Part shown: positions 1 through 43,322 of the stretch, one piece after another
Layout: each line of letters starts with the position of its first letter
How positions within the stretch are numbered: position 1 is the first letter of the stretch
Source: a virus
DNA length: 43,322 bases
Strand: one strand, 5' to 3'
Virus record (IMG/VR): IMGVR_UViG_3300031772_000072
Location: 1-43,322 of that record
Program-made: the position numbers and the translations under genes
The notes under the pieces: model-generated
What the model saw: the letters and a program-made list of their open reading frames with translations, nothing else
Told to the model about the DNA's origin: nothing
Database searches by the model: none

Positions 1-110
1 TCAATAAGCGGCATCCATTTGCCCGGTCGCTTACCCCTGGGCAGAAACCACTTGCCCCTTCCTCCCCAGAAACACGAACCGTCAGAGTTAAGCACCTTAT
101 AGAATTTCAT
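1..110 (-). CDS. partial second copy of DUF7666/Imm5-like gene (5' end only)
   Basis: Read leftward from the ATG at 110, this gives 36 codons identical to the N-terminus of the 309-aa protein (starting MKFYKVLNSDGSCFWGG) before the window ends. The ribosome binding site GGAAGGGGGCAGC sits just after the stop codon of the upstream 309-aa gene. It would be the next gene of a tandem array if the left end is genuine, or a collapsed repeat if the assembly broke here. The two cannot be told apart from this window. Confidence 0.55.
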   Translation of the reverse strand, partial: MKFYKVLNSDGSCFWGGRGKWFLPRGKRPGKWMPLI

Positions 111-123
111 GCTGCCCCCTTCC

Positions 124-127
<4 letters not shown>
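1..127. repeat. 127-bp direct repeat, left copy
   Basis: Bases 1-127 are identical to 944-1070 and diverge immediately after (a at 128, c at 1071). The repeat holds the ribosome binding site, the start codon and the first 36 codons of the DUF7666-like gene (read on the minus strand). The window begins exactly at the repeat boundary. Its length equals a common de Bruijn assembly k-mer (127), so the edge may be an assembly break in a real tandem duplication of this gene. Confidence 0.95.
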
Positions 128-1049
<922 letters not shown>

Positions 1050-1053
<4 letters not shown>

Positions 1054-1424
1054 GCTGCCCCCTTCCCTATCTCCGCCTGAAGTTCATGGACTTTGGCAAG
1101 CAACCTGTCAATTTGCAACGAGTTGAAATGCAAGGGGTCGCCCTCATGTCCAGGCGGAAATGCTGCAAGCTTGATGTCGTTCGCTAACTCCCCCGCCAGT
1201 TTCTCGGCCCGCTTCAGGCGGTCGTGGTCGTTCGCGCTTTTTACCATAAGGGTTGCGGTAGCTAACGCAACTTTGCAAGGTTCGTTTTCCGCGTCTCTCG
1301 GCAAGTGCTGGTTATCAACGTACAACACCGCGCCGGTAGGTTTGATATGGTACACATGACCGATTGCTGTGTCCTGCACATCAATCCACCATGGTCTCGG
1401 CGTAGCCTTGCTCAAGTCTGCCAT
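1050..1424 (-). CDS. conserved phage early protein, function unknown
   Basis: 124 aa. It starts MADLSKATPRPWWIDVQD and continues with an LYVDNQH segment and a hydrophilic, coiled-coil-like C-terminal half ending in KVHELQAEIGKGAA. This layout (TPRPW near the start, VxNxHDxL-type segment) is common among small phage early proteins of unknown role. Its stop overlaps the next start by 4 bp, which implies translational coupling. I cannot assign a function. Confidence 0.8.
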
Positions 1425-1427
1425 GTG

Positions 1428-1589
1428 TCACCTCACCAGCGACAGAATCCAGGCGAACAGAACCATCACCCCTATGGCCGCCACGAGGACTGCCAACCGT
1501 ATCGCGGCAACCCGGGTCCAGTGCCTTTCCTCGCGTTCGTTCTGGCGGAACCTCAGTACTGCCCACCACTCGTTGTCGAACCGTTCCAT
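1428..1589 (-). CDS. small single-span membrane protein (53 aa)
   Basis: Read from the sequence: ATG at 1589 after an AGGGGGGTTAG ribosome binding site, TGA at 1430-1428. The protein starts MERFDNEWWAVLRFRQ, has a charged segment (NEREERHW), then a hydrophobic span (about residues 31-52: LAVLVAAIGVMVLFAWILSL) and a final VR. A cytoplasmic N-terminus and single C-terminal span are expected. It fills the gap between the neighbouring operon genes with 3 bp to the next start. The role is unknown; a spanin or holin job is not supported because the lysin is elsewhere. Confidence 0.65.
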   Translation of the reverse strand: MERFDNEWWAVLRFRQNEREERHWTRVAAIRLAVLVAAIGVMVLFAWILSLVR

Positions 1590-1680
1590 CTAACCCCCCT
1601 GCGCCGCCCCCGGCAGGGACAAACCGGGGACGGTTTAGGCGCACGGTCCAGTCCGTCATTTCGACGAACTGCCCGCGACT

Positions 1681-2028
1681 CTAACTACCTCCGATACCGC
1701 CCCCACCTTGGATCGTGCTTGGCGGAGACGGCGCACGGGGGTCAGAAACTTCAAGTGCATCTGCCGTGTGGTTCTCTTCCACTTCTTCCATCGGGTCTGG
1801 GAGGCGATTGCGAATGTCGGCCTCCTCGATTCGGGGGTCGTCCAGACACCGAGGTTTCGACTCACACGCGAAAGGTCTTCGGCCTGCTTTTTGATCTCGT
1901 TCGGCCGCAGCCGCAATCTCTAGTCGGTCCCGGACCTCTTCAGCATCCACCTGAACCCTCTCAGTCAGCCGGTCGTGCTCATCCAGTGCCGCCTTGAGTT
2001 CGCCCATCACTTCCAGGAAGCTACTCAT
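1681..2028 (-). CDS. hypothetical acidic coiled-coil protein
   Basis: 115 aa from the ATG at 2028, chosen because GAGGAGGCAGGG precedes it. Residues 1-45 (MSSFLEVMGELKAALDEHDRLTERVQVDAEEVRDRL) look like a continuous helix or coiled coil. The rest is charged and low-complexity, ending in a Ser/Gly-rich tail. An upstream in-frame ATG at 2088 has no good ribosome binding site and would overlap the preceding gene. Function not recognised. Confidence 0.6.
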   Translation of the reverse strand: MSSFLEVMGELKAALDEHDRLTERVQVDAEEVRDRLEIAAAAERDQKAGRRPFACESKPRCLDDPRIEEADIRNRLPDPMEEVEENHTADALEVSDPRAPSPPSTIQGGGGIGGS

Positions 2029-2038
2029 CCCTGCCTCC

Positions 2039-2287
2039 TCAGCAAGACACAATGAAATGCTTTCGGTCCGGGTACTTGCCGCACGCAACAGGAAGCAACC
2101 TCTCCGTCGGCCAAACGGCCGAGGGCGGTTTGCCCTCTCGAATTACGCGGCTCCATCCGTTGCTCGTGCCGCTGGGATTCTCCCGGTTGCAGACCGCAAG
2201 GATTTCCTCGTCGGTCGCGTTCTGTTCCGCGCACACCTGCATGTGGCAGACGCCGACCACCGATTTAATTACGGCAATTCTTTCCAT
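2039..2287 (-). CDS. hypothetical phage protein
   Basis: 82 aa, from the ATG at 2287 preceded by a strong GAGGAGGAGAGC site. The N-terminal half is compact (MERIAVIKSVVGVCHMQVC, then DEEILAVCNRENPSGT with the NGW and WSRVIR segments). The NRENPSGTxxGWxxV pattern recurs in small phage early proteins of unknown function. It has several Cys residues but no clear metal-binding pattern. It is the middle gene of the leftward operon. Confidence 0.65.
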   Translation of the reverse strand: MERIAVIKSVVGVCHMQVCAEQNATDEEILAVCNRENPSGTSNGWSRVIREGKPPSAVWPTERLLPVACGKYPDRKHFIVSC

Positions 2288-2306
2288 GCTCTCCTCCTCA
2301 CCACAT

Positions 2307-2531
2307 CTAGCCCTGGTTGCGGACCGAGGAATAAACATCACACTTTGGTCCCCCCGGGTTCATGGAATCGTGCTGGCGCTGTATTGCTTCCCAGTAATCT
2401 CTACTAGTTACACGATCATCATTGGCGACACGGCCGCGCGAGTCGCAACCCGTACACCGCCACCCAGATGTCCTTCGTAGAATCCACAACGCCAGCCGAT
2501 TGATAATGCGAAAGTAAATTCGTAAAATCAT
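2307..2531 (-). CDS. hypothetical small protein with CxxC
   Basis: 74 aa if started at the ATG at 2531, which overlaps the stop of the upstream gene as ATGA. The N-terminus (MILRIYFRIINRLALWILRR) is strongly amphipathic or hydrophobic and basic, followed by WRCTGCD and a hydrophilic tail. It could associate with the membrane peripherally. An upstream in-frame start at 2588 is possible but less likely. Function unknown. Confidence 0.5.
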   Translation of the reverse strand: MILRIYFRIINRLALWILRRTSGWRCTGCDSRGRVANDDRVTSRDYWEAIQRQHDSMNPGGPKCDVYSSVRNQG

Positions 2532-2821
2532 TCTTGATTTCCGAATATTGTCCGCGCTGGATCGGTGTATCTCAGCAGGGGTTCCCACAAACCATAGCTA
2601 TGCGGCACCGCGTCCTGGAGAAATTGCTCTTCGTGCCATGCCAGGTGACGTTCCATTTCGTGGGTCATCTTTCGGTAGGTCGAAACCGTCGTGTCCTCGG
2701 GCACCAGATGCACCCGGTTTACAACCGCCGCCTTCTCCGCAGGGCAGACCAAGCAAACCAACGCGGTGGTTCTGCCCGTCTCATCCTTCACCCTGAAAGC
2801 CTTGCCGTTTCCGTTGGGCAT
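2528..2821 (-). CDS. small putative zinc-binding protein
   Basis: 97 aa. Contains CLVCPAEK (residues about 23-30) and, further on, HEMERHLAWHEEQ, which together offer two Cys and up to three His as a possible zinc site. The C-terminal part (LLRYTDPARTIFGNQE) is unremarkable. It lies 15 bp downstream of the preceding gene and overlaps the next by 4 bp, so it belongs to the leftward early operon. Function not recognised. Confidence 0.65.
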   Translation of the reverse strand: MPNGNGKAFRVKDETGRTTALVCLVCPAEKAAVVNRVHLVPEDTTVSTYRKMTHEMERHLAWHEEQFLQDAVPHSYGLWEPLLRYTDPARTIFGNQE

Positions 2822-2836
2822 AGGTCACTCCCGGCA

Positions 2837-3163
2837 TCATTGCCTTGGCGGCAGATAGATGCCTTCATCGGCGGGCAACCGCCCGTCGCAGTAGTCAATT
2901 CCCTTGGCGGTGATCTTCACCAAGCTGACCTTGCGGACCGGCGCGTACTTCTCGTGCTGGTGCCGTCTAACGTGTTCCTCTCGTGAGACTAGTTCCTTTA
3001 CGACCAGGTAGCCGAGATGGGACTCCAGTTCATTCACCGGCACGGGGTAGCCGAACAGGTCGAGCTCACCTTGCAGGAGGGGCAAGGTGGCCGACTGGGG
3101 ATAGATGAGCGCCAGGTAATACAGAATCCTGTCGCGAATGACTTCCTTGTTGGGCATTTCCAT
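2837..3163 (-). CDS. winged-helix-like phage early protein
   Basis: 108 aa. Begins MEMPNKEVIRDRILYYLALIYPQSATLPLLQGEL. The order helix, LESHLGYLVVKELVSRE, then a VSLVKITAKGIDYCDG strand-turn resembles the helix-turn-helix plus wing of small phage DNA-binding proteins, where LTxKGxDLxDG is the usual wing. Ribosome binding site GGAGG lies upstream of 3163. A transcriptional role is plausible from fold impression only. Confidence 0.65.
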   Translation of the reverse strand: MEMPNKEVIRDRILYYLALIYPQSATLPLLQGELDLFGYPVPVNELESHLGYLVVKELVSREEHVRRHQHEKYAPVRKVSLVKITAKGIDYCDGRLPADEGIYLPPRQ

Positions 3164-3219
3164 CTTCGAAGGCCTCCCGTTTCATCCCGCTGCGGACAGC
3201 ACTTGCCGCCTTTTCCCGA

Positions 3220-3459
3220 TTACCAGTTGTCGAACTCGTTTCCTCCGTGGGGTTCAGATAACGGGCTGTGGCCGGTTACATGCGCGTATTCCGCCATAGC
3301 CTCCATGCGCTCCTCCCACTGAGCATCGGTATTTGGCTGTGCGATAGCGGCCTTGCGCCCCCGCCGGATAGCAGCCGACTCCCGTGATTCAAACACGCGC
3401 ACCGTAACCGGCTGTCCATCCGCGATGACTTCCTTCGTTCCCATTTGCTGAACTCGCAT
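3220..3459 (-). CDS. hypothetical phage protein
   Basis: 79 aa from the ATG at 3459, chosen for its GGGAGGGGCAAC ribosome binding site; the longer in-frame form to 3531 has none and would overlap the neighbour. The N-terminus (MRVQQMGTKEVIADGQPVTVRVFESRESAA) looks like a small beta structure; the C-terminal half is a charged helix and a His/Gly/Glu tail. Function unknown. Confidence 0.55.
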   Translation of the reverse strand: MRVQQMGTKEVIADGQPVTVRVFESRESAAIRRGRKAAIAQPNTDAQWEERMEAMAEYAHVTGHSPLSEPHGGNEFDNW

Positions 3460-3478
3460 GTTGCCCCTCCCGCCTGTC

Positions 3479-3682
3479 TCACCCCGCCGTTGACAGTGCT
3501 TGCCGCCTTTTGCCAGGATTTTCCTTGCCAAAGAGTCTTCGTCGCGCCGACAATCCCAGCATGACGAGCCAGCGCAACTCGCACCAAATCGGCCTCATGT
3601 CCTGTTCCGCCGCTTTCAGGGTGTCCCGGAAGAGGACTTCGTCCACTCGCAGCCAGATCCGTTTTATCTTCTTGCCCATCAT
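3479..3682 (-). CDS. small basic helical protein, possible DNA-binding
   Basis: 67 aa from the ATG at 3682 (next codon is also ATG), preceded by GGGGTGAAG. It reads MMGKKIKRIWLRVDEVLF, then RDTLKAAEQDMRPIW and a basic C-terminus with RRRL and GKRRQ. A short strand followed by two helices is reminiscent of ribbon-helix-helix regulators, but no signature is decisive. It follows the HTH gene by 8 bp and is probably co-transcribed with it. Confidence 0.55.
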   Translation of the reverse strand: MMGKKIKRIWLRVDEVLFRDTLKAAEQDMRPIWCELRWLVMLGLSARRRLFGKENPGKRRQALSTAG

Positions 3683-3690
3683 CACGGTCT

Positions 3691-3876
3691 TCACCCCAGG
3701 TGCCGCGACGGTTGCGGCGACCTTTCGGCCACGAACCGCTCCACCATCCAGGCGGGAATCAGTTCCTTGTAGCGCCCCATACTCACCCTGCGGAAGTTGT
3801 ACCCTTTCGCCTTTATCCACCGCTTCAACGTCCGGGGATGGCACCGGCATATCTCCGCTGCTTCCTTCGGCGTCAT
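3691..3876 (-). CDS. helix-turn-helix protein, excisionase/MerR-like
   Basis: 61 aa from the ATG at 3876 (AGGTGA upstream). MTPKEAAEICRCHPRTLKRWIKAKGYNFRRV is a typical HTH_17/excisionase-type winged helix: recognition helix near PRTLKRWIK, then a wing (GYNFRRVSMGRYKELIP). It lies near the integrase module but is transcribed away from it with the early operon, as directionality factors often are. It could be Xis or a Cro-like control protein; the sequence does not decide. Confidence 0.7.
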   Translation of the reverse strand: MTPKEAAEICRCHPRTLKRWIKAKGYNFRRVSMGRYKELIPAWMVERFVAERSPQPSRHLG

Positions 3877-3910
3877 CACTGGGTCACCTGCGACCAACGC
3901 ACACCTCCGA

Positions 3911-4108
3911 CTACCGCCCCCCAAGGGCGCCGTGCTTCTCCAGGTGCGCCTCAATCGCCATCCGTGCAACCGCACCGAGCGAAAGGTTTTTTCCGGCGAC
4001 CTTACGCATTCCGTCCTGGTATTCCTGGGGGATTCGGACGACGAATTTGACGGCCTTGACTTTTCGGGTGTCCGTGCTAGGCTTCTTTGTCTGGTGTTTG
4101 TCTGACAT
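3911..4108 (-). CDS. ribbon-helix-helix (Arc/MetJ-type) regulator
   Basis: 65 aa. After a basic arm (MSDKHQTKKPSTDTRK) comes VKAVKFVVRIPQEYQDGM, a beta strand leading into helix 1, then a loop and NLSLGAVARMAIEAHLE, the second helix of the RHH fold. The longer frame to 4291 reads back through the divergent gene and is rejected. No Shine-Dalgarno precedes the ATG at 4108, and a -10-like TACACT lies only about 10 bases upstream, so the message may be leaderless. First gene of the leftward operon; likely binds the adjacent dyads. Confidence 0.7.
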   Translation of the reverse strand: MSDKHQTKKPSTDTRKVKAVKFVVRIPQEYQDGMRKVAGKNLSLGAVARMAIEAHLEKHGALGGR

Positions 4109-4147
4109 ACGCGAGCAAGTGTACAGGAGTCGCGTACAGAAAGGCAA
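4108..4147. promoter_or_regulatory. divergent operator/promoter region with nested inverted repeats
   Basis: TACGCGA (4108-4114) and TCGCGTA (4130-4136) form an inverted repeat with a 15-bp spacer. Inside it TGTAC (4120-4124) and GTACA (4134-4138) form a second dyad, and TGTACA (4120-4125) is itself a palindrome. On the minus strand TTGCCT (4142-4147), an 18-bp spacer and TACACT (4118-4123) make a plausible promoter for the RHH gene. The dyads overlap this promoter, as expected for an operator read by the RHH or XRE protein. Confidence 0.55.
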
Positions 4148-4156
4148 GTACTTTAT

Positions 4157-4474
4157 TTGGCTTATTTTGTGTGGTTTGCAGACTTTTTGAAAAATGCGAG
4201 GAAAGAGATGGGCCTCTCGCAGTGGGAATTCTCCCTGCGTTCGGGCATCAATATCGGTACACTCCGCAATTGGGAGCAGGCAAGGAACCAACCGCAGATA
4301 GAGATTTTCGCTCGGCTCATTTGTGCCCTTGGTCCCCGGTCTCGACCCCTGCTGGAAAGACTCGGAATCGCCACCACCGCCACGACGGACGCAATGCCGT
4401 CGAACCAGCGATCCGTCAAGCCAATTAAACCCAGGCGGGAGGGCGGAAACATCGAGAAGGTCAGGGTCAGATGA
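4157..4474 (+). CDS. XRE/Cro-CI family helix-turn-helix repressor
   Basis: 105 aa with the TTG start at 4157; a GTG at 4169 or the ATG at 4208 are alternatives since no clean ribosome binding site is visible. LKNARKEMGLSQWEFSLRSG, then INIGTLRNWEQARNQPQ is a canonical HTH_3 domain (helices 2-3 around SQWEFSLRSGINIGTLRNWE). The C-terminal 45 residues are basic and short, with no LexA-type peptidase domain, so autocleavage is not expected. Divergent from the early operon and first gene of the lysogeny block: a candidate prophage repressor. Confidence 0.75.
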   Translation: MAYFVWFADFLKNARKEMGLSQWEFSLRSGINIGTLRNWEQARNQPQIEIFARLICALGPRSRPLLERLGIATTATTDAMPSNQRSVKPIKPRREGGNIEKVRVR

Positions 4475-4788
4475 GACCCGTCACCAAATGCGTCGTGTGC
4501 GTCTACCTCGCCGGTCTCCTGTTCCTCTGCCTCTGGGTTCCGAAACGTGCCACGGTGGGAGAACCCCGCCTCGCGCTCGACTGCGGTTGGGGGTTCGTCT
4601 GGAACCGTCCGGCTACAATGCGGGGCCTAATCGAATGTCGGGCGGCCAACAAGGTTGACTTCGGGCGCGTGGCGCTGGCAATGACGGCCTGGACCTGTGC
4701 CGCAGGTTTCGCCTTCGTCGTCACCAGAGGTGGTATAGTGCGGTCTGGGTGCGCCGATCCCGCGACTGAACAGGAGGAACCCAAATGA
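4471..4788 (+). CDS. two-span membrane protein
   Basis: 105 aa, overlapping the repressor by ATGA. Two hydrophobic stretches, about residues 7-23 (KCVVCVYLAGLLFLCLWV region) and 67-85 (RVALAMTAWTCAAGFAFVV), bracket a loop of about 43 residues. The tail contains the ribosome binding site of the next gene. Being translationally coupled to the repressor and the lipoprotein, it is likely expressed from the prophage; superinfection exclusion or lysogenic conversion is an inference from position. Confidence 0.65.
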   Translation: MRPVTKCVVCVYLAGLLFLCLWVPKRATVGEPRLALDCGWGFVWNRPATMRGLIECRAANKVDFGRVALAMTAWTCAAGFAFVVTRGGIVRSGCADPATEQEEPK

Positions 4789-5231
4789 AAACCAGAATCT
4801 CGGTGTTTGTCGGTGCCGTTGCATTACTGTTTGCGTGCGGCGGTGCGAATCTCAGCGACTCTGGCAAGAATGATGTCGGATTCTCCGCGACGCCTGGAAG
4901 TGGTGCCATTCTATACGGGTATGGAACCACTCAGAATCCGAGTCCACTCGGACTACTCGGTCCCTTGGGGGTCCCGATGCCCTCCTCGGGGACGGTGCAG
5001 AATCTCTACGCGGTGTCCGAACCAGTCCTGACCGCCACCGGGGCGACCATCACAATCTCCGTCAACGGGGTCGATTCCGCCCTTTCGTGCGAGTTCGACA
5101 ACCAGGGAAGGTGCGTGAATACCAGCGTTCAGATCAGCGTCACAACGGGCCAACGGGTGCAGGGGTGGCTCCGGTACCCGGTCCAAGGATCACCCTATCC
5201 CGTTGTCGCCGTGGCTGTTGAGAAAAAGTGA
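4785..5231 (+). CDS. exported lipoprotein in the lysogeny block
   Basis: 148 aa. MKTRISVFVGAVALLFACGG is a signal peptide ending in a lipobox (LFAC, Cys18), so the mature protein is lipid-anchored in the cell envelope. The rest is beta-rich, with a Gly/Ser/Pro linker (residues 28-70) and a domain with two Cys (SCEFDNQGRC, about 101-110). AGGAGGA precedes the ATG, which overlaps the upstream stop. It is a candidate surface moron (receptor masking or exclusion); the family is not recognised. Confidence 0.7.
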   Translation: MKTRISVFVGAVALLFACGGANLSDSGKNDVGFSATPGSGAILYGYGTTQNPSPLGLLGPLGVPMPSSGTVQNLYAVSEPVLTATGATITISVNGVDSALSCEFDNQGRCVNTSVQISVTTGQRVQGWLRYPVQGSPYPVVAVAVEKK

Positions 5232-5246
5232 GGACTGGGTTGAGGG

Positions 5247-5268
5247 GCAACTTTTAAGTGAAAGTTGC
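5247..5268. repeat. inverted repeat upstream of the integrase start
   Basis: GCAACTTT (5247-5254), 6-base loop, AAAGTTGC (5261-5268): a perfect 8-bp stem. It lies 15 bases before the integrase start codon. There is no T-run after it, so it is more likely an operator or mRNA structure controlling integrase than a terminator. Confidence 0.5.
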
Positions 5269-5283
5269 AACTACGCATTAGAA

Positions 5284-6324
5284 ATGATGGCGCTTTATAA
5301 GAGAGGAAGGATTTTCTGGTGCCGGGGATCGGTGCGCGGCAAGGAAGTCCGCCGGTCGCTCGATACTCAGTTCCGGTCCGAGGCTGTCCACCGGTTGCTC
5401 GACATCGAACGGGAACTCTGGTCCGGCCAGCGTGTCCGACCACTACCCTGGCCCACCTTCGCCAGGGACTTCCTTTCTTCCGTCCGCCCGCGACTCCGAC
5501 CCTCCAGCCTTCACAAGTACGAGTTCGTCTGCGACCGATTCGGCAAATTCCTGGCCAGTCGGTCGGTCGGAACAATCACAACTCTGGTAATCGCCGACTA
5601 CGTTCGCCAGCGGTCGCTCGATCCCGGCCTCGGACCCGAGGGTCTAAAATCCGATCTCCGCATTCTTCACGGGGTCTTTACCTTCGCGGTCAAGTCCCGT
5701 CTCCTGGACTCGAACCCAGTGGACTCCAAGGGTCTCGGTAGCCGACCGCGGAATACTCAGCCGTTCAGCCAAGCCGAGATCAGTCGGATGCTCACTGCGT
5801 CGCACGCCCGCGCCCGCCCCGATCTCCCGGCCATCATCTTGACCTTTCTTCTTACCGGATTCCGCATCGGGGACATCTGCGGCCTCTTGAAATCCGACCT
5901 GCACCTAGACTCTAGCCTCATCATCCGCCGCACCGAAAAGCGCGGTAAGGTCGTCTCCATCCCCGTCCACCCACGGCTTCTGTCCGCGCTTCGTGAACAC
6001 CTCAAGTCTTTGAGCGCCGTCCAGCAAGCCAGTCTGTTCGTCTTTCCCACCTCCACCGGCGCCCGCACGTTGCCTCAGACGCTCGACGCTATCCTACGGC
6101 GTCTCTGGAAACGCGCTGGGGTCCAGGGGGCGCACTCCCACCGCTGGCGCGATACATTCGCCGTGCGTCTCCTCGAACAGGGCGCTTCCGTTTACGACGT
6201 GGGAAAGCTACTCGGGATTACCACGTATGTGGTCGAACGTCACTACAGTCCCTATGTGCAGGAACTCCAGGAGCGGGCGCGACGCCTGGTTTCTGGACTT
6301 GACTTGGCTTCGTCTGCGGAGTAG
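5284..6324 (+). CDS. int: tyrosine recombinase (integrase)
   Basis: 346 aa from the ATG at 5284 (an immediately following ATG is equally possible; the in-frame start at 5203 lies inside the lipoprotein gene). N-terminal arm-binding region with short-strand motifs (YKRGRIFWCRGSVRGKEVRRSL), SAM-like core-binding domain, then the catalytic domain. Using numbering from 5203: Arg221 in TGFRIGDICGL, Lys246 in the RRTEKRGK hairpin, His313 and Arg316 in HRWRDTFA, nucleophile Tyr348 in ERHYSPY. The usual LGH before the tyrosine is LGI. It catalyses integration at the attP about 320 bp downstream. Confidence 0.93.
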   Translation: MMALYKRGRIFWCRGSVRGKEVRRSLDTQFRSEAVHRLLDIERELWSGQRVRPLPWPTFARDFLSSVRPRLRPSSLHKYEFVCDRFGKFLASRSVGTITTLVIADYVRQRSLDPGLGPEGLKSDLRILHGVFTFAVKSRLLDSNPVDSKGLGSRPRNTQPFSQAEISRMLTASHARARPDLPAIILTFLLTGFRIGDICGLLKSDLHLDSSLIIRRTEKRGKVVSIPVHPRLLSALREHLKSLSAVQQASLFVFPTSTGARTLPQTLDAILRRLWKRAGVQGAHSHRWRDTFAVRLLEQGASVYDVGKLLGITTYVVERHYSPYVQELQERARRLVSGLDLASSAE

Positions 6325-6374
6325 ATTGGAACCCTGAGCAGGCTGTCGCAACGCCGGGACGCGTGGTCGTGGGG

Positions 6375-6458
6375 ATGCTGGCCGCTGAGGAGCGAAGGCG
6401 GTTGGAACGGCTAATCGACGGGTTGCCGGTGAAAATCCTCCTTGCTCGGTTGCTGTAA
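6375..6458 (+). CDS. possible short ORF after integrase
   Basis: ATG at 6375 to TAA at 6458, 27 aa (MLAAEERRRLERLIDG, then LPVKILLARLL). In-frame GTG codons at 6363 and 6369 are alternatives. The helical, basic composition looks protein-like rather than random, but there is no strong ribosome binding site. Weak call. Confidence 0.3.
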   Translation: MLAAEERRRLERLIDGLPVKILLARLL

Positions 6459-6515
6459 GGTCTAAACTCCTTGCTCAGCAATGAACGGCCACGCGCCCCA
6501 GGCGTTCCGCCCTGC

Positions 6516-6568
6516 GGTTGACAATCAGGTCTCTGTGGTTGACAATTGCCGAGGATACGGTTGACAAT
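6516..6568. repeat. three direct repeats GGTTGACAAT, likely integrase arm-type sites
   Basis: GGTTGACAAT occurs exactly at 6516-6525, 6537-6546 and 6559-6568, spaced 21 and 22 bp (two helical turns), 80-180 bp from the tRNA-derived core. Same orientation and phasing are typical of arm sites bound by the N-terminal domain of lambda-like integrases. I see no matching copy on the other side of the core. Confidence 0.6.
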
Positions 6569-6646
6569 CCCCGACTCTTGCCGCTGATTTCGCACACTCG
6601 GCGCGCCGTGGCGGTCTAAGTCGCTGAAAACGCGGGTTCCGTGTGT

Positions 6647-6700
<54 letters not shown>

Positions 6701-6827
6701 AACCTTTAAGGGTCAATGAAATCCGCAATTTGACTGGGCTTTCGTAGTCTGACCGACCGGCAATCCGTGACCTCGGATGGTGGCGGAAGTGGACACAGGC
6801 GGCAAATACTCGCACGCTGGCAGCACA

Positions 6828-7733
6828 CTAGAGTCGTCTGCCCCTTGCATGGACGTTGGCGTCTATGCGACCGTCCGGTTGGAGGGTTAGCAGGTGCAGA
6901 CCCGGAATGCCAGGCACCATCATCTTCCGGGCCGCGTAGGTCTCAAAGTATCCCAGGTAGGAAGGCGAAATCACCACGATTCCATCCCGTTCGAAAATCC
7001 TCCCCGTCTTCTGGTCATAGTCCGTCTGGTAGACAGGGTCGATCAGCGGGGCGTGCTGGTGGCCAGTCCAGATGATGTCGGCCTTGGCCCAAGGCAAGGT
7101 CTTCCGTGCCGCCATCCTCTGGGCGCCGGCCGTCGTTGCCGCTCCTACCCCGTGGTGCGCGGCCAAACGGAAGTTGTTTCCCCGAAAGCGGATTGTACAA
7201 AAACAGAAATCGGCAAAGTAGGGAACCTCCTCCATCACGGCTATCCACCGACCGATGTCCACCCCCATGTCCTTCATGGTTCGATGTTCGTGATTGCCGG
7301 GGAGCTTGAAGAGCATCTTGTGCCAAAGTCGGGCCGCGACGGACAATGCACCGACGATCTGGTTATCAGGTGTGAAATCCTGCTCGTAAACGCCGGACCC
7401 AACGGAGAACTTGTTGGCGTTCTCGATGAGGTCGCCGCCGTCGAATGTCAGGAGATACGGATTCCTCAACATCCAGGCGGTATGCTTGGCGAACATCTGG
7501 TCCAGGTGCTTCCTGTGGCCCAGGTGAACGTCATACAGTGGCGCTAGGTCAACATGCGGCCAGGAGTCCGGCACATCCACAAAAAGTTCGGGAAATCCTG
7601 TCTCCGGTTGCGGTCGGTAGATTCTGGCCACCCTCTTTCTCTTGGCTCGAATGCTCCGAAGTGTGGCCAGTAACCTTTCGTCGGCTACTGGATCACCTTT
7701 CTCAGTGGCCACGACTTGGTCAATTGTCGCCAC
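6828..7733 (-). CDS. calcineurin-like metallophosphoesterase
   Basis: 301 aa. All five metal-binding blocks are visible: DVH (Asp68-x-His70), GGD (Asp101), GNHE (146-149), HH (193-194) in AAHHGVG, and GHQH (224-227). The family hydrolyses phosphomono- or diesters using two metal ions. The N-terminal 60 residues are a charged helix and linker (RAKRKRVARIYRPQ). It is the last gene of the late block and overlaps the upstream gene by 14 bp. Phage members are thought to act on nucleotides or nucleic acids; the substrate is not deducible here. Confidence 0.88.
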   Translation of the reverse strand: MATIDQVVATEKGDPVADERLLATLRSIRAKRKRVARIYRPQPETGFPELFVDVPDSWPHVDLAPLYDVHLGHRKHLDQMFAKHTAWMLRNPYLLTFDGGDLIENANKFSVGSGVYEQDFTPDNQIVGALSVAARLWHKMLFKLPGNHEHRTMKDMGVDIGRWIAVMEEVPYFADFCFCTIRFRGNNFRLAAHHGVGAATTAGAQRMAARKTLPWAKADIIWTGHQHAPLIDPVYQTDYDQKTGRIFERDGIVVISPSYLGYFETYAARKMMVPGIPGLHLLTLQPDGRIDANVHARGRRL

Positions 7734-8031
7734 GAGTCCTCCTTCTCAGTTCGGCGATGGCCACCGGACGCCCCCAGAACGTGCGGCGACCAAGTCGGTA
7801 TCGGAACTTCCCGAACCGTGGCTTCCGTGCGGCATTCTGAAGGGTGTCGGGATTGATTTTGCTTCGGTCCGCGATGTCGCCGTAGGTGAAAACTTCATCC
7901 TCTGGCAACGCCTCCAGCGTCGCAACCAGTCGCCCTTCAACCCCCAGGAGTGACGCCAATTCCACCGGCTTTCCCTGGAATTTGAGTCCTTTCTTTGCAG
8001 CCAAGTTCGCCTCTTTCCCGGAGGTAGTCAA
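7720..8031 (-). CDS. small putative DNA-binding protein
   Basis: 103 aa from the ATG at 8031. The core, FTYGDIADRSKINPDTLQNAARK followed by a basic RFGKFRYRLGRR and a W-G, looks like a short HTH (GDIADRSKINPDTL) with a wing. The annotated start overlaps the upstream gene by 95 bp; a GTG at about 7968 would cut that to 32 bp. Function unknown; possibly a regulator or nucleic-acid processing accessory next to the phosphoesterase. Confidence 0.6.
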   Translation of the reverse strand: MTTSGKEANLAAKKGLKFQGKPVELASLLGVEGRLVATLEALPEDEVFTYGDIADRSKINPDTLQNAARKPRFGKFRYRLGRRTFWGRPVAIAELRRRTRGDN

Positions 8032-8536
8032 AAAGGGTCGCAGCCTGACGGCGGAGGAGTCGTGCGTCTACATTGTCGAGGATGAAGTCTGGCACCGCGT
8101 TCCAAAGTGAGGATTCCGAGGGGTCGTTAGGATCTCGGTCAAGGGAGATAAAGGGACTTCCATCTGGGTTCCGGCGTTGAACACGGACGATAATCCCGGC
8201 GCGACTCCGGCACCAGTGAAGTTCATCCCGAAATCGGATGTTCGGGACGAGTGCGACCTGGGGCCGTTCGTGTTCGAGCCGAGCCTCTAGTTCGCCCAGG
8301 AATATCCCGTCCCGCCGACCCACCGCACCGAACGAGATGAGGGTTGAAAGGTCAGCGGGGCTCAAGGATTCCCGTGACTTGTCTGGGAGAACCCCGAGTT
8401 TGACAGCTCTCTGCCGGACGATTTCCCCGATGTCGTAGATGGCACAGGTCAGGCGACGTTCACGGCACCTAGCTCCTATGGCTTCCGTCGCCGTGGTCTT
8501 ACCAGCCCTCGCCCGACCGATGAACCCAATTAGCAT
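7937..8536 (-). CDS. P-loop kinase, deoxynucleoside monophosphate kinase-like
   Basis: 199 aa from the ATG at 8536, placing GFIGRARAGKTT (Walker A, GxxxxGKT) at the N-terminus as in phage dNMP kinases. Other matching features: YDIGEIVRQRAV, an LVPNIRFRDEL segment (typical VxNVRFxxE), RDPNDPSE and a C-terminal FILDN. The family phosphorylates dNMPs to supply DNA synthesis. In-frame upstream starts (GTG 8674, ATG 8587) exist but add an unconserved-looking extension. The 8537-8677 stretch may therefore be leader or N-terminal extension. Confidence 0.75.
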   Translation of the reverse strand: MLIGFIGRARAGKTTATEAIGARCRERRLTCAIYDIGEIVRQRAVKLGVLPDKSRESLSPADLSTLISFGAVGRRDGIFLGELEARLEHERPQVALVPNIRFRDELHWCRSRAGIIVRVQRRNPDGSPFISLDRDPNDPSESSLWNAVPDFILDNVDARLLRRQAATLFDYLRERGELGCKERTQIPGKAGGIGVTPGG

Positions 8537-8677
8537 GTGATTCTTGGTGCCGCCTGATGCCGTGTCTGGGAGCGTTTGTCGCGGCATCTCCCGTCCGTCC
8601 CGCCCGAGAGTCGCAGTTCCAGACCCACAACCGTCGGGGGAGTCGGGCCGGCAACGAAAACGGTTTGGCGGCACATG

Positions 8678-9148
8678 TCATTTGTAGAACGAAAACGCTC
8701 CGATCTCAGCGGTCTTGGTCATGCCCTTGGTCCAACCCGGTGGTCGTATCGTGTGGTCGTGGTAGTGCGTGGCTGCACCCGTCGGGTCCTGAACCGACCG
8801 CGTGAAGACCGCCGCAGCCGCCCGCAGGCATTCCGCCCACGCCGGTTCGTGTCCCTTTGGAAATTTCTCTGAGTTTGGGTCGTCCTCGTCGAACGAGGAG
8901 AACTGATAGGTCCCGCTGTAGTGCTCCAATATGACCGATGGAAAGTCCCATCCCCACCATTTCGGACTCTCCACGCGGTTACGAACCACCCATCCGACGG
9001 CGACCATTGCCTCGTAGGGTTGATTTCTAGCCTCCAGCCAGATAACCAGTGGGAGGAGGCCAAACTGGTATCCCTGCCTAGCCGAAAGCCCCAGCCAATC
9101 GAGTCCCGAGTCGCAATCGTGGGGGGTTGTTGGTGAGGGAGTTGCCAC
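8678..9148 (-). CDS. SleB-type cell wall hydrolase (endolysin)
   Basis: 156 aa from GTG at 9148. VIWLEARNQPYEAMVAVGWVVRNRV is the N-terminal signature of the cell wall hydrolase SleB family (Hydrolase_2), with Glu39 the likely catalytic residue; GATHYH near 126 and EIGAFSFYK at the end complete it. These enzymes cleave peptidoglycan glycan strands. No signal peptide or TM is seen, so release would need a holin, which I cannot identify nearby. It sits after the giant virion protein at the end of the structural block. Confidence 0.85.
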   Translation of the reverse strand: MATPSPTTPHDCDSGLDWLGLSARQGYQFGLLPLVIWLEARNQPYEAMVAVGWVVRNRVESPKWWGWDFPSVILEHYSGTYQFSSFDEDDPNSEKFPKGHEPAWAECLRAAAAVFTRSVQDPTGAATHYHDHTIRPPGWTKGMTKTAEIGAFSFYK

Positions 9149-9186
9149 GGTTCAATCATAGTCGCTTGCCCTGCACCTGTGTCAAA

Positions 9187-12100
9187 TCAGGGGCGAGCCG
9201 CCGCTACGGCTGGACTGGTTGGTTTTGTCGGGGCGACCCCTGGATGCCAGAACTTCCTGACTTGTCGGTAGAGACCTGCAAACGGAACGGCAGGCGTGAC
9301 GGTCTCTCCCAGCGCCGCCCTGACGATATCCGTTATCTCGGCTACCTCTGATGGTGCGGCTTTCTTTATCGCATTGGTCGCCTTTTCCAGAAACAGGGGA
9401 CGAAGCGTTCTCCGTTCCTTGGCATCTGCCGCAATCCAGACCTCGGCGGCTTCCTTGATGGGTAGTCGCTTGAAGTCCTCCGCAAGTTGCGTCGAACTCC
9501 CACGCCGGAGAATGGTCTGCATTTCGGCGGGCGACAGATTGCCAGCCTTTTGGCGAATCTCTGCCGTCGGTCGTTCTCCCGCCCTGACGTTTTCCACGAG
9601 ACCGGCCATCAGTCGGCCCTTGGCCTCCTGCTCCCTAGTCTGCTCGGAAAGCGGGAGGGTTTCGTAGACCTTCTCGCGTGCCAGCCGCTCCGCCCGCGTG
9701 CGGAACTTCCGTTCGTAGGCTCCAATCGCCTGAAGGGCGGATTGCAGGATGCCGTAGTCGCGCGATGGATTGAGAAATCCCTGAATCGGGATCGGCGACT
9801 GGCCCACCAGCCAGTCCTGGAACTGGCGCATAAACCCGCGCTTCTTCCCGAACCTGTCCCTCCCGCTGAGGGCTTCGACTACGGGTCGGAGGTACGTCGG
9901 ATTCATCCTGTTGTAGAGAAATCCGCGTGGGTCGTCGTAAAGGTGATAAATGTCGCCTTGGATAGACCGGAACGAGTACTCGTGACCTCTGATCACCGTG
10001 TTGAAGCGACGGTCCCAGTGCCAGTCGTCGTCCGCCAGCTTGGACAGTAGCCGGGCAATCGTGTAGAGCACAACCGCTCCGCCCAGGAGTGCGACCAATT
10101 GTTCCTGGCCCCCCGGCCTGAGAGCTTGCCCTACGAACCTCGCACGGGACTCGGTGAAGTTCGGTGCCAGGCAGAGGAGCCTAAAGATGTCTTGGAGGGT
10201 CTTGTTGCGGCCCAGAACGGTATAGTTCAGCATCCCGAAGGCTGCGTTGCTCTGGTCCGCCGTCCGCCAGAGAATTTGCTCCTCGGTCTCCGTGTCTGCG
10301 TATCGCTGACGGTTCCTCCGCAGCGCGTGCAGGGCCATCGTCATCCCTACTCGCCGGACATATCCCCGGTTGCCGAAAAGCTGCCGCGTGTACCAATGGA
10401 GGACGGGTCCAATCAGGGGAACTTTGTGTAGGAGTCCGCCCGAAGCAACACCCTCCATAAACTGCTCGCGCCAGTCCTGGCCGCCCGCTCCACCCCATCC
10501 TGCGTCAACCAAGGCCGCCTGGTCGGATTGCGTCAGGTCGATGTGGATGGGATTGAAGGCATTGGCCCGATGTTCCAGTCCGTGAACCCCAATCGTAACC
10601 TGATGGAAGGTGGCGAACGAGAGAAGGACTTGCTTCATTTCGGAACTGAACCGCATGATGGCTCGTCCGGGCCGGTATCCACCAACCTGCCACTCTCGGA
10701 TCGCTGACTTCCCCAGGATGTTTCTGAGTTTCGTGTAGGCCTCGGGGTGAATGACGACATCGCCTTGGAGGTAGGTCGGTCTGCCCATCACGTCCTTCCC
10801 AACCCACTTCCACTTCCTCAACGCTGGATGCGGAATTTCCTTGTAGTCTCTGATTTCCTCTGGTTTCGCGTGCGGCTTCACCAGTTGGGCCTCTGGCGGT
10901 TCCGTTATCGGCACGCCTTTGCCCGACACGGCGGCTAGGGGCCGACCGTCCTTGGCCTTTCCCTTCAAGAGTGACTTAATCAAGGCACGCGAGTACAGGG
11001 ACTTCTCGAATGAAGCGTTGTACACCAAAATCCGGTAGGCGAAACTCTTGTTTGGACTTCTGAATCCAGCCTGCTCACCTTCAAAGTCGCTGGCGAAAAC
11101 TCGCCGCTTGGCGAACTTGAAGTTGGGTTGCAACCTTCCTTCGACGAATTCCGACGCCAGCGCCTTGCCGACCGCATTGGGTCGGTTCCAGAGGTGAGTT
11201 GCATAGGCCTTAACGCCCTCCTCCAGGATTCCGGCCTCCTGGCCCCTTTCCAGTTGATCCGAGTAGTACCCCTCCGCCTGTCGGGCGTAAGTCCTTTCCT
11301 GCCCAGTCAGCGTCAGTGCCGCTTCGTACCCAGCTCGAACATCCGGGGCCGATGCAACCGCACGCTGGCGGAGGACAGCCTCATCACCTTCGGCTTCAAT
11401 CCAGTTAAGTATCGCTTCCTGCCTGAGTGGGTCGGGCACCGCCCGCTTCATCTGTTCGGCAAATTCATCGGCAGCCAGGGAACTCCTGTATTCTGCCCCT
11501 GAGAATTTTCTGATGGCCCTCTTGAAGTCCGTTACCGTATACCCGTTTTTGTACCACTCCCAAATCTTGCTTGCCATTGCCTTCGCTTCGTCAAAGGCGG
11601 TCGCGGCAGCAACCGGCGTAGTAGGCGGGGGTGGAGCCTCGCCAACCGGCGGAGGCAGTTTGGCCGCCGTGGCGGAGGGTGTCACCGGCCCTGGCCCCGC
11701 CTCCCTTATCTCTCTTACTCTTTGGCCGAGTTGCTCTAGGGGCGTCCCCTGATAAGCCTCCCCCACTGCCCCTGCGGTCATTGCACCAGGGCCGGGAGGG
11801 ATGGGTGCCAGTGGCGGGACTTTCCCTTCCAGCTCCTCCAGCAAGGCCAAACGCTCTGCCCTACCTTCACTCGATAGATAACGACTTCCCCTGACTTCTT
11901 CCGCCATCCTTGAACGTTGCTGGGGGTTTAGTTTTGCAATGTTCTCCCGGAATTCTGGCGTCAAGACATCGGATTGAACTTCTACTTCAGCGTGCTCGCC
12001 CCTTTTGTCCACTACGAAGGTGCGGTCGCCCCGCCGGATGACAACATCTCTACTCGGATCGAAATCGGAGATGTTTTGGGGCGCTGCCAGCCTCCGTCTT

Positions 12101-15100
12101 TTTGGCGGTAATCGCTTGGCTCTAGACACGGACGGGTGGATGGGTCGTGCCGCAGGGTGCGTCCTTGCGACCAGTTCGACCTTCCCCACTGGCCCGACGA
12201 CCGGGTTGTCGTCTGTGTAGGTGAATGCTTGGGAACCCGCCTTCGGCATCCCCAGATACAAGTCACTCGTCTTGCCGGATGCCGTTGCGTCGAGGAGGTA
12301 CTTCGCGTTGAGAACGAAGTATCCCTCGGTCAGAGGAGCCGCCTTCTCTCGATCCAGATAGTCGTGGGCTGCGTCTGGCCTCAGCGACATAACCACGCCG
12401 ATGTTCTCTCGCCTTAGACTGCCTCCAGGGGAAGTCCTGACCGGAATTTCGACTGTCTTACTGATTTTCCTGTCCTTGTCGCCGGTCGTGAGCCGCCAGC
12501 TGTCCTTGGACGGTTCAATGATGACTCCAGGACTGCGCGGGTCAGCAAATAGCACCAATGTCTTGAGTGCCTGTGCCAATTCGGCCCTGTTGACGGCGTA
12601 CACCTCGGACGCCTCCCGAGGCAACACCGCCTCATAGTTCGGGAAAGTCCCACTGAGGTTCCTGCTTATGACCTCCGCGCCGCCAAAGCGGAAGATGATC
12701 TTCGGGGACTCATCACCGCCGCCGGTACCGACCGAGATGCTGACTGGATTTCCTTTCGCGTGAGTACCGACGATACCAAGGGCTTTCGCGGGCACAAGAA
12801 CCCGAAAGTCAGCCGCACCCGGCGATTCTACCGTCTTGGCAATCAGCCGATGGCCGTCCGTGGCCGCGATGGTGACTTTTCCGCCCTCTGCCTTTATCAG
12901 TGCGCCGTTGAGTTCGTACCGTGATACCCCTTTCGATATGTGACTCTGTGCTGCACGCAGGATGTCAGGGTCGTTCAGGACGGCGGCTGGCTTTTTCTCC
13001 TTCAGTTCCGGCCACACTGGAAACTGGTCGGCCTTCTGACCTGGATCAGGTTGCAAGTCGTTTCCGACCCGCTGGTACATTCCGTCCGCCAGATCGGTCT
13101 TCGTCTTGGCCCATACCTCAAGGTCGGTTGAGTAAAGTTCACCGCCCTTGGCAAGCGAATCCACCAGGATTGGGATTGTGGACTTCTTCTCTCTTACCGC
13201 ATTGTGGAGGGCCGAGTCGTCAATCTTCCTCGGACCGACCGCACGGACGGACGGATGAATCGGTCGTGCCGGGACCTTCGAAGGTGGGGGTGCCAACCCC
13301 TTCGAAGGGGGAAGAATGCCCTCGGTCGGGACCGCCGCACGGCCACCCGCGACGTAATCCGACCCTGCCTCAATGACCTGCGGTTCGGAGAGTGTGCGCA
13401 CCTTCGCCTTCAGGGCATCGCGCTCTTCCTCGGTCAGTACGGGTCGCTGGGAGGGGTCAGCCTCGTATTTTTCAATGCGTGCCTGAAGTTCTCTGCCCTC
13501 CAGGACGGCGTTCCGCAATTCCTCGACGGCGTTGAGTCGCTTCGTCCCAACCGATTTGTTCACCTTCGCCAGTAGGTCTTCGACTTGGGCTCGTACACGC
13601 GGCAAGGTCTGGATTCGCCGAAGTTCCTGCTCATGCGCGAAGTCCGGTCGGGGTTCTGTCGCCGCAGTTGGGGCTGGTGGTTTCGCCACAGTGGCTTCTG
13701 GCGGGACTAGCGCGGGGGCGGCCGTTGTTTCCCTGGCTTCTGGAGTCGCAGGGTGTCGTTTTTCCGGCTCCGCCCCCACGCTGTACTTCGCTGCAAGGTC
13801 GGGGTAATCCTTCAGGACTTCGGGGGGGACAGGTTTGCCATTCTTCACCGCCCAGGCGATGCTTTTGGCATGGCGGTTACCCTCGAATTTCGCAAACTGC
13901 TTATCCGTCAGATGCGACAGCGACTGGGGTTTCTCGGCAATGGCCTTGGCAACCCACTCGTCTCTCCTCCAAATATACGGGGTTCTACCTCGGTCTTCGG
14001 TGCTCTTGGCCTCGGCCCTTGCCTTGGCCTGGGCGATTCTCTCATCGGATTCCAATGTGCGGATTCGGGATTCGATGTCCATCCTCCGCATCGTATTCTT
14101 TTCCCAAGTCGCACGTTGCTGCTTACCCATCTGGCCGACTTGCCAGGGAGAAATTCCACCTTCGGACATGAGTGGGGTGGCGAGAACCGCTCGGTTTTCC
14201 GCACGCAGCGTTTTGACCTCTGCGGTACGCTCCTCCGGCGTCATCTGCCAGACTTCTTTGCCGCCAGGTTGCGGTTTTCCCACTTCGGCAACTGGCGGTT
14301 TCTCCAGTGCGGGGGGTGCCTGCTTGCGCGCGAATTCCGCCAACCGTTCCTTGACTCTTGCCTCTGTCACCCCTTCCAGTGGCACGGCTAAGGTGCTGCC
14401 AATCGAGGGTTCGTTGAACAGGACCAGCGCCGGGGCATCCCCGACTGCCTCTTGGATTCCTTTGTACTTACCGCCCGCACCTTCGACTATCTGGCGAATT
14501 CCCCGGCCTTGGACGACAGCGGCCTTCTCTGGGGCCTTCGCGGGTTCGGGCAGTGTCGGTTTCGGCGCGGCGGCTTCGGGGACGACCGGAGCCGTAGGCG
14601 CGACCCCTGGTACTGGGGTTCCTTGAGCGCGAACCTTTTCCGCCCGTGCCTCCAGAATGTCCTGCAACGCCGCTTGGGGATTCTTCTCTCCCGACAGGCG
14701 CATGTGTTCTTGGACTTCCATGCGAAGGCCACGGTCGAGACGACGTTCTCCGGTATCCACGATTGGCAGTTTTGTGTGTGCGTCAATGGCAACGACTTTG
14801 CCTTGAACGCCTGGGGGTGGTTCAACTTTCGGAGCCGGTGGGGCTTCTGCCGTAACCGGTTTGGGGACGACCGCACCCACTTGAGGTACGGGCACGGGAG
14901 TCGGGGCAACTCCGGGTTGCGCCACAGGTTCAGTCGGCGCCGGCAGGGCACGTTGCGGAGCGGTAGGCAACTCTCTGGCTGGCCTGAACGCTGGCGGTTC
15001 GGTCGTGACGAACTTCGGTCTTGGACCCATCGCGGCCCCGGCCACACCCGCCGCACCGAAGAGTACCTGGGAGGCGGCAGCCAGTTTCCCCTCAAGGTTC

Positions 15101-16071
15101 TTGGCCTCTGTGAAGTTCTTGGTTCCTTCGCCTACAAATCCTGCTCCGACGGCGCCAGAGGCAATCCGTGCTGCCTGTGCGGTGTTGTGGGCCATCTTGG
15201 CGGCCTCGTAGGCGATAACGGCCTTCTGGTAGGCTGGAAGGAGGGTGGCTGACGATGCACCCGCCGCCCTCAACGCTGAGTAGTCCGCCACAGCCGCCTT
15301 TGCAGCCGTTAGGGATTCAGTCGCAGTCTTGAAGGCCTTGGCGACGCCGTAACCCGCCGCCATCAAAGCAAGATTGAACGGCGACGTGAATCCTGACAGG
15401 ACCCTCCCGCCGCTTTCGGCAGCGCCAAGTAGAAACGCCTCCGTCCGGTTCTTGCGGATGTTGGGGTTGGCAAGTTCTTCTTGTATCTCCTTCGGCGTTC
15501 TTCCTCCGGCCAGGAACTGCGTTATCTTCTCTGGCGAGATGAGACCGTCGAATACCGCTTTGCGACCAGCCTCGGTCTCAGCGGTTAGTTCTTGACCCGT
15601 TACGAAGGGTTTGCCAGCACCGTACTTCGCGCCGACCAAGGACGGAATGCCCTGCGGCTTGCGTGGTGCCTGGGCCGCCGGTGCAGTTACCGGTGGTGGC
15701 GCAGCAAGGACTGGCGGCAGAGGCTCCGCTGGCGGCATCGCAGGAATCCTAGCCGTTGCAAAAGTCGGGGAGACCGGTCGTTGTTCGGGACGAGACACCG
15801 GCGATGGCGGTAGTGGGGCCGGAAGCCCCAGCGGGGTCAAATCTTCGGCAGTGGGCGGGACGACGGCAGCGGGAACGTGGCCGGGGGGAAGTTGCAGAGG
15901 CGGCAATCCGGGCAGACCAGGGGCCACCGCGGCCGGATGTGCAGGAACCAAGGAGGGAAGAGCAGCGCCCGGAATTGCTGGTGTCAGACCCAGTTCCTTC
16001 GCCAGTGCTGTCGGCTGCACAGGGGCAACCGCAAGCCCAAGTTCCTCCGCTAGGGTCCTCCGTTCGGCCAC
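9187..16071 (-). CDS. giant polyvalent virion protein with embedded beta-clamp domain
   Basis: 2294 aa, GTG start at 16071 with GGAGGAG upstream. Residues 1-30 hold two LAxELGL repeats; 30-140 and several later linkers are Pro/Ala-rich. About 210-350 is an Ala-rich helical, membrane-active-looking stretch; 700-765 contains the YPDLAAKY polyvalent-protein motif after GKPVPPEVLKD. Residues 950-1305 read as a three-domain DnaN sliding clamp. About 1500-2260 matches the C-terminal large-polyvalent-protein (LPD38-like) region, with a hydrophobic span near 1992-2012. Such proteins are packaged and injected with the DNA. No lytic or helicase motif was found. Confidence 0.85.
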   Translation of the reverse strand: MAERRTLAEELGLAVAPVQPTALAKELGLTPAIPGAALPSLVPAHPAAVAPGLPGLPPLQLPPGHVPAAVVPPTAEDLTPLGLPAPLPPSPVSRPEQRPVSPTFATARIPAMPPAEPLPPVLAAPPPVTAPAAQAPRKPQGIPSLVGAKYGAGKPFVTGQELTAETEAGRKAVFDGLISPEKITQFLAGGRTPKEIQEELANPNIRKNRTEAFLLGAAESGGRVLSGFTSPFNLALMAAGYGVAKAFKTATESLTAAKAAVADYSALRAAGASSATLLPAYQKAVIAYEAAKMAHNTAQAARIASGAVGAGFVGEGTKNFTEAKNLEGKLAAASQVLFGAAGVAGAAMGPRPKFVTTEPPAFRPARELPTAPQRALPAPTEPVAQPGVAPTPVPVPQVGAVVPKPVTAEAPPAPKVEPPPGVQGKVVAIDAHTKLPIVDTGERRLDRGLRMEVQEHMRLSGEKNPQAALQDILEARAEKVRAQGTPVPGVAPTAPVVPEAAAPKPTLPEPAKAPEKAAVVQGRGIRQIVEGAGGKYKGIQEAVGDAPALVLFNEPSIGSTLAVPLEGVTEARVKERLAEFARKQAPPALEKPPVAEVGKPQPGGKEVWQMTPEERTAEVKTLRAENRAVLATPLMSEGGISPWQVGQMGKQQRATWEKNTMRRMDIESRIRTLESDERIAQAKARAEAKSTEDRGRTPYIWRRDEWVAKAIAEKPQSLSHLTDKQFAKFEGNRHAKSIAWAVKNGKPVPPEVLKDYPDLAAKYSVGAEPEKRHPATPEARETTAAPALVPPEATVAKPPAPTAATEPRPDFAHEQELRRIQTLPRVRAQVEDLLAKVNKSVGTKRLNAVEELRNAVLEGRELQARIEKYEADPSQRPVLTEEERDALKAKVRTLSEPQVIEAGSDYVAGGRAAVPTEGILPPSKGLAPPPSKVPARPIHPSVRAVGPRKIDDSALHNAVREKKSTIPILVDSLAKGGELYSTDLEVWAKTKTDLADGMYQRVGNDLQPDPGQKADQFPVWPELKEKKPAAVLNDPDILRAAQSHISKGVSRYELNGALIKAEGGKVTIAATDGHRLIAKTVESPGAADFRVLVPAKALGIVGTHAKGNPVSISVGTGGGDESPKIIFRFGGAEVISRNLSGTFPNYEAVLPREASEVYAVNRAELAQALKTLVLFADPRSPGVIIEPSKDSWRLTTGDKDRKISKTVEIPVRTSPGGSLRRENIGVVMSLRPDAAHDYLDREKAAPLTEGYFVLNAKYLLDATASGKTSDLYLGMPKAGSQAFTYTDDNPVVGPVGKVELVARTHPAARPIHPSVSRAKRLPPKRRRLAAPQNISDFDPSRDVVIRRGDRTFVVDKRGEHAEVEVQSDVLTPEFRENIAKLNPQQRSRMAEEVRGSRYLSSEGRAERLALLEELEGKVPPLAPIPPGPGAMTAGAVGEAYQGTPLEQLGQRVREIREAGPGPVTPSATAAKLPPPVGEAPPPPTTPVAAATAFDEAKAMASKIWEWYKNGYTVTDFKRAIRKFSGAEYRSSLAADEFAEQMKRAVPDPLRQEAILNWIEAEGDEAVLRQRAVASAPDVRAGYEAALTLTGQERTYARQAEGYYSDQLERGQEAGILEEGVKAYATHLWNRPNAVGKALASEFVEGRLQPNFKFAKRRVFASDFEGEQAGFRSPNKSFAYRILVYNASFEKSLYSRALIKSLLKGKAKDGRPLAAVSGKGVPITEPPEAQLVKPHAKPEEIRDYKEIPHPALRKWKWVGKDVMGRPTYLQGDVVIHPEAYTKLRNILGKSAIREWQVGGYRPGRAIMRFSSEMKQVLLSFATFHQVTIGVHGLEHRANAFNPIHIDLTQSDQAALVDAGWGGAGGQDWREQFMEGVASGGLLHKVPLIGPVLHWYTRQLFGNRGYVRRVGMTMALHALRRNRQRYADTETEEQILWRTADQSNAAFGMLNYTVLGRNKTLQDIFRLLCLAPNFTESRARFVGQALRPGGQEQLVALLGGAVVLYTIARLLSKLADDDWHWDRRFNTVIRGHEYSFRSIQGDIYHLYDDPRGFLYNRMNPTYLRPVVEALSGRDRFGKKRGFMRQFQDWLVGQSPIPIQGFLNPSRDYGILQSALQAIGAYERKFRTRAERLAREKVYETLPLSEQTREQEAKGRLMAGLVENVRAGERPTAEIRQKAGNLSPAEMQTILRRGSSTQLAEDFKRLPIKEAAEVWIAADAKERRTLRPLFLEKATNAIKKAAPSEVAEITDIVRAALGETVTPAVPFAGLYRQVRKFWHPGVAPTKPTSPAVAAARP
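12157..13224 (-). other. DnaN-like sliding clamp domain inside the polyvalent protein
   Basis: Protein residues 950-1305. Domain 1: STIPILVDSL and STDLEVWAK (DnaN: TIPIL and ATDLE). Domain 2: YELNGALIKAEGGKVTIAATDGHRL and, after VLVPAKAL, GTFPNYEAVLP (DnaN: LNGVLLE, ATDGHRL, VPRKAL, GxFPDYxxVIP). Domain 3: NRAELAQALKTLVLFAD and FVLNAKYLLDA (DnaN: xRADLLxALxRV, FNxRYLLDAL). All three domains appear in the normal order and spacing. The C-terminal PMR-like tail of true clamps is not obvious. Confidence 0.75.
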
Positions 16072-16072
16072 G

Positions 16073-17458
16073 TCACTCCTCCGTCGGCGCGGTCGCCCCG
16101 GTCTGAGTCTCGAAAAGTTTCTTCATGGCCGCCACCTGGGGAGAGTCCCGGTATCTCATCTGGAGTTGCCGGTAGAGTGCAGACTCAACCAGAGGCAGGG
16201 AGGCTTTGGTTCTCGCCGAAACACCGGCCCCTGAAGCGCGTTGGTAGAGGGACTTGGTGGCCGCCTTGTATATCTCCAGCGGATCGCCCGAAACCGCGAC
16301 CTTCGGATCTACCTGCTGAATCAACAGACCCGCCGTATCGAATGCCTCAGCCTCGCGCTGGTCGGTCTCCTCGCGGGCCGTTGGTCCCTTGGGTTCCGAA
16401 ATGTGCGTCGCCACAGCCTTCTTCCGCATGGCCTTCAGGATCGTCGCCTGGCCCACTAGGTCTCCACTCTCGACGGCTGCGGAATACCGCTGGTCCAGAG
16501 TCTCGAATTTCTCCGTCACCTTCCCCTTCGGCGCCAGCGCCCGAACTTTTGTCGGCACAGACGGATGAACGACGAACTTGCCCGCCGCCTCGGGCTTCAT
16601 GGCCTCGGGGAGCCAGAATTGATTTGCTCCGGTAGTGGCCGGATTGAGTTCTGGTCCTGGCGGGACCGTGATGCTGATCGGTTCCCAGGTTTTCGTCTCT
16701 GCGTTCCACTGGTGGGGCACATCCTGGCCGCCCACGTTGAAGGTCTGGGTATGGGGTGCTTGCTCCGCCCCCGGCTTCGGCGGGACCAGGGTGTATCTCT
16801 CAGGCTCCGCCTGAATCTGCGCTGCGGTGGCCTTGACCGACTCGCGCCTCATCTTGTCGAATACGTCGTAGAGGGTCTCTTCCTTGGCAGTTGGCGTGGT
16901 GGCCTTGGCAATGCCAACCCGCGCAGCGTATTCTCGGCCTGCCTGTTCCAGGCCTTGCTCCCACTTGGCCTGCGGGCGTCCCGCGAGAGTCTGCAAGACC
17001 CCACCGCCCCCTGCAAGCGCCGCGCCCAGGAAGGGCTGACCAAATCTATGCCCCCGGCGCGGGCCAGCGAACGCTGCTCCCATGGCCTGGAGGACCGGCG
17101 CTGCGAGGGCTGCGAACGACTGAAGGCGAGTGGGCTGGGGCTTTGGCTCTGTTAGTCTCCGGTAGAGGTCTTCCCACTCGGTCCGCGTAGGTTCGACCTT
17201 TCTGTAGCCTCCGCCATCGGCTCCTGCCGTTCCAGCCGCAGACGCTTTCCCTGCCACTCCGCCAACCCCTCCAGGCAATGGTAGGGTCGGTTCTGCGGGC
17301 ACTCCTGGAACTCCCCCAGAGGACGGTGGTGCCGAACCTAGCATCCCTCCAAGGCCCATCATCTTAGCCAACTCTGGGTGTGCCGCCAGCAAGAGCCAGT
17401 TTGGGACTCCTGCCATTTGGTCACCAACGAATCCGCTCATACCTCCGAATCCGCCCAT
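16073..17458 (-). CDS. internal virion protein
   Basis: 461 aa from the ATG at 17458, chosen for GGAGGTGA upstream; the longer frame would overlap the next gene. Gly-rich N-terminus (GGFGGMSGF, GLGGMLGS), an Ala/Gly helical region (about 150-190) that may insert in membranes, and a charged helical C-terminal third. It also carries a VVHPSVPTKVRAL segment like the linkers in the giant protein. Position and composition fit a podovirus internal (ejection) protein partner of the polyvalent protein. Its stop sits 1 bp before that gene's GTG. Confidence 0.7.
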   Translation of the reverse strand: MGGFGGMSGFVGDQMAGVPNWLLLAAHPELAKMMGLGGMLGSAPPSSGGVPGVPAEPTLPLPGGVGGVAGKASAAGTAGADGGGYRKVEPTRTEWEDLYRRLTEPKPQPTRLQSFAALAAPVLQAMGAAFAGPRRGHRFGQPFLGAALAGGGGVLQTLAGRPQAKWEQGLEQAGREYAARVGIAKATTPTAKEETLYDVFDKMRRESVKATAAQIQAEPERYTLVPPKPGAEQAPHTQTFNVGGQDVPHQWNAETKTWEPISITVPPGPELNPATTGANQFWLPEAMKPEAAGKFVVHPSVPTKVRALAPKGKVTEKFETLDQRYSAAVESGDLVGQATILKAMRKKAVATHISEPKGPTAREETDQREAEAFDTAGLLIQQVDPKVAVSGDPLEIYKAATKSLYQRASGAGVSARTKASLPLVESALYRQLQMRYRDSPQVAAMKKLFETQTGATAPTEE

Positions 17459-17459
17459 C

Positions 17460-17699
17460 TCACTCACCTCCGAATCCGCCTGAGGCCCAAGCGCCAGAAA
17501 ACGGATTCGCACCCACCGCCCCTTGGCGCATCAAGAAGTCCGTGAAGTTGCCTGGGTTGGGAAAGAGCGGTCCAGGTGCCGATACATCAGGCGTGGTCTT
17601 TGACGCTTCTTCAGGTTGGCCGAACAGACCCGTGTTCTTCGCCGCCTGCGTCCCGGAGGCCGCGATTTGGACTCCTAACAATACCGCTTGCCAGCACAT
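17460..17699 (-). CDS. small virion-associated hypothetical protein
   Basis: 79 aa. MCWQAVLLGVQIAASGTQAAKNTGLFG is Ala-rich and mildly hydrophobic, followed by a Pro/Gly-rich tail ending in SGGFGGE. GGGGGGAAAG precedes the ATG. Its stop is 1 bp before the next start. The Gly-rich style matches the neighbouring internal proteins, so it is probably part of the same injected assembly. Function unknown. Confidence 0.6.
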   Translation of the reverse strand: MCWQAVLLGVQIAASGTQAAKNTGLFGQPEEASKTTPDVSAPGPLFPNPGNFTDFLMRQGAVGANPFSGAWASGGFGGE

Positions 17700-17710
17700 C
17701 TTTCCCCCCC

Positions 17711-18166
17711 CTACTTGTTAGACACGTAATTTTGCCAAATTGACAGAAGTTGTGCCGGGTTCGACCCTCCGGCGATGTTGGCCATTGACTGGGCCGCTGC
17801 CTGTCGTGTCGCCTCGTCCATCATCAGGACGTTGTACGTCCTGTCATCGAAGCCTCGTGCCAATTTCGCGTTGAAGTCCGCAAGGGTCTGCATAAACGCG
17901 GGATCGTTGGGGTTGCCGCCACCCATCGCGTTCCGCCGGAAGAGTGAGGCCCGCAATGGTGCCGCCGAACGCGCCAGGGTGCCCCCAGAGAAGTCGAGGA
18001 GTTCCGACCGATAGGGCAGACCTCCTGCCATCCGACTCTTGAAGAAGGGGCTGGCGGCGCCGAAGGCTTCCTCCCTCCTCTTCGCTTCCTGTTCCGTAAG
18101 AGCTGCTGTCGTCCGTTCGACTCCGCCGTAGTTCGTTCGTGGATCGTCACCACCGCCGCCGCACAT
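17711..18166 (-). CDS. phage virion-associated protein
   Basis: 151 aa. Strong GGAGGAATGAC ribosome binding site. After a Gly/Asp-rich start it reads as helical, with GLPYRSELLDFSGGT, FKSRM and DFNAKLARGFDDRTYNVLM, then QLLSIWQNY. This layout (GLPY, LDFxGGT, FNAxxARxFDD) is common in podoviral internal or neck proteins that precede the ejection proteins. No enzyme motif. Confidence 0.7.
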   Translation of the reverse strand: MCGGGGDDPRTNYGGVERTTAALTEQEAKRREEAFGAASPFFKSRMAGGLPYRSELLDFSGGTLARSAAPLRASLFRRNAMGGGNPNDPAFMQTLADFNAKLARGFDDRTYNVLMMDEATRQAAAQSMANIAGGSNPAQLLSIWQNYVSNK

Positions 18167-18167
18167 G

Positions 18168-18593
18168 TCATTCCTCCAATTCCGTTCCGCACCTCAGAAC
18201 CCATCGGTTCGCTGGCTTGGCTCCGATTCTGTCCAGAAACAGTTTCCAGCCGGGTTCCTTGGCGGGGTCTACAAACACGAACGTGGCCACGCCCGGCCCC
18301 GCGGTATCGACTAGGTAGGCCGCCATCCTTCTGTAAAGTTCGAGTGTGGCCCTTTCCGAAGTGGTGTGAAACAGGGGAATATCCACCTGCTGGAGCATTC
18401 CGCCGACTCCCACAACCTCGAAGGCTGGCCCCTCTGGTGGATATTCAATCGCAGCCCACAACTTGCCCAACTTGTCCAGCGGGGGGACTTTCTTGAACTC
18501 CCGTCGGCAGAATTCCGCGACGGCCGCATAGAGTGTCGAATTTGCTGGTTGCCCGTCCGCCTTGAATTGCACTGGGACAATCGCTGTGCTCAT
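18168..18593 (-). CDS. hypothetical virion-region protein
   Basis: 141 aa from the ATG at 18593, which overlaps the upstream stop as TAATG. It begins MSTAIVPVQFKADGQ and has an alternating alpha/beta appearance (LYRRMAAYLVDTAG, ATFVFVDPA, WKLFLDRIGA, WVLRCG). The middle portion (FEVVGVGGMLQQVDIPLFHTT) may be a sheet. Located between an FN3-like protein and internal proteins. Not recognised; a connector or chaperone role would be guesswork. Confidence 0.6.
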   Translation of the reverse strand: MSTAIVPVQFKADGQPANSTLYAAVAEFCRREFKKVPPLDKLGKLWAAIEYPPEGPAFEVVGVGGMLQQVDIPLFHTTSERATLELYRRMAAYLVDTAGPGVATFVFVDPAKEPGWKLFLDRIGAKPANRWVLRCGTELEE

Positions 18594-19036
18594 TACCGCC
18601 TTCTCGCTCGACCGCCGCCTGGTTCTTGGCTCCACTCGGCCCCACCTGATGCGCCAGTTCCGCCGGTCTCACCCGACGTTCCAGTTAGGACGTACTTATT
18701 GGTATCGGAACTCCCTTGTACTGGGATTTTGGCCGACTCACGCCCAAACTCACTTACCGAACTCACGAAGAAATTGTCCGTCGTGTTCGCTGGCATCTTT
18801 ATCCTGGTCTGACGAACGGTTCGATCTTTAGTACTCCACACGAGGTTGTTCTCGGTCGTTTGGTAAACCCTGAATCCATCCACGCCCAGTAGGTGCGGTG
18901 GCGCGTTCCAGGTGACCAGAACTTCCATCGTGCCGGACGAACACCGCAGGTTTCGCGGTGGCGCAGGAATCCCCCGGAAAAGTACGACGGGTCCGTGTCC
19001 GACTCCAGTTTCCTTCTGCCACGAATTGACAATCAC
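18593..19036 (-). CDS. fibronectin-III-like virion protein
   Basis: 147 aa, GTG start overlapping the upstream stop (GTGA). It starts MIVNSWQKETGVGHGPVV, then PAPPRNLRC, VLVTWNAPPHLLGVDGFRVYQ and FFVSSVSEFGRES, the strand pattern of a type III fibronectin domain (P-P-x-N-L, TWxxP, FRVY, VSxVxxxGxES). The tail is Gly/Ser/Arg-rich and likely disordered. FN3-like domains decorate phage tail proteins and may bind surfaces. Confidence 0.75.
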   Translation of the reverse strand: MIVNSWQKETGVGHGPVVLFRGIPAPPRNLRCSSGTMEVLVTWNAPPHLLGVDGFRVYQTTENNLVWSTKDRTVRQTRIKMPANTTDNFFVSSVSEFGRESAKIPVQGSSDTNKYVLTGTSGETGGTGASGGAEWSQEPGGGRARRR

Positions 19037-20988
19037 GACAATGCCCCCATCCCAAATTCCGGTCGCACGGCATAAACCCGGCCATAGAGATTTACCGGCA
19101 AGCCGGGAGTTTCGCCGTCATCCAGAGTTCCGTCGGCATGGTGGCTTGTCAGTTGAAGCCTCAATAGCATGAACTGACCACCCTCCTCGATCCTGGCTCT
19201 GTACTCGCCAGCGTCCTTGTCGATCTCCGTTACTGCACACGGCGCGACTGCGTTCAAATCGGTCAGGTCCAGATCGAGTCGGCGAGATGCCGTTATGACC
19301 ACGTTGCTGTCGCCCGTAAACCCTATCGAGGAAAACAGGGGTTCCCCCGGCCCGAGATTGACCCGCGCCACAGCGTCGGCGCTGTACGTTGCGCCGTTGT
19401 CGGAGTCGCCCTCTTCGAGGCGAACTATCCGACCGGCCTCATTTCCTGCCCACAGCCGCGCCACGTCGTTCACATCAAGGGCGGAGAGCATCCCTTGGCA
19501 ACCGCGAACCAAGACGGTCGGCGTCATGCCTGAGTACTCATACTCGTATCCCTGACCCCCGATTCCGAAGTCGTGAACTACAACCACTGGGGCGCCGTCG
19601 TCGTCCGTAGCCTTCACGTACAGTCGGTCAATGTGTTTGGATGGATCGAGGTGCCACGCCACCTCGATGTCCTCGATGGCCGAATCGGCAATCTTGCCCA
19701 GCAAGGCGGCTTCGTGCTCACCGCTTACTGGAACCGGTCCCGCAGGCCCCATCGTGACGATCTGCTTGTCTGCGTTGACCCAGAACGGTCCGTACCTTGT
19801 CATGGCAAAGGCCCGTTGGCCCGCAAGTCCCTCGGGAAAGATCGCGCGCCAGTCCGGGTGCGACTGTCCATCTCCGGCATAGACGGTTCCCAGTTCACTC
19901 AAGATGCCGAGATGGTTCCGCGTGAAAACCCACGCCTCGTTTTCGACCCCGTGAACGCCGCGCGGATGCTCACCCGTGGGAAAATACCGACAGTTGTTGG
20001 CTGGCCAGCAGGAGACCGGTCTGCCTACGAAGGCGCCTTGCTCGATATCCGACTCCGACTCGCTGTAGAAGACTTTTCCCAGACAACTAGAGTCGGCCTC
20101 CGGGTCGCCAACCGCATAAACCCTTCCCAGCGCCACTGCGAACTTTTGCAGGTAGCTCGGGGGGACGATATTCCGCGTCGGCAGTTCCGACATATAATCC
20201 ACGTCCCAAAGGTTGATTGTCGCCACGGTTGCGGTGTTACCGGCAACAACCCAACTTCCCGTACTTGTAACCAGGGCGTAGGGCACCTCGCCCCCGTCCG
20301 GGGTCCTGCCAAGGAGTTTGACCACCTCGCTGTCGCCTGCGGGGTCGGGAAGGCCGGTCAATACCACCACCGACTGTGTACTGGTACTTGGAATTGTCAG
20401 TCGGCTTCCAATCGCCGTGCGGTTGCCAACCTCTCCCGTCTGCGGGCGATACCACGCCATGTAGAACTGAAATCCAGAGAGCGTGGTGCCGCTCCAGGTT
20501 CCGGTTGCCGCAGTACTTTCCGACACCGAAACAGAGGAGCAGGAGGCCGCTGCCGGCGCACCCAGGCCCGCGAACCTAGCGGTGGTTCCGTCAAAGGACT
20601 TCACGCTAGACCATCCCGTGCCCCAGAAAAACAGGTTGTCGAGGAGAAATGACCCCCACGACAAGGTTGACGGCATTGTTGTGATGCCGGTGACGGTCCC
20701 GACCGCCCCAAGTTCGAGTGCCTTGACGGCGTTCCCCTGGCCGAACAGAATCCTTCGCTCCCAGAGCGAGGTCTTCAACTGCTGGACCGCTACGGCGGAG
20801 TGAATCGAGACTGCGCTGACGGTTGACATCGTGACGTTCGAATACCCATGTCTCAGTTTCAGGTACCCGGCTTCCGCCCTGACCCAATTGACCGACCGGA
20901 GACACTTACCCGGTGGCATGGCCAGCGGATTCGACCGCGAGTCAACCCCAGAAAAAGCGAATTGCTCTACAGTTCTGCCCGTAGGCAC
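19033..20988 (-). CDS. large beta-rich tail/stabilisation-like virion protein
   Basis: 651 aa, GTG start with GAGGT upstream. It begins MPTGRTVEQFAFSGVDSRSNPL, typical of head-tail proteins that define a ring (SNPLxxPxGxxxRxxN), and continues with WG and D/G turns through about 600 residues (SSVKSFDG, VWVFTRNHLGIL, GRVYAVGDP), suggesting a beta-propeller. This organisation resembles the P22 gp10-type packaged-DNA stabilisation group, though it is longer. No enzymatic motif. It precedes the FN3 protein with a 4-bp overlap. Confidence 0.65.
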   Translation of the reverse strand: MPTGRTVEQFAFSGVDSRSNPLAMPPGKCLRSVNWVRAEAGYLKLRHGYSNVTMSTVSAVSIHSAVAVQQLKTSLWERRILFGQGNAVKALELGAVGTVTGITTMPSTLSWGSFLLDNLFFWGTGWSSVKSFDGTTARFAGLGAPAAASCSSVSVSESTAATGTWSGTTLSGFQFYMAWYRPQTGEVGNRTAIGSRLTIPSTSTQSVVVLTGLPDPAGDSEVVKLLGRTPDGGEVPYALVTSTGSWVVAGNTATVATINLWDVDYMSELPTRNIVPPSYLQKFAVALGRVYAVGDPEADSSCLGKVFYSESESDIEQGAFVGRPVSCWPANNCRYFPTGEHPRGVHGVENEAWVFTRNHLGILSELGTVYAGDGQSHPDWRAIFPEGLAGQRAFAMTRYGPFWVNADKQIVTMGPAGPVPVSGEHEAALLGKIADSAIEDIEVAWHLDPSKHIDRLYVKATDDDGAPVVVVHDFGIGGQGYEYEYSGMTPTVLVRGCQGMLSALDVNDVARLWAGNEAGRIVRLEEGDSDNGATYSADAVARVNLGPGEPLFSSIGFTGDSNVVITASRRLDLDLTDLNAVAPCAVTEIDKDAGEYRARIEEGGQFMLLRLQLTSHHADGTLDDGETPGLPVNLYGRVYAVRPEFGMGALS

Positions 20989-20995
20989 TTAGACC

Positions 20996-21280
20996 TCAAC
21001 TCGGCGCACTCGGAACTGGTGTCGCATCCATCCCGACCGCCTCGGCTACCAGCGGAAATGTCTGAGCCAGTTCATCGCTTATGACCAGTTCGCGGTCGCA
21101 GACCTCGACAAAGAACTCGTGGAACCCATCCGTGTGGAACTTCAGCCAGTACGATTTCGGCCATGCCCCGGACCCGCATCCCATTCCTCGACCTCCAAAC
21201 CGGTAGGCCTCGGGATGGTGCTTGCGGACCGGAACAACGTTCGTGTGCAGATGGTCCTGATGAACGAAAACGGCCTCCAT
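20996..21280 (-). CDS. hypothetical small head-tail region protein
   Basis: 94 aa. Its ATG shares one base with the upstream stop. His-rich start (MEAVFVHQDHLHTNVVPVRKHHPE), a Gly-rich turn and a helical KFHTDGFHEFFVEVCDRELVISDE. It is placed where head-completion or adaptor proteins normally lie. No family recognised. Confidence 0.6.
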   Translation of the reverse strand: MEAVFVHQDHLHTNVVPVRKHHPEAYRFGGRGMGCGSGAWPKSYWLKFHTDGFHEFFVEVCDRELVISDELAQTFPLVAEAVGMDATPVPSAPS

Positions 21281-21966
21281 CAGTTCGTACTCCTCACAGT
21301 CGCATCGGAGTCAGATGTGCGAAGTTCAGTCACAGCCTCCTGAGATGGCGAGTTAAACGCCTTTAACCTCTCCAAGGCGCGCTCGAAGTCCCTGTCGGCC
21401 ACCACAAATCGAGAATCCTTCTGGCCAAACAGGTGTAGGTAAACCCGCCGGATCAGGGCCAAGAGTGGGACGTTGTGGTATGTCGGTGGGATGAGGGGGA
21501 TTTCATCGTCCGAGACATCGCCGTGGATGTTGAATCCCGCCCAGTACGTTATCTGGTAAGTTGCCACCGCGTCGGGATTCATCTTCAGGCACAGGGTTAG
21601 CGGTGCTCCAGGATAGGGGAAGTACACACTCGGTTCCCCCTGCGTGGTGTCAGCCAGAAATGCCTGGACGTTGTCTTCGTCACCCTCGAAGTAGAGTTTG
21701 TCCGCACTGCCGTCCGCATTCAGTCGGTACACTGAGATGATTTGCTCAAGGTCATCTGCTTCGTCCAAGCCAGCCTTCGACAGGTCGTACTCGGACGTCC
21801 CCACCACGGAGTCCACCGTCGCCACCTTGCGGCGCCACCAGTACCGCTTCTCCTGGATGATCTGAGAGATTTCTAGGTCTAGCCAGGCCTTGAGATTCAA
21901 CTTAATCCCACGCCCTTCGGCGAGTTCGGTAGCGAGGTCAATAATCTGTTGCTTCGTGTAGGCCAA
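21280..21966 (-). CDS. head-tail connector/adaptor-like protein
   Basis: 228 aa with a TTG start at 21966, three bases after the upstream TAG and behind a GGGGGCG; the longer in-frame ORF to 22215 is embedded in the neighbouring gene. It begins AYTKQQIIDLATELAEGRG and contains a WLDLEISQIIQEKRYWWRRK helix, a strand region (FDNxxx-like LYFEGDEDNVQAFL) and YWAGFNIHGDV, then VPLLALIRRVYLHLFGQKDSRF. The helix-sheet-helix layout is like phage head-tail adaptors; it follows the capsid genes. Confidence 0.65.
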   Translation of the reverse strand: MAYTKQQIIDLATELAEGRGIKLNLKAWLDLEISQIIQEKRYWWRRKVATVDSVVGTSEYDLSKAGLDEADDLEQIISVYRLNADGSADKLYFEGDEDNVQAFLADTTQGEPSVYFPYPGAPLTLCLKMNPDAVATYQITYWAGFNIHGDVSDDEIPLIPPTYHNVPLLALIRRVYLHLFGQKDSRFVVADRDFERALERLKAFNSPSQEAVTELRTSDSDATVRSTN

Positions 21967-21968
21967 CT

Positions 21969-22790
21969 CTACGCCCCCGTCGCTTTCAGAGTTCGAACGG
22001 CTTTCGCCTCTTCGGTTAATCCGACGACCCCTTCGATGTAGGCTTTTTGGTGCTCGAAGAAGTCCTTGATTGAGTATGGGTAATCCCCGACATGCCCCGG
22101 CGTCACTGAAGTGTCGCAGTAGATCTGAAACCCGATGCGCTGGGCCTTCCACGAAAACGAAATATCCTCTCCAAACTCGCCGCCCAGTGGTCCCCATTTG
22201 AATCGAAACCACCACCCTCTTCCGTCTTTGGCGTATTCCTTGGGGTGGTAGGCGCGGGCAACGTCTTCAATCACCCTTCGGCTGAGAAGCAGAAACCCAG
22301 TCCCTATCGCGTCCACCTCGATAAGACCTCCGTGCGGCCACTCGATCAGCGCCCCGTAGTTCTGGGTTTCCTCCATCCACTGCCGAATCGTCGGCCTGGG
22401 TGGGTCCTGACGCTGCGTGCAGAGTCCGCCGACGATGTCCTTTTTGTGCGCTAGAAGTCGGTCGAGATAATCCGGCTCGGGGACGATGTCGTCATCCATG
22501 AACAAAACATAGTCGCAGTTCGGTCGCCGCTGTTCCAAAAGAACATTCCTGGTCCAGTGAATCACGCAAGACGAAAGGCGGGGAGGCATGAAGACGTCAT
22601 GCTTGCCCTTGGGACATTCGGCTGGATGGTGGATTTCCCTTGGATCGACGCGACCCTTCGAGAGATGTGCGGTCTGAATGGCCCGGAATGCGCACTTACA
22701 CGCGGAAAATTCCATCATCCGGTTCGTGGCTTCCCACATGGCCGGGTGAGGCATTTTGTACTGGGGACAAAGCACGTCGACTACGGCCAT
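21969..22790 (-). CDS. glycosyltransferase (GT-A fold, family 2-like)
   Basis: 273 aa. A GT-A sugar-nucleotide site is visible: YVLFMDDDIVPEPDYLDRL with the DDD motif at residues 99-101, then IVGGLCTQRQ and a distal GGEFGEDISFSWKA (GEDxxF acceptor-site motif). It transfers a sugar from a nucleotide donor. An unusual home is the middle of the head-tail block, which suggests glycosylation of a virion protein or a role with the glycan genes at 28-31 kb. ATG 22790 with GGGAAGGG upstream. Confidence 0.8.
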   Translation of the reverse strand: MAVVDVLCPQYKMPHPAMWEATNRMMEFSACKCAFRAIQTAHLSKGRVDPREIHHPAECPKGKHDVFMPPRLSSCVIHWTRNVLLEQRRPNCDYVLFMDDDIVPEPDYLDRLLAHKKDIVGGLCTQRQDPPRPTIRQWMEETQNYGALIEWPHGGLIEVDAIGTGFLLLSRRVIEDVARAYHPKEYAKDGRGWWFRFKWGPLGGEFGEDISFSWKAQRIGFQIYCDTSVTPGHVGDYPYSIKDFFEHQKAYIEGVVGLTEEAKAVRTLKATGA

Positions 22791-23048
22791 CTAACCCTTC
22801 CCTACCATATCGGCCTCGGTGTCGGCCCTGAGTTCGTCAGAAAGCAACCTCTTTTTCCCGTAGACCTCGCTGCCGAGCCACAAAATCTTGCCCGTGTAGA
22901 CATGTGCGCTGGAACGGGTATCGGTGATGAAGCACCCCCGAGGGCACAGGGGTGCCTCACCGCCGAGAACCATTTCCCTGCCGCACTGACGACACCGAGG
23001 AACAGCCTCAGCGCTTTCGGTTCGGTGACTTTTCTCCGCCACCGGCAT
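22791..23048 (-). CDS. zinc-ribbon small protein
   Basis: 85 aa. CRQCGREMVLGGEAPLCPRGC has C-x2-C and C-x3-C pairs separated by 12 residues, a rubredoxin-like zinc ribbon. The rest is charged, with LWLGSEVYGKKRLLSDEL. The start overlaps the upstream gene by 41 bp; a shorter start is possible. Role unknown; zinc ribbons like this are used as small structural or nucleic-acid-binding modules. Confidence 0.65.
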   Translation of the reverse strand: MPVAEKSHRTESAEAVPRCRQCGREMVLGGEAPLCPRGCFITDTRSSAHVYTGKILWLGSEVYGKKRLLSDELRADTEADMVGKG

Positions 23049-23493
23049 CTCCCGCCGAACTCGCCTTTTCCGCCCTCAGCTTTACCAGTTCCGCTTGCTG
23101 CTCATCGAGGAGCGTCTGCATCTCGGTCACTTTCGTGGTCGCCCGTTGAGCCCGGATTTCTGGAGACAGGCGTTTGGCAACGAATTCATCTTCGGTGCAG
23201 AGCGACGGATTGCGGTCGAGAGTTTCCTGCTCCTCTGCATCCGTCGAGGTATAGCGACCGGCGAGGAAACTGGCGTGGGCGCCGGGGATGCGGATAACCG
23301 CACCCTTGCCCTCGGCGGCAGGGACCGTTTGGTCGGTCTTCCAGTGAATCACCAGCCCCAGACTATCCGCCGACCAATACTTTTTCGGTGCCACCGAGTG
23401 TTTCCGGCCTTCCTCGCCACAACACCCGAACCACTGGCCAGTCAAAAACTCTTCATCGCACGTCGTGCATTTCCACTTTCTGCGAGTACCCAT
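23008..23493 (-). CDS. zinc-finger protein downstream of the capsid gene
   Basis: 161 aa, GGGAGTCTT ribosome binding site. CTTCDEEFLTGQWFGCCGEE near the start looks like a metal site (C-x2-C, CC) and the C-terminal third (EIRAQRATTKVTEMQTLLDEQQ) is a coiled coil ending in a KSPNRKR tail. In the usual order this follows the major capsid protein, so a capsid decoration or head-completion role is possible but unproven. Confidence 0.6.
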   Translation of the reverse strand: MGTRRKWKCTTCDEEFLTGQWFGCCGEEGRKHSVAPKKYWSADSLGLVIHWKTDQTVPAAEGKGAVIRIPGAHASFLAGRYTSTDAEEQETLDRNPSLCTEDEFVAKRLSPEIRAQRATTKVTEMQTLLDEQQAELVKLRAEKASSAGDAGGGEKSPNRKR

Positions 23494-23526
23494 AAGACTC
23501 CCGTGACCTCAAGGGCCAGGAAAGGC

Positions 23527-23551
23527 CGGAGGGCGTTGGAATCGCCCTCCG
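23527..23551 (-). terminator. hairpin after the capsid gene, possible weak terminator
   Basis: CGGAGGGCG (23527-23535) and CGCCCTCCG (23543-23551) pair perfectly over 9 bp with a 7-base loop. Read on the minus strand it lies 65 bases after the capsid stop codon and is followed by GCCTTTCC, a poor U-run. Attenuation of transcription after the capsid gene is the likeliest use. Confidence 0.55.
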
Positions 23552-23616
23552 ACCGATGTTCCCGAGCCGCGAGGTCTCACAAATCGGAGGTTCACGCGTA
23601 CCGTGGCAACGCCGTT

Positions 23617-24813
23617 TCACGCATAAGCAGAGCAATTAAAACCTCTGCTATGCTTCTTCTCGTTCACGACGATCCACGCGAGTTCGCCCCGGACTTCGTG
23701 GGTGGTGGCGTCCGCCCCAGCCTTGACCACGTCCCTGTAGAGCGCCACGTCACGGTTGACGCCGTTGCCGTTGAGGTAGAAGAGAGTCACAGCTTCCAGG
23801 TCGATGATGTAGAACTCATCGTTGTACCCGGCCTGTGACGCAACCCCCGCCTCCATCAGCCAGTTCGGAGCCAGGAGCAACTCGCCGTGCGGCAACATGA
23901 ACCGCTTGATGTTGACACCAAAGACGGTGCTTTCCACTTCAGTCTTCAGGGCGTTCTGCGCGAAGTAGTTGATCCCTGAATGGACTGCCGGCGCAGCAAT
24001 GAGCAACTTGCGGTGCTGGCTGTACCGGAAGGCAGTCTCCGACACGGTGTTCCACTTCGTCAGGGTGGCAGTCGTCGCCATGTCGTTGACGTTCGTGCTG
24101 ACGCGCGACTTGAACCCCATCGTGGTGCGCACGCTCGCAGGAGCCGCAAGACTTTCCGAAGCCCTGCCCCAGAGTCCCGCAGCCTCGATCTGCTTCTTCA
24201 GCTCGATCTGGGCCTTGGCAATCTGGTATTCCTCGTCCGGCTCGCCGTAGACTTCCGTGGCCTGCATAGTGCCGGTGATCTGAATCGGCTCACGGAAAAT
24301 CTGCGTGTAGGAGGTGATGGTGCTCTTGGTGGTCGAACGGACAGAGCCCAGAGCCGCCCCTTCCGCGAAGGCCGAACCGATGATGCGGAGTGCCTGACCG
24401 ACATTGATGCTGTCCTGCCCGGCACCACCGATGCTACGGGTAACGGTCAGAGTGTTGGAACTGATTGCCGTCACGCGGACGATTTCCTCGGCTGCGGAAC
24501 TGGAATTCGCTTTCTGGACGGCCACCAAGTCGCCCACGGCAAACAGCGTCCCGTCGCTGACCAGGATGCCCGTGGCGACCGAACTGATGGTCGCATTGCT
24601 GGCGTGGTAGTCCCACAGACCACGCACATCGTCTTCAATCTGCTCGATGCGGGGACTCTTGGAGGGTTTCTTGCGCTTGGCGTTGATGGACATCACGAGT
24701 AGAGGGGTTACATCCCTGTCCAGGAGGGCAATACGGTCTCCGATTTCCCTTACCTGGATTCCCTCACCTGTGATGGCCTGGTAGGTGGACCGTGCAACCA
24801 CTACGTTTGCCAT
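23617..24813 (-). CDS. major capsid protein (SU10/DUF5309 type)
   Basis: 398 aa. It opens MANVVVARSTYQAITGEG and contains the DUF5309 features: about residues 160-205, a TTKSTITSYTQIFREPIQIT segment followed by GTMQATEVYGEPDEEYQIAKAQIELKK, and later a PNWLMEAG-VDLEAVTLFYL region. GGAGAAATCAG precedes the ATG. It forms the HK97-like shell. The preceding gene is the scaffold and the following one a small zinc protein, the standard order. Confidence 0.85.
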   Translation of the reverse strand: MANVVVARSTYQAITGEGIQVREIGDRIALLDRDVTPLLVMSINAKRKKPSKSPRIEQIEDDVRGLWDYHASNATISSVATGILVSDGTLFAVGDLVAVQKANSSSAAEEIVRVTAISSNTLTVTRSIGGAGQDSINVGQALRIIGSAFAEGAALGSVRSTTKSTITSYTQIFREPIQITGTMQATEVYGEPDEEYQIAKAQIELKKQIEAAGLWGRASESLAAPASVRTTMGFKSRVSTNVNDMATTATLTKWNTVSETAFRYSQHRKLLIAAPAVHSGINYFAQNALKTEVESTVFGVNIKRFMLPHGELLLAPNWLMEAGVASQAGYNDEFYIIDLEAVTLFYLNGNGVNRDVALYRDVVKAGADATTHEVRGELAWIVVNEKKHSRGFNCSAYA

Positions 24814-24842
24814 CTGATTTCTCCGTGTTCACCCAGCACGGT

Positions 24843-26039
24843 CTACTTCGGCGGCGCGCTACCCGAGAACGGGTGTTCTCGGTTCCAGGAGTCGATCACC
24901 TTCTGCTGGTGCTCGTCGTCGCTCAGACCTGCCGGGGTGAACTTTCCCGACGCTGTGCGGCCTTGTCCCAACCCCTTGCCCACGCCCGCCATTTGCCGAT
25001 CCTTTTCCTCTTGCTTTTTGCGGGCTTCGATGCCCTTCTGGAATGAGTCTCCGGGGGATTGGCGGTTTCTGCCACGGATCAATCGGACGGCGTACTTGTA
25101 CTGTGCCACGGCATTTTCGAGCGGTGGAAGCGGCTTCCCATCCTTGGTGAAACGCATCTCCAAGAGGTCGGGGAGTTCCTCAAGCAACTTGCGGAATTCG
25201 CCCTTGTCGTAGAGTTCGTTCACCTCGGCGAAGGCCGGATCTTGCACGACGAGTTCCCGGGCCTTGCTATAGACTCGGGTGGATTCGTCTGCCTCCGCTT
25301 GCCGTCCAGCAACGTAGTTGTCGAGCAGGCCCGGGATCATGGCCGGGAGCATCGTCTGAAGGCCCATCGCCAACAGTTGCATCTCGACCTTGGTGACGTT
25401 GCGTTGCGCTTTTTCCAGGGCTTTCGGGTCGCCAGACTCGACGGCCTCCTGGTGCTGCTGCCACGCTTCGCCCATCTTCGCAGCGTAAATCGCTGCACCA
25501 TCGCTCGTCAGCATCGGCTCGACGAACGACCCGGCTTCCTCGAAGGTTTGCGTCAGCGTGCGACCGGGGGTTTCAGTCGAGGGTGGTTCCTCGGCAGTCT
25601 TCCCTGGTTCTCGCTCTTCACGCGCTTGCCCTTCCAACCGTTGCCGCTTGATTTCGATGTCCGAATTGATCTTGTCCCGTATGAGTCCGCGCACGGACTC
25701 GTCTTCCAGAAGTTTGGGGTCGATCTTCCACTTCCGCGCCGCGATGGCATACAGTTCATCGGGATACTCCTCGCCCTGTTCCAGTGGCAGCAGTTCGTCG
25801 TATCCGAGAGTCTTTTTGCCCTTCGCTGCTGGCTCCCCCGGAGTCGCTTCTGTCTCGGTGGCCTCGGTTGGGGAGGGGCCTGCGTCGATTTTTTGAGTTC
25901 CCTCTGCCGCCGTGACTTGTTCGACTTCTTCGGTAGAACCTTCCGCCTTTCCCGTCTCGGAGGGGGTCTCCGTGGGGATAAGCGTCGTAACCATCGACCG
26001 CTCAATGTCGCTCGGGGTGGTTCCGGGCGTTTCTGCCAT
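24843..26039 (-). CDS. capsid scaffold-like protein
   Basis: 398 aa from the ATG at 26039 (GGAG upstream; an in-frame TTG at 26045 is the longer alternative). Acidic, Glu/Thr/Pro-rich and low-complexity for the first 90 residues, helical in the middle (QRLEGQAREEREPGK, AMIPGLLDNYVAGRQ, ELVVQDPAFAEVNELYDKGEFRKLLEELPDLLE) with a basic C-terminus (GRTASGKFTPAG...). This profile and the place directly before the capsid gene fit a scaffolding protein. Confidence 0.75.
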   Translation of the reverse strand: MAETPGTTPSDIERSMVTTLIPTETPSETGKAEGSTEEVEQVTAAEGTQKIDAGPSPTEATETEATPGEPAAKGKKTLGYDELLPLEQGEEYPDELYAIAARKWKIDPKLLEDESVRGLIRDKINSDIEIKRQRLEGQAREEREPGKTAEEPPSTETPGRTLTQTFEEAGSFVEPMLTSDGAAIYAAKMGEAWQQHQEAVESGDPKALEKAQRNVTKVEMQLLAMGLQTMLPAMIPGLLDNYVAGRQAEADESTRVYSKARELVVQDPAFAEVNELYDKGEFRKLLEELPDLLEMRFTKDGKPLPPLENAVAQYKYAVRLIRGRNRQSPGDSFQKGIEARKKQEEKDRQMAGVGKGLGQGRTASGKFTPAGLSDDEHQQKVIDSWNREHPFSGSAPPK

Positions 26040-26138
26040 GCTCAACTCCTCGGCGACTCCCCGGAGGTTGGAGAGCCACCGAAGTCAGCGTGACAGTTAG
26101 GCTTGGGGGGGTGTCAAATCGGCGGGGGCTGGTGCACC

Positions 26139-26249
26139 CTAATGTCGGAGGGCGCGATCTACCAGGACCTGCGACCAAACATACGCCGCCAGAAGCAGGG
26201 CGGTACCGACATAGATGAGGGTGACAATAATTTTGTCTCGGCGTGTCAT
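26139..26249 (-). CDS. small single-span membrane protein (36 aa)
   Basis: Found by reading the gap between the scaffold and the DNA methyltransferase. ATG 26249 overlaps the methyltransferase stop (ATGA), TAG at 26141-26139. It starts MTRRDKIIVTLIYVGTALLL and continues AAYVWSQVLVDRALRH: a basic N-terminus, one hydrophobic span (about 8-25) and a short basic tail. It was too short for routine ORF lists. Function unknown. Confidence 0.6.
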   Translation of the reverse strand: MTRRDKIIVTLIYVGTALLLAAYVWSQVLVDRALRH

Positions 26250-27013
26250 TGGCTCACACCTCCTTTCGTTTCGACTTCTGGCTGTTCCAGTCTCCGCTCG
26301 AACAGGTTCCGTTGTGCCTCGACCAGTGCAATGCGTTCATTGGCGATGTCCACGTATTTCTGTTCGATCTCAAAACCGAGGAAATGCCGCCCCAACTTCT
26401 TCGCCGCCACCGCCGTCGTGCCCGAGCCAAGGAAGGGGTCAAGGATGGTTTCTGGAAACTTCGCCTGCTCAACACACCACATCATCAATTCGACTGGTTT
26501 CTGCGTCGGATGGTGGAACGCACCCCGTTCACTATCTCTTATCAGGCCGAACCAGGTATGACGGAAAACTCTTACGCCCTTGCCGATGTCGGTCCAGGCC
26601 AACTCCGCTTCACTCATCGGCCAGTCTGCCTCTGAAACATCCCGCCTTCCATTTCGCTTATCCCAAACCCACCATCCCCCGCGATCTGGAAGACGGCTGG
26701 CATACCAATTTGCCCCCCATAGAACTTTTGCCTTCGAACTGACCTGTAGAACCGGAGTTGGATCGAATGGGGAATCATCACCAACAATCGGAACATGGCG
26801 GTGCTGTCCAGATCGGTCTGATTTATTCCACCACTTTCCGGCCTTTGTCTTAAACCTATCAGCGAAATCAATTGCCAACCCACTCCCATACGGCGGATCG
26901 GTAATCACCGCATCCACGCACCCATCCGGCAGCGCCTTCATCAGTTCCAAGCAATCGCCGCAGACTACCGTGCAGCAGTCATATGGCCCGATCTTTCGCC
27001 CGCAGCCGGTCAT
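26246..27013 (-). CDS. DNA methyltransferase (beta-class N6-adenine/N4-cytosine type)
   Basis: 255 aa. DPPYGSGLAIDF (DPPY at 39-42) precedes the AdoMet site DPFLGSGTTAVAA near residue 195, the order of beta-class enzymes. The DPPY form favours adenine-N6. A target-recognition region lies between. A Cys-rich N-terminus (CGRKIGPYDCCTVVCGDC) is noticeable. It presumably modifies phage DNA to escape restriction; no restriction partner is visible. It overlaps its neighbours by 4 bp on each side. Confidence 0.88.
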   Translation of the reverse strand: MTGCGRKIGPYDCCTVVCGDCLELMKALPDGCVDAVITDPPYGSGLAIDFADRFKTKAGKWWNKSDRSGQHRHVPIVGDDSPFDPTPVLQVSSKAKVLWGANWYASRLPDRGGWWVWDKRNGRRDVSEADWPMSEAELAWTDIGKGVRVFRHTWFGLIRDSERGAFHHPTQKPVELMMWCVEQAKFPETILDPFLGSGTTAVAAKKLGRHFLGFEIEQKYVDIANERIALVEAQRNLFERRLEQPEVETKGGVSQ

Positions 27014-27609
27014 CCCGACCGCCTTTTCCCCAGTCCCAAGAACATCTTGTAAATCGACATCTCGAAGTCAAACCATTCAATCAGTTCGTGCCCGCCTCGG
27101 TCGAAAAAGGCATCAAAATCCTCGCGGTCAAACGACCAGATATGTCCCGATTCCTGGAATTCGCCGCGGTCACCCTCCAGCGGGGAGGAAATCACCGAGT
27201 ATCTGGCCTTCGGCAACCACCTCTTGACCATCCCCAACGGGTCTGCAATATGTTCAAGAAACTCAGTGAGAATCACCACATCGCAATCCTCGGGTTCCAC
27301 TGTCTGAGCATCCCCAATGCGCACGTCCATCTGCGGCCAGTCGGACTTGGCGCCAGCGACGGCTTCCAGGCCGCATTCGTAGCCGATAACGTCATGGTCC
27401 GCCGAAAACCACCCCGAAATATCCGCCCTCCCGCATCCGGGTTCGATGATTTTGCATCTTCGATTCAGGTCGGCCAACAACGTACCTAGCACGCGCCGGG
27501 TGAGTAGGATGCGGCCCTGCTGACTGGTTTCGACAAAGCGAGGCGAGGGTCGATTGGCCACATGGAAGGCCAGACTCTCCGCTGCGGTGCGGTCCTTGAG
27601 TCTCAGCAC
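27010..27609 (-). CDS. class I SAM-dependent methyltransferase (copy 1)
   Basis: 199 aa from GTG at 27609. IIEPGCGRADISGWF is AdoMet motif I, DVVILTEFLEHIADP is motif IV/post-I, and YSVISSPLEGDRGEF follows, as in Methyltransf_23-type enzymes. It is clearly a paralogue of the next gene upstream (27612-28223), sharing VILTExLEHxADP, W-x-V-S and FERGxHE. Such enzymes O-methylate sugars or other small substrates; the epimerase and glycosyltransferases nearby make a glycan substrate plausible. Confidence 0.82.
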   Translation of the reverse strand: MLRLKDRTAAESLAFHVANRPSPRFVETSQQGRILLTRRVLGTLLADLNRRCKIIEPGCGRADISGWFSADHDVIGYECGLEAVAGAKSDWPQMDVRIGDAQTVEPEDCDVVILTEFLEHIADPLGMVKRWLPKARYSVISSPLEGDRGEFQESGHIWSFDREDFDAFFDRGGHELIEWFDFEMSIYKMFLGLGKRRSG

Positions 27610-27611
27610 CC

Positions 27612-28223
27612 CTATACCCGCCTCCCGACCCCGATGGCGATGGTGTAGTCGGGCAAACTCAGAATTTCCTTGCGGATGACCTCATGCTGCCCTCGTTCGA
27701 AGAACTCCGACCAGTCGGTCTCGGAAATGGACCAGCAGTGCTCTCCAGCCGATACGTCCTTGGGCAAGTCCCCGTCGATGGGGCACGAAAGGACCGAATA
27801 GGCCGAAACCGTCAGCCACTTCTCTGCCAGCAACATCGGGTCGGCTACGTGCTCCAGGATTTCGGTCAATATCACGATGTCGCATGGCAGCGGGACGGCT
27901 TCCTGCACGTCTACAACCTCGACATTCATCCACGGATACCGCTTGGCTGCGGCAATGGCAGCGGTGGGCGACGCTTCAAGGCCCAGAACGTAATGCGCCC
28001 ACGAGAAAAACCCTGAAATGTCGGCGGTTCCGCAGCCGAGTTCGACGATCTTGCCCCACCTATGGACCGGAGTTTTGTTCATATCGAGCAAGGCCACAAT
28101 CACAGCCTCGCGGGTCTTCTCGATCCGGCGGGCGTGCCAAGGGTCATCCTCGTAAACCCGCCCCGGCTTCCGGGCATGGAGCTGGAAGCACTCCGGTGGC
28201 GTCCTTTCAACGAGTCTTTTCAC
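27612..28223 (-). CDS. class I SAM-dependent methyltransferase (copy 2)
   Basis: 203 aa from the GTG at 28223, chosen for GGAGG upstream; the longer frame to 28463 runs through another small gene. KIVELGCGTADISGFF is motif I, then an acidic motif II-like region (VEVVDVQEAV) and CDIVILTEILEHVADP. Homologous along its length with the adjacent copy, so the pair probably arose by duplication. The first residues lie in one copy of a 29-bp direct repeat. Confidence 0.82.
   Translation of the reverse strand: MKRLVERTPPECFQLHARKPGRVYEDDPWHARRIEKTREAVIVALLDMNKTPVHRWGKIVELGCGTADISGFFSWAHYVLGLEASPTAAIAAAKRYPWMNVEVVDVQEAVPLPCDIVILTEILEHVADPMLLAEKWLTVSAYSVLSCPIDGDLPKDVSAGEHCWSISETDWSEFFERGQHEVIRKEILSLPDYTIAIGVGRRV
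28190..28218. repeat. 29-bp imperfect direct repeat, left copy
   Basis: Matches 28443-28471 with two mismatches; the last 21 bases (28198-28218) are exact. It covers the start of methyltransferase copy 2. The copies lie 253 bp apart and flank the 62-aa zinc gene. Confidence 0.85.
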
Positions 28224-28395
28224 GTTTCTTCCTCCGCCACGGACATCGGCATGTGGCCGTATAGGTGAGTCTGTGTTCTCCGGCCCAGTGGTCGGTAACG
28301 AGGGCTTCCTGACACCGGACACAGAACGCAACCCTAAAGGTCGCAGCTCCGCCTGGCGGTTCCGTAACGCGAGTAAACCGGTACATTCCACGCAT
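28207..28395 (-). CDS. small Cys/His-rich protein
   Basis: 62 aa, ATG at 28395 after GGTGAAAT. After MRGMYRFTRVTEPPGGAATFRVA it has CVRC, H-rich DHWAGEHR and CRC motifs, enough ligands for one zinc site, and a basic tail (RRKKREKTR) that could bind nucleic acid. It overlaps the next gene by 17 bp and is bracketed by a direct repeat at 28190-28218/28443-28471, as if inserted or duplicated. Confidence 0.55.
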   Translation of the reverse strand: MRGMYRFTRVTEPPGGAATFRVAFCVRCQEALVTDHWAGEHRLTYTATCRCPWRRKKREKTR

Positions 28396-28442
28396 ATTTC
28401 ACCGTGTTCCCTGAACGGGTTTCCACCCGTGCGACCGGAGGT

Positions 28443-28471
28443 ACTCCCCTGGCGTCCTTTCAACGAGTCTT
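28443..28471. repeat. 29-bp imperfect direct repeat, right copy
   Basis: Right partner of 28190-28218. It covers the last codons and stop of the epimerase gene, so the end of one gene and the start of another share this sequence. Confidence 0.85.
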
Positions 28472-29329
28472 CGCATGGGCCTCCTCGACGGCACGGCGTA
28501 TCCCCTCAGCCAGCGTTATCCTGGCCTCGAATCCGTGCGCCCTTGCTAGGGTTGTGTCGGCAACCCTGCGTGGAGACGATGCGGGCTTCGACGTGTCAGC
28601 CACAATCATCGGTTTGTAACCGACTTCATCCACCATCATGGTGGCGAGTTCGTAGAAACTCGTTCCGACCCCCGTTCCGATGTCGATGGGGATGCCTCGC
28701 GGCGCGTTCTCGATGGCCCACACAAAAGCGTCCGTCAGGTCGTCGATATGAATCCAGTCTCGGACGGTTTCGAGCGACCCCCAGACGGTCAGCGGATGCT
28801 CATGTCGTATGGCGCGCTTCAGCAGGGCAGGGAACGGGTAGGAATCCGCCTGGTCGGAAGCGTACCCGGAGAACGGCCTTAATATGACCGTGGGGATACC
28901 CGCCTTGTGCAGTTCCTGGCAGAACCGCTCGCCAGTCAGTTTCACCCAGGCGTAGGGGTCTTCGGGATTGTCGGTGGCACACGAACTGGGGTAGATGAAG
29001 CATTCTCGGGGTGGATGCTCCGCAACGTACTGGCAGACCGCGAAATCGAGGCCGATGTCGGCGAACTTGTCGAGTCCGCCAGCCATGCGCTTCGAGATGT
29101 CGAGAATGTTGGCGCCGAGGTGGACGACCAAGTCAAAGGTGGGAACCTCAATGCCATGCAATCGCTCAAACGCCCGCCGAGAATCGAGCCACTCTTCGAA
29201 TGTCGCCGTCACGGCACACGTAAAGCGGCAGGGGTCAACGCCAGTCACAGCGTACCCCACGGCCTCCAGTTTCGGAACCAGGTGTCGGCCTATGAAACCG
29301 GCAGCTCCGACGACTAGGGCAGTCTTCAT
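28460..29329 (-). CDS. NAD-dependent sugar epimerase/dehydratase (SDR)
   Basis: 289 aa. GAAGFIG (residues 8-14) is the NAD(P) binding Rossmann glycine motif and YAWVK is the catalytic Y-x3-K, preceded by PSSCATD (SSC in the serine position). Later, RDWIHIDDLTDAF is characteristic of the extended SDR nucleotide-sugar epimerases. It would interconvert or reduce a nucleotide sugar, supplying the glycosyltransferases around it. Overlaps the next gene by 4 bp. Confidence 0.87.
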   Translation of the reverse strand: MKTALVVGAAGFIGRHLVPKLEAVGYAVTGVDPCRFTCAVTATFEEWLDSRRAFERLHGIEVPTFDLVVHLGANILDISKRMAGGLDKFADIGLDFAVCQYVAEHPPRECFIYPSSCATDNPEDPYAWVKLTGERFCQELHKAGIPTVILRPFSGYASDQADSYPFPALLKRAIRHEHPLTVWGSLETVRDWIHIDDLTDAFVWAIENAPRGIPIDIGTGVGTSFYELATMMVDEVGYKPMIVADTSKPASSPRRVADTTLARAHGFEARITLAEGIRRAVEEAHAKTR

Positions 29330-29595
29330 TTCTTCTTCCCATCCGTCCCCTCGGAGGCCGCGTTCTCCATTAAGTCAGCCAGCCTTCGTATCTGAGCAAC
29401 CAACGCAACTTCCACGCCCACCTGGGCAGCCGAGCAATGAAACCGCAGGACGACGTCCTGTTCCTCACGATCCAGTTCGCCGACCGCAAACATTCGCATC
29501 AGCTCCGCAAGGTTGCCGCCCGCTTTGCTGTCGCAGATCTCCCAGAACCGCTTGCCGGTTCCAAGCCAACGGTCGTTCGCGTTCAGTTCTTCCAT
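29326..29595 (-). CDS. hypothetical small protein in the glycan cluster
   Basis: 89 aa with GGGGAG upstream of the ATG. Reads as three helices (RWLGTGKRFWEICDS, NLAELMRMFAVGELD, ALVAQIRRLADLMENAA) and a basic tail EGTDGKKK. It overlaps the epimerase start by 4 bp. No family recognised; phage small structural helper or unknown. Confidence 0.6.
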   Translation of the reverse strand: MEELNANDRWLGTGKRFWEICDSKAGGNLAELMRMFAVGELDREEQDVVLRFHCSAAQVGVEVALVAQIRRLADLMENAASEGTDGKKK

Positions 29596-30189
29596 TTACT
29601 CCCCCCTGCCCGTCCCCTCGGAGGTCGCCGCTGCCTCGCCAGACGGGTCAGCCCCGATTTCCGTGCTTTGGCCCGTCTCGGGCGGTTCCGACGCGCCTAC
29701 ACCCCCTGGTCTCGTGATACCAGGGCATCCTATGGGACCTCCTAGTAATGGAGGGGCCGTCTCGAACTGCGCCATGATGCCCCGTTGAACGGTCTCAGTG
29801 CTCGCAGCAAGCCCTGGCACGCCGTCCGTTCCGTCAGGGTACTCTTCCTTGACTTGCCGCGTGGTCATCCCGTGAACACCCCTCTTGCCTGAAGCGTAGA
29901 ACTCCTCCGTTTCCTGTTGGCACGCCTCCGAGCAGAAATATGGGCCATACCGGAGTCCATGTTTGCCGAAGATCGGCTCGCGCCTGTCAGACCTCTCCCT
30001 GAACCCGCAGTTCTCGCAACTCCACCAGAGGACGACTAATCCCGTATCGAGAAACTCACCATCGACCCAATCCTTCTTTTCGACCACCTCACACTGCCGA
30101 TTCTCCTCCTGTACCGCCAAGGCCTTCTTCAGAGTCGTGTAAATCCCGACATCGTTGTCGTGGTATGCCTCAAGGACATAGATTCTCAT
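29596..30189 (-). CDS. zinc-finger-like protein of unknown function
   Basis: 197 aa. The N-terminus (MRIYVLEAYHDNDVGIYTTLKKALAV) is a small alpha/beta unit. CENCGFRERSD and further CSEACQQE give a C-x2-C...C-x3-C zinc ribbon. The C-terminal 60 residues are Gly/Pro/Glu-rich and low complexity. It overlaps the upstream glycosyltransferase by 4 bp. Function unknown. Confidence 0.65.
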   Translation of the reverse strand: MRIYVLEAYHDNDVGIYTTLKKALAVQEENRQCEVVEKKDWVDGEFLDTGLVVLWWSCENCGFRERSDRREPIFGKHGLRYGPYFCSEACQQETEEFYASGKRGVHGMTTRQVKEEYPDGTDGVPGLAASTETVQRGIMAQFETAPPLLGGPIGCPGITRPGGVGASEPPETGQSTEIGADPSGEAAATSEGTGRGE

Positions 30190-31229
30190 TGCCCTATTCC
30201 TACCTTTCGGAGTAGTTCCTCAAGTCGCAGGCGCAACGAGTGTTTCTCCCTGACTTCCTTGCACCCCGCCGCAGCTATGACCTCTCGATCCAGGTCACGC
30301 TCCATGAACTCCCTCAGAATCTGTGCGAGGAAGCCCAAATTCGTGTGCCGGTAATAGACGAGGTGCCTCGTATGGGCAAAAAGCTCCATGTTCTTGCCCG
30401 CCGCCGCCCCAAGCGCTGGCTGGAGCAAGAAGGTTCCACAGGCCATTACCTCAACTGCCTTCGTCACCAAAAGCTGGCTAAGGGACGGCAGGTTGAGAAA
30501 CACCTTGATTCGCCGGTAGTTAGCCGCCAGCCTCAGCGCGGTTTCCTCCGGCGACGGGCCTTCGATGTCCTGCACCGCAACGTTGCCGCACAGGAGCGAG
30601 ACGCCTTTCAGGTGTGGGCGCAACCTGTCCAGGTAAGTCAATCTCGGCCCATAGAGCGACCCGATAAAGCCGATGTCAATGTCCTTGCCTGACGGCAGGG
30701 TTCCGACGCCCAAGCAGGTAATGCAGTCCGAAGCCGGGGGTCCGTTGCGGCACTGCGGGCACAGGTTCGGCTTGAAAATCTCTGTGTCCGCCCCGAACGG
30801 CAGATAGTGGCATCGGTCGGGGACTCCGAAGTGCGGCTGGCAGTAGGTCTCCGCATCCTGAACCGCCGGGAAGAAGTGAAAGTCCAGGAGCGGACGCAGG
30901 GCAGCAAAGTCCGTGTTCTCATCCTCGCGGGTAAACGATTCGTGATACCAAGCCGCTTTCGGTGCCTTGACCTTGGTCAGCCAGTCCTCTCGGCTTACCT
31001 CATCCCAGAACCCGAAGCGGTCCTTCGCAAGGACATGCTCCGCACCGCTCACGATAATTAGGTCGCATTCGTTCAGGTCGGCCACCCTCGCCGCAGGTTG
31101 CCCCCACCGACCACGGGGCAGGTCGAGAACTTCGTATCCCATACGCTTCAGAGTGCGAGGTATCCCGTCCGCAACATCCCAAGCACTCATTATGCCAGCA
31201 GGGTAGACAACTGCGATTCTCTTGCTCAT
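30186..31229 (-). CDS. glycosyltransferase, CgeB-like
   Basis: 347 aa. GT-B-like: N-terminal KRIAVVYPAGIMSAWDV, middle IDIGFIGSLYGPRLTYLDRL (donor domain start, IGFIGS as in CgeB/glyco_trans_1 members), NLPSLSQLLVTKAVEVMACGTFLLQP near 255-285 (the donor-domain E/GxxPxxxP equivalent), and a terminal YRHTNLGFLAQILREFME. CxxC pairs occur near 172 and 184. It would move a sugar onto a yet unknown acceptor, using the epimerase product. Confidence 0.82.
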   Translation of the reverse strand: MSKRIAVVYPAGIMSAWDVADGIPRTLKRMGYEVLDLPRGRWGQPAARVADLNECDLIIVSGAEHVLAKDRFGFWDEVSREDWLTKVKAPKAAWYHESFTREDENTDFAALRPLLDFHFFPAVQDAETYCQPHFGVPDRCHYLPFGADTEIFKPNLCPQCRNGPPASDCITCLGVGTLPSGKDIDIGFIGSLYGPRLTYLDRLRPHLKGVSLLCGNVAVQDIEGPSPEETALRLAANYRRIKVFLNLPSLSQLLVTKAVEVMACGTFLLQPALGAAAGKNMELFAHTRHLVYYRHTNLGFLAQILREFMERDLDREVIAAAGCKEVREKHSLRLRLEELLRKVGIGQ

Positions 31230-31522
31230 TAACCCTCACAAAGAGGTTCGGGGGTTGCCATACTCTCCAACCTCTCCCGCGGACTGGGTCCGTACCGTAA
31301 CTCGCCGCCCATCTCTTCGCTCGTTTGCAACCTCCTCACCCGGATTACCATCTCCATCGGCCGGAACCCGTGGGCCGCGTTCGTGAACACCTTCCGCACG
31401 GCTTGCCGAACGGCGTCGGGCATGTCCAGAGCCGCAAGGTTGGAGAACTGGTGCCGCCGCGCCGCCTTGGGCAGGCCAGGCAGATCAACGCGCACACGGA
31501 AGAATTTGCTCTCAGGTCGCAC
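31229..31522 (-). CDS. small protein in the GT cluster
   Basis: 97 aa from the GTG at 31522, which is the same base as the upstream stop (TAGTG). It begins VRPESKFFRVRVDLPGL and reads as beta strands, then DMPDAVRQAVRKVFTNAAH and PMEMVIRVRRLQTSEEMG, an alpha-beta layout. The longer frame to 31681 duplicates the neighbour in another frame. Its stop shares a base with the glycosyltransferase start. Unknown function. Confidence 0.65.
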   Translation of the reverse strand: MRPESKFFRVRVDLPGLPKAARRHQFSNLAALDMPDAVRQAVRKVFTNAAHGFRPMEMVIRVRRLQTSEEMGGELRYGPSPRERLESMATPEPLCEG

Positions 31523-31764
31523 TATGGGGATGGCGCGCGACGTGCATATTCGCGCAGAACTTCCAACAAGGAGGCGTAGGTCGCGGATTTGGCGCCCCAC
31601 CGAAGGACGCGGAGAAATTTGGGATCGTCGGTCTCGCTTTCGGCGACCATGCGGGACCGCCATTCGTCCTCTTCCTCGCACAGTACCGCTTGCAGGGCGG
31701 CGACCAGTTCATCATTGCTCAGAAGTGCTTGGAGAGCACCGTGCTGGGCCAGTGTCAGTGCCAT
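31522..31764 (-). CDS. small helical protein
   Basis: 80 aa starting MALTLAQHGALQALLSNDELVAAL, then EEEDEWRSRM and a helical C-terminus (YASLLEVLREYARRA). Acidic middle, no metal-binding residues. It is coupled to the next gene through a shared base at 31522. No family recognised. Confidence 0.6.
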   Translation of the reverse strand: MALTLAQHGALQALLSNDELVAALQAVLCEEEDEWRSRMVAESETDDPKFLRVLRWGAKSATYASLLEVLREYARRAPSP

Positions 31765-31770
31765 GTTCGG

Positions 31771-32220
31771 CTACCAGAGTCCCTCGAATGCCCCGGATTT
31801 TGCAAGGCGCAACATCGCAGCCTGAAACCGGGGGTCATCGTCATCGGTGTAGTTCCAGCGATCGACGTGAACCATCTCATGCAAGAGCATCAGCCGCGCC
31901 AGTTCCGGCGACCAGCGCAGACGGTCGTTGATGAATATCACGTACTGACCGGTGGCGGGATCGAAGATGGCCACTGCGGGTTCGTCGGCCAGGTCCGCAC
32001 TCCAACCCACTACGGTGCCGTGCGGCAATCGGTCACCGAAGTACCGCTGGTTGTATTCGGCAAAGGCCTCCGCCAGTGCCGCACTCACTGTCCCGGTGAT
32101 CTTCTCGGGGTCCGGCCTCCTCGCCTTGTCGCTTGCCGCTCCGCAGAAAAGGAGAAATAGTGCGGTGAGCATGAGGATGCCCGCCAAGATCACCTTCACG
32201 ACTTCTAGTGCCCGCCTCAT
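31771..32220 (-). CDS. membrane-anchored SprT-like metallopeptidase
   Basis: 149 aa from the ATG at 32220 (GAGGAAGCC upstream; a TTG at 32241 is the longer alternative). One N-terminal span (about residues 9-27, VVKVILAGILMLTALFLLF, then C) followed by FAEYNQRYFGDRLP and HEMVHVDRW (HExxH, residues 114-118). YNxRYFGxRLP plus HExxH is the SprT-type pattern. It would act in the periplasm if the span is an N-in anchor. A role in processing exported spike proteins is speculation. Confidence 0.75.
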   Translation of the reverse strand: MRRALEVVKVILAGILMLTALFLLFCGAASDKARRPDPEKITGTVSAALAEAFAEYNQRYFGDRLPHGTVVGWSADLADEPAVAIFDPATGQYVIFINDRLRWSPELARLMLLHEMVHVDRWNYTDDDDPRFQAAMLRLAKSGAFEGLW

Positions 32221-32237
32221 GGCTTCCTCGGCCCGCC

Positions 32238-34238
32238 TCAATCTGGTTTGCTTATCCGAAACGTCCCGCCCCGCAGGGTCAAGACAATCTGGCCTGTGCC
32301 GCTAGTTGAAACATCATCGGGCGAGGTTGCTGCGTCGGTTGTGAATCTGATTCGCCCGGTGCGACTCCCGCCTGCTACCGGGGTGAACGAGACATTCACC
32401 ACGCAACTCGCTGCTGCCGCCAAGGTGGCCCCGCAGGTGGTGGAGTCGATGGCGAAATCTCCGGGACTGGTCGGCGCGGAAGTTGTAGAGGCCACAATGC
32501 TCGTGATGTTCAGCACGGCATCGCCCGAGTTGTAGAGCACGATCATTTGCGTTGGACTTGTGGTGCCCACCACCCGTGCGTCAAAGTCCAAGCCAGAAGA
32601 CGAAAGACTAACCACTGGAGCACTCCCCGCTGTGCCGGTTCCCGAGAGTAGAACGGTTTGTGGACTATCAGCCGCATCATCGGTGAAAACCAGATTGGCG
32701 GTTCGTGCTCCCGTTGCACTAGGTGTGAAGCTGACGCTCACCGTGCAGGACGCTGCCGGTGCCAAAGTAGAACCGCAGGTGGTTGTCTTGGGGAAGTCGG
32801 CGGCGTTGGTTCCTGTGACGTTGATGCTTGTAATGTTCAGTGTCTCGGTGCCTTGGTTTGTCAGGGTCACAATTCGGGGAGAATCAACGCAGGGACCGGG
32901 GACGGTGCAATTATTGAAAGTCAAACTCACTGGAGTGGGCGAAGCGGCGGACAAGGACGAACCGATAAAATGATCGGCCATCACGATCTCGTCCCAGTAT
33001 TTGGTCACATCGAGTGGGTACATGCCCTCATCAATCTGGCGACCAAACTCAAAACTGGTAAGTGCCGTCGTATCGGTCCCGCGTATGTTAGCGTTGATTA
33101 TTTCGGCGACTTCGACCGGCCCGGAATCGGGAGTGCAGGTGTTCCCATACCCACTCATACACTGCACCCAAAGTCTAATCTCACCATCACGAATATAAGA
33201 CGGAGTGACGGTGTTGGGTTTGGTCTCTAATTCAACGTAGTACCAATTGTCATAGAGCCAGTGATAATGAGTGCTGCTGCATGTTGACAAGAGGGAGGCT
33301 TGGCAGGCATAAGGCGCCCTGGTTGTTTGAGTATCAAGAGTATAAGGCTCCCCGCCGCCGGGGGCGTTGGTGTTGCCGATGAAGAGTGCAAACCAAGTAT
33401 TGCCTGGATATGTTCCGGTGGTTGCGGCGCAGGACAAGGTGTGCCACTTTGAACTATCGGAACTTTTGAAGTAAGTCAACTTGCCGCAGCCTTGCCAGTG
33501 CCCATCGTCCGAACCGGCGTCGTTCTTGTGCATTAGAAGGAAGCCGCGATAGAAAACATGCTCCAAGCCGGGCATGGCTTCGGTATGAGTCCAGTAGCCA
33601 CCGCCACCGCTGTGATTTACGTCATGTGGGCAGGCATCGCTAGTGGTCGGCGTCGTCACGGTGTCGTTCACCAGACCCGTTCCTGCGATGCAGGTATGCC
33701 CGCCAGGACAGGCATCGGGTTCAGTCCAGTCCACTCCTACTGTCGCTGGGGTTGTGGTTTGCAGGTATCGTGTGCCCGAAACCGTTCCTGCGTAGACCAT
33801 GTAGCGGTCGATGGCAATCTGGGCTGCTGGAGTAGTTATATTGAGCAATTGATTCGCACCGACATTGACGCTCTGTTCCGCAGAGGGATAGGTCTGGTGC
33901 CCCGACCAAGTGTTCCGGCAAGCGGTAGACACATAGGTGTAGGTGACGTAATAGGTCCGCGCCAAATAGGTCGAGGTGCCAGTTGATCCTAGCGTGCCAG
34001 CAGGCGGGGTCTGGACTCCGCACACTGAATATCTGACTGCCCCGGAGTAGGCCCCGGAGTAGGCTGGACTGGCACTGACGTTCAGGTTGATACCGGGAAC
34101 CGCACAGCCTGAGGCGTCGTACCAACTATCCCACTCGCTGAACGTCCCAGAGTCGAAGGTGACGTGCAAGTAGGTCGTCTGCGCCTGAGCAGTTAGGCAG
34201 GCAAGCAGCAAGAATGCGAGTAGGCGGCCGATTTTCAT
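32238..34238 (-). CDS. secreted spike/fibre-like protein with two choice-of-anchor-D repeats
   Basis: 666 aa. MKIGRLLAFLLLACLTAQAQ is a Sec signal peptide (cleavage after AQA). The 400-residue middle is beta-rich and Cys-containing (DSGTFSEWDSWYDASGC, SDACPHDVNHSGGGGYW, WLYDNWYYVELETKPN) like a lectin or lyase-type fold. Two homologous C-terminal Ig-like repeats (about 435-540 and 546-652; LNITSI, CGxxLAxAASC, VSFTP, SGTG) match choice-of-anchor D/ASPM-SPD-2-Hydin domains. Base composition is lower in GC around 33000-33500. ATG overlaps the next gene by 4 bp. Confidence 0.75.
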   Translation of the reverse strand: MKIGRLLAFLLLACLTAQAQTTYLHVTFDSGTFSEWDSWYDASGCAVPGINLNVSASPAYSGAYSGAVRYSVCGVQTPPAGTLGSTGTSTYLARTYYVTYTYVSTACRNTWSGHQTYPSAEQSVNVGANQLLNITTPAAQIAIDRYMVYAGTVSGTRYLQTTTPATVGVDWTEPDACPGGHTCIAGTGLVNDTVTTPTTSDACPHDVNHSGGGGYWTHTEAMPGLEHVFYRGFLLMHKNDAGSDDGHWQGCGKLTYFKSSDSSKWHTLSCAATTGTYPGNTWFALFIGNTNAPGGGEPYTLDTQTTRAPYACQASLLSTCSSTHYHWLYDNWYYVELETKPNTVTPSYIRDGEIRLWVQCMSGYGNTCTPDSGPVEVAEIINANIRGTDTTALTSFEFGRQIDEGMYPLDVTKYWDEIVMADHFIGSSLSAASPTPVSLTFNNCTVPGPCVDSPRIVTLTNQGTETLNITSINVTGTNAADFPKTTTCGSTLAPAASCTVSVSFTPSATGARTANLVFTDDAADSPQTVLLSGTGTAGSAPVVSLSSSGLDFDARVVGTTSPTQMIVLYNSGDAVLNITSIVASTTSAPTSPGDFAIDSTTCGATLAAAASCVVNVSFTPVAGGSRTGRIRFTTDAATSPDDVSTSGTGQIVLTLRGGTFRISKPD

Positions 34239-35857
34239 CGAGTCATTCCTGTAATCTTAAAGGCGAACTTATCCAGCCAGACATCCTTGGTTGGAGTTGT
34301 CGTGTCGCGGTTGATGAGCACAGTCCCGGCGGTGAGACCACCCGTCGGGCACCCAGTAGCCACAGTGACCTCGCTATTGGCATCAAAAGTAAATCCGATG
34401 GTTCCCGCTACACCAGTCCCGCGAATCTTGATTTTGTGCCAACCAGTGTCCACGGTATAGGTCGTCACGCTGTCTGTGGCGGAACCACCTGTGATGCATC
34501 CTACGTGGAAAGCGGCATCAGGAGTACCCAAGTTGGTATCATACCGAAGACCGATGAACTCTGCGGGCACGGCGTTAGGTGCCGCCGTCGTGTAGCCAAC
34601 GTAGAAACTCGTATTGGTGGTCACGTTGGCTGTGCCATTCATGCGGAATATCCAAACGCTGTTCCAGGCAAGCGTAGTGTTGCCGAGCGCCCCGAAGGCG
34701 ACGTTGCTAGAACTCCCCGCGAGGCTAAGAGATGATCCCTGCGCGGTGACGGCAGCAGTGGTCATGCGGAAGACACCCAGGTTGGGTATCACGCTGGCTA
34801 AATTGGCAAAAACTCCGTTTGCTCCAATAGCCATCGGCGACCAACCGAGTGTTCCCATCACTCCGGCGTATGTTGTGGTGTTGGTTGGTGAAGGAAATTC
34901 CTCATCGAGCTTGAGGCAGGTCGTATCAAGCATGTCGCATTCCATCGACACGGTAAGAGTTGAATTGGCCCCGCCGTCAGCCACGGCAATCCCCTGACCT
35001 GCGGTTATGATTCTTTCTGCCGTCAAGTCGGCATCATGCGAAATGGTTATGAAGGTGTCAGCGGTGGATGCGCCTGTTCCACCGCAGGCCGCGCCTGCAG
35101 TATCCAATTGCCCACCAGCAACCCATTTTGCGCAGTGGTCTGTGGTCGGGTCCGCACCCGCTGCCTTGGTTACAAGTAGGGCTGCGGGAGAACTGCCATA
35201 AAGGTCAACTGGCTTGGTGAGGGCATACTGAACGGCTGTGTCATTGAAAAACCAGAACAGGTCGGGACTTCCCGCCAGAATCCCCCAATCGCCTGCTACT
35301 GGGGAACCGGGGAGTGCTGCGGGAGTGATGCTAGATGGTTTTTCGCTCGTAGCCGTCAAACTTGCCACGCTTATTCCGCCAGTCCCGGCGTAGGTCAGGG
35401 TCGTCCCATCATCGGAAAGCAGCGAATCGCCCAGAGTCGTCGCTCCCGTAAACTTCGGCAGGTAGTTGGTGGTCCCCGAGCCGCTGATCGCCCCGCAGGC
35501 CGCTCCCCCGTCTCCTATCCCACCGCCCGCCACCCACTTCACGCAGTTGTTGGTCGTCGGGTCATCACCCGCCGCCTTCGTGACGATTAAGGCCGCTGGC
35601 GAACTGCCGAACCACGGAAGACTGGTTCCGTCTATCACCAGCTTCCCGTCGAAGGTCGTCAGAAACCCCCGAGAGTTTCGGATGGTCTGAGCGGGATCGT
35701 AGTCGGGGTCTGTGCTCAGCATCACCACGATCAGCCCAGCGTTCGTGACCCTCAGCCCGTTGGAGTCAATGTAGTCTCCGCGAAGGCCCTGCGGCCTGAG
35801 TAGAAGGCCCGCCAGAAGGCCAGCGAGAAGTAGAACGTACCGCATTCTCGAAATCAT
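34235..35857 (-). CDS. exported fibre-like protein with internal duplication
   Basis: 540 aa, TGAGGA before the ATG at 35857. Hydrophobic start MISRMRYVLLLAGLLAGLLL then RPQGLRGDYIDSNG suggests a signal peptide. Residues 83-122 and 220-259 are a duplicated module (GSSPAALIVTKAAG, CVKWVAGG, AACG). NYLPKFTGATTLGDSLLSDDG is a classic phage fibre segment. The C-terminal 250 residues are a jelly-roll-like beta domain. Likely a receptor-binding fibre or its exported relative. Confidence 0.72.
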   Translation of the reverse strand: MISRMRYVLLLAGLLAGLLLRPQGLRGDYIDSNGLRVTNAGLIVVMLSTDPDYDPAQTIRNSRGFLTTFDGKLVIDGTSLPWFGSSPAALIVTKAAGDDPTTNNCVKWVAGGGIGDGGAACGAISGSGTTNYLPKFTGATTLGDSLLSDDGTTLTYAGTGGISVASLTATSEKPSSITPAALPGSPVAGDWGILAGSPDLFWFFNDTAVQYALTKPVDLYGSSPAALLVTKAAGADPTTDHCAKWVAGGQLDTAGAACGGTGASTADTFITISHDADLTAERIITAGQGIAVADGGANSTLTVSMECDMLDTTCLKLDEEFPSPTNTTTYAGVMGTLGWSPMAIGANGVFANLASVIPNLGVFRMTTAAVTAQGSSLSLAGSSSNVAFGALGNTTLAWNSVWIFRMNGTANVTTNTSFYVGYTTAAPNAVPAEFIGLRYDTNLGTPDAAFHVGCITGGSATDSVTTYTVDTGWHKIKIRGTGVAGTIGFTFDANSEVTVATGCPTGGLTAGTVLINRDTTTPTKDVWLDKFAFKITGMTR

Positions 35858-35874
35858 TGGTTTTTCCTCAGTGG

Positions 35875-36666
35875 TTATTGAATCACCACCACATTACTGC
35901 GGGCCGGAGGTGGCGCCGGTATGAGTGCAATCGACATCGCGCCCTTATAAGAGGTCTGCGCCAGTGTGACGGTCGTATTGCCGTAGGCCCCAGCCGAAGC
36001 CTTCGTGCCGGTCGCCGAACCGTGTCCGCCGCCCAACCCGATAGTGTGGGTGTTGTCGCCTCGTTCTGTGAGGCTCCCCAAGTCACCATTGGTCCAACTC
36101 GCAAACTGTGCCGTGCTCGTGGCGTTGTAGCTTGAGGTGGAAATCACAAAGACGAGGCAATCCGCAACTGTCGTCGTCGCTCCGGGAATTACGCCGGTGA
36201 GGTCGTCGGCTGCGCCATCGTTTCCCTCCGCATACACATTCCAGGGGTCTCCCGAAGTTATGCACCCTGAGAAAAGATAGATTCGGGCGGTCGCATGGTT
36301 CCCTGGGGCTGCGACGACGGGGGCGGTATCGCCACCGGCACAGCGTTTCCAATAGACTGCAAGGCGCGAGGCGGGATTAACCGCCGCTGTACCCGCTGCC
36401 TTGTTTGCTTGGGCACCGAGCTCGACAAAGCCATTTGCCGTGGTAAGCGAAATTGCCTGGTTCTCGGATTCGACGACCAGAATGGCGATGTCATTGGCTA
36501 CTGGATCGTTCGGCGCGCCAGGATAGGGCGGGGTGATTGCGCTCGAACCAGTCGTGAATGTCCCCGCCGCCTTGAAAGTCGCTGCGGCCCAACCCGACCC
36601 GCATCCAATTAGGAGGGCTAACCCAACAAGCACCGCACCGAAGCTAATTGATCTGCGCTTTGACAT
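35875..36666 (-). CDS. exported virion-like beta protein
   Basis: 263 aa. MSKRRSISFGAVLVGLALLIGCGSGWAAATFK has a signal peptide; LIGC could also be a lipobox (Cys22), so lipid anchoring is possible. The mature part is Gly/Thr/Ser-rich with many Asn and no enzymatic motif, typical of a spike-associated beta domain (NDIAILVVESEN, GFVELGAQANKAAG, ARIYLFSG). Overlaps the next gene by 23 bp. Confidence 0.65.
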   Translation of the reverse strand: MSKRRSISFGAVLVGLALLIGCGSGWAAATFKAAGTFTTGSSAITPPYPGAPNDPVANDIAILVVESENQAISLTTANGFVELGAQANKAAGTAAVNPASRLAVYWKRCAGGDTAPVVAAPGNHATARIYLFSGCITSGDPWNVYAEGNDGAADDLTGVIPGATTTVADCLVFVISTSSYNATSTAQFASWTNGDLGSLTERGDNTHTIGLGGGHGSATGTKASAGAYGNTTVTLAQTSYKGAMSIALIPAPPPARSNVVVIQ

Positions 36667-37129
36667 GAATCCTCACCACCGTCGGGGTGTTCGCCATCGC
36701 CGTGATTTGGAGGTTGTGCGGCACGTCTGCCGCGATAATCGCGTCGCTGAACGAGGTCGTGGTCTGGGAGTCCGTATCGCATACCAGCGTGGTCGTAAGG
36801 CTGTTCGTCCCTGCCGTGTTCGGCGTGGCCTCCGCACGCTCGTCGAACTGAATCGAGACCGTGCTGCTGGCAACGTCGGTCGAGCACGCCACACGCTGCA
36901 ACGTCACGGCTGTAGGCCAGTAGAGTTGAATCTTGTTGGTGTCCGCCGTGGTCGGCAAGAATATGTTGATGGTCTTGGTGATGGTCTTGTTCGCCACGGC
37001 GAACTGCTCGATAGGCAGGGTACTCTTGACCTGATTGTCCAGGTTGAGCTTGGTCTCCCCCTGCAAGGTCAACGCCCAGGCTAGAAACAGAATGCCCAAC
37101 ACACCGAGATAGGACTTGAGTCTGCCCAT
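36644..37129 (-). CDS. exported small fibre-like protein
   Basis: 161 aa from the ATG at 37129 (AGGGCGTGACT). MGRLKSYLGVLGILFLAWALTLQGE is a signal-peptide or TM-like start. It continues TKLNLDNQVKSTLPIEQFA, similar to the LxxQVKGxLP opening of its neighbour, followed by a Thr/Ser/Asn-rich beta region (NIFLPTTADTNKIQLYWPTAV). Probably a fibre-tip relative made by domain swapping with the next gene. Confidence 0.65.
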   Translation of the reverse strand: MGRLKSYLGVLGILFLAWALTLQGETKLNLDNQVKSTLPIEQFAVANKTITKTINIFLPTTADTNKIQLYWPTAVTLQRVACSTDVASSTVSIQFDERAEATPNTAGTNSLTTTLVCDTDSQTTTSFSDAIIAADVPHNLQITAMANTPTVVRIHVKAQIN

Positions 37130-37142
37130 AGTCACGCCCTGG

Positions 37143-37832
37143 CTAGTACCGATACGACGCCTTATGAACGTCCCCCGTCTTCGGGATCGCGCCCGCCACA
37201 TAGACGATAGTGAGGCTGGTCAGCGTGTAGTCCGCACCTCCCGCAATCATCAACTGGCCGTTCTTATAGAGTGAGAGTGACCCGGCGGGACTCGGCGCGT
37301 TGGCCAGCGTGAAGGTGTCATTGGTCCCGTTGATCGTCCCGGTGGGAGCCACATTATCTACAAAGGTTCCACTCAGGATGCCGACGCAACCGAAGGCGTG
37401 ACTCGTGGTGTTGTAGGTCAAGGCCTGCGTGCCGCTGGAGCAAGAGGGAACGGCGCCCCAACTCCCGGTGGCTGACGCGGTTGTTAGTATCACCGTATCG
37501 GCTGCGGCGTTGGTCGGTACGCTTGTGCCGTTCACTTTGACCACGGTCACCACGTTCGATCCCGAGGTCGTGGCATCCCCGGAAAGTTCCCCCGAACTCA
37601 TTGCCGAACCACTGGAGCGGAGTACGCCAGCAGAGAGCGAACTCTGCCCCGTGCCGCCGCTGCCGTACGGCAAGATGCCCTTCACCTGCGTGGTGAGGTC
37701 AATTTGGGTGACTGCCGCAATGTTCAGGTACCCAAAGGCAATCAGCGCGGCATACAGCAGGGCAGAGGGAAGGCTCGCCTTTCGCCCCCAGGCCCCGTAC
37801 ATCGTCTTTCCTCGAATGTCTCGAAACTGCAT
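37143..37832 (-). CDS. exported fibre-like protein with C-terminal repeat domain
   Basis: 229 aa from the ATG at 37832 (GGAGGTTGGAA); the ATG at 37802 also has a GAGGAAAG site. A hydrophobic segment (PSALLYAALIAFGYLNIAAV) follows a short basic start. TQVKGILPYGSGGTGQSSL is the usual phage fibre entry sequence. The C-terminal 75 residues (INGTNDTFTLANAPSPAGSL then YKNGQLM) are homologous to the two repeats of the upstream protein. Likely part of the receptor-binding apparatus. Confidence 0.68.
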   Translation of the reverse strand: MQFRDIRGKTMYGAWGRKASLPSALLYAALIAFGYLNIAAVTQIDLTTQVKGILPYGSGGTGQSSLSAGVLRSSGSAMSSGELSGDATTSGSNVVTVVKVNGTSVPTNAAADTVILTTASATGSWGAVPSCSSGTQALTYNTTSHAFGCVGILSGTFVDNVAPTGTINGTNDTFTLANAPSPAGSLSLYKNGQLMIAGGADYTLTSLTIVYVAGAIPKTGDVHKASYRY

Positions 37833-37842
37833 TTCCAACCTC

Positions 37843-38769
37843 CTACAAGAATTCGTACCACGCAATCAACCCGCTACCCGCCGTCGGCGGATAGTTAAAG
37901 CTGATGGTATTCCCCGAAACCGTGAAGTCATTTGCCACGCCCGACCGCAGGGTCACGCCATTGAGTACCAGCCTCAGACTGGCTGGGGGTGAGGGCACAT
38001 AGGCCAGGGTGAAGGTTGTATTCGCCCCGTTGATTTCCCCCGTCGGTCCTTCCTCGTTCGACCAACTTGTTCCAGCCGTTTGATACCAGCAAAGCAGACT
38101 GCTTCCCGCTGGCGGCGGATAGTTGAAGGTGATGGTAGAACCCGAAAGGCTAAAATCATTCGCCGCGCCAGACCGAAGCACCTGGCCATTAAGTACCAAT
38201 TGCAGACTTGCCGCCGGTGAAGGCGCATGAGCCAGCGTGAACGTTACATTCACGCCGTTGATTTGCCCTGCCGGACCTTCCTCGTTTGACCAGTTCGCGG
38301 CCCCTCCGCCCGTGACAGAGCAATCAACCGCTTTCGTGGTGCGGTTCCAACCGCACATCACGTTAGAGCCGACGAAATTCACCGGCGCCACGCCAGCGAG
38401 CCAGACTTTAACCCGCGTGCCCTCGTCCCGGATTTCCAGGAATAAGGGATCGTGTGGTGTCTGCCCGAAGGCGTGAACGCAGGCAAGAAGTCCAACAACC
38501 AGAACCGCCCCCGCCAGGACGAGACGCCAGAACCAAAGACGCCTACGAGCCAATTTCCGCTCCCGACCCGCCGCGTTGTGCGTCAGCACCGAGTAAATCG
38601 CCCAGGCTGTCAGCGTGTCATCGTCGTAGTCCGGGTGGGCAATGCGCCCTCGCCTCTTCAGCTTTTCGACCTCAACCTCGTCCACTTCGGATTTGCTCCG
38701 GGCCAGACGTGGGCATCCCTGGCTTTCCAACCACTGACGCAACAGACCTTGAGGGGTTACTTTCATCAA
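37843..38769 (-). CDS. membrane-anchored protein with two receptor-domain repeats
   Basis: 308 aa. Residues 1-79 are a charged, cytosolic-looking region, about 80-98 a hydrophobic span (WRLVLAGAVLVVGLLACVHA), then two tandem copies of a 70-residue fibre domain (160-229 and 236-305; SNEEGP, GxINGxN, FTLAxxPSPxASL, LVLNGxxLRSG, NYPPxAGS). The same domain ends the neighbouring 229-aa protein. A phage fibre domain attached to a membrane anchor is unusual. Overlaps the 96-aa gene by 4 bp. Confidence 0.72.
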   Translation of the reverse strand: MMKVTPQGLLRQWLESQGCPRLARSKSEVDEVEVEKLKRRGRIAHPDYDDDTLTAWAIYSVLTHNAAGRERKLARRRLWFWRLVLAGAVLVVGLLACVHAFGQTPHDPLFLEIRDEGTRVKVWLAGVAPVNFVGSNVMCGWNRTTKAVDCSVTGGGAANWSNEEGPAGQINGVNVTFTLAHAPSPAASLQLVLNGQVLRSGAANDFSLSGSTITFNYPPPAGSSLLCWYQTAGTSWSNEEGPTGEINGANTTFTLAYVPSPPASLRLVLNGVTLRSGVANDFTVSGNTISFNYPPTAGSGLIAWYEFL

Positions 38770-39056
38770 GATTCATCCTGATAGAAATCCGAAGTGCCGG
38801 AGAGAGTCTCGACCCACCCCACGACGTCCCCCGGCTGGAAAAACCTTCCTGGCGAACTCTCGAAGGTGTAACTCAACCCAGCGAGGAGTACGGTTCCCTC
38901 GGTGTTCATTGCCCCCTTGCGGACCCTGAAGTCAGTCGTCGGGTAATCCGCGACGGCCCGCTCCTCGCCCACGGTGATCTTCCGGCAGACGGTCACGGCG
39001 ACTATCGCTTCCGGGTCGCCGACATCGTTGACCATGAGGTTGCGTATCCAAGCCAT
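38766..39056 (-). CDS. hypothetical small protein
   Basis: 96 aa, MAWIRNLMVNDVGDPEAIV..., beta-rich with a DFRVRKGAMNTEGTVLLAG stretch and an acidic end. Its start is shared with the tailspike stop. It lies between tailspike and anchored receptor-like protein. Possibly a spike-associated chaperone or adaptor; no family recognised. Confidence 0.6.
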   Translation of the reverse strand: MAWIRNLMVNDVGDPEAIVAVTVCRKITVGEERAVADYPTTDFRVRKGAMNTEGTVLLAGLSYTFESSPGRFFQPGDVVGWVETLSGTSDFYQDES

Positions 39057-41398
39057 CAGATGCCCCCGACGTGGCAGGCTAGTTTGAACGATTCTGCCGC
39101 CACCGGAGTGCCGTTGAATGTCAGGACGAGTGCCGTGGCGCTGGTGTCATTCGTGCTGAAAGTCACCGTTGGTTGGCTGGCGAAATCCTGACGGTTGCAC
39201 GTAACAGGCGGCGCTGTGGTCCACGTCCCATCGTGGTAGGTGAGCGTTATAGTGGGACTGGCTCCCTGACCTGTCCCCGCCGAGGTAATAACAAACGAGA
39301 AGAACTGGTCAGTTCCGCGCACGGTTCCAACACTGGCAGTGCTGCCCCATCCACCAGAGAGGGCGAAGTCGCCTGCGGCGAGAGCCGTTGCTGCCTTGGC
39401 TGAGAGGCGCTTTACGTACGTGGTCTTACTATCAAGTGTTACGCCAGCCGTCACGTCCCCGATTAGGTAATTTTGCCCTGCTTCTGAAATCGTGCCAAAC
39501 GCCTGATTGTTGTATAGATGAACCGTGCACCCCGTTACGGCTGCCGTCTCGCCCAACATAGAAAAGAGGTTTTGGACAACACTACCGGATATTGGTAGGA
39601 CATTTACCAATCCTCGATACAGAGCTGCGCCAGCCGTCGAAAAATAGATGGTGCTTCCTACATCACTTACAATTGATGTTTCTAGCTTGATGTTGTGGTT
39701 CAAGCCGCTCAAGTCCAGCAACCGGGGAAACACCTCAATCTGCCCCGAGACCAATACATTGTCTGACTGATAAATGCGCAGGGCAAAATTGTTTGTTCCG
39801 CCGGTGTTTCTGTAGAAGCTTGAATTGTTAAAATGGAGGTTCCGCACCATACTAAGGAATAGGGCGTTGCCTATGCCGTTAGTGGCCACAGCAAAAGAGC
39901 AGTTTTCATCAAACGTCATAAAGCTCGTCGAGCTTGAGCCGCCAATCGTTTTAAACGCGCTGGCTACGCCGAACGTAGCACTACTTGTTATCACCGCCGG
40001 ATTGTCAGCCCCAAACATGGAATGCTCGACGGAAAAGATTTCAGCGGCCCGGTTATAGAGAGCCACAGTTCCGTTCCCGCCGTTCGCTGCCGGGCGCGAA
40101 GCAAGAAATAGGTAAACCTGCCGGAGGGTGTTGAAGTCCGCAAACGTATTGGTAGTTGATCGCGCAAAAAGCAGGCCTACAGAGGGGATGCTTGCACCAT
40201 TATCAATAAACAGGTTCTCTAGTGTGACAAGTCTTGAGCCAGTGAAGTCGAACATGATGCCGACATGATTTCCGCGCAGATTGGCGCCTCTCTGCTTTTC
40301 TAATACTCCGGTCAGGCTAGTCGATCGTGGCCCGACTAGAGATATTCCAAGCTGGAAATCTGTGACATCGATCTGAGAATTTAGAAGGTAAATCCCCGCT
40401 GGAAAGTAAACACGGCCACCCGAATTAGAAGCGCCAGCAAAGTAGTTCGAGTTAATGGCGGCTTGGACGGCTGCGCTATCGTCGGTCACCCCATCAGCCC
40501 TTGCTCCCCACCATTGAGGATAAACCTCTTTCACCGCACCATGCCCAAATACAACTTGGCCTGTACCTGCCAGCGAGAATATCTGCGCTACTGGAGCGGA
40601 TAGAGGGCCGTTGATTGTTACCGTTATCCCGTTTGGAACAGCAAAGATTGAGCCAACGCCGAACATATGCTCTATATTTGCGGGGAAGGTCGTGTTTGCC
40701 CCAAAAGAATAGGTGCCTGCTCCCCAAAGTATCCTGACGTTCTTCGTTGCTGCCGTAAAAACATCGCTGGGAATCGTCTGCGCCCCTTCCATCCCGACAG
40801 CGTTCACGGTGCCGCCCGTGATGGATAAGACCGCAATGCAGGCAGCAATCTTCGCGCCACCGTCCGCACCTGACATCAAGTCGGCACGGCAGACAGGCCC
40901 CAAAAGCCTTCCAGCCAAGTTGCTGCTGTTTCCCGCATCCAGCCGCAGGTAGGTACTGTCGCCTGTGGGCGGCGCAACCACCGGCGTAGTCGTGAGCGGC
41001 GTGGCCGAGTCTAGGTTGAGGGACGCGACATCAGCCGAGCAAGCGTTGCTTGTCACTACGCAGAGGCGATAGTCAGCGCTCCGAAAGGGTTCTCCCGACT
41101 GGAAGAACGCCACCCGGTAGAACGTTCCCGCTGGTGTGATCAGATAGTTGCCCTGAATCGTGACCCCAGCCTGCAACTGTGCTGGCGTGACCCTGAAAGG
41201 TACCTTGCTGAGCAGGATGCCCGTGCCCGTCAGCTTCGGCACGTTCGACCCGAAATTCATCAACTGGAAAGTGGCGTAGTCACCCGTTCCCGAAAGGAGA
41301 CTGCCCTGAATGTCCTTCATCGTCCCGGTCACGGTAGTGGCCCAGGCCGATGAAGCCCAGAGGAGGGCGGCAAGTAACGCAATGGCGCGAAGTTTCAT
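39056..41398 (-). CDS. tailspike, pectate-lyase-type beta-helix
   Basis: 780 aa from the ATG at 41398 with AGGAG upstream. MKLRAIALLAALLWASSAWATT is a signal peptide. About 290-340 carries VYPQWWGARADGVTDDSAAVQAAINS and GGRVYFPAGIYLLNSQ, the entry of the pectate-lyase superfamily right-handed beta-helix used by phage tailspikes to degrade surface polysaccharide. The beta-helix portion (39400-40450) is visibly more AT-rich than its neighbours, as if acquired. The C-terminus (GTGQGASPTITLTYHDGTW) looks like a tip domain. Confidence 0.82.
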   Translation of the reverse strand: MKLRAIALLAALLWASSAWATTVTGTMKDIQGSLLSGTGDYATFQLMNFGSNVPKLTGTGILLSKVPFRVTPAQLQAGVTIQGNYLITPAGTFYRVAFFQSGEPFRSADYRLCVVTSNACSADVASLNLDSATPLTTTPVVAPPTGDSTYLRLDAGNSSNLAGRLLGPVCRADLMSGADGGAKIAACIAVLSITGGTVNAVGMEGAQTIPSDVFTAATKNVRILWGAGTYSFGANTTFPANIEHMFGVGSIFAVPNGITVTINGPLSAPVAQIFSLAGTGQVVFGHGAVKEVYPQWWGARADGVTDDSAAVQAAINSNYFAGASNSGGRVYFPAGIYLLNSQIDVTDFQLGISLVGPRSTSLTGVLEKQRGANLRGNHVGIMFDFTGSRLVTLENLFIDNGASIPSVGLLFARSTTNTFADFNTLRQVYLFLASRPAANGGNGTVALYNRAAEIFSVEHSMFGADNPAVITSSATFGVASAFKTIGGSSSTSFMTFDENCSFAVATNGIGNALFLSMVRNLHFNNSSFYRNTGGTNNFALRIYQSDNVLVSGQIEVFPRLLDLSGLNHNIKLETSIVSDVGSTIYFSTAGAALYRGLVNVLPISGSVVQNLFSMLGETAAVTGCTVHLYNNQAFGTISEAGQNYLIGDVTAGVTLDSKTTYVKRLSAKAATALAAGDFALSGGWGSTASVGTVRGTDQFFSFVITSAGTGQGASPTITLTYHDGTWTTAPPVTCNRQDFASQPTVTFSTNDTSATALVLTFNGTPVAAESFKLACHVGGI

Positions 41399-41411
41399 TC
41401 CTAGCAACTCC

Positions 41412-41588
41412 TCAGTTCACCCTGGCCGGATTGCCGGGTCCCTGCTCCCTGTAAACTGCGAGCAACTGCATCATTCCCTCTCGGTCAACGTGGGTCGTAA
41501 TCGAAAGAATCTCGACAGTCCGCGACCAGTCGTTGTATCCCTTCTCGATGCTCAACCAATTCAGTCCTGCGAACGCTTTAACCAGCAC
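41412..41588 (-). CDS. small protein after the portal gene
   Basis: 58 aa from the GTG at 41588 (GGGAGGAC, overlapping the portal 3' end by 11 bp). Reads VLVKAFAGLNWLSIEKGYN, then VDREGMMQLLAVYREQG, mostly helical. The longer frame would start inside the portal. Unknown, possibly a portal-linked adaptor. Confidence 0.5.
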   Translation of the reverse strand: MLVKAFAGLNWLSIEKGYNDWSRTVEILSITTHVDREGMMQLLAVYREQGPGNPARVN

Positions 41589-43322
41589 CCTGTCCTCCCT
41601 TCGCTTCGGAGGCAGGCACACTCGGTTCGGTCAATTCCTGAGCGGCCTTCGCCGCTTGGTTCAGTCTTTCCACGCTCTTTAGGGCGTCCCGAGCCGCAAG
41701 ATCCGTGCTCGGGCTGAGCCCGGTCTTCCCCAGGATTTCATTCTGTACGTCAGCCGGCAACTCCTCCCACTTGATGGCCAGCGAAATGCTTACCCGCGTC
41801 TCCGGGACTCGCGGTGCTGGCGGCATTTCTGGATTCAGCAGTTTCTCGGCGTCTCTCGCCCGGAAGGTGTTGGCCAACTGCTGTGCAGCCTCCCGTTTGT
41901 TCCAGAGCACTGGGTCGGCACTCGCTACGAGGTAGAGTTTCTCGGCGCTTGCCCTTTTGAGTTCGTCGTCCAGCGCCAACGTGCTTCCCAGTTCTGGGAT
42001 GACCTCTAGGTCTTCCTGGAGTTCCAGCGGGTCCTTTATCGTCACTGCCGCACGTTCCCCTGGAGCACCACTCGCCAGCGTCGTGACCGACTCCCCTGGG
42101 CCCGGCTGCGGCGGCTTGGCCGACCCCATGAACTGCGGGGGAATCTCAGGGATCGAGGAAAGCCCCTGCTGCGCCATGAGCAACTTGATGGTCGTTTCCT
42201 CAGCCAGAGATTCGTTCAGGCGCTCAAGTTCGTCAGCCGACAGTGCCTCACCAGCTCTTTGTTGGAGCATCCCGAGTGTCGCCACCTGAGAGGCTCCTGG
42301 AACCGCCTGACTTTCCACGCCGAAGGAATTGAGGGAGGGTTCAGCGTTCTGCATCTGCATAAGGATGGCTTTTTCCGACTCCCAAGCCTCACGCGGAACT
42401 TGAACTGTTATGGGTGTACCAATGTCGCCCGGCGTTTTTACGCGAAAGACCCGCATACACCCCCGGTTCTGAATCTGCTCCGGGATGTCCGCACCCTCAC
42501 GGATGGGCACGAGCGGCATCAAGGCCGCAGTAACTAAATCGGTACGTTGCGCTACAGTAACATTATGCAAACGCATAAGATGCCGCAGGATGCGTGGCGA
42601 GGAATCCCCCACACCCCACAAAAGGTCTGGAATCGGTGTGAATGACGAGAGGTTGTAGCGACCGTTGAGGTCCCACGGCAACGGCATGTACCCGTCGTCC
42701 TTGTCACTCTCCGTGTAGTTCAGGAGGTGCTTGTCGTTCCCGATCCAACGCACGTGCGGCCAGCCGTCTTTGAAGACGTACTCGCTGGTAATCTTGAACC
42801 GTTTGACCGGGAGGAGTTTCACGTCCACCAACGGTTCGGTCTTGAAGATTGCCGACCGCAGTTGGGCCTTCAGATCCTCGTCCTTAGCAGCCGAAGTGGT
42901 AGAGTACGAAACGCCATCGAGGAGTTCCTGCAAGCGCTTGGTGTCGAATATCGGTCGCTCTGGGGCCTGGGGGTCGCGGGGATCGGAATACTTTTGCTTG
43001 GCAAAGTAGGCCAGCCATTCCACATCGCGCATCGCTTCCAGGATTATCCAGGCCGCACTGTGCAGACTTTCGAACTCTGGCTCTGGATAGAAGTCCCCCA
43101 GGAATACGAATGAGGATACCGGACCCTCGTACTTGCGGATCGCCTCGCGCCGGAACATCTCAGGGCCTACGGAGGCCATAAGTTCCTGTGTCTGCTGCGG
43201 AGGGAAGTCCTTGTATGGCCGAGTCTGCTTCGCTTGAATTTCATCCACGCTCGGGAGGTGCAACTTCCCAGTCTCATCGTCCATGACGACGCCGATTTCG
43301 GCCAGTACGTCTTCGGTCTTCC
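41578..43322 (-). CDS. portal protein (3' part; runs off the right edge)
   Basis: The frame is open to the window edge and reads in-frame before the first internal Met at 43284 (GVVMDDETG), so the 5' end lies outside. 568 aa from that Met. A mid-segment resembling phage portals has PIPDLLWGVGDSSPRILRHLMRLHNVTVAQRTDLVTAALMP and a PLVPIREGADIP loop; C-terminal coiled coils (ERLNQAAKAAQELTEP) follow. The large ring-forming protein serves as the DNA channel. The scaffold and capsid are 15 kb away, an unusual separation. Confidence 0.75.
   Translation of the reverse strand, partial: KTEDVLAEIGVVMDDETGKLHLPSVDEIQAKQTRPYKDFPPQQTQELMASVGPEMFRREAIRKYEGPVSSFVFLGDFYPEPEFESLHSAAWIILEAMRDVEWLAYFAKQKYSDPRDPQAPERPIFDTKRLQELLDGVSYSTTSAAKDEDLKAQLRSAIFKTEPLVDVKLLPVKRFKITSEYVFKDGWPHVRWIGNDKHLLNYTESDKDDGYMPLPWDLNGRYNLSSFTPIPDLLWGVGDSSPRILRHLMRLHNVTVAQRTDLVTAALMPLVPIREGADIPEQIQNRGCMRVFRVKTPGDIGTPITVQVPREAWESEKAILMQMQNAEPSLNSFGVESQAVPGASQVATLGMLQQRAGEALSADELERLNESLAEETTIKLLMAQQGLSSIPEIPPQFMGSAKPPQPGPGESVTTLASGAPGERAAVTIKDPLELQEDLEVIPELGSTLALDDELKRASAEKLYLVASADPVLWNKREAAQQLANTFRARDAEKLLNPEMPPAPRVPETRVSISLAIKWEELPADVQNEILGKTGLSPSTDLAARDALKSVERLNQAAKAAQELTEPSVPASEAKGGQGAG

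Follow-up and report, generated by a model that had tools for sequence, protein, structure and literature searches.

A rearranged DnaN-like clamp module inside a giant late phage protein

Why would a phage encode a sliding clamp in the middle of a very large protein that lies among its late genes, and could such a clamp still close around DNA? The question is raised by the viral contig IMGVR_UViG_3300031772_000072 (IMG/VR), whose 43,322 nt we analysed as a whole and refer to as the window. A first-pass annotation had described a complete DnaN-like clamp, with all three domains, inside a 2294-residue protein encoded beside virion genes, and proposed that it would bring a ready clamp or a clamp competitor into the host at entry. 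Our results show a known fold in an altered form and in a new protein setting. The homology to DnaN stands; the completeness does not, because half of domain I is missing and the MPMRL strand is not at the end.

Clamp homology and the missing half of domain I

The giant gene (Table 1) is a single unbroken open reading frame that begins 1 nt past the end of the 479-aa gene, with an even codon-position GC along its length. Residues 949–1305 match DnaN by profile and by fold. The central clamp domain PF02767 is found at residues 1045–1145 (2.2e-10; 41.3 bits, above the cut-off of 27), phrog_947 (“DNA polymerase processivity factor”) matches at 2e-25, DnaN chains in the PDB match down to 1.2e-13, and TIGR00663 (dnaN) matches at 5e-26, with a score short of the model's curated cut-off (137.65 bits). 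Chance does not explain the clamp homology. All the motifs quoted in the first-pass annotation (12157–13224) lie in frame where it had placed them, and a clamp-derived domain within a 2294-residue protein encoded with late virion genes is confirmed. It is also the sole domain that Pfam, PHROGs and NCBIfam recognise in this protein. Exact-peptide searches of viral contigs and genomes returned no close relative of either the clamp or the whole giant protein. Among candidate clamp-binding peptides within the giant protein itself, there were two weak matches (QVLF at 335 and QVLL at 1814), both in hydrophobic stretches, which we set aside.

A fold model of the clamp, built by AlphaFold2 with viral clamps as the alignment, has a pLDDT of 71 that drops below 50 around model residues 272–300, in domain III. 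Its top PDB matches are only DnaN clamps (E about 1e-18), with a TM-score of only about 0.5. Comparison of a predicted structure with DnaN, which had been suggested as a check, supports the homology through these matches. Foldseek also paired the model with BFVD entry A0A1C7A3Q1_1, an 804-aa protein of Haloarcula californiae icosahedral virus 1 (E 2.4e-7), with a target TM-score of 0.21, a match that may be chance.

DnaN consists of three tandem clamp domains, each made of two beta-alpha-beta-beta-beta halves, and the window clamp departs from this layout. We aligned it to a canonical HMM of 368 positions made from 18 clamps, taken from phages and viral contigs together with one Salmonella DnaN. 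The match covers positions 19–58, then 109–309 and then, weakly, 319–346. Because it stops at about 58 and restarts at 109, domain I lacks its second half. Residues 71–109 of DnaN numbering are gaps, among them R103, R105, F106 and L108, which we take from established knowledge of the E. coli clamp to be ring-interface residues. The acidic interface residues of domain III are replaced as well, and the head-to-tail interface (domain I 103–108 with domain III 272–304) is absent from the sequence. A canonical ring is unlikely, since the domain I segment with the ring-closing strand is deleted, and for the same reason the “full” or “ready” clamp of the first-pass annotation is not supported.

The peptide-binding side looks different. 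In domain II all the pocket residues are identical to those of DnaN (L155, T172, G174, H175, R176, L177, P242 and V247), and R152 and Y153 have also been retained. In domain III the other half of the pocket has degenerated, with MPMR changed to MSLR. The chain end of domain III has no MPMRL strand; a VVMSLR segment sits earlier instead, before the NAKYLLDA helix.

Table 1. Coordinates of the features in the window and of related genes elsewhere
Feature	Position	Strand	Size	Remarks
Giant late protein	9187..16071	-	2294 aa	GTG start, GGAGG ribosome site
479-aa late gene	16073..17512	-	479 aa	directly upstream of giant gene
N-terminal hydrophobic segment	15309..15462	-		residues 204-254; TSPFNLAL motif match, phmmer not significant
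Direct repeat, upstream copy	13247..13271	-	25 nt	ARPIHPSV, residues 935-942
Half clamp domain I	13026..13227	-		residues 949-1015; helix 1 and strands 2-5 only, from HMM and model secondary structure
Clamp domain II	12619..13026	-		PF02767; ATDGHRL and FPNYEAVLP; pocket residues conserved
Clamp domain III	12157..12609	-		first half canonical, second half rearranged
Internal segment RENIGVVMSLRP	12376..12411	-		residues 1221-1232; aligned with SIVMPMR of stand-alone relatives
Direct repeat, downstream copy	12128..12152	-	25 nt	ARPIHPSV, residues 1308-1315
C-terminal family domain	9322..11514	-		residues 1520-2250; common to L146, G311 and G260 giant proteins
SU10-type adaptor protein	21280..22215	-		PF24175, 3e-9
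SU10-type major capsid protein	23617..24813	-		PF17236, 5e-38
Clamp-free homologue L146	IMGVR_UViG_3300037116_000046		1176 aa	E 2e-118, 37% identity over 630 residues
Clamp-free homologue G311	L135:11002-14730		1243 aa; open frame 1248 aa	C-terminal domain, E 8e-38
Clamp-free homologue G260			at most 1187 aa	C-terminal domain, E 6e-6
Two stand-alone rearranged phage clamps	L002:6067-7149 and L019:7944-9035			half domain I missing, VMPMR moved inward
Tiera_022			1845 aa	giant late gene, annotated structural
EPV3 gp20 (EBPR podovirus 3)			1844 aa	giant late gene
CRP-810 gp35			2016 aa	giant late gene, follows “internal virion protein D”
Acidobacterial element G160			1743 aa	giant late gene
Acidobacterial element G024			2114 and 1525 aa	giant late gene, two open frames

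Gain of the module and its rearranged relatives

How did a clamp come to lie in this protein? When 396 genomes from the acidobacterial phylum were searched with the C-terminal part of the giant protein, the homologue G311 emerged; a two-row alignment then led to L146 and G260. None of these three giant proteins contains the clamp. In L146 and G311 a hydrophobic TSP-L-L segment lies near the N terminus as it does in the window protein, a likeness of motif with a score that is not significant. The clamp-free homologues directly follow a gene of 512–518 aa, just as the giant gene follows the 479-aa gene. From the hydrophobic segment to the C-terminal domain there are about 1290 residues in the window protein versus about 310–340 in L146 and G311, and the clamp hence falls within some 950 extra residues specific to this lineage. 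By sequence, the giant protein has gained its clamp module between the N-terminal hydrophobic segment and the C-terminal family domain, and the clamp-free homologues mark it as acquired cargo. The giant gene of G311 lies beside an integrase and a DnaD-like gene (L135 4124–5194 and 16590–17747) with no capsid recognised nearby, and this element is possibly a satellite or a degraded prophage.

The edges of the module carry a trace of their own. Two 25-nt direct repeats flank it, 88% identical, 1119 nt (373 codons) apart and in frame. They encode ARPIHPSV, the sole 8-residue repeat in the giant protein; any such repeat arises in 0.6% of block shuffles. Direct repeats at both edges of the clamp are also what one might expect if the assembly had wrongly fused a stand-alone clamp gene to a virion gene, and we found no second clamp-bearing copy of the giant gene. 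Such an artefact is nevertheless very improbable. Repeats of 88% identity with mismatches are too poor for the usual assembly join, the frame is held over 373 codons with even codon-position GC, and the module has neither a start nor a stop codon of its own in the frame of the ORF. Just upstream of the module there are two further direct repeats of 22 nt (13266–13311, core CCTTCGAAGG), which encode a PPSK linker.

The nearest clamps of the same build are Tunturi_4 gp79 and the clamp of IMGVR_UViG_3300048854_000056, both encoded by stand-alone genes (about 361–364 aa). The host of Tunturi_4 is Tunturiibacter (Acidobacteriota), its genome is rich in replication genes, and gp79 is annotated as a processivity factor. 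In both clamps VMPMR precedes the helix that it normally follows. Under the canonical HMM the two relatives gain 14 and 12 bits, relative to the sequence trimmed of VMPMR, when this segment is shifted to the end; random segments have no such effect, and the result is convincing for these two. The window VVMSLR sits at the same place as the inward-moved VMPMR; the same shift yields 5 bits, a gain that 11 of 200 controls equal and that is not convincing alone. The relocated segment has low confidence in both fold models.

For the phylogeny we used domain II and the first half of domain III, a region free of the missing and moved parts. The window clamp and the two stand-alone phage clamps form one clade with support of 95/92, and of 99/96 after 29 bacterial clamps are added, with the window copy on a long branch. 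Together, alignment and tree point to a small lineage of rearranged phage clamps with three members, including the window copy. The bacterial relatives are built differently. A scan with the same alignment recovered 71 bacterial loci, almost all of them acidobacterial. Wherever their ORFs are unbroken, domain I is whole and MPMR-type residues lie close to the chain end, and these relatives are thus canonical clamps of full length encoded by stand-alone genes. Because nearly all of these relatives are acidobacterial, the host of the window phage is probably an acidobacterium too, which we treat as a lead, the scan being biased by peptide patterns.

Among the clamps measured in 14 phage records and 17 viral contigs, none is embedded in a frame longer than about 520 aa. 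A separate observation concerns gp31 of the Burkholderia phage BcepC6B (L003:8058–8573), which is named a RusA-like Holliday junction resolvase, adjoins a DNA polymerase gene and matches the clamp module. The equally named phrog_3007 matches the window clamp at residues 1036–1191. From these matches the RusA-like name looks like a misannotated partial clamp.

The late gene cluster and the possible role of the module

Is the giant protein part of the virion? Its gene shares a strand with those of the capsid and the adaptor and lies 7.5 kb downstream of the former. Phages with an SU10-type capsid have a giant gene in the corresponding place, close to where the late operon ends, and theirs contains no clamp (Table 1). 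The gene for PaP2 gp25 (1849 aa), a protein related in sequence to Tiera_022, likewise comes after one for a virion structural protein. Searches with phmmer, hmmsearch and hhalign against proteins of Tiera, EPV3, PaP2, P5, CRP-810 and Kuura gave no similarity to the window protein, and kinship with the podovirus giant proteins is hence one of position only. The records of the three clamp-free homologues gave no match to an SU10-type capsid gene. For both reasons packaging is inferred from operon position. On this ground the giant protein is probably late-expressed and virion-borne.

One could also argue that it is a late intracellular protein that acts in replication, packaging or lysis. Genes for a cell wall hydrolase and a dNMP kinase adjoin the giant gene, and the surroundings of the G311 homologue, with an integrase and a DnaD-like gene and no recognised capsid, would fit such a role. 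We consider it rather unlikely, since the gene occupies the same operon place as the giant virion gene in several phages with the same capsid and the protein has a hydrophobic N-terminal segment.

Other genes place the phage in context. With a tyrosine integrase (5203–6324, plus strand), it is likely to be temperate. The contig looks incomplete, since neither a terminase nor a portal gene was recognised in the window. Between the capsid and tail genes, the late strand encodes a DNA methylase, two methyltransferases, a sugar epimerase and a glycosyltransferase (26246–31229). A 666-aa late protein (32238–34238) has ASH/HYDIN-type Ig-like domains (PF22073, 7.8e-13), which is unusual for a phage. 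The contig IMGVR_UViG_3300031952_000108 encodes a capsid protein 99% identical to that of the window; its record stops before the giant gene and opens with a 1081-aa ORF in place of the 666-aa gene, so close relatives may differ in the tail region.

What could the module do? One reading is a working clamp, which would form a ring through another interface and supply the phage with a processivity factor on entry. Both stand-alone relatives have these deletions too, and one of them is the annotated processivity factor of a phage with many replication genes; R152 and Y153 are kept in the window copy. The ring might be of an unusual kind, or the rest of the giant protein might complete it. Still, a working clamp is distinctly unlikely: the ring-closing half of domain I is absent, the acidic interface of domain III is replaced, the module is tethered within a 2294-aa chain, and no DNA polymerase was recognised in the window, although the contig looks incomplete. 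At the other extreme, the clamp fold could be a structural leftover, reused in a virion protein purely as a passive spacer or a folding module and unable to bind clients. The long branch in the tree, the weakened MPMR motif and the low-confidence end of domain III are consistent with this. It is unlikely all the same, because the domain II pocket is fully kept despite an overall identity of about 30%.

The best fit, which we hold tentatively and at a little less than even confidence, is a clamp module that forms no ring, binds clamp clients and either recruits or withholds host replication proteins. For the module, a role as bait or docking part is more probable than one as a working clamp. 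The giant protein would travel in the particle and enter the cell together with the DNA, as large internal proteins do in other short-tailed phages. The module would most likely not encircle DNA, since the ring-closing segment of domain I is gone and the domain II half-pocket is kept. It could bind proteins with clamp-binding peptides, such as host Pol III subunits, the clamp loader, Hda or repair proteins, or a phage replication protein. Bound proteins might then be either drawn to the incoming phage DNA or held off the host clamp. The ready clamp of the earlier proposal finds no support; given its conserved pocket residues in domain II, the module may instead be a competitor or a decoy. The most specific form of the idea is a virion-delivered clamp mimic, in which an injected non-ring module on a giant internal protein captures host clamp-binding proteins at entry and so builds or blocks a replisome; taken as a whole, this chain of steps is on balance doubtful.

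Comparison with known systems

Virion-borne RNA polymerases and transferred primases are known. In the open-access literature (subscription papers were outside the scope) we found no clamp described in an ejection or polyvalent protein, nor any sliding-clamp module in a giant phage late protein. The paper that defines polyvalent proteins (Iyer et al. 2017, PMC5512222) mentions neither clamp, PCNA nor DnaN in its main text, in agreement with the first-pass annotation, which knew of no full clamp in this protein type. The window protein resembles polyvalent proteins in that it is very large, is encoded near late virion genes and has a domain with a possible action on the host once the phage has entered. 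It differs in having only one recognisable domain, and its injection is inferred. The Tiera-type podovirus giants (Tiera_022, EPV3 gp20 and PaP2 gp25) are alike in size and in their place at the end of the late operon, but they contain no clamp and have no detectable sequence similarity to the window protein.

Compared with bacterial DnaN (TIGR00663; PF00712, PF02767 and PF02768), domain II and the first half of domain III align and the domain II pocket is identical, whereas half of domain I is missing, the C-terminal strand is not at the end, the canonical ring interface is absent and the whole lies within a 2294-aa protein. The closest likeness is to Tunturi_4 gp79 and the clamp of IMGVR_UViG_3300048854_000056, both of the phrog_947 type. 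They share with the window clamp the missing half of domain I, the internal VMPMR-type segment and the clade, but they stand alone and are 30–32% identical to it over their whole length. The three represent clamps that lack the ring-closing half of domain I; in the two that stand alone, the C-terminal strand has also moved inward. With this rearranged lineage it becomes possible to test directly whether ring formation can be separated from peptide binding.

Follow-up and report, generated by a model that had tools for sequence, protein, structure and literature searches.

Tailed-phage assembly is taught as a wholly cytoplasmic process, and the P22 tailspike gp9 lacks a signal peptide and is produced in the cytoplasm. 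Exported phage proteins are known from other settings: Llp of phage T5 is a small lipoprotein that masks the receptor, and pIII of the filamentous phages, which are assembled at the membrane, binds the receptor from the virion. Both travel by Sec, as we predict for the proteins described here, but neither is the spike of a tailed phage. Porphyromonas phages carry signal peptides that fit the general secretion system of the host on genes of unknown function, spanins and capsid proteins (PMC10367356), which, unlike the genes of the present locus, are not spikes. For DGR target proteins, the absence of signals has been taken as support for phage origin (PMC6199706).

Two cultured phages come nearer to the present case. 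Burkholderia BcepC6B gp19 and Xanthomonas PBR31 orf035, annotated as tail fibre or putative structural protein, have a signal before the fibre, of the form MKKLIA...ALG or MKKLIA...AFG followed by ATL, which goes unmentioned in the annotations that we saw. In these phages the signal-bearing fibre comes after a signal-less tailspike, whereas in the locus described here the spike itself bears a signal. Our literature search found no description of signal-bearing spikes, with preprints and most subscription papers outside its coverage, and is weak evidence of novelty.

The DNA analysed, hereafter the window, is the whole of a 43,322-base IMG/VR record (Table 1); such records are fragments of unstated completeness. 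Its late genes stand in podovirus-like order on the minus strand: the tailspike gene adjoins the presumed portal gene, and beyond the fibre block come sugar and methyltransferase genes, a possible scaffold, the major capsid protein, tail genes and an ejection-type protein of 2294 aa. Genes for a glycosyltransferase and an epimerase are found close to the block. The window lacks the start of the late region, for a close relative, G008 (27.9 kb; presumed portal 93% identical), has further genes upstream of the presumed portal. A signal-bearing 483-aa protein is encoded there in G008, and the window ends before that position. Embedded in the 2294-aa protein is a beta-clamp domain of DNA polymerase III (phrog_947 2e-25, PF02767 2e-10); a sliding clamp within a presumed virion protein is odd.

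Table 1. Positions of the features discussed, in the window unless another locus is named; signals are predictions
Feature	Position	Strand	Remarks
Window, IMGVR_UViG_3300031772_000072	43,322 bases		whole IMG/VR record; podovirus-like
148-aa ORF	4785-5231	+	Shine-Dalgarno AGGAGGA; lipobox-type signal (LLFAC); no family match
2294-aa ejection-type protein	9187-16071	-	beta-clamp domain at residues ~1014-1210
Major capsid protein	23617-24813		phrog_1328
SprT-like HEMVH protein, 156 aa	31771-32241	-	N-terminal membrane segment 32137-32220; overlaps end of 666-aa gene
666-aa Cys-rich protein	32238-34238	-	two choice-of-anchor-D (ASPM/SPD-2/Hydin-type) domains; signal MKIGRLLAFLLLACLTAQA
540-aa fibre-type protein	34235-35857	-	PKFTG, C..C repeats; signal MISRMRYVLLLAGLLAGLLLRPQGLRG
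263-aa fibre-type protein	35875-36666	-	signal with AAA site and lipobox (LIGC); homologue in L002
185-aa ORF	36644-37201	-	161 aa from codon 25 (37129); signal MGRLKSYLGVLGILFLAWALTLQG
240-aa ORF	37143-37865	-	229 aa from codon 12 (37832); fibre motifs TQVKGILP / GTGQSS
308-aa fibre-domain protein	37843-38769	-	phrog_18673 tail fibre 1.4e-5, phrog_10330 7e-6
Membrane segment of 308-aa protein	38446-38535		about residues 79-108
Stretch of 308-aa gene with in-frame TTG	38446-38769	-	TTG at codon 73; would give a shorter form
96-aa protein	38766-39056	-	signal-less; between spike and 308-aa protein
Tailspike	39056-41407	-	783 aa; 780 from ATG at 41398; pectate-lyase-like
Tailspike Sec signal peptide	41339-41398	-	MKLRAIALLAALLWASSAWA; predicted cut after AWA
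Presumed portal	41578-43284	-	by position and sequence; no convincing family match
483-aa protein of G008	L002 1678-3129		signal-bearing
C-terminal domain swap loci	L018 7425-8234; L020 4001-5074; L021 2768-4372; L022 2609-4417		fibre domain behind signal or T7-type anchor

The fibre block and its N-termini

Signals were called with a rule-based test (not SignalP) that requires a basic n-region, an uncharged hydrophobic core and small residues at -3/-1, with a cut-off of 24 to 27 depending on the script and with gene starts picked by rule. It recognised nine of nine E. coli signal peptides. Within the block, six of the eight genes at 32238-41407 were positive, those for the 783-, 666-, 540-, 263-, 185/161- and 240/229-aa proteins, and these are the same six for which a preliminary description had noted signal- or membrane-like N-termini. 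The SprT-like gene adjoining the block was also positive; otherwise the coding strand had no positive gene, and the portal, capsid, 651-, 479- and 2294-aa and other virion genes of the window all tested negative. Six positives among eight genes would arise by chance with p ~2e-8 at a 3% background (non-fibre genes), ~3e-6 at 7% and, with the 17% seen in other fibre-like genes as background, ~5e-4. Three further positive calls in the window were plus-strand ORFs. The 148-aa plus-strand ORF may be a further exported protein outside the block; its kinship with the 161-aa protein was tested and is unsupported.

The Shine-Dalgarno sites point to the signal-bearing starts. That of the tailspike (GAGGAG) lies 9 nt upstream of an ATG at codon 4, exactly position 41398, and that of the 229-aa form (AGGAGGT) 5 nt upstream of codon 12; the 161-aa start has a weak site only. 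The sole longer downstream match, AGGTGA before TTG codon 65 of the 240-aa ORF, is shorter than the AGGAGGT site. Starts downstream of the hydrophobic segments behind good ribosome sites, named in the preliminary description as evidence against export, were thus not what we found, and on the strength of the Shine-Dalgarno sites and the relatives described below we rejected a wrong-start artefact. Cleavage motifs are textbook in the 783-aa (AWA) and 666-aa (AQA) proteins and weaker in the 540-aa (LRG) and 161-aa (LQG) proteins; the full n, h and c features of Sec/SPI signals occur in the 783-, 666- and 263-aa proteins, with weaker c-regions in the 540-, 161- and 229-aa forms.

The spike matches PF12708 (E 1.8e-11, 44.7 bits against a cut-off of 27) and the pectate-lyase tail spike PHROGs 15455, 2234 and 7458 (E 2.7e-8 to 4.7e-6), and it shares its pectate-lyase module (E 6.6e-8) with the pectin lyase of PDB 7chu, which we take to be a protein of Geobacillus virus E2. 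From this domain we infer a beta-helix spike which, like P22-type tailspikes, would be expected to attach to the tail by an N-terminal domain. No virion-binding domain was recognised in its own N-terminus, and homologous spike N-terminal domains were seen in signal-bearing relatives. No signal-less relative of its N-domain was found, a DNA pattern scan giving only unrelated sequences (e.g. SPOR-type domains).

The relative G008 bears on the conservation of the signals, which the preliminary description had proposed to check: its spike (in L002), a homologue with 84% identity, has an identical signal, and its 540-aa protein keeps residues 1-60 (95% identical) with the remainder exchanged. In the slot of the 666-aa protein (NF012200 1.5e-35; also PF15780), G008 instead has a signal-bearing 1173-aa protein without clear similarity. 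The window signals are nearly identical to those of L002/G008, so that comparing the two is uninformative and gave no clear evidence of selection. The 161- and 540-aa proteins had no direct matches in the phage collection, and the predicted structure of the 263-aa protein has a pLDDT of 32.

Two proteins resemble membrane anchors. The membrane anchor previously described for the 308-aa protein was located by reading of the sequence; this protein also contains the domain NGxNxTFTLxxxPSPxxSLxLVLNG twice. A shorter form from its internal TTG would open with a good signal peptide, and a dual start is possible. In the 229-aa form, a hydrophobic segment precedes the fibre motifs that is signal-like but more anchor-like in appearance. 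The 156-aa SprT-like protein has a HEMVH motif and a signal- or membrane-like N-terminus (PF10263 19.4 bits, under the cut-off of 25.6), and is a possible periplasmic phage metalloprotease. It is nearly identical in G008.

Signals in other phages and at domain junctions

A search with the window spike returned eleven loci, several of them diverged podovirus contigs with clear spike signals: L008, L009, L010 (three consecutive), L011 and L012, and L004 on its second spike. A profile confined to the pectate-lyase module, with no signal in it, gave 74 loci. In the IMG/VR loci from both searches, signals were present on 23 of the 74 pectate-lyase-type spikes and on 9 of the 313 non-fibre genes (>=200 aa) of the same loci (Fisher p 1e-11, with relatedness among loci ignored); other fibre-like genes were positive in 25 of 146 cases. 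As a control, we scored 88 genes that carry the GGKVYxY spike N-domain and come mainly from other phages, and one was positive. Signals are therefore a minority state, common in some phage groups and rare in others, and the signal-bearing state is probably derived. Six other phage records contain spikes that match the window spike, and the matched spike is signal-less in each. Control fibres (Bcep22-type L155 and other isolates) had no clear signals, one L155 fibre scoring 26.2, just under the count cut-off of 27. A disulphide rationale gained no support: cysteine number, density and parity are alike in signal-bearing and signal-less spikes, and hence give no sign of adaptation to oxidative folding.

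In all, we obtained 102 signal-bearing fibre-like calls from 63 records in 53 N-terminal families, a few of the calls being non-fibre or likely false. In three unrelated families, the domain that follows the signal is the one that opens the protein in signal-less relatives, and this start coincides with the predicted cut, as a rule to 0-3 residues. In the gp19 family, the mature ATLxPIQLLNPAGSTSG of BcepC6B and PBR31 matches the Achromobacter prophage locus L150, which has M followed directly by ATKNPYQLLDSGASTSG (0 and 0 residues before the match); M precedes ATKNPYQLL in L150, against FG before ATLNPIQLL. The IGKEDFxLWDG family gave 2 and 2 residues before the match (L010 and L070), and the GGKVYxY family 6 and 6 (L008 and L031) and 3 and 1 (L076 and L086). 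Other pairs differ more, e.g. L173, where the likelier cut lies several residues after the chosen one. On a tree of the GGKVYxY domain (92 columns; six signal-bearing labels, of which L142 is probably false), the signal label needs five changes, and strongly supported branches force at least two.

Like BcepC6B and PBR31, most related Burkholderiaceae prophage genes encode a signal-bearing fibre. A gp19-family profile matched in 44 of 398 genomes sampled from the bacterial family to which a Paraburkholderia genome belongs, and among the best gp19-family loci 22 of 30 entries were signal-bearing. The rule missed an evident signal in L290, and several signal-less entries are truncated by the locus edge or comprise the C-terminal domain only. 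These prophage signals retain their features while the sequence diverges. The family's C-terminal domain is also found at the end of T7-type fibres in Pectobacterium CB5 and Klebsiella KpV74, which lack signals; this fibre domain has thus been swapped naturally between two kinds of N-terminus, a signal peptide in PBR31 and BcepC6B and a T7-type virion anchor in CB5 and KpV74.

Signals thus stand behind ribosome sites, recur across dozens of N-terminal families, and in three families precede the domains with which relatives begin. Genuine-looking export signals of this kind occur on spikes and fibres of many phages from soil and sediment as well as of Burkholderia-type prophages. Since the predicted cut is where signal-less relatives start, we regard the signals as apparently genuine, cleavable Sec signals in front of otherwise ordinary virion proteins. 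Sec export of the signal-bearing spikes and fibres is a well-supported prediction, given the tripartite signals, the Shine-Dalgarno sites, the recurrence in dozens of fibre N-termini and the signal-less relatives.

Virion parts, host-surface proteins or anchors

Whether the exported proteins end up on virions can be approached through near-complete phages. In G002 (48 kb), where we identified terminase, portal and capsid, one spike was recognised and it is signal-bearing; in G007 (37 kb), with an identified portal, terminase and head closure, all three spike or fibre genes are. Neither has a recognisable signal-free spike. This argument is weak because receptor-binding proteins can be unrecognisable. 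G001 and G005 each have one signal-bearing spike plus an unidentified or lectin-like protein without a signal. G009 and G004 are mixed. The 64.7-kb record G004 (L093-L096) carries six signal-bearing fibre-like genes alongside signal-less ones. Together with the spike-type mature N-termini and the recurrence of single signal-bearing spikes, G002 and G007 point to virion receptor-binding proteins rather than an extra host-surface set, and this favours the view that signal-bearing spikes are virion parts in at least some phages. The preliminary description had suggested an exported receptor-remodelling set. Its export part stands as a prediction; a special remodelling set gained no specific support, since signals occur on single main spikes in many phages and the mature N-termini of several signal-bearing spikes are homologous to ordinary spike domains.

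We propose that the window proteins are podovirus spikes and fibres made with cleavable Sec signals, exported, and mounted on virions at lysis, a reading to which we assign a probability of about 0.48. Late in infection, spikes would pass through Sec and, once signal peptidase has removed the signal, fold in the periplasm; head and tail assembly would meanwhile proceed in the cytoplasm. On opening of the inner membrane by the holin, virions would meet the waiting periplasmic spikes, which would attach to the tail by way of their usual N-terminal domains, making spike mounting the last assembly step and coupling it to lysis. Export, cleavage, virion incorporation and mounting during lysis are all steps that we infer from the sequences. 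For P22, heads and tail parts have been joined into complete phage in vitro (Israel 1967, as cited in PMC3741392), so late mounting is chemically possible. Speculative benefits would be that spikes are kept out of the cytoplasm, or that adsorption competence is delayed until lysis.

A somewhat unlikely alternative is that the signal-bearing fibres are exported without being virion parts, and coat the host surface or trim its glycans from the periplasm or during lysis. As with T5 Llp, they could mask receptors, which would spare progeny from capture by debris or keep out rival phages. This would suit above all the BcepC6B/PBR31 type: the short signal-bearing fibre after a signal-less tailspike, an arrangement seen in many Burkholderiaceae prophages too, adjoins lysis genes in both isolates, and with such a tailspike present the signal-bearing protein need not be the main receptor-binding protein. 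In the window, the glycosyltransferase and epimerase would fit, as would the lipobox of the 263-aa protein, but it is the only block protein with a lipobox-like motif (LIGC), the others being long and without one, unlike the short lipoprotein Llp. Phage genes with host-type signals are already known from Porphyromonas phages (PMC10367356). Against host-surface action, several signal-bearing spikes share N-terminal domains with the N-termini of signal-less spikes, G002 and G007 have no other recognisable spike, and a signal-less version of the gp19 family itself exists (L150).

Quite improbable is that the hydrophobic N-termini are retained as membrane anchors or hydrophobic tags, for instance to make the inner membrane a late assembly site where fibres are held, or to insert into the host envelope at entry. 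The anchor-like 308-aa protein and 229-aa form would agree with this, as would the weak cleavage motifs of the 540-, 161- and 229-aa forms. Retention is at odds, however, with the signal-less relatives that begin at the predicted cut, with n-regions of MKK or MKR before freely variable h-regions, and with Ala at -1 in 39 of 50 signal-bearing proteins, a preference that is partly built into the test through its -3/-1 rule. Least probable of all is that the signals are accidental hydrophobic starts, or leftovers of captured secreted host enzymes or surface proteins, with no phage role: the 666-aa protein does have choice-of-anchor-D domains, which are common in secreted bacterial proteins, and the nearly identical window/G008 pair gives no clear selection, but signals precede phage-type N-terminal domains in several families with the changes forced on the 92-column tree, the 540-aa signal persists while its body was exchanged, and the prophage signals keep their features despite divergence.

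Possible consequences for phage assembly

Beyond the window, we tentatively suggest that a recurrent class of tailed phages exports receptor-binding spikes via Sec and completes its virions only during lysis, from periplasmic spikes. The idea is directly testable because the feature is present in cultured Burkholderiaceae prophages and in two cultured phages. Annotation rules that count a signal peptide against a virion protein (cf. PMC6199706) would then fail. Were spikes exported by Sec, assembly would be finished in another compartment and its final step tied to lysis; particles would be non-adsorbing until lysis, and receptor-binding proteins would be shared between co-infecting phages.
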